A stretch of 49,235 bases of DNA from Neelides folsomi. Taxonomy: Eukaryota > Arthropoda > Collembola > Neelipleona > Neelidae. Every line of letters starts with the position of its first letter. The first letter of the stretch is position 1. The notes under the pieces are model-generated. The model was not told the DNA's origin. It did no database searches and saw nothing but the letters and a program-made list of their open reading frames with translations. The stretch spans positions 1 through 49,235 of the forward strand of contig JAQGBZ010000431.1 of assembly GCA_034687125.1 (NCBI GenBank), given 5' to 3'. The translations under genes and the position numbers were made by a program. Below are positions 1 through 49,235 of this stretch, piece by piece.

Positions 1-1658
1 CGTAATTGATAAATAATACCTCAACTTAAAGTTTCAATCAGACTATTAAGAAATCGATCCTTAATGCCAATACCAAACAAATTATGAAATTTAAAAAATT
101 AATTTAAAAAACAGCAGATTTGAATTTCCCTCTTCCTCACTCATTATTTTGACTCCTAGAAACTTTCAAGAAGTAAGGAGTGATACAAAAATGTTGATGA
201 GCCGCGGATAATCCTTACTCCTAGGTTTCTATAGATTCTAGGAGTTAGGAGTAGGAGTAAGGAGTAAAAGTCCATGAGCCTGGGCCCTTGTCACACTTTT
301 GGTTCCTACTCACTGAAATTAATAAAACCAGCAATTTACGAATAATAAATATTAGAACATTGGTAATCAATTAGGATTTAATTGGCTTATTGGCTTAATG
401 TATGATTTATTCAAATAAAGCATGCAAAGAAGGGCTATTTGCTTTTGTTTTAAGAATCCAAAACACGTAAAAATGTCTTAATATTCCTGACAAAACATTA
501 ATAAGTAAAACATTTATAAGCTAAGATTTGCATCCAAACATAATAGGATACATATGTTATGTAATATTTATGTAGTTATGAATTAAGAATATTTACAAAG
601 TATTCAACAACATTATTAAAATTAATGTTGGTTTTAATGCTTGAATGAAAATTCGCATTAAATTTTAAGATAAATAAACAGTGTGTTAAATCTTTCAACG
701 TCAATTTTCCTTTGATAAATATCTAACAGGAGAATGAAAAATGCATCAAAATATGAATCAAAATATTATTTTATAGTTTAAATATTTCGGTCCAAATTTG
801 AATTTCACCATTTGATGACGTTAGGTTAAGGAAATTGAATAATTTTTCGTAATGAGGAATTTCCTTATTCAAACGATGTTTTCTCTCCTGGATCAAAATA
901 ATTTCCTCACAAATTCGCCATGCATACCGTGAATGAGAAATGAGGACGAAGATCGAATTTTGTTTCTCTTTCTCTCGAAATTCATTCAAAGAATTAATTC
1001 TCTAAAAGGAAGTACTTAAAATGGTTGAATCTTATGGTTTTCTATGAATTATGAATAAATAATGTTAAATTCTATTCCAAGTAGTTATTCCTTATTCCTC
1101 AATGTATCAAAACGCCACAATGGCGGTCGGTGAAAGCTTAAGTGGAAAGATATGATAGGTATATATAAAATATGTTAATAAACCTTAACTATCCTTCATA
1201 AATCACTGCGTAATTTAGGCATATACATATGTATGTATATCTACATAAGTTCCGTTTCCGAAATTTGGTTAAACGAAAGCGGATATTCTTTCCATAGTTA
1301 AATATGGTTATGGCCTGGCAACAAAACTCTTTGGGTATGAAAAGTTATAAGGAAATGAATGAAGATTTTCGTATTTCCAACCCGCCCCTACAACTCGAAC
1401 TATCATTTAGAGATATGAAGACATCGTCACGCCTCCACTACCGAGTTTCCAACACACGTTTAATATTCAACTTCGAGAGCCATCAACGATTGTTTTTGTT
1501 CGACCTAATTTAACTTACCATCCCTTAATATCCTCTTACTTTAAACTTAATTTTCAATTAGGTTTCGAAGAATCATAATTTTATTGCAACTAAATTTAAT
1601 GGGCTTTTTACTAATATTAGAATAAAAATCTAAATCTGCCTCACTATCTAATAATCTA
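1..1658. other. AT-rich intergenic DNA, no gene seen
   Basis: No open frame here shows a recognisable domain or plausible splice structure. The only structured part is a GGAGTA-rich hairpin near 213-262, listed separately. The rest is low-complexity AT-rich sequence. Confidence 0.6.
213..262. repeat. Hairpin of GGAGTA/TACTCC motifs
   Basis: The segment starts CCTTACTCCTAGG and ends with CTAGGAG, then TTAGGAG, TAGGAG and TAAGG, so the two ends are inverted copies of each other. Further AAGGAGT copies lie at about 174-182 and 259-265. The phrase ATGAGCC occurs on both sides, near 197 and 274. It may be the end of a dispersed repeat; I cannot name a family. Confidence 0.5.
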
Positions 1659-1855
1659 GGGGTGACCAAAGTAATACCGGACAGATAGGGGAAAAGTGTA
1701 ATGTATTAATCACAGGGAAACTTTTTAAAAAAAGTAAATGGATTTATAAGATCGCTTAATTAATTCTGTTCAAATCAATTCAAGGCATACACTAATCTTG
1801 ATGTTAAATACGTTGATTAAAATATCTGTTATTAAATACAGGAAGTTATTAAATA

Positions 1856-2248
1856 CAGGGAGGGCCATAAGTATCTTTCTTTTTTAATCTGCTTGTATCT
1901 CTTTTAATCTTTAACCAATTTTTATAATATTTGGCATTGGTAATGCTTATATATTACATAATATATTCAGCAACATTATTTTGTGACTTGAGCTCCACCA
2001 GCTTCGAGGCAGCGTTGCAAAAGGTCAGTTTCACTTGCTCGTCTGCACATAGCACCCGATGTGAATAATCGCGCTTTCTCACAGAAAAGTTGTTGTCGTT
2101 TATTTACGGTTTGACCAAATCAGTTTTTAGTTTGCGTCATAGTAGAGGGATATATTCATCATGAATCGCCAATGTTTAAAGATTTTTATCTTTACTCATA
2201 TTAAAGTGGTTATCCATTAAAAAAGAAAGATACTTATAGCCCTCCCCG
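1856..2248. mobile_element. Tc1/mariner-like element nested in the first
   Basis: The left end reads CAGGGAGGGCCATAAGTATC followed by TTTCTTTTTTAA. The right end, reverse-complemented, reads CGGGGAGGGCTATAAGTATC followed by the same run, giving arms of about 32 bp with few mismatches. TA lies outside both ends (1854-1855 and 2249-2250). The arms differ from those of the surrounding element, so this is best read as an independent insertion of about 393 bp. It holds a short minus-strand frame that may be transposase debris. Confidence 0.72.
1976..2119 (-). pseudogene. Possible transposase C-terminal remnant
   Basis: A 47-codon minus-strand frame lies inside the nested element, bounded upstream by an in-frame TGA and ending in TAA. 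Its end reads LLQRCLEAGGAQ, which resembles the LQRCI-x-AGG-type tail of some mariner-like transposases. No catalytic DDE/D part is present. The resemblance is short and from memory, so the call is weak; decayed non-coding filler is the alternative. Confidence 0.3.
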
Positions 2249-2381
2249 TACACAGCATCTTAAACATTTTGTTATAATTTGTCTCTGAAAATCAATTGTG
2301 ATCCATTTACTTTTTTTTAAAAGTTTCCCTATGATTTATACATTCCCTATTATTACGGTATTATGTATTATGGTCACCCTG

Positions 2382-5300
2382 TATCTTAATAATTACATTA
2401 CTAAAATACATATTACATATTTAGTATGTATATACATATTACCTTATAAGTATGTGTGTATAAAAATAATAAATTGGTAAATTTCTAATTCTTTTAGTAT
2501 AATGTAGTAATGCATAAGAATTTAAATGTAATATACAATTACATTATAAGTGGATATTTTAATAATGGTTCTGGAGTTTGGTTGAAACTTAAAGAAACGC
2601 ATAGGAAATTAAATCATTCCGCTCTGCAGCTACGTTTACAATAAAATAATAATTTTGAAATTGAAATGGCGAAATTGGCTTGCATGCGAGTGTAATAAAA
2701 TTTACGATCCGGTTTGCTTGATCAATTGATCATGCCATGTTTTCCCGGGTTGTGCATATACAGGGCTATACATAAAACAATGAATTCCATGTCCAACATC
2801 CCTCTGAGCCATTCTCAAATAAGGGAATAAGAGTGTCAATGTGAGCTGAAGTCGCTTCTGAGGGCGTAATGGGCCAATGGAGCCAAGAATGGAGGGAATA
2901 AATAAGGAGAGGATCATGGGCTTGAGAGTCTGAATGGGATATCGACAGCTGGTGGATTTGATTCCAGTCCCAAGTCACTCACGGAGGCCGGAGTCTTTCT
3001 CCCACTTCCTCCCATCCATTTCACAAGCTCCGTATCCACGCAGATATCGATTCACCGTTTAGGGAGAAATGAGAGTATGTGAATGGGACCGAAGAGGAAT
3101 GATTCCTCTTATGGGATGAATCCAGCCCAGCTGTTCTCAAACCCACCATTTAATGATGTATATAACAATGACCCTGGGAAATTTCCCATCGGGGGGAAAT
3201 CAGAGGAAAGTCATCTTGAAGAATCCTAAGATAGGCCTGAGTGCAGTTAATTACTAAGGACGTCGAGAAAGCGGCAGAGGGTCGAGAGCCAGAGCCAAGA
3301 ACCGAGAAGCGGATCTTTTAGAAAGAAATTCCTACCCTAGTTTTGAAGATACCCGGAAGATACCTCACGGGGATCCCGTTTCCGTTTCGTTCCTTCCTTC
3401 CCTCCCAAGACCTCTTTAACAGGGGCTTGGAACGGTTGTCAGTAGAATCATAATTAGAAATAAACTTTATCTCAACCCCATTTGAGCCCATAAAGAAGGC
3501 TTTGAGTTTGAAAGACTATGTGAGTCAAAGAAAATTTGGGTTGGTGATGAAACTCATTTTCCCCATTGCTCTTCCACGTGCACTTGTCTGATTGTCCTTC
3601 TCAGCTTTTCTCACTTTCAACTCTCCCTGCCTCATTTTTCCCGAGTCAAAAAAAGAATCTGCATTGCTACTTACCCTTATTACCAGATATTCCACTCCCA
3701 ACACATTCTTTTCATTAGAGAAAAAAGCCTTTTCGCGCTGCGGAAGTAAAGTGAAGGAACCCAAAGTTTATAAATCAGGACCAGAAAATTACTCAATTAT
3801 TCACTTTGAACGACTTTATAACAGCTCAATTATTCATGTCGAAACACTCAGATTAGTTTCCATAAATTCACTATTTAATTGTTAAAAGTTCCATTTGGCA
3901 AGGTAAATTGAATAACTTTATGATATATCTTTATTACCATACACAATTTAACAAATTCGACATTTAATAATTTTTTATTCAATCATTCCGATTTACGACC
4001 TCAACAAAATTGCAAATACTAATATTGTAGTATATTGCAAGGTCATAAATAGTTATATGTAACAAATGTCTACATCTCTACTTTTTGTAAAATAGAGCAA
4101 TAATTGAGGATGTGAGTTTAGCTGTTGTATGCGGAAAGAATGTAACAAATGCGGTGTCATCGGGGCTCTATTGATTTTTCCCTTCACTATACATATAAGT
4201 TAACTACATGTTTATATGTACAATTAAGTAATGCTTGACAATCTGTTAGGGTCCTGAGTTTAGAAATAAATTCCGTGGCTCAACGCCTTCTTGGCTTTAC
4301 TTTATTAATGCGGCGGAATTTTACGCGCTTTCTCAAAGTTTTACAGACTGGTTTATAATGATTCTTGGAACAACAAAAGGTGAAAGTTGTTAAACTGTCC
4401 ACTTTATTCCTCTTTTTACTTCTTTTGTCCATCCTTTGCAATAATGGGCATTTGGAGAGTTTCCCATTTCACGACTCTCGCATGATGCCGTTTGTCTAAG
4501 TTAAAAGATCAAGTGTCGAGGCGTGAAATAAGGTAAAAATGGGGAAAGACGGAGTTCTCAATGGGACCTTTTTTTAATATTCTTTATTCTTGGTACCTGG
4601 CCTCGAGGGGCAGCTGGTTGTTGGCATGAGAGGGAAAGCTGCCTTGCTCAACGAGTGAGGAAGATGAAGAGCCACTTTCTCTTTCCGCAATGTTCCTCTC
4701 CCCCCGTTGAACAAAGGAGAAGAAAGGATTTATACCAACGGATCTCTAATGAAATTTTACATGGTCCAATGAGAGATTTGAGAAGAATGGGAGGCATATC
4801 CGCCGTGAAGGGAGGGCTGAAAGGAAGACAAACCAAAAACTTTTCATTATTAACCCATACTTGGGCATGGGAAATGAGTTTGAGCTGTTGTAAGAGCAAG
4901 CAAACAAGGATTGATAAATTATTTGCATAATAAATATAAATGGAAAACATTAACGAAGACATCATTAACGACACAGTACATTTTACACAACCAATTGTTT
5001 ATTGTTTGTATTCTGCATATGTACACGCGTAGTGCACGTGTAGATTAGCTAAATGTTAAAATTTGAACTTGTTCATTTTATTTACTAGCAAAGATCAGGA
5101 GCTTAGTTCGGCTGTTAAATTTATATTGTAGATATTTAATCCGTTTACTATTTAATGCACTTTGTTCAACTCCTTTCACTCTTGAACCAAATGGGGAAGT
5201 GTGACAAAGAAAAGCATGTACTACAATATATATGATGTATATGTAAAACGTCTATTTATGCATGTACTATAATTTATCTAAATTGTTAGGACAAACCAGT

Positions 5301-8300
5301 GTGTTAAATATAATGGGGCTCATTTGTATGCATAATCCAAATTGTATGCAAAATGCATTAATGCTTATTAGATCGATAAATCAAAAATCGTTTAGTAATC
5401 TTACAATTTTCCTATGGACTTTTCTCCTGGAAATGTCAGAATAAGGCTATCAATATAAATTGCCTATTTAATTTCTGGGTGAAGAAGTTGTGGGTCTAGA
5501 GATCTCCAATGATCAATTGTCTTATATATTCATAGGACTCTCCGAGATGCATAATAATGAAGAGAATAATTTTGAGACTCGTTTTTCTCTCTTCGGAGCT
5601 GGAAATCGTGACGGTCAGGAATTTGCAATTAAACTGATCTTTAAATCTTGAATTAAACATCCGTTCCCAGATGGATGGAACGATGGGTCACATGAAAACA
5701 AAGGAATTTGATTTCCCTTCATTTATAACCTAATTTCATTCTTCCATGGCTTAAAATAAGGCTTGACATGAAATTCGTTTAATAATATGAACATGAAAAA
5801 TAATTCAAAATTCAGAGAATTTTCGTCATGTATGTTTGAGAATATATTAAAGTAATTGAAACTTCTTCCTCGAGTTTCAAAATCTATTACGTCTTTTTTT
5901 CCGTATAAATAAATTGAATAGGTTCAGACGTATTTTCGTAAATTTTTGAGAATTTTTTCCCAATTTTTCTCAACTTAAAAATACATCTTATACAAATAAT
6001 ACAGCACAGATATACATATCATGTACTAAAAATTACTCAACACGATACGATACACGATACCTACGATATGTGCAATGAGAGTATCATACTACTTATATTG
6101 ATAAATTGTTTGATATAAAATGTAGTTTGTAGTTTTATACCAATCTTAAGTGTATACATAGGTAAAGGTTTATTGCACTACACTTTGTATACAAAAATAC
6201 AAAATACTTTATTGTTAATAGTAGTAAAGTATTTTATACTTGTATAATAATATACTAGGTATATGTAGTCGATACTATTGCATACATATATTATGTATAT
6301 GGAATAGATATAAAATAAATAAGGTTTTATATTTTCATATTATTTTCAGCGCTCAACTACTGAAATCAGTGATTTATTTGGGCATTTATTTTATCAAGTA
6401 TGTATTTTTGGGTCGTTATATATCAAAGGTTATATGCTATTGTCGTCAATGATTTAGTAAGACGGAACATTTGGGTAAGTAACATAATTTAACATGAATT
6501 ATAAAGGCAAATGTTGAAAGTCGGAAAAAGGGAATGTTAAAAGGAGAAAGCCGTGCAATATGTAGGAGCACTTTTGAATCTGGCGATAGGAAAACGTCCA
6601 CAACAAACTCTGTCTTACAGAGGGATAAAAGAGAGAAAAGAAAGATAGTGGAAAGGACGGGGAGAGTGGAACTACTTTACTTACATACTTAATAACATCT
6701 AACTCGGATCTTTTAAAAAATAAAGCACATTTCCCCAACTCTCCTCCTTTCAATGAGAGCTGAAGGGTGGAGGAATCCGAAAGAGTAGTTCCCATCTATT
6801 TATGAACCTCTTGGTTCAATACTCAAGTTGTTTGAATTAGAAACTCCTTGTCCTCACCGTTCCCACCTGTGGAACCTCAAAATATTCCCACTTTTCATTT
6901 TCACTATTGCCCTATTAACTTGACTTCTTTCCATCTCCATCTTCTTATTCAAATCTTCCCATCCTAACTTGGTGGTTTTATGAACCATAATGAATAAATT
7001 CCCGTCCTCTGAACACATCATTTTTCTTTTATATTTCCTTATTTGAAATTTCATTTGCAATAATATGATAGACACAATTTCATTGTTCTACATTATATTA
7101 TCACAAAAAACATTTACAACTAAAGCAAATTGATCTAAATTGTTTAAATTGACTATGTAGGTATGTTCTTTTTAAAGTTTTAAAACCTTAATAACTCAAT
7201 TATAGGCATTTTGAAATTAAAAGTAAGCCCGACTTTCAGTAATAAAAAATAAGTTATAAAATAAATATCTATCTCATCAAGTCTCATCAAACTCATAATA
7301 ATCATAATAAACTCAAAAAAAATTTTTGCTCTATCTTTTCTTCTCTAACTTTTCTCACTTCAATCATTCGCATTGTAAATTATCTGCCATTGAGTAAAAG
7401 TTTAACAAATTTCAAAGGTATAGAATTTCTTAGTGTTTTCATATTATTTCAAAATAATTGTTTAGGAATATTGTTAGGAAGTTGCGAAGGAAAGTTAGAA
7501 CTACAGTAAGTTAGAACTGTAGTAAAAGAAATTTAGTATTTTTATATTCTATTGAGATTATGTATATGGTACATACAAATAATGTATACCTAACTAACTA
7601 TATAAGTAAAATATGATAATACATACCATAATATGTAATATGTTATACTTATCGCAACAATTCTCAAGTTATACGTACAATTATATAACATACTTAATGT
7701 AGTATATAAATATATATTTCAAAATAAAGTAGCTCAGCCATTACCAAATATGTAAGTATCTAATAGACCTAATGAGTTATTGGAGTTATTCAGGTGTACA
7801 AATTGTACCCTTTGAATAACATTATTATGAAACTAACACTCTCTCTTATTATTTGAGCAGAATCCTATTTACTCGATAACAAATATAAAAAAACTATTAC
7901 ATAAAAGTAGCAAACAAATCAAATGAAAGTTGTTATAAATTCCACAGAAATAAAATAAACAAAATAATTGGTTTAATAAATTGGTAAGTTTACGTTTCTC
8001 CCAAATCATGACTTTCTTTTTATAAGTAAATATTTGTAAATAACATAACAATACTATAATTACTACAAAGATAAAGATACTTCAAGCTCAGGCGAAGCAT
8101 TTTAATGTTACTTGCTAGCATGTTTTCAAATAAGCGATACATATATTAAGCTATTATGTACTTATTATAGATAGGTTCATTGATAGTTTGAATTAAGAAT
8201 TAAGAATGGTCTTTATTGACAGGACTTTATTGGAATATTTTTATTTCATGGTAATATCATTAAATGATTTTGAGTATTTACATTTTTTTGTATTTATGAT

Positions 8301-11300
8301 GTCTACTTGCTTTGCATGTATGATTATATCAGTTTATATACATATGTACTTACATTACTTATGTACTTATAATTTCATTTTATATGATTATTTCATTTTT
8401 TAAATTGAGACTTTTATTCGACAAATAGTTTCTGCGTCGCTACCTATAGTACCTTGACATAAAAAATTCGATTTACACATTTTGGAATTTCTTTCGTTCC
8501 AGCATTTTACTCTTAACGCCGAGATGCCTTGCGATTTTATGCTCTGTTTCTCTTACAAGATCGCGTTGTATAACGGCAATGAATTCCGGCTTAAGCGCTT
8601 TGGGGAACTTAAATGTCTAAATATTAGAATGTTTGAATACATAAATATCATGACGCCTTGTATAAATTCTGTGTCCCCTTTTTTCAAAATAAATTGAATT
8701 AGATCTACGCCCATGTTTCAATCCAACAATAAATTGATACAAACGGTCTAAAGGTTTGTTATAAAACTTTGCACTCATTTCAACACGAATTTACTAAATC
8801 ATTGCCTTAATCACAGTTTCATGGCATTGAATGTAGACAAAGTAGAAATTTGGCCAATGCATTGTTTTAACTTTTAACATTTGCACAATTTGCATTGAAT
8901 TATTAAGAGCTTGTTTTACAAAAAATGTGATTTTTATTGCTAAGAGTGACAGATTATAATTTAGAAAAGTTCACGCGAAAATTTGATATTTATAATAAAT
9001 CAAATCCCTTAAACTATACATGTATGAGAAATAACGTCATGAAAAATTGAAAGTATCTCACTGTATATAAATAATGGAAAAAGTTAAATAATTAAGCCTT
9101 TGCATCCGCTCACCTGCTATGAACACAAGGAGGGAGATGGTGAAGAAGGAAGGAAGAACTGACATCCTTCCAAATTTCCTGTTCAAAGAGTAAAAAGGTG
9201 AATCATTCATTCAACCCAATGATGAGACGTCCTTTCCCACAAATTAATAAAACATTGATGGAAATGAGGAAAAAGGCTTGAGATTGAGAGAAAGGCAAAG
9301 AATTAGACTAAATGACTTTACTTCGGGTCTCAAAGATAAAAGTGGAAGATTGATGAGGAAATCAGAATTAATTATTTTCTTTTTTGTACAATAATCGTGT
9401 GAGAAAATCCATGTGGCTTTTCTTTCTTCGCCCTCGTTTATTTTCAATTTCACCAGACATTAATTAAAGAGAGTGAAGAGGAGTTTCAGGAGCTCTACTG
9501 GTGGAGTTGAATGGAAATAAAAGGGAAATGGTGATTTATGAAAAAGGATTTCACAATGAGCCAACTTGGAACTTTTTGATCAACATGAAAGTGATTAGAA
9601 AAACTCACCTCAAGAACTAAGTCCAATGAACAGTGTAAATGTTTGACACGGTAAGCATATTCTCCTTTTTCACTATCACATACTTTTTCTATTTTTCTTC
9701 ATCTTGATTCTTCAAGTCTCCTTGAGATATTCCGCACAGAGAGCCCCAGGAGAAACTCCTACTTTTTTCAACCAGGCCCGTAAAAGTTTTTTTTGCAAAC
9801 GAGGGAATACAAGTGTGGGTTTTAAAAAGAATTTCCCTCCCAAAATGCTGCAAACGACGTGAGGGGAGTAAAGTCGTAAAAAGAAAGATGCTCTTAAAGA
9901 CTCCTATCGTTAGCTAAGGGCAGAACAATAGTTAAACGATTCTCCAATTTGTCACGGTGTTTTGTGCGGGAAGGAGGGGAACGCCGAGAAGGGCGATGAG
10001 GACACGGCAAGAGTTGGAAGCAGAATGGAAAGTCGGTCCAGGAGCTTGGGAGAGTAGAAGTCACTTCCATACAACATGAGCCCAACGCGGCTTCTCACCA
10101 CTCTCGAGGTTCAATAAAAGGAGGAACGGACACCAAATCGCCCCGACTCCTCAACCAAATAATCTTTTTAAACTTTGAGACCTGGACGATGTGCTTATTC
10201 TAATTACATCTCTCTCGCCCCTCTTCCCATCATAACATATAAAGGGGTTGATAGTTAGGATCATTTCCCATGCACAGATCATTTAGAGGTTCTTCTGGCA
10301 CAATTTCAAAAGGGCTTTTACACATCCACACCCAAGTTTCTCCGGAGGTGAGAGAAAAGGATGAACGGAATGCCAAAGTGGCTCATTAAGAAGTAAATGA
10401 GAGACTTTCTCCATTATTGACGCAAGGAGTTTTAAACTTTCTAATATATTTTGATCTCCTTTTCCAACATCTCCCAAGTTGGATTCCTCATGATATGCCT
10501 GGGTTATTGAATCAGGTTCTAGCCAAGCGTGATCAATATGATTAAGGCTTAGAATAAACATCTACCAGAGGATTTCAAAAACTGACAACTTAACTCAAAA
10601 GTCTCTCGCTAATCTCTTTAAATCCCTTTCTTGAGAATACAAATAATTGTTAGGTGGGCTCTTTTAGACAATAAACCCCTTAGAACATTATTTAAATCAA
10701 TTTCTCCAGGGTGTGGGTGTAGCAGGTAATATATTCTATGCTTTTCCATTTGAACTATGGTATTTAAAACATGGGTTGAGATACACAAGTTGCAAGTGCA
10801 AATATGAATGAATATTTAATAAAACTTCATTAATACGACAACAAATTATATATTAATAAAGAACAAATTGAAATTAAATATTTGATAATAAAACCGCTAC
10901 CTAAATTTGAGCATAGCTATATTAAATTAATAATGTTGGCATTGGGACCCCAATCCAAAACCACAAAGATCTTTAGCCCAATAAATCCACCCAAATTAAC
11001 CCTTTATTTATTATTTCATTTTCTACCTAATATTAAATTAACGGTTATTGCCAATCTATTTAATATTGTTTTCAATGCTCCAGAGAAACATCATAAAGAA
11101 AAATGATAAGTTGAAATGTGAAGCTATCAATTTTGGAAAACTAAAGAGCCTTTTTACGTTCAATCATTTTATAGGATTCTTATGAAAGAAAGAAGATCGT
11201 TTGAATTTATCTGTTTTTCACTTCTATTACTCTATTGTTCCTTCTTTGTTTTCGCGATCCCACTGCCCATAGAACCCAATTCACAAAACCGACAATAAAT

Positions 11301-12193
11301 TTCCTCTTTTCTTTCAAGCATTCATCGTTCTTTTGATAGAAATTATTACATCACTTTACCATCAAACCGGCTCTCCTGGTGTTGAAATTTGATTTATAAG
11401 TATGATTTATGAAATTTTAACTAGCTCCCAATTAATGTCACAAGAACTGCCTTATCAAAATCCTAAGGTAATAAAATATAAAATGAAATCCCCAGTGAGT
11501 TGAGTCATGTGAGTGAAATAACTCATATTTTATACTTTACTTAAATCAAATGTTGAGCAGATATGAGTAAATCCCAATAAAATTTTATTGTTATAAATAA
11601 ATATTTTTCCTTCTTCACAAATATTTGGCTACATTGCCAAAATAGACTCGTTTGGAAAAAAACAGTCTTGAGTTCCATGTCCAACATCTGGGGAAATTCC
11701 CGTAATAATGCCGGTTTAGTTAATCGAGTTTTCAATTTGGCCTTTCTTCGGAGTCAAAGTAGTAAGGAGGAATCTCACATCTAGTTAGCTCTAGAACAAT
11801 TTAGCAGGAGATTGAGAAAGTGCTGGAGGTTATAAGTTCTCACTACAACTCATTTTCTCATTTTGTGAAAGTGGGATAAAAACTCGTCCTTCACCACCGA
11901 ATCTGGCAGAATCCACCCATCTTATTCTTGACTAAAGGAGAGAATTATGTGGGGAGATATAATAAGAGAAATGCTTTCCGCTTCTGCCTTCTCGCCCGAG
12001 TCTTCCCCATTTGTACCCGCCGGGACTATAGGCCAAGATCCATACATCCATAATAGATCTCATACGGAGTGGGTCTGAAAGGTGCATCGGTGGATGTCTT
12101 ATCTCATATTTCATCCCGTGAATTATGATCCTTCAGAATGTCAATGAGAGTTTAATGCCGAGGGTAACGATTGAATTCAAACGGCAGAACATG
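2382..12193. other. Long intergenic region, no gene recognised
   Basis: About 9.8 kb alternating between AT-rich stretches (for example 5.7-8.4 kb) and GC-richer, purine- or pyrimidine-rich stretches (2.7-3.5, 4.4-4.9, 9.1-10.6 kb). Open frames here are at most about 110 codons, with no domain, signal peptide or consistent splicing. A small hairpin with 11-bp arms (AAAATACTTTA and its complement) lies near 6200-6240. I see no tRNA, rRNA or satellite array. Confidence 0.55.
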
Positions 12194-12199
12194 TTTATT
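12194..12199 (-). terminator. Poly(A) signal AATAAA of the secreted-peptide gene
   Basis: TTTATT on the plus strand is AATAAA on the minus strand, about 16 nt after the TGA stop of the small peptide gene. It is canonical and well placed but implies a very short 3' UTR. Confidence 0.6.
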
Positions 12200-12215
12200 T
12201 GGGGGGATCGATGAC

Positions 12216-12767
12216 TCAGAAAGGAGTGTCGTCGGGGGTGTAGTCGTTCAGACTCGCCCGCTTGTAGTGGAGCCCGTCTCCTGCTCGAATGCAGTCGTCG
12301 TACCTCCGAAGCAGGGCTTGTACTTGTGACCAGACATCAGGGTCGGCTCTGACTGCCCTCAGAATTTTGTTCAGAGTCGTCGGCGGCCCTCCGTCTGAAC
12401 CTGTGACAAAAGAATGAGAGATGAACCTGACGGGTTGCCACGACACGCCACGACGGCCGCCCTGATGGGACGAGTCAATCTTAATGGATCTGCCGTTGGA
12501 GGCTGAGCGAGATTTTCTTACCAAAACAATCCCTCAGACCGTGAAATGAACCTCCGCAGAGAAAGGGCAAATCAATAGAAGGAGTAAAAGGAAAAATGAA
12601 GAGAGCCATTGTCGGACAATGATATTACCAAATCTGGAGGCAGCGAGCAATGCAATTAGCGGATGAGGACCGCAGCCATCTGATCTTATGCTTATGGCAG
12701 ACCCGGCTACATCCGAGCCAGACAAACTCCACGAGCAAAGGAGAACGAGGAGGATCCATCGATTCAT
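12216..12767 (-). CDS. Putative small secreted protein, three coding exons
   Basis: I do not recognise this gene. The model joins 12629-12767, 12522-12551 and 12216-12400, giving 117 residues. All introns are GT-AG and all joins fall in phase 1, each recreating a GGT glycine codon. The N-terminus, MNRWILLVLLCSWSLSG, is a typical signal peptide. The mature part has cysteines in SDGCGPH, LRDCFG and YDDCIRAG, a helix-prone middle (LNKILRAV, VWSQVQALLRRY) and an acidic end (DYTPDDTPF). A Lys-Arg pair in HYKRAS could be a processing site. Skipping the 30-nt exon keeps the frame and gives 107 residues. A TATA box lies 144-149 bp upstream of the ATG and AATAAA follows the stop, supporting a complete compact gene. 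A neuropeptide-like or cysteine-containing secreted factor is possible, but I assign no function. Confidence 0.6.
12522..12551 (-). other. 30-nt microexon of the secreted-peptide gene
   Basis: It encodes the SFHGLRDCF segment. On the minus strand it is preceded by a long pyrimidine-rich tract ending GCGGAG and followed by the strong donor GTAAGA. Both flanking joins are phase 1, so it can be included or skipped without a frameshift. It contributes one cysteine. Confidence 0.5.
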
Positions 12768-12910
12768 CCTTCGAGCGTTAATGGAAACAAATGTCTCTGA
12801 ACCCGGGTTCTCCCTGTCTTCCCAATAAGAGTCCGGAGGAAATCAAAACTTTCTCCACCTCAAGTCCTTCCGTCGAACGAATGGTTGTGGTGGTCGGAGG
12901 GCGGTGAGCC

Positions 12911-12916
12911 TTTATA
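12911..12916 (-). promoter_or_regulatory. TATA box of the secreted-peptide gene
   Basis: The minus strand reads GATATAAAGG. A start about 30 nt downstream would lie near 12880 and give a 5' UTR of about 115 nt before the ATG at 12767. No upstream ATG-led long frame was seen in that leader. Confidence 0.5.
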
Positions 12917-13005
12917 TCAACCCTTGTCCGAGTAAGTGGGCTTCTTTAAATCAAGAAGGCGGAAAAGAGAAAATGAGACACTTGGCTCGTTACGGCAATC
13001 AAGAC

Positions 13006-13011
13006 TTTATT
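13006..13011 (-). terminator. Poly(A) signal of the synphilin-like gene
   Basis: AATAAA on the minus strand, about 350 nt after the TAA at 13360-13362. It lies about 90 bp before the TATA box of the next gene on the same strand, so the two genes are closely packed head to tail. Confidence 0.5.
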
Positions 13012-13359
13012 TCCGACTTTAAATCAAGAACTACAATTTGTACTGAGCAACTTTCCACTTCAACCTCAGGGAGCTTGAGGTCATTTGGCACCCTCCACAT
13101 TCACCTAATGACCTTCGCGGGCCAAGGAGTCCAAATTGTCAATCTTGAGCGAGTGCACGGAGATGTGTTCTTCCATGTTGGAGGAAGAGACAGGCGGGAT
13201 TGGAGATCTCTCGAAGATTGGTAAAGGATTTATAGACCATAACCTTTTAGCTCTTCGCTTAAAAGGACGAGTGCCAGGCCGTTCCTCTCCCGCTGGCACA
13301 AATAGAGGCGGCGGCCGCCTCGGTTTATGCCTCATTGTCCTCTCTTCGGACGAGGCTCT

Positions 13360-16300
13360 TTAAACAAATTGTGGACAATTACTGTCCGACTCTGCCGCAT
13401 CCACCTCTTTAGATGATTCCTCTTCGCTTTCCGAGAGCGAGGTTCGCGAATGGGATGTGGAGAGAAGGCTTTCATCTTCGTCGGAGCCTTCAACCTCATA
13501 CCATGGTTTAGGAGGTCCCCGCAGGCTCTGAATTAAAAACACCAACTTTAGACCATATTCTCCGAAATTGAATTATCTCGCCGCATATTTTCCTGCCCTC
13601 CCACATTATCCCCATTCAGATCAAACCAAACATCAGAATGAACAGTGCGCTAAAATTCATAACCTTTCTTTCTCCCTTCGATTGTAGGAAAAAATTCTGA
13701 AAGTTTGGGACTTTGAAAAGGAAAGTTACACTATTGGAAAGTTTAAAGCACCAGCTGGCTCCGTTCCACTAAACACTGATCTCTGTTCACAAAGGATTTT
13801 CCATTCAGTTGAGCTAAAAGTTGGCAACAGAAAGGAAAAAAGGCCCTCTGCATCCATAATGCTTACGATACACATATAGTCATATAGTCACTTAATTGTC
13901 TATCCGTGAATCATGGGGCACAATACACAATATAAAGGGGCCATGTCTTTATAGTTATATTCAAAATGTTATGTAAATATTTTCTTACTGTGTACATAAT
14001 ACTTAGGTATAATAACACTAAATACATTGATTTCCGTCACTAACGATAAGTACCAAATCTTGGGGAAGCGCATTAAGCGTATAATATATTATTATTTCCA
14101 TTGATATTATACAGATATAAATTGCGAGATTGTGACGCAAGGGAAATTCATATTTAATGAGTAAAAGGAATGTGTTGAGGAATCATGATTCGATAAATTT
14201 CACTGCGATTGTGAGAATTGTTTTGGGACGGCCGCGTTTAAATGCTTCGGTTCTTTGAAGTTATCAAGGAAATAGATAAATATAAATAATCACGTCTCTT
14301 GAACTCAATGTACAAGATCAACAATTTACACTACATTTAATTGTGAACAGCCGACCGGGTTCTTAATTGACCGCTTACAAGATGTTAAAGGGAAAACATG
14401 TGTTTTATAGGGCCGGTTAGGAGAAAACTCCGGAATTGAATTTAATGGTTACCTTACTCACTCGGTGAATCGGCGACTTGTGAAGGCTGATTCGAGCCGA
14501 ACGAACAAGACAATCTGTCCGACGCTTCTCATTATTTCGTTTAATTCCTCCTCCAGGCTCATCGCTCATTGATCCGAGATCCTGAATGGAGATGTCTTTC
14601 CCCGACTCAGTCTTTGATGTTTCGGAGTTGAGAGAAGCGTGAGAGAGTGGCGGGACGTTTAAGGCTGATTCTGTTCTTGATGTTTCCGAAGGGGTTGGAG
14701 ACGAGGAACGGCCGGAAGGAAGGGATGCGATAGCAATTGAAGTCTGTCTTTCCCATGCCCCTTCTTTGAGGAACAAGGCCGCTTTCATCCCGCTTTTCTC
14801 TTCGATCTCAAGATGTTCGACTTGGAAAGAGTTGAAACAATTCCCAGCTCCCTTCTCGGAACTGTCGAAACATTTGGGAGACAAAGAATTTTTTGAATTA
14901 ACAACTTCGCTCCTCGAACTTTGAGGCGAATCGTTTCCCTCAATAAGCTTCGGACTCGATTTATTTTTGGCCGAATTCCCACTATCAATGTCAACGAGGG
15001 CACTTGGCTCATTCATTACATCTCCACTCATATTTTCGCATGTCCATTCAATGCCATGTCTTCGACTCCGCTCATCCTCCGTCCCGCGAATGAGGTCAGG
15101 TGTAAAATAAACTCCCTAGTCAAATAAAAAATAACGTGTTTCCCAGTCAGTAAACAGTGAGGAAAATTGACCAAACTGTCACAAATGAAAAAAATTGAGA
15201 AATGACCTTAAATAAATTTTTTTCGGTTTCCACAGTGGGGAATGATTTGGCCTTTTCTCCAGGGTGTTTTGGCAGCCAAGGCCCAGGTTGTGTCTGTTCA
15301 AGAACATGGAACGGAGAGCTTCCTGAGGAACTTTGGCTGTTTTTCAGAGGCTGAGGAGAAAAGACGGGAAGACGAGGGGAGGAATGGAGTCGTCCCATCT
15401 GATTGAGACTTGTAGTAGGAAGCCAAGGAAGTGAAGTGGCGGTCATATGCTCCTCTCCTCTCTGCACAATTTGGGAGTTAGAAAAGGTTCATTGTGTCGC
15501 TCTGTGCAGTGGCGTAACGAGGTTAGAGGGCGGCCTGCGAGGAAATTAAGCAGATCTATAGAGAGACGATTATGCAATGAGAGGGAGATGAGAAGCCGTG
15601 GGGAAAGCCCGTTTCTCCGCACATCCCGTAGTGAGGCAGCAACAAGGAAAGGGCCAATAACTTCATCCTAATCACATTACCCCTCGAAACAGCCTCATTT
15701 ATCATGGGGCTGTATAGAAGGGTATCTGGAATTGAGGCTCGTCGCTCGCACACCTCCACATCCACGTAGAAAATGAGAAATATGGAGCCCCTTTCGGAAC
15801 ACGGGCGGTTTGCATACATTCCAGCTGAGGGATGAGCAGTTGGTGGGAGGACAAAGCTCAACATTAAAATTTTACATAAGGGGTGGAAAAGAGGAAAGCA
15901 CTCAATTATGCAGCCAGATTGACTACGCTCCCACTCCAACGGAGAAAGTGTTAAGAAAGAAGAACCTTCGGGGCTTCTCTTCCAAGCGGCTCTATGACTT
16001 CCACGACGGCAGCTTCTTCAGACTTTTCGCTATTTATGCTCCCATTCCGACCCCGGTACAATTGGCTCTCAGACCCCGACTCGCTCTTCGCTCGCCCTCC
16101 ATAATAATCTGTATACAAATTACCATCTTTCACTCCCGCAAACTCGACTCAGCGAGATGGAAATCTCCCAACGCAGAAACTCATTCGTCCTACCCCATTC
16201 AAGGCTTCGGCCTAATGGACTACATTAATGGCCGTATTATAATTTTGTATATTATGTTCCCAAATATACCTTTTCTCAATTTATTCCTCACTTGATAATT

Positions 16301-16960
16301 TTCATACACATTGAGTGGATATGCAGTTGGTGCCATTGTAGTGGAGATAGATTTTAATGCATAATAATGAATATGGCTTCTCCGTTGTCGAGAGCCTTCA
16401 TAACTTCACATTACACTTTGATTACTATTATTTAGTGATAAATGAAGGGGGCCTATGTAGAAAAATGAATCAGTAGTTAATGTACTGGGAGTCGTTTTGA
16501 ATAAAAAACCCATTTTCCGGAACCTCACTCTAACTACCCTTGTTCGGGGAATACATCTTCCAGGGGGTTTAAATTGACCTTGCGGGGTTTGATAAAAGGG
16601 TCATTAGCTGGTAGGTCACCTTTGGGCCTGTTGGGGCTCTTCACTTGAAGATGGATGTGGAGTGTGGACGAGGAAGGCGCAACCCTCAAGAGATCAAGAG
16701 ATGGGAAGTCGGGCAATTGTCGATTCCTCAGCAGTTGGGCATCGGGAGGAAGGAGCCAAGGAGCCGACGAGGAGTTGAGCAACGGAGGGTTTCCTCCAAT
16801 CCCCTTCCGGTCCTTGCTTTCATTCCGAGGTTGATTTCCTTCCTCGTCCGAGGACGAGTCTCCACTTCCTGAGTTCTCCTCTCTCTCCAAGGAAGCGAGG
16901 ATGAGGGAGGCGGCGGCCGAATTCTTATCTCTTCGTGATTGAGTAGCCCAGAGTTTTTTC
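13360..16960 (-). CDS. SNCAIP: Synphilin-like gene: C-terminal exons 7-11
   Basis: Exons 16620-16960, 15966-16147, 15207-15461, 14462-15115 and 13360-13527. The protein is Ser-, Glu- and Pro-rich. Segments such as SGSGDSSSDEEG and, at the very end, SLSESEEESSKE look like casein-kinase-2-type acidic serine clusters. It also has a Pro-rich stretch (SSPRLPVFSPQP). The TAA at 13360-13362 ends the frame. Less certain joins are exon 7 to 8 (acceptor CTCGCTGAG) and exon 9 to 10 (weak donor GTCATT); both keep frame and give continuous protein-like sequence. Confidence 0.65.
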
Positions 16961-19900
16961 CTGGAATTTCCCATTCCAATTTTATGATTATGATAAGTCC
17001 CATTTAACCATGAATTATGAATGGAGCTCAGTGGAATGTTCTCCGCGGATGAGCGGCGGATAAGAGCTATTGATTCTCCGCGAGAATATTAGACCGTGTT
17101 TAACAAGAATCTAAATGCACGAGCACCTTCGCCCCCGCCTTCATTACAAGTGCTTACAAGAGAATTTGGGGCGGCGGAGTGTTGGCCAATTCCTTCATGC
17201 TCATATCGACGGCGTAGGGCGGTGGGAGACTTTCCACACTTCGCCATGCTTGCTCAGCCCGAAGGAGCTTGTGTTCCAGCTCAGAGAGGCGAATTCCATT
17301 TGAGGATTTCCCGAGCAGAATGCCGGCTTCCAGGCATCCTTTTTTCGGAGAGGAAGAGAAGCTCTTGATCAAATCACCCCGTTCCTTTACCAGCCATTTC
17401 CCACATTCCAAGACCTCCCTGGTGACCAATCGACAGTTAATGCTCCGTACGGGCAAAGCGGGGAGAAATTCACCTGAACTGCTTCCGCAAAACTTCCCTT
17501 TCTTCCTGTAGGGCCATGAAGGAGGAAAGGAGCGAATGGAGCTGAGCACCAAAGCTCCCCGCCACTTCTCCCATGAGGAAATAATTTGAGCATTCAGTGT
17601 GACTATGGGCCCCGGCTATGTCCGACCCTCTCCATCCGAGCTCCGTCTGAAATTAGGAAGTAAAATGACATCATGTCCCGGTTCAATTGCCCCACTTCCC
17701 GACACTGTGATTATTCCGAATTGGATCTTGAAACCAACGACTCATGTTCCCAGTTAATACTCTTCAAATATCGAGAGGCTCCACGTGAACCGTGGAAATC
17801 CTCCACCACCCAGCAGATCTTTACAATACGACATGGCATCCACGGAAAGTTTCTAAATTATGGGGTAGGAAATTAACCTGTGAAAGCGGATCGGCTCCGT
17901 GCAGAATCAATTCATTGCAGATGGTAATACGTCCGGATCTGGCAGCCACGTGGAGTGGCGTCATGCCCGCCGCATCTTTCATGTCAACTCTCAGATCCCT
18001 CTCGCATAATTGGGCGCAGAGCCAAGATACAGAATCGAGGGTCCCGTACTGGGCCGCAAAATGCAGCAACGACTTTTCACCTTCCCGGGCCAGAAGCGCT
18101 TTCTCTCCACTCAGGGTGTTCTGAACGAGCCACTTGAAGCAATCCACTTGTCCCGCCTGGAAAGATCATAAAAACTCATTCCAACGACAATTGCGAGAGA
18201 GGACGGCGAAGGTGGGAATTGAGTTTAAGAACCTTGAGGGCGGTGAGGATCGGAGTTCGACCGGCTCTGTTCACGTCCGTCAATGCCGTCTCGCTCTGAA
18301 ACTCGAGAACGCCCAGGACCCATTTGAGAGTTTCGAGGTGGCCGCCGCGTGCAGAACAATGGAGCAAACTATTTCCCCTCGCGTCAGCTAAATGACGAAT
18401 GAGCGTGGAATCCAATTCTTTACAGGCTTCTTGCTACAAAATAAATAGAAACATGTCAGGGGAAATTAAACAATTTCATTGGTAGCAAATCAAACAAGTC
18501 AAATTCTAAATAAAAAGTAGCATAAATAATATGATAAACAATATGTATTGTACATATGTAGTATGACTTTAATTAATGTGTCGACAAGCTCTGAATTATT
18601 GTGAGTATAAAGAAACATTTAACATGAATGGTATTTTGAGGGGAATACAAATAATCGTAAATAAAAATTAATGTCAATACATAAAATAATATTAAAGTTG
18701 TAATAAATACTTAGGATTAAATGTCAAAATTTTAGAGATATCTTTTGAGATAGAAACCCTTTGTTGTTGTACATAAATTAAACGTAGATCCAAAGCAAAG
18801 CAAGTGTACATTATACTCTAGTTGTTTAGAATTCTAGATATTCCATTGAGAATTCTTTTTGCTAATTTACTTTGAATAAAAGAACAAACTGTTCTTTGAA
18901 AAACCAGCCAAGGCATTGAGGTCCAAACTGCTGCGGATATTAGGCATAAGGGAAAGATATTGAATTTATTTTGATATGAATTTCCCAACATCCATGAATC
19001 GAGAGATTATTCAGCTCAACTGACGAGAAAAAGAAAGAGGCCGAGGGAGGGGGCGAAGTCGTAGGGATTTTTGGCTCGGAATTCTTCTTTCTCCTTCATA
19101 TCCCTTTATTCTCCAAATAAGAAAATTATCCCGAAACATTTGAAAAATTAAATAGAGTGATTGAGTTTGGGCCCACTGTGAAGTGAAGCCGTTTGGAGGG
19201 GAATAAAGGAGGTTTCAAAAAGATTAAAATACGAACCATTTCCCTTTCTACAAGATTAATTGATTGACGGACTCTGAATTTTTCCTCATACATTTTCCAT
19301 GGGTTTCCCTCAAAAATACTCCTAGTTTGAGAGTATGGCTTACATCACTTTCAACCCGAGCTCTCTCAAACTATCTATTTCCAGGCCTCCTGGCCGTCTC
19401 GATTCCCATTATAAAATAGCGTTAGGAGCGGAATTGCACCAATTTCTTAAATTCTGATCGAACTCTCCGAAGTTCGCCTTTTTGCAATCTCCTTTCTTTT
19501 AAACCCCCATTCCTCCTAATGAGCGACTGCGGAGAAGGATGAATATTTGAGTACATTGTCCAGAATTTAAATATTAACCAGTTGTTGCAATCGTCCTTTG
19601 CGGGCCAAGAGGAAGATTTTCCAAATCCATTCCGGAGTTCGCTCTTTTGACTTTCTTCTCCGAGTTCGGTGGTCACCGGTCGAGCACCGGGGTTTCCTTC
19701 GTGGACTCGCCCCACCCGTTAATGGCTTCAACTTTGAAGGACCCATCTCTTTCTCATTCGACCCACGACTCCCATTTTGATAAAGAGAGACAGGTGTCTG
19801 GGGCTGAGGCTTGGGAGCTGCACAAGTTCCGCTAGATCTTTTCCCGCGATCCACCTCATTCCCCGATTTCTGGTGAAGTGAGAGATCCTGGACGGCCGTG

Positions 19901-20284
19901 AGGATTGAACTCGTTTTTTGGGAGGTTTTGAGGGCAAAGCTGGTTGTTCCTCCGTGTGCTCCCTCACTCATGCCGGATATTGATGAGGGTCCTGATGGGG
20001 ATTGATCGCTCTCCTTCTGCAAAAAACGGAATGACACCACCGACCCAATGAGTCTCAATGTGAAAGATTGGACGTGATGAACATCTCAACCCCTTTCAAT
20101 GAGAGAATTGAGAAAGTCTGGCCGCTACATAAATACATACCTTCTTCTTTCCCAATCCATTGTTCGGCTCCAATCCAGACACATCCAATACACTCTTGAG
20201 CTTCGGAGAGGTGATTAGGCTGGAAAATATGTTGTAAGTAGAGCGAGGTCCTCTGGTTTTCTTGGGCCCTTCATCCTTCTCCAT
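13360..20284 (-). CDS. SNCAIP: Synphilin-1-like ankyrin/coiled-coil protein
   Basis: Eleven coding exons: 20141-20284, 19579-20016, 18233-18433, 17878-18156, 17474-17646, 17158-17418, 16620-16960, 15966-16147, 15207-15461, 14462-15115 and 13360-13527. All junctions are GT-AG with matching phase, giving 1031 residues (human synphilin-1 has 919). The ATG follows an in-frame TAA. Residues 205-354 hold about four ankyrin-type repeats (GNSLLHCSARGGHLETLKW, AGQVDCFKWLV, SLLHFAAQYG, GMTPLHVAARSG). They follow the synphilin-1 order including the weak second repeat, and a helical segment comes next (QEEREVLRKQFREVLECGKW). The N- and C-terminal parts are Ser/Pro-rich and acidic. Vertebrate synphilin-1 is a cytoplasmic protein that binds alpha-synuclein and ubiquitin ligases; that partner network should not be assumed here. 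Family assignment is from remembered similarity; exon structure is read directly. Confidence 0.8.
13528..14461 (-). other. Intron 10 of the synphilin-like gene
   Basis: AT-rich intron of 934 bp, GTGAGT donor and TTCAG acceptor. I see no extra exon. A second in-phase donor lies 9 nt inside it (see 14453-14461). Confidence 0.6.
14453..14461 (-). other. Alternative 9-nt exon extension (VSK)
   Basis: Exon 10 can stop before GTGAGT (last exon base 14462) or before GTAACC (last exon base 14453). Both donors are in phase 0 and the longer form adds Val-Ser-Lys. GTGAGT is the better consensus. Confidence 0.45.
15462..16619 (-). other. Introns 7 and 8 of the synphilin-like gene
   Basis: Two introns, 15462-15965 (504 bp) and 16148-16619 (472 bp), flank the 182-nt exon 8. 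Frames seen inside them on either strand lack continuity with the neighbours. The 161-codon plus-strand frame at 15810-16295 is antisense to exon 8. Confidence 0.55.
17158..17646 (-). CDS. SNCAIP: Synphilin-like gene: coiled-coil exons 5-6
   Basis: Exon 5 (17474-17646) and exon 6 (17158-17418) join across a 55-bp intron in phase 2, rebuilding an Arg codon. They encode a helix-prone segment with heptad-like spacing (FMALQEEREVLRKQF, then RLSELEHKLLRAEQAW). Its position just after the ankyrin repeats corresponds to the coiled coil of synphilin-1. The TECSNYF motif at the start resembles the degenerate last ankyrin helix of the vertebrate protein. Confidence 0.75.
17878..18433 (-). CDS. SNCAIP: Synphilin-like gene: ankyrin exons 3-4
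   Basis: Exons 18233-18433 and 17878-18156 (phase 0 at both ends) encode residues 195-354. Recognisable ankyrin cores are GNSLLHCSARGGH, GRTPILTALKAGQ, SLLHFAAQYG and GMTPLHVAARSGR. The second lacks the TPLHxAA consensus, as the corresponding synphilin-1 repeat also does. The intron falls inside the second repeat, at LK|AGQ. Confidence 0.85.
18434..19578 (-). other. Intron 2 of the synphilin-like gene
   Basis: Intron of 1145 bp, donor GTTAAT and acceptor TTTTGTAG. AT-rich next to exon 3 and GC-richer next to exon 2. No exon or repeat recognised. Confidence 0.55.
19579..20284 (-). CDS. SNCAIP: Synphilin-like gene: N-terminal exons 1-2
   Basis: Exon 1 (20141-20284) encodes residues 1-48, basic and polar, with the stretch SLITSPKLKSVLD. 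Exon 2 (19579-20016) encodes 49-194, a Ser/Thr/Pro/Lys-rich, probably disordered segment. It ends in an RRRK-containing basic patch and then EWIWKIFLLARKGRLQQL, which leads into the ankyrin region as in synphilin-1. The 124-bp intron uses GTATGT/GCAG. A likely 5' UTR splice acceptor (ATTACAG) ends at 20324, so a non-coding first exon may lie further upstream. Confidence 0.75.
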
Positions 20285-20310
20285 CAGTCCACCCTCACAT
20301 TACTTCCCAA

Positions 20311-20324
20311 GTGAAGATCTTCAC
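20311..20324. repeat. 14-bp perfect palindrome GTGAAGATCTTCAC
   Basis: A perfect inverted repeat with no spacer, 27 bp upstream of the synphilin-like start codon and overlapping a likely 5' UTR splice acceptor. It could be a protein-binding site or chance. Confidence 0.4.
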
Positions 20325-22789
20325 TGTAATAATTATTTTAATCATTTTAAATTTTAAATCAATTTAAAACTATTATAATACTAAATACAGATTTTATAAT
20401 ATACTCTAAGGACCTAATTTACTAAATATTATTGATCGGCAATAATTTAAAATTCCTTTAAAAGAATCTCACATTCATTACGCGGCACATTCACCATTGA
20501 AGGTAAAAATATAAAAATTCTTTGTTCGGCACTATTGAAAATAAGAATAATGTGGTAAGCCACAATGTGTATTCTGTCATGTGTGGATTTTTATTTATTT
20601 ATTTCTAGGAGTATTTTTGTATATTTTGACAATTGAACTCGATATGAATTATTTTATCTTACATTTGGAATTTGAAGTTGTTTCATGGGCGAGGTGGAGA
20701 GACAGGTCACGGAACCGTTAGCACATCATGATAATGCCCCAAACTATCCACTAACTATTTCAATATTACAAATTGCAAAGGAAGAAATTTAAATAAAATT
20801 GAAGTATTTGGCAAGCGTGGTTTAACTTTGGTACTGGCGTAGGGCCCTTACTAATTCAGTGCTCATAGTTGGGAGAAACTTCTCCTTAATTCCTCCTTGG
20901 CATTTTAGGAACGTGCCCTGGAGATAATATGAGGAAAGGTGCAGCGAAGATGAAGGGACCTTCCTCCCCCGTTCTTCCTACCTAAAAACACCTGTGATTC
21001 CTTCTCCTTAAACTCACCCCATTCCACCCACAGCTCCTTAAGACTCCTTATAATCAGGAGTTAATGCAATAGTCTCACGTTCAACGGCTTCTTTCTTTTT
21101 TACTCACTTAATACCAAAGGAAAAGGAGCTCTTAAATGCCCAATTAATAAATAACAAATTTTTTTAAACATTTTTCGGTTAACTTTTAGTGTGACCACCT
21201 GAGATAAGTAAAATGCTCAAATGGCTTATAGACAACGATGTAAAAATGGTGTTTAAGCATTGAATAATTTTTGTTTAAAAGTTAAATATATTCATGCTAC
21301 AAATATTGTGTGATCTTATACATATCTAAAATGAATATTAATCATGAATTCATTAGCTTAACACTTGGGAATGTTGATCATAAATGTTAGCATTATGCAG
21401 AGGGTTTTTAAGAAGAATCCTTTGTAAGTTTATTCAAAAATGCAAACATTACATTTGGGAAAGTTTTGCGCTATCCTTTTCCGCAGTCATTCGAATACGC
21501 ATATTACTTGGAGTACAAATATTTAGTATGACGTTCTAAACCACTTTTACCTCGTAATTGAACCAACAGAAAACCATGAATTTTCTATTAACCCCCTCGA
21601 ACACGAAAAGTCTGATCGTAAAAGAAAATATCCTTTTCCATGTGGTGGAAGAAGAAATTTTAGTCAGAGTTGAGAATAAAGTGGATATGTCCGCCAAATC
21701 CTTTAAATTCCATTAAAAAGTTTTCGTGGGAATATAATATACTTTCCACCTCTCTCTCTCTATCAAATCAAAGAGGACCAAAGGAGAAGTTGAAATGAAA
21801 AAGAGCAAAATAGAAAAACAGATAAATGGCTTGTCATAAATAAATTCTTGAAAAATTCTATCAGGCTTTCTCAAAGAAAATAAAGAGGTATGTCCATAGT
21901 AGTACTTTATACGACATAGTAGAAATATTTTCTGTTTTCCATTAAAAAAACTTATCTTGAAGAGAAATCTCTCGATCTGCTTAATAGAAAATAGAAATGG
22001 AAATGGCTATCCTTCTTCAACTAATGGCCCATAGAAATTCAACTATTCAGCTGTTAAGTCTTTCAAATTAAGTCGACAACTTGCACTTTCTCTTTTTGGA
22101 AAATCAACCAGGGCATAATAAATTATCATACAGCTCTTTACAATTTTTCACAGTGCAGTAAATATATATATCAATATAAATATCTTTGGCTTTATTTGTA
22201 AAACTTAACTAAACTGATAAGCAGCAAAATACACAAATATGAAATATTTATATGTGTATAAATATGAAAGTCATTGTAATTATATTTCATATTAATTCTA
22301 AAAACAAGATATGTGTAAGTATAAGAACAAGGATTTGGGATTAAGATTAATTCATAAACGAAATTTGAATAAATGAATGGATAAAATTATGTGTACAAGT
22401 GTTAGTGCTAATTACAATGAGTCGTTGAAATTCAAATGCGCAGAGAGAGGAAAAGGCCCGAATAATGAAGGAGGAAGGAAGGAGTGGACAACTGTTGGGC
22501 TGATGGGACGGAGTTTATTGTTTATATTAATTGAGCGTCCCATGTGAGTCTGGCGGATCGAGGGCCGCAATGTGACGAGAGACAATGAACAACGTTGCCC
22601 GTGAGTGTTTCAATGGGAGGCAGAGGGGCGGAGCCGAGGCTGCAAAATTAATGCACCTCATTCCTAAACCCATCTTGATTTCCCGAAGGTGTTGCTCGAA
22701 ATCTGCCTTAGTGAGGTAAGACCAGTCGAGGTAGATTCTTCTTGACTTCCTATTTAAAATAAATAAGTGAATAGGGAAGTGTGTGCGGT
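20325..22789. other. Divergent intergenic region
   Basis: Lies between the minus-strand synphilin-like gene and the plus-strand LysM gene, so it should hold both promoters. Mostly AT-rich, with GC-richer blocks at about 20.8-21.1 kb and 22.45-22.75 kb. A short CT run sits at about 21753-21763. No TATA box could be assigned to either gene. Confidence 0.45.
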
Positions 22790-22853
22790 CATTACAGAGG
22801 GCATAGGCCGAGCGGGTCGTAACTCCGCTCTCCCGTTTGAGAAACGACGAGAG
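22790..22853 (+). other. Candidate 5' UTR exon of the LysM gene
   Basis: A GC-rich stretch ends GAGAG followed by GTGAGT, an excellent splice donor at 22854. A matching acceptor, TTTCATTTTAG, ends at 24372 just ahead of the LysM coding exon. The 5' limit is a guess. No coding frame is implied. Confidence 0.35.
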
Positions 22854-24372
22854 GTGAGTCTATTGAAATTTACCGCCTTCTCTGCTCTCTTATAATTCCA
22901 AAAGGAGTTTCATCATTTCGACCCAGAATCCGCATTTTTCCCAACTCTCGGTTTCTTCCTCAGGCCTTCATATTTTTAATGTGGTTGGAGAAAAGGGGTT
23001 TCCATCGACTCCAGCTTTTGACTACTCCAACATATATAATAATAATATTGTTCAAATGAGAATTGAAAAAGCATCCATATTAAAAACATCAGATGAATGC
23101 AGAGAATGCATATGGGAGAAGGCTTTCTTGCCCAAATCCAATCCAATCTATTTACTCAGCAGGCTCAGAGGAAGACAGAGATGGAATCAAGGCAATATGG
23201 AAGTTTGAAGAATAAAGGACCATCATAATTCCACATGAATATGGTCATATCAAATCTTTTTACTCCCTCGTCATTTATAATGCAGGATTGGGTGCGGTGG
23301 GCTCTGGCTGGTTCCGACAAACACTGGAAAAATAGTTATATGAGACCCGGGTTGGTACATAGAGAGCAATAATGTCTCAGCAAGGGTCCAGGAGAAATAA
23401 ACATTTTCTCCTTCTGAGTGAAACTATTCCAAACCTTTTGTGTCTTTCTCCCTTTTATTCCCGTCTGGTGCATAGGTAGACCAAATCTCCCACGCCTTCA
23501 CAACAACATAGGGAAATATGCCTTCTTTTATTTGAAACCAAACAATTCATACTTAAATTTGACGCCTTTTGTGACTTGTCAACTTTTACAAATAATCACA
23601 ATTTTAAATTCTATTCACATTTATATTACACTGTTGTATAAAATAAACTCCAAGCCTTTATGCCATAATTGCCAAAATACTTGCATGGTAAATTGATAAG
23701 TATGGTATATCACATTCAATGTAGAGGATTTTTATAGAAATGTAAATAAAGTAATAATCTTAAGTAAGGCAAAATTTGTAATGCCAGAATATTACCTAAC
23801 ACAGAGAAAATAACGTTTAGTGTAAATGTACATAAGTTTAGCAGAAATTATGATGTCTGTGATGCATCTGGTAATTTAAATAATCCTTTATTTAATCTAC
23901 GAGTAACAATTAAGAAAAGTTTATGTGCTGATAAATTCAATTAAGTTAATAAACTATGTTATTAATGTGTAGTTAGTTAAAGCTACATGGCTAACCCAAA
24001 CAAATGTTTTTTTCCTTGTTCGAATCTCTGAAATATTTCCTTTTATTATTTTAATTTGGTTAGGTAAACAATATATTTGTATAAACATCATATAAAATAA
24101 TGTTAAGAGCTTCCATTAGCTGTTATAATTATATTAGGTTATTTAAATGGTTATAAAAATATAAATACGTTTACTTCGTTAGTTATCGTTATGCGTTAAG
24201 ATGATATTTTTCCTTTAGTGGCGAGAGACCTCTGACGTGTGGAGATCGATTTTTATCTATTCCTCTTTTCTAATCTCTGTTCTATTTCTATAGATTTAAA
24301 TACATTCTTCTTTTAAACTGTAAATATTATGTAAAATTCAATTTATATAGGTATGTTTATTTTTCATTTTAG
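22854..24372 (+). other. Probable 5' UTR intron of the LysM gene
   Basis: AT-rich, especially from 23.7 kb on, without exons I can support. The 75-codon and 92-codon plus-strand frames at about 22.98 and 23.42 kb have no recognisable features. Confidence 0.35.
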
Positions 24373-24399
24373 TGGGTTCGCTCTCAAGCAGGAGTCACA

Positions 24400-24426
24400 A
24401 TGGTCTTGAAGATTCATCAAAGGTGA
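24400..24426 (+). promoter_or_regulatory. Upstream ORF in the LysM leader
   Basis: ATG followed by seven sense codons and TGA, ending 6 nt before the main ATG at 24433. In a leader starting at the 24373 acceptor this would be the first ATG and could lower translation of the main frame. Confidence 0.4.
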
Positions 24427-24432
24427 AAAGAA

Positions 24433-25149
24433 ATGGAATTCTGTGATTTGGAAGAAGGAAGAGGAGAAGGGGGAGAGCGAATCGCCTTTGGAATTTTGGC
24501 CAAAGGTCTTAAAAAGTATGGGAGCACGACGACACGGCTCAAAAGGGACCACGAGGTCGAATACATAATTCAACGAGGGGACACTCTCCAAGGAATTGCT
24601 GTAAAATTTGGAATCACGGTAATATTACATTTAATTTATCAAATCTTAAATCATTCACTTTAAAATATTTATCTAGATTTAGTTAAACTTTACAACATTA
24701 ATTTGTTCTTACTTACATTAGTTAACTATATATTTATATTATTTATAATTCAATATTTAGTTCAGTATTTAGATAATCATTCTTATTATCAAGTTCCGAA
24801 CCTAACCAAATTTCCCAATCCTATCCCTTGTTTAAGTTTGCTGATTTGCTGTTATAATTAAATTGTTGAATATGCCAATTGGATAATTTACGAATCTCGG
24901 ATTTTAATAATATTATTTGATTTACAGACCGGTGAACTCAGACGAGCAAATCAGCTTTGGACAAACGACAGCATCTTCCTTCGGGACAAATTATTGATAC
25001 CTAATACTGGAGCAGAAGAACAGACTGAACCAAATATGGATGAAGAACCGATGAGAAATTCTTTCCCTCATTTAATGAAGCTTGAATTCAACGAAGACCA
25101 AAAGGGATATCTTGTGAGTCAATTTGGCAAAACGCTGAACGCTCAATGA
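24433..25149 (+). CDS. LysM domain protein, LYSMD1/2-like
   Basis: Two coding exons, 24433-24618 and 24928-25149, join in phase 0 (GTAATA donor, TTTACAG acceptor) for a 135-residue protein. Residues 43-87 form one LysM domain, with VEYIIQRGDTLQGIAVKFGI followed by ELRRANQLWTNDSIFLRD and LLIP. The GDTLQGIA and RAN-L-TND-IFL patterns are those of metazoan LYSMD1/2, and a KYGST motif before the domain also occurs in LYSMD2. There is no signal peptide or membrane segment, as expected for the cytoplasmic LYSMD1/2 branch and unlike the membrane-bound LYSMD3/4. It is shorter than the human relatives (over 200 residues), mainly after the domain. Cellular function in this family is poorly known. An 8-codon upstream ORF precedes it. 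Confidence 0.85.
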
Positions 25150-25219
25150 ATTTTCCACATCACAGCGGCCATTCGTATGAAACTAAATATATTTAAAATG
25201 TTACAATAATGTACAATTT

Positions 25220-25254
25220 AATAAATCAGTGCCAATTTGTTATTTATGAATAAA
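25220..25254 (+). terminator. Poly(A) signals of the LysM gene
   Basis: Two AATAAA hexamers, at 25220-25225 and 25249-25254, lie 70-100 nt after the TGA stop. Confidence 0.6.
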
Positions 25255-25281
25255 GAATTTTTTCATTGATAATTTGTTTTT

Positions 25282-25287
25282 TTTATT
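25282..25287 (-). terminator. shg: Candidate poly(A) signal of the cadherin gene
   Basis: TTTATT on the plus strand, AATAAA on the minus strand, about 320 nt after the cadherin stop. It lies 28 bp from the last plus-strand poly(A) signal of the LysM gene, so the convergent transcripts probably end almost on top of each other. The stretch 25288-25607 would be the cadherin 3' UTR. Confidence 0.4.
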
Positions 25288-25607
25288 GCAATTAAAATAT
25301 ATTATAAATAAATATGTATATAGCAAATAATACAATTTTACATAAGTCTGTTTGGTATAAAAAGAATATTAAGTACTCGTACATCTCTCTTTTGCCCATA
25401 CATTATTTACAGATAGTCTAAATAGGACAAGAATGTTTAGGGAATAAACTCGGGAATAAAATATGTATAGGTTATATAAAATAATTGGAAATCATTTGGT
25501 TTTGAGCTGGAGCTGGTCCACCCGCAAGGAACACAAGGAGACTTTGTGTGAAACTCATCGAGTCTCGTCTGATTACATTGAATAATCGGAAGGTTATAAA
25601 CTTGGGG

Positions 25608-25900
25608 TTAACACCAAGCTTCTGGTGGACCTGTGTAGCTCTCGTCATCACTAGATTGGCCTCCGTACATGTCGGCGAGCTTCTTAAACCTCGGCCCGAA
25701 CGTTGGAAGGTAGTCAAAGTTCAAATCGCCCTCGTCTGTGCCGGACGCAAGTGACGAGAGTGACCCCATTGAGTTCCCGTCTCCCTCGTAGGCGTAATTC
25801 CTCACGTCGTCGTAAGGAAGGCCTTGAGGATCATTGTCGACTTTGTTTTTGTTGCCCTGAAGGAAGCTTTGAATGTCGGGACCTTCGCCGTTATCTGAAA
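25608..25900 (-). CDS. shg: Cadherin last exon: beta-catenin-binding tail
   Basis: Encodes the catenin-binding region with PQGLPYDDVRNYAYEGDG, SMGSLSSLASGTDEGDL and FDYLPTFGPRFKKLADMYGG, ending PPEAWC and TAA (25608-25610). The serine cluster SLSSLAS is where casein kinase 2 and GSK3 phosphorylate classical cadherins. Two in-phase acceptors six bases apart are possible at its start. Confidence 0.92.
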
Positions 25901-28900
25901 CTGAAATGAAAGCAAATGTTATTTCCCAATCATTCATTTCAATACTAGTAATGTATTAATGTAGTTTGTAGTTGTGAAATATTTAAATATTTCCTCATAT
26001 TTACGACCTACCTCGGCCTTGACGGAGATCATCCATAGGAATTTTGTCCCCATAGGGGAGATTGTACGGACCACTCGTGGCTTTCATAAGGACTGAAAGG
26101 TCATAGCCAGTTTGGTCTCCTTCGCCACCGCCCTCGTCAGAATAGTTGATAATGTTTTCTCTGACGTCGTCGTGGGGATCGCCTTTGACTTCTTCGTAGC
26201 TCCTTCGTCGTCGGTAGAAGACGATGGTGATGACGAGAATTAGAAGGATGAGTATACACACAAGAAGGATGATAATGAAGTTCCAAGTGACTCCAAGACT
26301 GGCTTTTTGAACCAAAGTTATTGGAGAATCACAAGTGGTCACGTTCCCTAATGCGTGACTCGGGTCCCCAAGGTTGTAGTACTATCGGTCCAAATAGAAT
26401 CAAAAGATAAAAGTTGAAAAGACATCCATCAATTAACAAGTCGGCCTAACTTCCCAATTCCCATTCCCCTGCTCACCTCGCCATTGAAAGTCAAGTTGGA
26501 GATGCAGCCGTAGAACTTTTGTCCAGTTGGAACATCCGCCCATCTCATTTTCGATTTGATTTCTCTTGGGTCAAACGAGAGCCCGCCGAGTTGAAGTGGA
26601 CTGTTCACATTGAGGAACTTTGAGGACCGTTCAGGCAAAGGAACCTTAGTGAAACAATTGTCTTCTCTCCTAAGACACTCTCCAACTTGAAGGGAAATTT
26701 CCTACAAAGACAAACGCCAATTGTAACAATTTTTCTCCTTACATTAGAAAGATGAATGAACATTTTATGTAAATTTTAAAGTCTCACAGAGGAATTCCAC
26801 CGGACTGAAAGTTGATATGGTCTTCCGTCATTCAAACGTGGAGATTTGGATTCAACTTGAACGGCGTAAACCCCAGAGCCAAAATCCATTAAAATTCTTG
26901 GTCGTCCATCGAGAATTTCAATTGAAATAAAATCTGGAAGGTGATTTAAATATTGTTTGATTATAATCTCCTGGTTTTATTATTGATGTCATTTAATTAA
27001 TTTAGAATGCTTGATATTTTAATTAATAAAATAGGAAATATCCGAGGAAAAATACCTGTAATGTTGAGGGCATTTAAGTAGGTTGGTCCATTGTAGAGAA
27101 TTATTGCATTACTCTCATGTGTGGCAACATCAAGTTGGAGTAAAGAGTCTTCGCAAACAGAAAGCGGCTTATACCAAGCCCAGCCTTCCCCTTCAAACGA
27201 AATCGAAGTCTTTTCACATCTTGGTCCTTCAAATCCATCAGGACATTGGCATCTATAAATATTAAAATTTGATTACAATCTCTCAATTTTAAATGTGAAA
27301 TTAAAGGTATGGAAATGAAATATTTAAATGAATAGAATTCAAAAATTAAATTAAATGAATAGAATTAAAATCTTACTTGAATCCTTTGATGCTTGGGGCT
27401 GAGTGGCAAGCTCCGCCGTTTAAACACGGGTTTGGAATACAAGTTGATGGAACAAGTTGATGGGCACAAACACAAAACGGTGCAATGAAGGCGTTGACTC
27501 CAACAAATGAAGAAGTGTTTGTGTAAATTTGATAAGAAATGTCGTACTTTTCCAGTTTATTTGTACAAGACCCGCATTGGAGTTTCTCACTTATGCACTC
27601 GTCAATTCGAATCATGACAATGTTGAGTTGAAGTTCATGTTCCAACTTGGCTTTCCTTTCAGCAATTAGTCCTTCCAACTTCTCGGATCTGTAATAAGGA
27701 GATCCATGGGCCGAAAACCGAACGTCAACAATCGACTTGTCCAATGTTTGTGGAGAGTTGTTTACAGTGAAGATGTCAACGTTGTCTTCGGGTAATTGAA
27801 AGAGTTGGGCAATGAAGGTCCGCAGTTTGTCTTTTTTACTCCGCCCGGTTTTGTCTGGAATGATAAACTGCTCTTTTGTGAGGCCCATAAAACGAATAGA
27901 CCCTGAGTTGTCCACGGCCTCGTCCGTAATCTTCTTAACTGTTACATTTACACCTGCATGGACAGTCAGCTCATGTCTATTGTCCGTAACGAGGAAGTTG
28001 AGTCGATAGGTTCCATCAGGAATTAGAGGTGACATCATGATGTTCCCCAATTCAGGATCAATTGTAAAATGCGTGCTTTGTTCTTTTTCAAATCTAAACT
28101 GTTTGTCAGGCAAATCCCAATCGTCAGGATCTTCAGCGTAAATGCGGCCAATGTTGAAGGGCTTCTTCTCTTTGTAATTGTAAACAAAGATTTTGCTTTC
28201 TCCAGGCTTCATCGGATTGTCGTTTTCATCCCCAATAATAACATTAAGAGTGCTGGTTCCGGTTTTTGATGGAGTTCCACTGTCAGAGATCAAAATCGGA
28301 ACCAAATATTCCTTTCGTTCTTCTCGGTCAAAATCGTTCTTATTGGCGTATAATTGAGAGCCTCTTATTACGAAGCTTGATCGAATTACAGGTTCGGCTG
28401 AAGGATCAATTTCAAATTTAAACGGCGGTCCATTAATCGAAGAATCGTAATCATCGGCTGTAAGCTGAACGATCATCCCTTTTTGGATGTTTTCTGGCCA
28501 AATTACCGGACCTGATACATTAAGGAACGGAGCATTATCGTTGATGTCAGTGAGAGTTACGGTGAGATCCACAAAACTTGTGAGCTTTCCGACAGTTCCC
28601 CATTGATCGTTGGCCCCGACAAGGATTTGAACCCATGGATGTCCAGAGGTGCCTTGATCCCGATCGAGTGGTTTAATTACTCGAACACACCCATCCCGAT
28701 CCACTGAGAACGAGTCTTCCCTCTTCTTGTCAACAAAGAAGGAAATATTCTGTGGGAGGGACCGGTCTGAGATATCTGGATCGTAAGCTCGGAGTCTAAA
28801 AATGCATTGTTGGGGGATGCTTTCCTCCACGATTGTCACGTTCTTGTCCATTTGCTCGAACACAGGGGCTTCGTCGTTGATGTTCAACACGGTAATTTCA

Positions 28901-31900
28901 ACCTTCGTCTCGGCTTCGTAGAGAGAATCAGAAACTCTCACCGTCAAGTCATACTACAAATTGAATGATAATTAAATATATGCATTTACAACAAATTAAA
29001 AGTTATCGGTTTATCAGTATTATTAAAAAAAGATTAATTTTAATTGAAATAATCTTTGTTAATTATTGCATAATTTGTTTAAATGTAAATAGTCCATAAA
29101 TACAATATTATAATGTAATTTAATATAATTGAATATTTTATTTGTTCTCACCTTTCGAACTTTCTCATAATCAAGTTGTTCATTAATGGTAATAACACCA
29201 GCTGAAGATTGTGAGTCAATGGCAAATACATTTCCAATGTTTCCCTCTACAATGCTGAACTTGAGGGTTGAAGATTCTGAAATTTAAAATATAAAAAATG
29301 AATATCTTCCACTCCAAATGGCTTATGGTCAAGTCGAAGGTAAGAATAAAAGGTGGTAAAGGCGGATTAGATCTTTTTTATGAGGGGAGCTTTGTGGTCA
29401 TCAACGTCTTTCCAAAGCTGAAAGCCGAAGAATTCCCAAGGTAAAGAAGGATCTGGTAAGACCAAGACTCACTCAACCCTCTTGAGATCATTTCACATTT
29501 TTTTCATCATTTATATCCATAAATCAGATTTAGGTCCAGAACTCATTTCATTAATCTCTCGGTCCCCTAAGTCTCTCTGGTGGTATTTTTCACGCTTCTG
29601 TCAGAGTCTCCCTCTTCTTGAACCACACCTTCGTTCTCCCCCTTTCCAACAACCCTTCTGCGAAGATCCTCCCAATAGCCAAAGACCTTCTTTATGCACA
29701 TCCAACGATCCGAGAGAATTCCAATGTTAAATTATTATAAATGTGGAGGTCTGTCAAGTCATTGGGAATGCATCTTGGAGATGTTCGTGCTAAAATGGTG
29801 AGGATGGGGAAGGAAACAAGAAATGCACCTGTTTCAAGAATCCTCTCTTATCTCTGGCCAAGGCGTCGTCTTGGAACGAACCTTTAGAGATTTTCTCAAT
29901 ATTTGTACGATTGCTATCAGTTCATCAGCATTCGGTTGGTGTAGAGGAAGTGAGAGACATTTCTCGACAATCTCTTGAGAGGGAACGAGTTTACGAACCG
30001 TCTACTAATCTTATCGCCATGAATATGTCACCTCGATGGAAAAGGACTCAATTCCACCATTTGTTGAATAATAGAGGAAGGGGTGGGAATACACGGGATG
30101 TTTTATAGGAAGAGGGTATTAAATGAATCGCTCTCCCCCGCTATCTAGAAGACTTTCCAATGGATCTCTTCCGTTGGCCACCCAAGTCAAGCCGCAAAAG
30201 TTATAATAAAAGCGAATGAAATAACTCTCTCCTTTCAACCGTCAAAACCCTGAGAGTCTGCATGTAGGGAGAAGGGCGAGGAGGAGAATAAAGAAACGAA
30301 ATAAATCTATATACGACTGAATCTCTTGACTGCATTTAAGAAACTGAGCCCCTAACTTTTCTTCGAATCTCATATCTTCAAATAACTTTGTTGGAGTTAA
30401 AGTGAGTGGAAGACATTTTCCAGGGGACACTTGTGCGACATTCCTAACTATACTATAGGTAGTTTATATGTCTTGTCGAGGGAAAACAAAGTTTAAAGTT
30501 CATTCGCTCACCTTTATCTGTGTCGGTTGCCCGAAGTTCAATTACTTTGCTGGCAAGATTGCTTCCTTCTGCGATTTCAGCTTCATACAAACTCTTGACG
30601 AATTTGGGTTCGTTGTCGTTCTTGTCAGCAATCATGATCCTCATCACTTGCGGTCCTGCAATCATTTCATTAGAGATGATCAATAAAGATAGCTCATTTC
30701 CATTTTTAACTCATGATTTAGGAAATTAAATGGAGAATGTTTAATGGCATTTGGAAATGACATTACGTTCATTGTGCTTTCCATCTTTGGAGAGAACGGC
30801 TGGAGCTCCATCGCGAGCAAAAACTGTAATCTTGTAAGTGTCGAGCTCTTCACGATCAAATGATTTTTGTGTTCTGATGTCGCCAGAAACTTCGTCAATC
30901 ACGAAATTCTCTCTGTCTTCTTGGCTCAAATAATACTTCACCTGTTAGAAGGATCAGATTCATGATCAAACTCATATCAATTCACTTTTACATACAAACT
31001 TTGAATTGAAGATGAGTTGAGTTGAAATCTAAAAGCTTGGCACACTTACATCGTTGTTCGGATAAGTTCCGTCAGTGTCAATGGCTCGTACTCGCATCAC
31101 AAGAGTTCCAGGAGGCTCGTTTTCTAAAACGGTGCCCGAAACCACTTCCGAAAAATATGGCTTCTCATCATTTTCGTCTTTTACCCGGATTGTTATTGAG
31201 ATCTCACTCGCCAAGTCATATTTGTTCTGAAAGAAAAAGTAAAGCCGCCTTTAAGCTTTCAATCCTCAACCCTCTCACCATTCAGAGATGAGACGGGGAA
31301 AAGACATCCCCTTTCAATCTCCACTCTCATTCCAATTTCATTCCGCTCTCTTCCTTTTTATTTAGAAAACTTATTTGTAAAGAACCTGAGAACCGAAGCT
31401 CCCAATGAGCCAGTTTTTCTCTCTTTTTCACTTTTATAATCCATATAATATATTGCTATATATACAATATTGAGTTCCCTATTAATTTACTGGCTTCATT
31501 GAACAGTCTCATATACCTCATAAACTTAAGTTAACATGGGTAACATAATGTATCAAGTTTCATATCAAGTCTCTAGTGTAAGGTTAAATAAATGAAATTA
31601 ATTTTTTTACAAAATGATTCTCGAGAGGCAAATATTTATACATGAAATATAATATTTACATATGGTACATGGCAAGAGTTTTGTATACTTTATGCACATA
31701 CATAATGTAATACAAGTAGTTTAGAATATTAATGAAAGAAACCTAAAAATTCGAGCTATTTGGTAAATCGGTAAGTATATGATGTAAACGTTGGTTAGCA
31801 TATTATAAAAGTATTGAACAAAATTAAACTTTAAGCTTCTCAAACTTTTGAGTTGCTAAATTTTAAATTATTTAGAAATTATTCAACTTTTTGTTAAAGC

Positions 31901-34900
31901 ACGGAAACTCGATTTTTTTTCCTTTTCACTTAAATTGCCTGAAAAATTAATTCATATGAAACGCTATTCAAGATAATTCGCTTTCAAAACGTCCGAGTTT
32001 TTTTATACAAAATTTGATTAAAGAATAATTTAATAAGCCCTGACATTTACTCGCTAAAATATGATTAGCCCAATAACTTATCCTGCTCTTTCAATTAATT
32101 ATAGTGCAATCCGATGAAATGCAGGCTATGTAATGATATGTAGTGAATTGATATAAAAACATTGGGATTGATATCAAATGTGTAACTTACAGTGGCCCTG
32201 ATAGTAAGCGTATACTCTGAAACGGATTCATAGTCAAGACTTCGATCGAGCTTCAAATTAGATTGGTTTGCTTGGTTTCCTTCAGGTTCCAGAGTGAAGA
32301 CGGCGTCTTTGTTCGTTGGTTGAGTTTGCCCATTAACCAGCTCAAAGAAAACAATCCCGTCCTCCGTATTTGATCTAATCAATTAGAACAATATTAAATT
32401 TCAAACTTTCTACCAATGATTGTGAGAATATTCGCATATGTATTTAATCACTTTCCTTTATTCTTATCAACTATCCTACATTTAATACAATTAATTTTAA
32501 AAATCAAAACACGCTCCTTTGCCCCGCTCTGCCCTAATGATTCAATTAAAAGAGGGAGTGTTCAAGAGTTACTTACGCTGCTCCAATCTTCAGAATTGGC
32601 AAATTTTTATCCACTGTGGTTTCAGCCAGTTCGATAATCTTGGTAAAGTTGCCATAAAATGTCGGGGGTTTTTTATTGGGCTCTACAACGATGATCGAGA
32701 GATTCGTTTCCGAACTGAGGGAATTTGGCGTTCCCTTGTCGGACGCAATAGCTTTCAGCCAAAATTGTCTTTTTCCCTGCAAAAACCAAAGAAAAAAAAT
32801 GAAGAGAATGGAAAGGGTGCCACAAGGGGGGAGGAATTACCGTGTTAATTTTTGTCTTCAGCATTACTTCGCCGCTTTGGGGGACAATGTCAAAATGTTG
32901 GATGTCTGTGGGATATTCAGGATGAGGACTGAGACGGTAAGTGATGGTTCCGTTTGCTCCATCGTCGATGTCTGTGGCCGAAATTCTCATCACCACTTGC
33001 CTCTCAGCCAAGTCTTCCGGAATGGATTCTTTGTACTCCTACGAATTATGTAGATAAATGAGTTCAAGATTTATTATACAAATAAATATATGTAGCCGTT
33101 AGTTTCCGATTATTGCGGCAAAGACTACATTGTAAAATTGTAAAATATAAATTATCAAAGCTGTAACTGAGACAGAGATAAGAATGGGGGATGAGAAAAA
33201 GAAGGGGTTTCTCCAGGAGGGAAAGGAACCTCCTGGAGAATCATGTCTACTATCTTTAAACAAGAGAAGATAAAGTATGATAAATGAAGGGCGAGGGGGA
33301 GAAGAATGGGATTTAGTTTGGTAAATGAGGTCCCTCAAGTGTTACCTTCCGTCTTTTCCCTTGATAAGCCTTTGATCGGGTAAGCATTAAAGAAAGGAAT
33401 TAGAGGCCAGTTAGACATAATATATATTCCTTCATTAAAGTTAATTAAAGTAATGGTCCGGAGACAGAGGATGAGAGTTAAACTTACGTATTTATCAAAC
33501 ATGGGCTTATTGTCGTTGATATCCAAAATCTTGACTTTAATAGTGCACACGGCATCGAGTTGTGGTTTCCCATTATCCGTCGCCCGGACAGTTAAATAAA
33601 CTTCTCGTTCCCTCGATGGCTCATCTCTGTCAAATACCTGGAAGGAAAGAGGGAGGGTGAGTAAATGGCCAATATCCTCAAGAGACAATTAAATCCATCC
33701 AGCTCACTTTCTTTGTCGTAACTTGTCCTGAGTAAAGGTCGACGGCAAAAACGTCGGAAGTCTCTTCTCTCGATACAATTGAGTATGTTACATTACCCCC
33801 TGAGTCCGGCATATCTTTATCGATAGCTTCCACCTGAGGAATGAAAATAAATTTAAAACCCAAATTCGCAAAAATTATTCTCTTTTCTTACCTTCAGTAC
33901 TTTAAGACCCTCTGGTTGTCCTTCATAGATTTCAGGGGAGTAGGTGGCACAAAGTTCAAAATTTGGCTTGTGCAAATTCTGATTAAAGGTCATTCTTAAG
34001 TTTTGTTCGTGGCCCTGAAAATAATAAAATTAAATTAAAATGTTAATTTAATCTTAAATTGTCAATTTTATAGTTTCATATTGAGGTTGAAAAATTGTCA
34101 ATGATATGAAGTAGCTAGGATAAATATATCAACTCCCACATGTGTGATTTTTCGTAAATATGATACTCATTTTCATTTCACTCTCTCAAAGATAACTGAT
34201 GGCATAATTAAAATATTATTTTACAAAAGAGTCATTCATGTTATTTTAAATACTCAAACGGGTTGAATCAATTAATGAACCTTTCTGGGCTATTTTAGTA
34301 GCTGCAAACAATAACAGACATGAAAGGGAAACAATAAAACCTACATATTAAATAGGCATTGGATCCTACACAGAAGAGTAAATGAAACATTTTATGTCTT
34401 TGGATGAAAAACAAATGCGTGTCTATTATCGTGTAGCACTGCTATCATGTAACTTTCGGGCCCTCGTTTTTGAAGAATCGATAGCCATTAGAGATATAAA
34501 TAATAAATGGAACGAAGTGTCAAAGAGTCACTCAATATGAATTTTGTTTTTCAACAATGAAACCCATTTGAGAGATACATCAACCACTCCGAGTCCACTT
34601 ATTATTGACTTGCAAGAGCTAAAACTATTTCCTCTATATCTGTGTATGTGCATTTGTTCCTTTGATGTATTTCACACAGTGGAATGGATGGCGATGCTTC
34701 CCAACACATTATATAAAGAGATATATTAAATGGAAGTAAAGGACTTTTGTCCCCTCACTCCTCATCGTCACTCAAAGGCATGAAAGGTGTTTTTTGACCC
34801 ATCCCATCTCTCTAACCAATTATTCCGAATGGAATTGTCAATTGATTGATTGATAATCTTCATATAAACCTACATTTAGTCATCAAACCCTCTCGTCTTG

Positions 34901-36611
34901 TTTCATATCCAACTAATTCTCTTTTATAATAATAAGGTTCCATTTCCCCCTTTTTTATCCCTAATGAACTCACTCTCAATCTCAATCAGTAATGTGATCC
35001 TTTAGTGACAAATAGCCTTCTTTTAGAATGAGCATCGGGTATTCATGACATTTATTAGATACTCTCATTTATGACTCATAACATTTTTGAATTGCTTTTT
35101 TATTCCAAAGACATTCATCATGCACCCTGATCCGGTGAGTAACAATTCTTGGAATTATGCAAAGAAGGCAACGTAAAAGTTTATTCATTTCAATTTAAAA
35201 AATTGCGCAATCACGTACTTGAGAGAATTGGAAAATCTTTATGTAAATTGAGTTTTTAGATAATGGTCATATAGTTTCAGTCTTGTAAACCATTTACTAT
35301 CGTTAAAAGAATTAGCATCGATATGACTAATCGACTCACTCAATGAGCAAATAGAAATAATAAAAACCTTCGAATGCCTCATTGTGAACTAAAAGTGACG
35401 ATGAGATCATAATGTCGTCAATTTGAGAGATATGTTAATTCCAATTCCAAATTAACTATTGAAATGAATATTTTTATGTCATGTGTATGCAATATGTAAT
35501 AAATGTAACTAGATATTATACAGATATGAATAAATAAAATATCACTTTTAAACTTTGTTGATGGCAAATCGATTTTCGTACAGTGTGGCCTTATGTGTAC
35601 AAAGTTCTACTTACGTGTTTACCTAACTTTAGTACCTATATGTATTGTAGGTATAAATACCGATTGTACAATTATATTGAGAATGTCTTAATTAAGTATG
35701 ATAAATAATATAGAAAAAGTTTTCAAACTGCAAAAAAGAATACGAATGTAGAGAAAATAGACATACACTAATATTAATAAAGTGAATTAAGAATTAGGTC
35801 ACAGCAAATGCCGAAAAGTAATTTGTAACATTGGCGCATTAATATGCATGCACATAATGCATCATTAGATCTACATAGTATAAATACCAATAAATATATG
35901 TACAAGTATCTCGATTTTGAGCTAATAGATAAATGACCCAATCCAGCAAGTAAAGGAAGGTTTTAAACCCGACAATGTCGTAAGTTCCCAAAAACGCTCT
36001 ATCTCGCGCACATGGATATATATATCCGACCGCTAATTTAGAGTTAAATTAATTGTACGAAATGCGCACATGAGAAAATCCAAAATATACTTTTTTATAC
36101 TAATTTAATGTTACTTTATCGTATTAAATTGACATTTGGATTTTGAAAAGTATATTTTGGATTTTCTCATGTGCGCATTCTGAGAACCGCGAAAATCCCT
36201 TGTATTTTAGACGGGAGCAAAAAGGGAAACTCAAAATCTCATTTCCCTTAGTTGATGGGTTGGGTCAAATATATATTTGCGAATATAAGTAATCAGAATG
36301 TCTATTTATGATTAACGCGTTGAAGCATTTTGCGGTGTTAAGTAAATAAATTAATGAAAGTTCAATTTCCATCTCGTCCACTTTAACATTGCTTATATAA
36401 CATATTTATTTAGTTTTAATGAAGTGTTCAAGGTCGATTTCAAAATTATAACTTACGAATTCTTTGTAAGTTGGCAGCGTGTAGGCACTTGTGGCTTGGT
36501 TTTCAATGAAGCTCTGGATCATGGGTGCAGGGGTTTCTCTGCTTTCTCTCCCGTTTCTTCTATGCCTGGTTCTAAGCGTATCATGTCGTGATTTGTGTCG
36601 ATGATTTGAAC
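25608..36611 (-). CDS. shg: Classical cadherin, DE-cadherin (shotgun) type; 5' end not found
   Basis: Seventeen coding exons: 36457-36611, 33892-34014, 33708-33833, 33488-33637, 32841-33038, 32577-32776, 32191-32374, 31050-31226, 30767-30941, 30512-30655, 29152-29276, 27377-28953, 27056-27252, 26788-26933, 26477-26701, 26012-26381 and 25608-25900. All introns are GT-AG with matching phase, giving about 1520 residues (Drosophila Shotgun 1507). Domains in order: basic propeptide end with RTRHRR; seven cadherin repeats; arthropod-type non-chordate cadherin region; one EGF; one laminin-G; membrane helix; p120-binding segment (DDVRENIINYSDEGGG); beta-catenin-binding tail (YAYEGDG, SLSSLASGTDEGD, FGPRFKKLADMYG). 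It should be a calcium-dependent homophilic adhesion receptor of adherens junctions. One laminin-G and seven repeats fit DE-cadherin, not the longer CadN. The first exon starts in split phase, so signal-peptide exon(s) lie upstream. Confidence 0.9.
25895..25900 (-). other. shg: Tandem splice acceptor at the cadherin tail exon
   Basis: The intron end reads TTTCAG twice in a row. Acceptors ending at 25901 or 25895 give R-G-R-V-S-D-N or R-G-R-D-N, both in frame. The upstream site has the better pyrimidine tract. Confidence 0.5.
26012..26381 (-). CDS. shg: Cadherin exon: membrane helix and p120-binding segment
   Basis: Starts YYNLGDPSHALGNVTTCDSP. The membrane helix is NFIIILLVCILILLILVITI, followed by the stop-transfer run RRRR. 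The juxtamembrane segment includes PHDDVRENIINYSDEGGGEG, which matches the conserved p120-catenin core, then YDLSVL. Donor GTAGGT in phase 1. Confidence 0.9.
26477..27252 (-). CDS. shg: Cadherin exons: EGF end and laminin-G domain
   Basis: Exons 27056-27252, 26788-26933 and 26477-26701. They complete the EGF with CQCPDGFEGPRCE and encode one laminin-G domain (FEGEGWAWYKPLSVC, ILYNGPTYLN, LMDFGSGVYAVQV, FYGCISNLTFNGE). The WAWY-PL motif is typical of the cadherin laminin-G of arthropods. Only one laminin-G is present, separating this gene from CadN, which has more. Confidence 0.88.
27377..29276 (-). CDS. shg: Cadherin exons: EC5 to EC7, non-chordate cadherin region, EGF start
   Basis: Exon 29152-29276 and the 1577-nt exon 27377-28953. 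Linkers LNINDEAPVF, TDINDNAPFL and GDENDNPMKP close EC5, EC6 and EC7. The rest is the region specific to non-chordate classical cadherins, with a cysteine group (CISEKLQCGSCTNKLEKYD) and FCVCAHQLVP, and then the first half of an EGF domain (CIPNPCLNGGACHSAPS). The exon ends in phase 2 inside the EGF, at GFK. Confidence 0.9.
29277..30511 (-). other. Large cadherin intron inside EC5
   Basis: 1235 bp between the exons ending DTDK(E) and beginning SSTLKF. GC-richer than the other introns in 29.3-30.3 kb. No extra exon or repeat recognised. Confidence 0.5.
30512..34014 (-). CDS. shg: Cadherin exons: repeats EC1 to EC4 and the start of EC5
   Basis: Nine exons. EC1 begins near CATYSPEIYEGQPEG and ends DINDNKPMF. 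EC2 ends VVEPNKKPPTF, without the calcium motif. EC3 ends VKDENDEKPYF and EC4 ends IADKNDNEPKF. LDRE/DRE-type and DxD motifs (ATDIDDG, AIDTDG, FDREELD) are present. Introns here are mostly 58-202 bp, with larger ones of 449 bp (33039-33487) and 964 bp (31227-32190). Confidence 0.88.
31227..32190 (-). other. AT-rich cadherin intron in EC3
   Basis: 964 bp, strongly AT-rich, with short homopolymer runs. Nothing else seen. Confidence 0.5.
34015..36456 (-). other. Large cadherin intron between propeptide and EC1
   Basis: 2442 bp separating the propeptide exon from the EC1 exons, donor GTAAGT and acceptor TTTTCAG. AT-rich; it contains the perfect inverted repeat at 36061-36179. Confidence 0.55.
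36061..36179. repeat. Perfect 34-bp inverted repeat (hairpin or MITE-like)
   Basis: Arms 36061-36094 and 36146-36179 are exact reverse complements, beginning AATGCGCACATGAGAAAATC, around a 51-bp AT-rich loop. Exact arms suggest recent origin or selection. No clear target-site duplication was found, so a small inverted-repeat element and a hairpin RNA remain equal options. Confidence 0.7.
36457..36611 (-). CDS. shg: Cadherin exon: propeptide end with furin-like site
   Basis: Encodes about 51 residues, very basic at first (SNHRHKSRHDTLRTRHRRNG). RTRHRR fits the R-x-K/R-R proprotein-convertase pattern, and cadherins are usually activated by cleavage before the first repeat. It joins in phase 0 across a 2442-bp intron to the exon starting GHEQNLRMTF. 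It begins with two bases of a split codon (acceptor TTTATAG), so it is not the first coding exon. Confidence 0.75.
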
Positions 36612-39600
36612 CTATAAACATCAAAAAAGATATTGAATTAGAACTAAAATAAAATTCAATTAATGAATTTTCGTTCATTTAGAGTTTCTTTAAAGGAAGT
36701 AAGACAAGATATTTAAATTGTTGAATCCATTTCGTTTAAATCACACAAAATTTTAAAATACACATAAACTTCTAAATGACTTTTACAGTATTTCAAAGAG
36801 GCTCCACGAAAGGTAGTTTGAAAAAAACCTAAGTTTATTTGGATAGACTTAAAGATATATCAACAAGAGAAAATTCGTGCTCAGCTTACTAACTTTAAAC
36901 AGAATATTACACGCCACATGGATAGAAGCTTTAATAATGTAAGTGTATTTAAATGCGTAATTACAAAATCACGCCATTGCGTTCTCCAAAACTTACAAGA
37001 TCTTTTAGCAAATATAAATAAAAAACTACACGAATTATAACAACAACCCTTTTGAGTCTTTTCCCAACTCTCATTGTATGGTATAACATGGAGCATCATC
37101 CTCTCTGGGCTTGGGTTTCAAAAAAATAAATGAGCAATTAATTTATGAAAGAGGAACTCGGACGAGGCGTCAAGTGTGGAATATCTTATTTTGGGACGTG
37201 CCTTTCTAACTCACGATTAGAAGAATGCTGTGAGGAAATGGAAAAACTTTTAAGCCATCACTTCACAATCACCCACCTTCCCTCCCGGATAAGGACAAAT
37301 TCCATTGTGGAGTTAAAAAAGGAAAATGGGAAATTGGAGACTCGTCGAGCCTCATGGGTAAATGATTTGAGTGAGGGAGTCAGCGATTCACCATTTCGCT
37401 CCAGCTCGTCTCCACTGCTTCCATTATCCCTATTGCATTATCTACCTAAAAGTGGGACCATCATATGAATTGCGGTGAGCTGAACTGCACTTAAGGAACT
37501 ACTTTCTATTATCTCCTACAGAAGAAACACGATCCGACACTAAATGCACTTTATTGGATGTACTATGCTTACAACCAACCTTAGAATTTACCTTAACCCT
37601 ATATACATCATCATCAACTCTGTTGTGAATTCTTCTTTTGTTTTCACTACATTCTCATTCTTTTAACCATTTCAGACCCATTTACATTCTTTTAAATCTC
37701 AGCTTTTATGACAGTCCCTTTCAAATAAAAATAGAAAATATTTTGAGTGTCATCTCCTACACTCCAAATACTTTTACCCTTTGAAAGATCGATCTTGAGT
37801 TACGTAGATTCTTAAGAGACTATTATATATAAACAATTTGTAGAAAGCTTTAAATTGGATCAAAGGATGAAATTGATTAATTTAATAGCCATATTAACTT
37901 TACCATTAATTAATTATTATATAATTTGATAGTAATATACTTTTTAATTCTATGGGGTTATATTCAATTTAAAAGTTTTAATTGTATTTGTATATTCTTT
38001 TATGAAAAGTCAAATAAAAACATTTGACAATTACTTCCGAGTTATTTGAAATTTACATGGAATATGTCCACTTGTAAATAAATTCACGTCACGGAAGTAG
38101 AAAATACGAAGTTGGTATAATTAAAAATACTATAGTTCAATAACATCATTTGAATGATGTTCCCATAAATAATGAACCATTTTAAGCAGAATAAATTATA
38201 TGGTAGTATGAAAGCATAGCTAACTAGCCATAAGTACCAATATGTATTCCGCTAAGGTTTAATGGTAAATGGTTAGTTTGGATACAATTCGGGATATCTT
38301 TGGCACATTTATTTCGTTCTCAAGTTTGAAAAATTGAACAATAAAGTTCAATCAAAGAAGTGAGGAAGAGGAGGAGGTTGAAAATTTTATAAAACTCTCC
38401 AATTCCTATATCTTGATTGTAAAAAAGGAAATAAAGAAAAACGAACTCGGCCAATTTGACAGAACAAAATGGAGCTAATAACTGAAATTTGCCTCGGTTC
38501 GGGCATTCCCCCAAAATTACCGAATAATGAACTTTAGTAGAAAACTATATTGACGTGATGAAATCAGAAGAAAAGCCGCCGCACCACTTGGACTCTGGTG
38601 CACGCAATTGTCCACGACAAGGGAATTCTTTCCTGACATGCAATTCATAGAAGAGGGTCGAATGTTCGCTCATATTATGCAACTTGATACGGAAAGAAAA
38701 CGAAGGGAGAGAAAAAATGGGAACTCTTGGGACAAAAAAATACCCGGAATGGAACCCATGACTCACTCCGTCACTCCTACCTGTATAGGTAATAACTATC
38801 TCCACCTGGAGAGATGAGACGAGAAGGCGACAATGGGAAGTTCCAATTCCCATTCGTAAGGTAATGAGGAAAAAGTGAAACGGCGAGTTGGCAGGTGAGC
38901 TGAAAGATTCATATTTTCCCGAGCTCTCCATTTTATGAACTCTTGGGGTCGAGTGGAGTAAAAAGGACACTTTGTCTCTCGTCGCATGAGAGAGACGAAT
39001 TGCCTTGGTTCAGGCTCGACAATATCGTCGTTTAGATAGACGGATGGGACGAGGAAAGTGGATGAGTCGTTCGGGGAGAAGTCTATCATTAGTTTCATTA
39101 GGAATAGGAAAAGAAACTGCGACACGCAAAATCCCTTATCCCTCTTGGATAAAAAATTATGCTTTTACCCAAAAATCAATTTCACATAATGTGTCATTTC
39201 TTCCCCTCTGGAGAGAGGTGGATATTAGTGGCGGAATGGATCAACGGGGTCCTCTGACTTCCATTGGGAGTTCTTGCCTTCTCCCATAAGGGTGATCTAT
39301 GTTTACATTATTATTTTCCCGACCCGGGTCCGCAAGTCCTAATCGAGCCAATACCTCATGCCGTGGTTTTTGAGGGGAGAAAACACTCCGTGGAAGTGGG
39401 GAGGGAGAAAATGGGAAATGACAGAGGCAGGGCCTCGTGTCAAAACTCTCCATTCTTCCTTCACACGTTCCAAAGGGCCTTTACACTTTTGCCCAAAGAG
39501 GCAGGGAAAAAGCATTACGGGTCGGGACATGGAGACAAAGAAGTGGTAAAAGAGGGACGTTGGGTTCATCAAAAAACCGACCATCTACTCCCAACTCCTA

Positions 39601-42339
39601 AAACAACTCAATCGGAGAACAAACTCTCCCTACCATTTACTCCCAAATTGAAATAAATGATGATAGGTTGCCCGGTTAGTTCCTTGTTCCTCTTCCCGAA
39701 CATCCAATGGGTTCCGGCTAACAATTCCCGTGATTCCTCCCCATGTAAATTCTCTCTTTTACGCTTCAATGGGAATTATGAGAAGGAGCACCAATTCAGA
39801 ATGTACCAAACTTCCCCTTCGCTACATTTGATTTCATTGCCCTTCCACACACAGATTCTTTCCATATATGTACATCCGATCAAATCTAACGACGGCAGTG
39901 TTCTTATGTAGCTTTTTAGCTAGGGTCATATGCAACTATTAAATATTTATGAATCGGATAAAATGGAAGTAAAAATAAACTCTTGGGCTCGAGATCCTTT
40001 AACAAATTTACACATTTTAGATTTAAACCATGATCAAATATTTTCCGGACATTTTACGTCATACATAAATTATAAATGATGGAATGTTTTTCCACATTGA
40101 AATTATATTTTATTCATGGGGTGTGGTTGGGGAAAGTATTTTACTAATGAAAAATAGGACCTCGTGTGAGTCTTCTCAATGCATTAGTCAATATATGAGG
40201 AGACATAGGAGAAACACTTCGGAGGAATTGAAAAAGTAGATGAGTAAGTTGAATTTCTCACATTCTCATAAATAGTTAGAAGGTCGGAGGAGACAAACCC
40301 ATTGTGATTTATCGTCTTTCTCTGAATAGAAATGGATAGGAATGAGTTCTGTGAAAGGGGTTCTGGGGCCTAAAAGGATCATTTGAAGGGTCTCCGAAGG
40401 AAATTGGCAAATAACCACCATCTTTACTCCTCGTTTCCTAATATTTAATGGAATGAGGAAGAAAGGAGAGGAAGAATCATGTATGCAAATCTCTTCCCGA
40501 AGAAAGAAGAAAAACATAAGATAGTGTATATTGATGATGATTATATGTATCCCTCCCTCGCCCTTCCTCACTCTCTCGTCTCTCAAATTGCATAATATTC
40601 CAGCATAACAAAACCATCATTTCGGCCCAAGAGAACATTAGGTCTCCATTCCGAGGAAAATAAAACGAACCATTTGGAGGAATTTTCCTTCCCCCAACCC
40701 TCAGCCTCCCCGAACTCCGGACTAAACTCTGGAAAATGGATTGGAAAATTATTGTATCGTATGCATACACGAGGATTTTACTCTTTCGCTTACTAAATTA
40801 TTCCAGGGGTTCCTTCCCAGTTTTCTCAATCATCCTCGACTCCACGTTTGTATATGAAACAATTTCTCCTCCTCGGGTCTCGGGAAATGAATCACGATTC
40901 CGAGGTTGGTTGGGAGGAAAAAAAGAAATTGCAACCATTCTGCACATTCGAGCTTCCCCTCACTGTGGTGCCCCCCAAATGAGAGTCTTTGGTTGACAGA
41001 ACGACGAGTCCAGTTCCAAGACCACTCATAGTGAGGCTCTTCGTGAGAGGCATGTTGAGGCCCTTCTGTCCCTTTCACGCTCTAATCCTTACTTCTCGTC
41101 CCCCATTGTTCCTTCATCAAGAAATATGTAAGTCATGGTTTGGTCCGTTTATCGTCGTCTCTTCTCTTGAGACAAGGATTGTTCTGGGTATTAAAATCCC
41201 CCTTTGCAGTAAAGACTTGACGGCCAGGAAGGATTTATTTCTAGTGGAGGGTCGACTTGTTGGTGGAGACCCTAAAAAATGTATTTCAAGAGGTGCTCAT
41301 CCCTTTCACGAGAATGGAATTTTTAAAACTTCAAATATTGGCAAGTTGGAAAGGAAGGGGAGAGGGAAGGAATTCGTTTTGCTTCGAATCAAGTGTCAGC
41401 CTGACTACATACGAACTTCCTATAGAAGTTGATTTACGACTGAATTTTTAAAGAGGGCTCGCAATCTCCAACAGAGGACTGGAAACCCATAAACGGCCCA
41501 TATGATTCTGACCTCTTAAATCAACTTTCCTCATATACACTGCTACTGTACTGGGCTAAGAGTCCACCACTTGAGAAATTCCCAAAATTGGGATTCCCCT
41601 CCTTGGGTCCGACTCTCGCGGAATTCAATTGCGCCTCGAGACTTTCAAGCGGGAAACATGGAGTCATTGAGCTTGAAGAGGAAAATTAGTTGCCAACACT
41701 CGAAACATCCTTCTCATAACAAGACAGGGGAGTTCTCATTTGGGCCTATTTGAGCACGTTAAGTAGATTCCCATCCCCGTCATTCAACTATGTATGCAAT
41801 TCCTCTTTGGCTCCTTCTACCATACATTACGTAGTTACTTAAACCATTTCTTCAATGGGATGATTTGAGGATATGTTCTCCTATGCATGGTGTTCTGAAA
41901 GATGTGTGATACCTTGTTGGAACCCTGGAGAGGAAACAAGTCTCCTGTGCAAATAAGCAGAGAAGCAGAGATTAGAAGAACTATCCGACATCATTGACAT
42001 CATCATCACGACGAACGACGAGGTTCGATGATCATTCGAAACTAAGCAAACTGAGGAAGGCAAACGTTGAGTCGACTCAAATCCAATGTTTCCTCTAAAA
42101 CCAAAAACTCTTGTACACATACGAAAACAAACGGAAGAGACAGGGACATTTTTTATAATCTTCCCTACCCGTTCAAAATTATCCGATTTCAGTTTACAAG
42201 GAGTAAATACCAACGGCACACATACCATATATACAAATGTGGACAAAAGTATTCATATTACGTACATATACATATTGTATAATAAAGATAGCTCAGGATC
42301 AGTTTAGGAAGCTATATGTAAGAGGTGACAGGACAATGT

Positions 42340-42358
42340 TATATCAAGTCTTGATATA
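42340..42358. repeat. 19-bp palindrome TATATCAAGTCTTGATATA
   Basis: Nine-base perfect arms around one central base, in non-coding DNA. It may be chance in AT-rich sequence. Confidence 0.35.
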
Positions 42359-45300
42359 TCAACATGAAGGTTGTCCACAACCATTTTATCTGTTGTAATG
42401 GTAATGGCGAGTCGCTAGCTCCTTAATACCCGTCGCGTCTCTCCGTCCCTTTGGAGTCCCACAGAGAGGGAAACGAGAATGACATCTTCATCTGTGACCG
42501 TTTTCAACCCTCGTTTCAAGCTTTCATGACCTATAAGGCCTTCACCATATTACACGAAGAGACCACATTGAGTTAATGAAAGGGGAAAAAGGAAAGGTGA
42601 GGAGTCAAATGGTGGAAGGAATAGGTTTCACAGTTTTCCTCCAGAGACCATTCAACCCTTATTTGCAAAGTGAAGACAGAGATTGAACATCATAAAGTTG
42701 ATTTTTCACTCAAATGAGGAAATTCAAAGCAGAACAGCTCACACAGCTCATATGGAACCAAAAGACTACACAGGGAATTGGAAAATAAACAATGGATCCT
42801 ACACGTTCTCTGCATATAATATAAATCACTCCATGAACTCATGATGATATGGGGAAGCTATATGAGAGAGAAAATGATCTTTTTACTTTTATCTCATGAC
42901 AGAGAAGAAAAGCACCTCAATCTCACTCACTGCCCGCCCCTTCACCCCCACAACTCGGATTTCACCTTTTCCGTGAAAGGATGATAAAAAATCGGGAATG
43001 TTTTCCTCACAACACCCGAACATATATTTCCATAATCTCCTTCCACATCAGATGATTGCGAGGGTGAAGGAGAAAGGAACCATTCAATTAAGTCCCTCTC
43101 GTGCTCCGGCCTTTCCCTCAATTAAGTCACGCCTAATGAGATAATCAAACTTGGTGGAAGCGGAGTTAGGGATAGGGCCATAACCCTAACACATCCACTA
43201 ATACCGTCATTCTCTCGTGTAGAACAAAGGTTCGTATCAATATCTTCCAAAGCGTGCCCGCCACACTTATTTTTACAAACTCTTTGCGTGCAAGATGAAA
43301 CCGCCGGCAATAAGGTTATAAGGGACAAGCCTAAAAGTTTCACCCTTTTCCCGCACCCTCACCCTAAACCGGCAATTTCCTCTCCGCATGATTAAAAGTG
43401 AAAGGGATCCGAGAGGGAGGAATTTGCTCCTAAGCTCCCATACAACATGTCGGAATAAATAAATAGTTTGCTAATAAAAGAACTTTCTTTGCCATACCAC
43501 ATCATTCCAACGATTTTAGTCCCCTTTGTCCCATCCTTTATAAACAGACAAAACAGAATGGGAGTTTAAGAGCACTTTTTTTCATTTAAGAGAATCTCCG
43601 TTTTTTACCGACTCGGCTTCCACCCTTCAGTCTTCCTTCTAAACTAGCTGACGGCTCTTTATTATGAATTACATTATACAACTCCCCTTCAATAACTTTC
43701 TTATAAGACCCGAGTAGCTCAATTCAAAGTAAATTCAAGGGAGCAAAACAACCTGCTTTTGCTCCTTACGAGATTAAATTAATTTTTCCTTAACTCCCTC
43801 CGCATTTCCATAATATTTTCTCCTTCTAAAAATTGAATTCTTGGAAAGTCACGGGGTGCATTTGATATTAAGTTGGAGAACAACCCCCCCTCCCCCAGCC
43901 AACCAATTACTCAACCGCCAAAATAATGAAAAATAAACCACCGTTTTTTCATATCAATAATATACCCACTATGAACAATGTATTATAATTTAATTCTAAA
44001 ATAATTGAATCGATTATAGATCCCGATTTAATTACCGTCGTGATTAGAAACTTACGTTTGGGACAAATAAAATATATTTACATAGGTATTAGTGATATTT
44101 CCAAGTTTAAAATTTGTTAAATAGTATACTATTGTATATACAAACTAAGATTTGCAGGATAGATAATATTAGTTAAAATAGAGCATCTGTAGTGATTTAT
44201 ACAAATTCCACACTGAGGATAAATTAGTCACAGAGAGGAAAAAGTGGAGAGATAAGTTTAGATTTATGTCACCCACGGAAGGAAACATGAAATTCTCAGA
44301 AATTCACAATTTGCACAATGAGGTTTATCATTAATAAAACGATGATAAGATAAGATGATTTGCTAGGTGCACCTAGGGAGGGATATTATCAAGGTTGGTG
44401 ACAGAGATTTCCACAAAAAATATTGAAGCGAAAACTACATGCATTTACAAATAGGTTATACAAATTATAATGCAAACTCTATACACATTCCTCTTCCTCC
44501 TAAAAGATATTCTTTGAACGTCTAGATCCATAATAATACATTTATGCATGGTATGAATGTAATATTATTCTAATAAGTATTTTTGAACTATTCGACCAGT
44601 CCGACGTCCTCTGTTGACTGTGCCACATTTGGTGAGGAATGACACCTTTGTTGTGAGCCCGTTAGCCGCTTACGTGTTTCCTTTCTGACTCATCATTTCA
44701 TTACGGAGTCTCCGACTCTGAGTGAGTGGATTGAGAGATGTGAAGAGAGTTGTTAAGTAGATTAGACCCTTCACTCCATCCTTCTGTCAAATCTCACAGA
44801 GGGATCATAAAAGACTCAAAATGGAAACATTTTTTTCCTTTGGACACAAAAGTTTGTGACTTCTTCATTTTCCCTCCTTGACTTCTAATTCAATACGCCA
44901 AGGAGGAAGTAAAGGAAAATAGAAGAGTGCTGAGAGAGAAACTATAATGGGAAATTTAATGAACCTTTTATGTTCCTATCAATAAATGGACATGGTCGGA
45001 AAGTGGGACCAGAGCTCCCTTAGATTAGAGACATTAAACCAGAAATTGGAGAAATATGATTGAAAGAGGACGAATGCCCGTTTCAATTTTCCACCACTTC
45101 CAACACCGACATGACATTTAATGATAAAAAAAAGTGTAAAAGGGAAAAAATAAATGGTCAGGTGTAGGGAGAGAAAACAATCGAAGGTTCCATGAAGCAT
45201 TGAAATAACCGATCGTAAAAAACATTTATAGGACAACCCAATGTGGAATTGATATTTGAAATATTTAGAAGAGCCATAGAATAAAAAATTTCCACCAGAG

Positions 45301-48300
45301 GGCCGTAACAATGATTTTTCATTACTTTTTATCAAAATATGCACTTGGGATTAATGGGTTGATGAGAGAACATCAGAACATTACAACACGTATTTGGTCG
45401 GATGTAGCCCTGTTTGCATATTTTGATGAGAATATGATGAGTTGATAGAAAGGAAGTAGAGAGGATCGGTTGAGCAGCGGAGCATTACAACCGTCTTTGT
45501 GAGACCGGTCCCTATGTATAACATTCAACTGGAGAAGAGACGACAAGGCAGACTCAAAGTTGGTCCGGATCTTTGACATGGATTGATATCAAACTTCTCA
45601 CTTCACCAAAGAATTCAAATCCAAAAACAAATAAAAGCTTACATGCAAAAAAGAGGTTTTTCGAATCCCTGTATATTATTTATGTATCCCAGTATGTATG
45701 TAAAACTAGCCATTCGAGGAATCATGAACTTTCATATTCAGTTATCATTCTATGAATATAACCATTGTTAATGAAACGTGACATTGTGTAATAATTGAGT
45801 GAAATGGACTATAAGCATGTAAGGGTAATCTCAGGCTCAAAGTACTCCTTTCAATCCTATGCTATAACAACTCCCAATTAGATGTCGAGAAATTGGAATT
45901 AAATGATCAATCTTGTTCTGGAACTACCTAAGCCCACCTAACCTACCTTTCTCTTCTCATCAAAAAGATGTTGGAAATGAAACACATGAAATGTGGGCGG
46001 ATTAGGAAAGGGCCAACAGTTAAAGCTCAGACCGCCATCAAATAGATCAATGAGGTTACCTTTTCAATTTTCATTAGGAATCAAGGGCCGTGGATTTGAA
46101 AATCCTAAAAGATATTCAATCTCCGCTCTCCATCTCAATCTGTCCGTTGCGGAGGGGAATAATGGGGTCCTCCCCGCATCTCTCTCACTTCAAATGACTT
46201 CAATAGACTCTTCACGCAATAAACCATCTAATCCAACCAGAGAGGGGAGGAAATATAATAATAATAAGTGTCTAAAAATCCTTGTAGGATACCAGCGGTG
46301 AGCACTTGATAAAAGAACACGGCGGAGAAATAAATAGGTCGAGTTTCGATAGCGGTTCCCTTTAATTTCCCCTCCCGCCCCCCAACTCTCGACAAACAAG
46401 AGTGGAGAGAAGACAAAGGATATAAATAGATAAGTTTGACTCGAGGAGGTGAAGTGTGGGATGAAAGGAAGAAGTCGAATCCGTCAATGGAATATCAATT
46501 TTGCCAATTTTTACCCTTCTCCTCACAATTGAAGACATTGTGCTTTCTCTCCACGTCCCACCTTCTCTCCATTGAGTCTAAGACACTTTTGAGCTTCTCC
46601 CCTCCCTTATAACTACTTTGCGGTCCATGAAAATGAGAAAAATTATCCTTCCCCCTCTCTCTATTCAAGGGAGGGGGATGAAGAAGTTGGGAAACTTTAG
46701 GCTCGGATATCCGGTGACGCCGACAAGGCAAGGAAGCCCTTCTTGAACTCATTAATTGAATGCACCATGCAGCGTCGCTCTCTTGCCCTTGCAGACGCAC
46801 ACGTGAGTTCACCTTACGTCTCCATGCATTATGTATTTATTTACAGAGGTGGGTAGGGAGATTTATTCCACTGGCTCAACAAAGCTTCTCCAATCCATAT
46901 TCTGTGCATCATTAATTTCAGTCAAGAAAGGCCAACTCAGCTTAATCCTTTGACGAAAAAAATAGGAGATGCAGAACAGAAGCTACGTATTCAAAGGAGT
47001 TCCAACATTTTGCCCAGCACACTGCTTGGTCTCTCCGGCTTCTTAACTTCTTTTGACTCCAGTGGAAGATGTGTTCTTGGGGTTCACCTTTACTCGTCTC
47101 CCTCACCCTCCCGATGAGAAATGAGTTTGAGACCGGACCAAGCAATTAATTTTAAGACTCTGCTTTGTAACTCTAATCAATGGCCAACATCAAGGAGGAT
47201 CAAGGGGTTTGACTGGTACGGGTTTTCTCTGATATGCTACTTCTTTTCACAGCAGGGCCTGTACCGTTCCTCAACATGAAAAGGAGATTGTGTAAAAGGA
47301 GCAGCCACTTATAAACGAAGGCTACACTTTCCTCTTTTAACCAACTTCTCAGACATCACAGGACCATTATAAATACATGTATGGAAAATGCGGTTTGTTA
47401 CTTAACCATTAACCAGTCGTAAGATATCAAAGGTTTAAAAATCAAAGGATCCACGAGGGAATATCTTAAGATATTTTTATAAAGGATATAAATGCAATGT
47501 AAAATGAAAAAGTAAACTGTTAAGTAATTAATACTCTACGAGTGTTTTATAAATTGGTACATTCATCAAATACATGTATTGTATTTACATATTTGTAAGT
47601 GTGTATCACATGGCGTGCGAGCTCCATTTATAAAGACCAAATACATAAATACATACATAAAAGTTATAGATATTATTGTACTGTAAAATGCAATCTAATA
47701 AAAACCTATAATTATACACGTCGTGTCTGCAAAGGTAAATGTGAATAAGTAGCACATAAATGTGTGTAGTTAATCTTGTTTAGTTATTATGTATTATAAA
47801 TTATAATATAGTATTTCTTCTGTGAACATACACCATTGATCAAAATTCAAATTCACTACTAACATGCATAAGAGAATTTGCATACCATTCCATATTTTAA
47901 TATTACTTTTGTGAATAACTCCATTATGCTTCGCCAATGATTGTCAAAGGCATTACATTTCAGAGGCCATTCCTAATAAAATTGGAATCAAAGTCCATAC
48001 GCCTGTAACGAATTGAAGTTTAATCCAACGAATTTCAATTCTATGAGGGAATTGAAAATGAAATAAATTCCAAATCACAGTTTATTCATCCCCAATAAAC
48101 TCCTTCGTCTGAGAATTATCTATGACTACCAATATAAAAGGATAAAACACAAGTGGAATATGGGCTGATTATAACCTGATTTCAGATCAAATTGAATACG
48201 TTCTCCTAATCCCAATTGAAAAAACTCCTTAATGTTCCTTGTCTCGTGAGCTGATTTGAACCGTAAAGTCAGAGACTTCATTAGTTATATGATTGATTTA

Positions 48301-48774
48301 ATCCAGCCTCGGTTGTTTGAAAGGGCTTGTTGGTGAGAAATGCTCATAAAGACCATGTGCAAGGCGGTTCCATATAACTCTCAAGGAGCCGTAAGACATA
48401 ATTTTCTCTCCCTTTCCATCCACCCTCGACACGGTGTCGTTGGCATTCATCCTCTTCAAAGGAAATTGAAACCCTATTTTTCCACATTGTCTCCCCGAGT
48501 CTTGGAAATGAGGAATTTAAAATATTCCTCTGGACGGTTTCCTAATCTCTGAGACACATATATTCCTAATGTATTCTTTCCTCTTAACGACGGTCCTTCT
48601 AGATATAAACCTAATCATTTAAAGCTCAGAATTCTCCTTTAAAGCGCGGTTAATTCCATTAAGAAGAGCTGAAAAACTTCGTGTCCTCCTCTTTTCTTTC
48701 AGCACAGTCAGAGAGCGAGGATCGTTATGGCCTCTTGCTTTCTTAACCACAATGTGGATAAGAAAGTCTGTAAT

Positions 48775-48788
48775 TATATATATATATA
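48775..48788. repeat. (TA)7 microsatellite
   Basis: Seven uninterrupted TA units, continued by imperfect TA-rich sequence. Confidence 0.6.
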
Positions 48789-49235
48789 ACTATACATATT
48801 ATCTGTATATTCATCATGTTCGTATATCCTATACTTGAGAGTTTAGAATCAAACATATGGATTCTCCACAGAACCCTCAAGCCACATTTAAGTAGTCGTT
48901 GAAAAGTTATTTGAAACCATTTAGAATCTTTTGAGAATTAATTTTTATATCTTAAAACCAATGACCTACACTGTAAATTTGTATGAATAAAAAAAGATTT
49001 TTTTAATATTCTTTACCATTTATATTACAATTGAGAATCATGTGCGAATATATATACAAGGAATATTTATTTTAAAACAGTCCAGACGTCTAATTTAATG
49101 ACGACTCATTAATCATGTTAGTTATATAATTGAAGTACGTAATTGCTAATGGGTATATGGGTCATTCTGTTATCTTTGTAAAATAAAAAAACTCCGACAA
49201 TGTCGCATATTTCCCCAAAACTTAAAATCCGCGCA

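Follow-up and report, generated by a model that had tools for sequence, protein, structure and literature searches.

A probable springtail orthologue of synphilin-1 (SNCAIP) in Neelides folsomi

Synphilin-1 (SNCAIP) was named for alpha-synuclein and has been studied through it, and the two are known partners in Parkinson's disease. Drosophila is not known to have a clear synphilin-1 homologue. Fly studies express human synphilin-1 (PMC8099903, PMC9977059). In vertebrates, the protein is described as a potential adaptor whose coiled coil is proposed to form a dimer (PMC3527391), and a report on the mouse knockout describes loss of ependymal cilia, disordered microtubules and a lower level of HSP60 (PMC13116186). 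Among invertebrates, a putative SNCAIP orthologue has been reported in the sea slug Aplysia californica, in which SNCA was not found according to the same report (PMC8840921), and a second source states that no synuclein orthologue was found in invertebrates (PMC4832246). The Aplysia gene is comparable with the one presented here in being likewise an invertebrate SNCAIP, a likeness that is drawn from the published report and not from sequence (PMC8840921). A literature search on synphilin combined with Collembola found no report.

The gene described here lies on a 49,235-nucleotide stretch of the springtail Neelides folsomi (contig JAQGBZ010000431.1, positions 1 to 49,235), hereafter the window, to which all positions refer unless another contig is named. 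Judged from its sequence, it very probably represents the synphilin-1 family in this springtail and is probably the orthologue of SNCAIP. The gene model consists of eleven predicted minus-strand exons separated by GT-AG introns, which run from 20284 down to 13360 in a single frame. The predicted coding length is 3066 bases (1021 residues plus the stop codon), from an ATG at 20284 to a stop codon ending at 13360, and there is no inner stop. The first-pass annotation, made from the letters alone, had proposed eleven in-phase exons with exactly these two limits, and the open frame and GT-AG borders agree with it. The features are as follows.

Exon 1, 20141..20284, minus strand: residues 1-48, with the start codon at 20284; the N-terminus aligns with both springtail relatives (Orchesella dallaii and Allacma fusca, see below).
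Exon 2, 19579..20016, minus strand: linker and RTPEWIWKIF lead-in before the ankyrin block.
Exon 3, 18233..18433, minus strand: ankyrin repeat 1 and the beginning of the degenerate repeat 2; identity to the relatives 64% and 57%.
Exon 4, 17878..18156, minus strand: remainder of repeat 2, then repeat 3 (spacing of 37 residues) and repeat 4.
Exon 5, 17474..17646, minus strand: final ankyrin-like repeat and initial part of the coiled coil.
Exon 6, 17158..17418, minus strand: remainder of the coiled coil, followed by the sequence beyond it.
Exon 7, 16620..16960, minus strand: Ser-rich acidic tail with the APWLLP motif; donor at 16620 picked for phase, the frame being open to 16537.
Exon 8, 15966..16108, minus strand: VVEVIEP motif; identity to the relatives weak, 19-23%.
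Exon 9, 15207..15461, minus strand: identity to the relatives weak, 17-26%.
Exon 10, 14453..15115, minus strand: motifs PDLIRGT and SPTPSETSRTESAL, wholly or nearly conserved in both relatives.
Exon 11, 13360..13527, minus strand: PWYEVEGSDEDE, acidic Ser-rich end and stop codon.

The absence of inner stops, of which 1021 random codons with like composition should contain about 57, has to be read knowing that the exons were picked for openness: their borders were placed via GT-AG sites and phase, a choice that favours open exons. The least certain border is the donor of exon 7, since it was picked by eye, among the few that were viewed, to carry the phase into exon 8. The predicted protein contains the ankyrin block that had been recognized in it earlier (Pfam Ank_2, 3.1e-19), and the composition of its last 56 residues, with 13 Ser and 14 Asp/Glu, agrees with the acidic Ser-rich end that had also been described.

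Two springtail proteins stand out in a protein search with the predicted protein: P0001 of Orchesella dallaii, which carries the UniRef name Synphilin-1 (398 bits, 60% identity, 86% of the searched core), and the unnamed P0002 of Allacma fusca (380 bits, 51% identity, 98% of the searched core). The next match among those listed scores 146 bits. Both relatives, which are themselves gene predictions, align end to end with the window protein, beginning at the first methionine and reaching the acidic end, with whole-alignment identities of 39% and 42%, although the window protein is shorter (1021 residues, versus 1481 in O. dallaii and 1403 in A. fusca). All eleven exons fall against both relatives in the global alignment, with per-exon identities from 17 to 64%: exons 3-6 reach 47-64%, and exons 8 and 9 are the weakest, at 17-26%. 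The start, the exon 10/11 junction and the last exon are concordant with both relatives, and the tail blocks APWLLP, VIEP, PDLIRGT, SPTPSE and PWYE follow one another in identical order in the three proteins.

The weak identity of exons 8 and 9, together with an exon 7 donor picked for phase, is what would be expected if the synphilin core were real and the joined exons belonged to two adjacent genes or included a wrong middle exon. We consider this unlikely; against a split into two genes stands the fact that both relatives, predictions though they are, carry the N-terminus, the core and every one of the above tail blocks, in the same order, within a single protein.

Names in the databases add little beyond the Orchesella entry. 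Among the 120 of 163 matches listed for the window protein, only that of O. dallaii is named synphilin, many of the others being nameless. The search with the three-springtail alignment (48 matches, after scoring the 7983 candidates richest in shared words) brought no further synphilin name, and the search with the Orchesella coiled coil (512 candidates) returned two matches, the query itself and Allacma. No vertebrate-named synphilin appears among the matches listed in these three protein searches, in which many matches are nameless. The same is true of insect proteins named synphilin, whose absence from the matches listed, again with many nameless, carries little weight. Folsomia and Orchesella cincta are absent from the named matches listed, though both were expected. 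Since the Orchesella protein already bears the name Synphilin-1 in UniRef, the finding is less new than the first-pass annotation had assumed; the gene is a new member of an already known family.

The N. folsomi assembly comprises 840 contigs with 75.1 million bases. A search of it with the core, in which 131 of 152 candidates were scored, yielded 30 matches: five lie inside the gene and 25 elsewhere. None of the 25 extends beyond query position 207, which corresponds to residue 380, close to where the coiled coil begins; hence, among the assembly matches listed, the coiled coil is found once.

A UniRef name is no test of family identity, and therefore the core of human synphilin-1 was compared directly. 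The ankyrin letters of the human sequence used are presumed to be those of the protein; the coiled coil is the part that was matched to a database sequence, being the same as PDB 2KES (molecule Synphilin-1) in 46 of 46 residues. This core also matches PF16700, with an E of 9.9e-23. Among 166 proteins, its best single alignments are those with the three springtails (104, 101 and 99.8 bits), followed by an espin at 74.3 bits. When whole-sequence scores are used, which sum over many repeats, long ankyrin proteins occupy the best 20 rows of the 166 and the springtails fall outside these, a ranking that speaks against the synphilin-1 reading.

The profile of the three springtail cores gives 120.7 bits to the human core, over nearly its full length, and no more than 50.4 bits to any of 163 other ankyrin proteins, decoys that were drawn from the springtail searches and not from the human proteome. 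With the human coiled coil alone shuffled the score is at most 99.9, and 0 of 500 shuffles reach 120.7; with the ankyrin part alone shuffled it is at most 20.5 in 200 trials. Taken by itself, the human coiled coil obtains 20.5 bits with the springtail profile, versus at most 13.4 in 2000 shuffles, none of which is as good. The spacing of the repeats, measured between anchors picked by eye, is 35, 34, 37 and 33 residues in the human core and 38, 35, 37 and 33 in the window protein, and in both the window protein and the presumed human sequence the second ankyrin repeat is without the usual TPLH. The degenerate second repeat noticed earlier is confirmed, and the irregular spacing is like that of the human protein.

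A tree with other ankyrin proteins, which the first-pass annotation had asked for, was built on the ankyrin part and places human synphilin-1 and the three springtails in one group with a support of 99/96, using 60 of the 163 decoys (those best-scoring with long matches) and springtail slices about 18 residues longer. The group is present in 99% of 200 bootstrap trees, in a bootstrap that is not yet settled. Human synphilin-1 shares with the springtail proteins the order and spacing of the repeats, the degenerate repeat 2 and a coiled coil directly behind the ankyrin block, and differs from them in a core identity of about 29-33% and in a tail with no detectable similarity.

Ankyrin repeats are also found in espin, in ANKRD44/52 and in the ankyrins, and an unrelated ankyrin and coiled-coil protein might resemble synphilin-1 through generic repeats alone, an explanation that would agree with the higher summed scores of long ankyrin proteins, with the unmatched PF16700 in springtails (see below) and with a tail different from the presumed human one. 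It is nevertheless very improbable in view of the gap between 120.7 and 50.4 bits, which sets human synphilin apart from the ankyrin proteins tested, the 0 of 500 coiled-coil shuffles scoring equally high, the irregular repeat spacing common to the human and window proteins and the tree support of 99/96. For the core, springtail profile, shuffles, spacing and tree all uphold the original proposal of a synphilin-1-like gene in an arthropod.

The coiled coil expected behind the ankyrin block stands as a region homologous to the human one, as judged by the two series of shuffles (0/500 and 0/2000); its heptad-like period is weak in the window protein, where 64 of 1000 shuffles are as strong. The period is similarly weak in the human protein (79 of 1000) and clear in the springtail relatives (6 and 2 of 1000). 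PF16700, the alpha-synuclein-binding domain, is matched by human synphilin-1, but no springtail protein of the three matches it even with E allowed to reach 10, and a PDB search with the springtail coiled coil, as sequence or as profile, did not reach 2KES. We take PF16700 to mark the partnership with synuclein and not the family.

PF01387 (Synuclein) has no match in the assembly, a silence that proves nothing because 14 control genomes are equally silent. That the springtail protein also partners a synuclein-like protein, in a partnership as old as the family, would agree with the conserved position of the coiled coil, the synuclein-binding part of the human protein according to the name of the Pfam model, but is extremely unlikely with PF16700 unmatched, no Synuclein match in the assembly (a weak point, the control genomes being as silent) and no invertebrate synuclein orthologue found according to PMC4832246.

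The tail behaves differently from the core. Compared with the presumed human tail, the three springtail tails score no better than many shuffled versions (74, 154 and 165 of 200 shuffles score equally high), and the suggestion that an acidic Ser-rich tail is a mark of the family fails at this point, the likeness being at shuffle level. A possible tail homology, suggested by eye from SPTPSE and a presumed human SPSPTSE, was dropped, as its scores were no better than those of shuffled letters. Old constraint is visible in two parts, ankyrin block and coiled coil, and not in the tail or in a PF16700 match.

Concerning the age of the family, the proposal that it is older than its synuclein role, already made in the first-pass annotation, is supported by the present gene together with the published reports (PMC8840921, PMC4832246). 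It is not new, because a putative orthologue without a synuclein has already been reported in Aplysia (PMC8840921).

Since ankyrin block and coiled coil are what springtails have conserved, we infer a self-pairing cytosolic scaffold, with a role related to protein quality control and the cytoskeleton. Springtail synphilin would be a cytosolic adaptor whose ankyrin block holds partner proteins, whose coiled coil may pair two copies and in this way lead to self-assembly of the protein, and whose Ser-rich tail may contain sites for regulation. If the vertebrate protein is a guide, it could take part in protein quality control and in the upkeep of microtubules and mitochondria, and its action would not proceed via alpha-synuclein, of which no invertebrate orthologue was found in print. 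As a whole, such a function as a cytosolic, self-assembling adaptor, drawn by analogy, may hold or fail with about equal chance.

In a broader form, synphilin-1 may go back to early bilaterians as a self-assembling adaptor for cytoskeleton and protein quality control, which alpha-synuclein joined later, at the coiled coil, in vertebrates, and which was lost toward Drosophila; we find the case for this evenly balanced. If it is true, springtails would be animals without synuclein in which the ancestral function can be seen. A full-length hexapod member offers a place to study the function of synphilin-1 where alpha-synuclein is not known, and the fly work with human synphilin-1 (PMC8099903, PMC9977059) could be compared to a hexapod relative.

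A degron-like motif for SIAH (PxAxVxP) is present in none of the three springtail proteins. The SIAH family is that of seven-in-absentia, and the Sina_TRAF (seven-in-absentia) domain is found at one locus of the assembly (C9:580233-580598, minus strand), which consists of two adjoining pieces, one of them read with an inner stop, perhaps at an intron border.

Finally, the window shows further features around the gene. Directly downstream of it, within a stretch of 0.50 GC, lie two minus-strand open frames (12219-12842), one of which has a methionine followed by a hydrophobic stretch resembling a signal peptide; neither frame has a Pfam match at E up to 0.1. On the other side, at 25611-33688 of the minus strand, are pieces of a DE-cadherin-like gene, which contain, besides cadherin repeats, the Ig-like domain of DE-cadherin (PF24811, 1.3e-35), laminin G (2.5e-6) and the cytoplasmic cadherin tail PF01049 (1.5e-27). 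Among the seven pieces of this gene compared with Pfam, 33338-33688 stays under the cut-off, and neither 26004-26381 nor 27000-27272 has a match above one. The GC content per kb is 0.38-0.50 in 12001-20000, which comprises the synphilin gene and its downstream side, versus 0.24-0.37 in 5001-12000, and it also rises up to 0.42 in parts of the cadherin gene.
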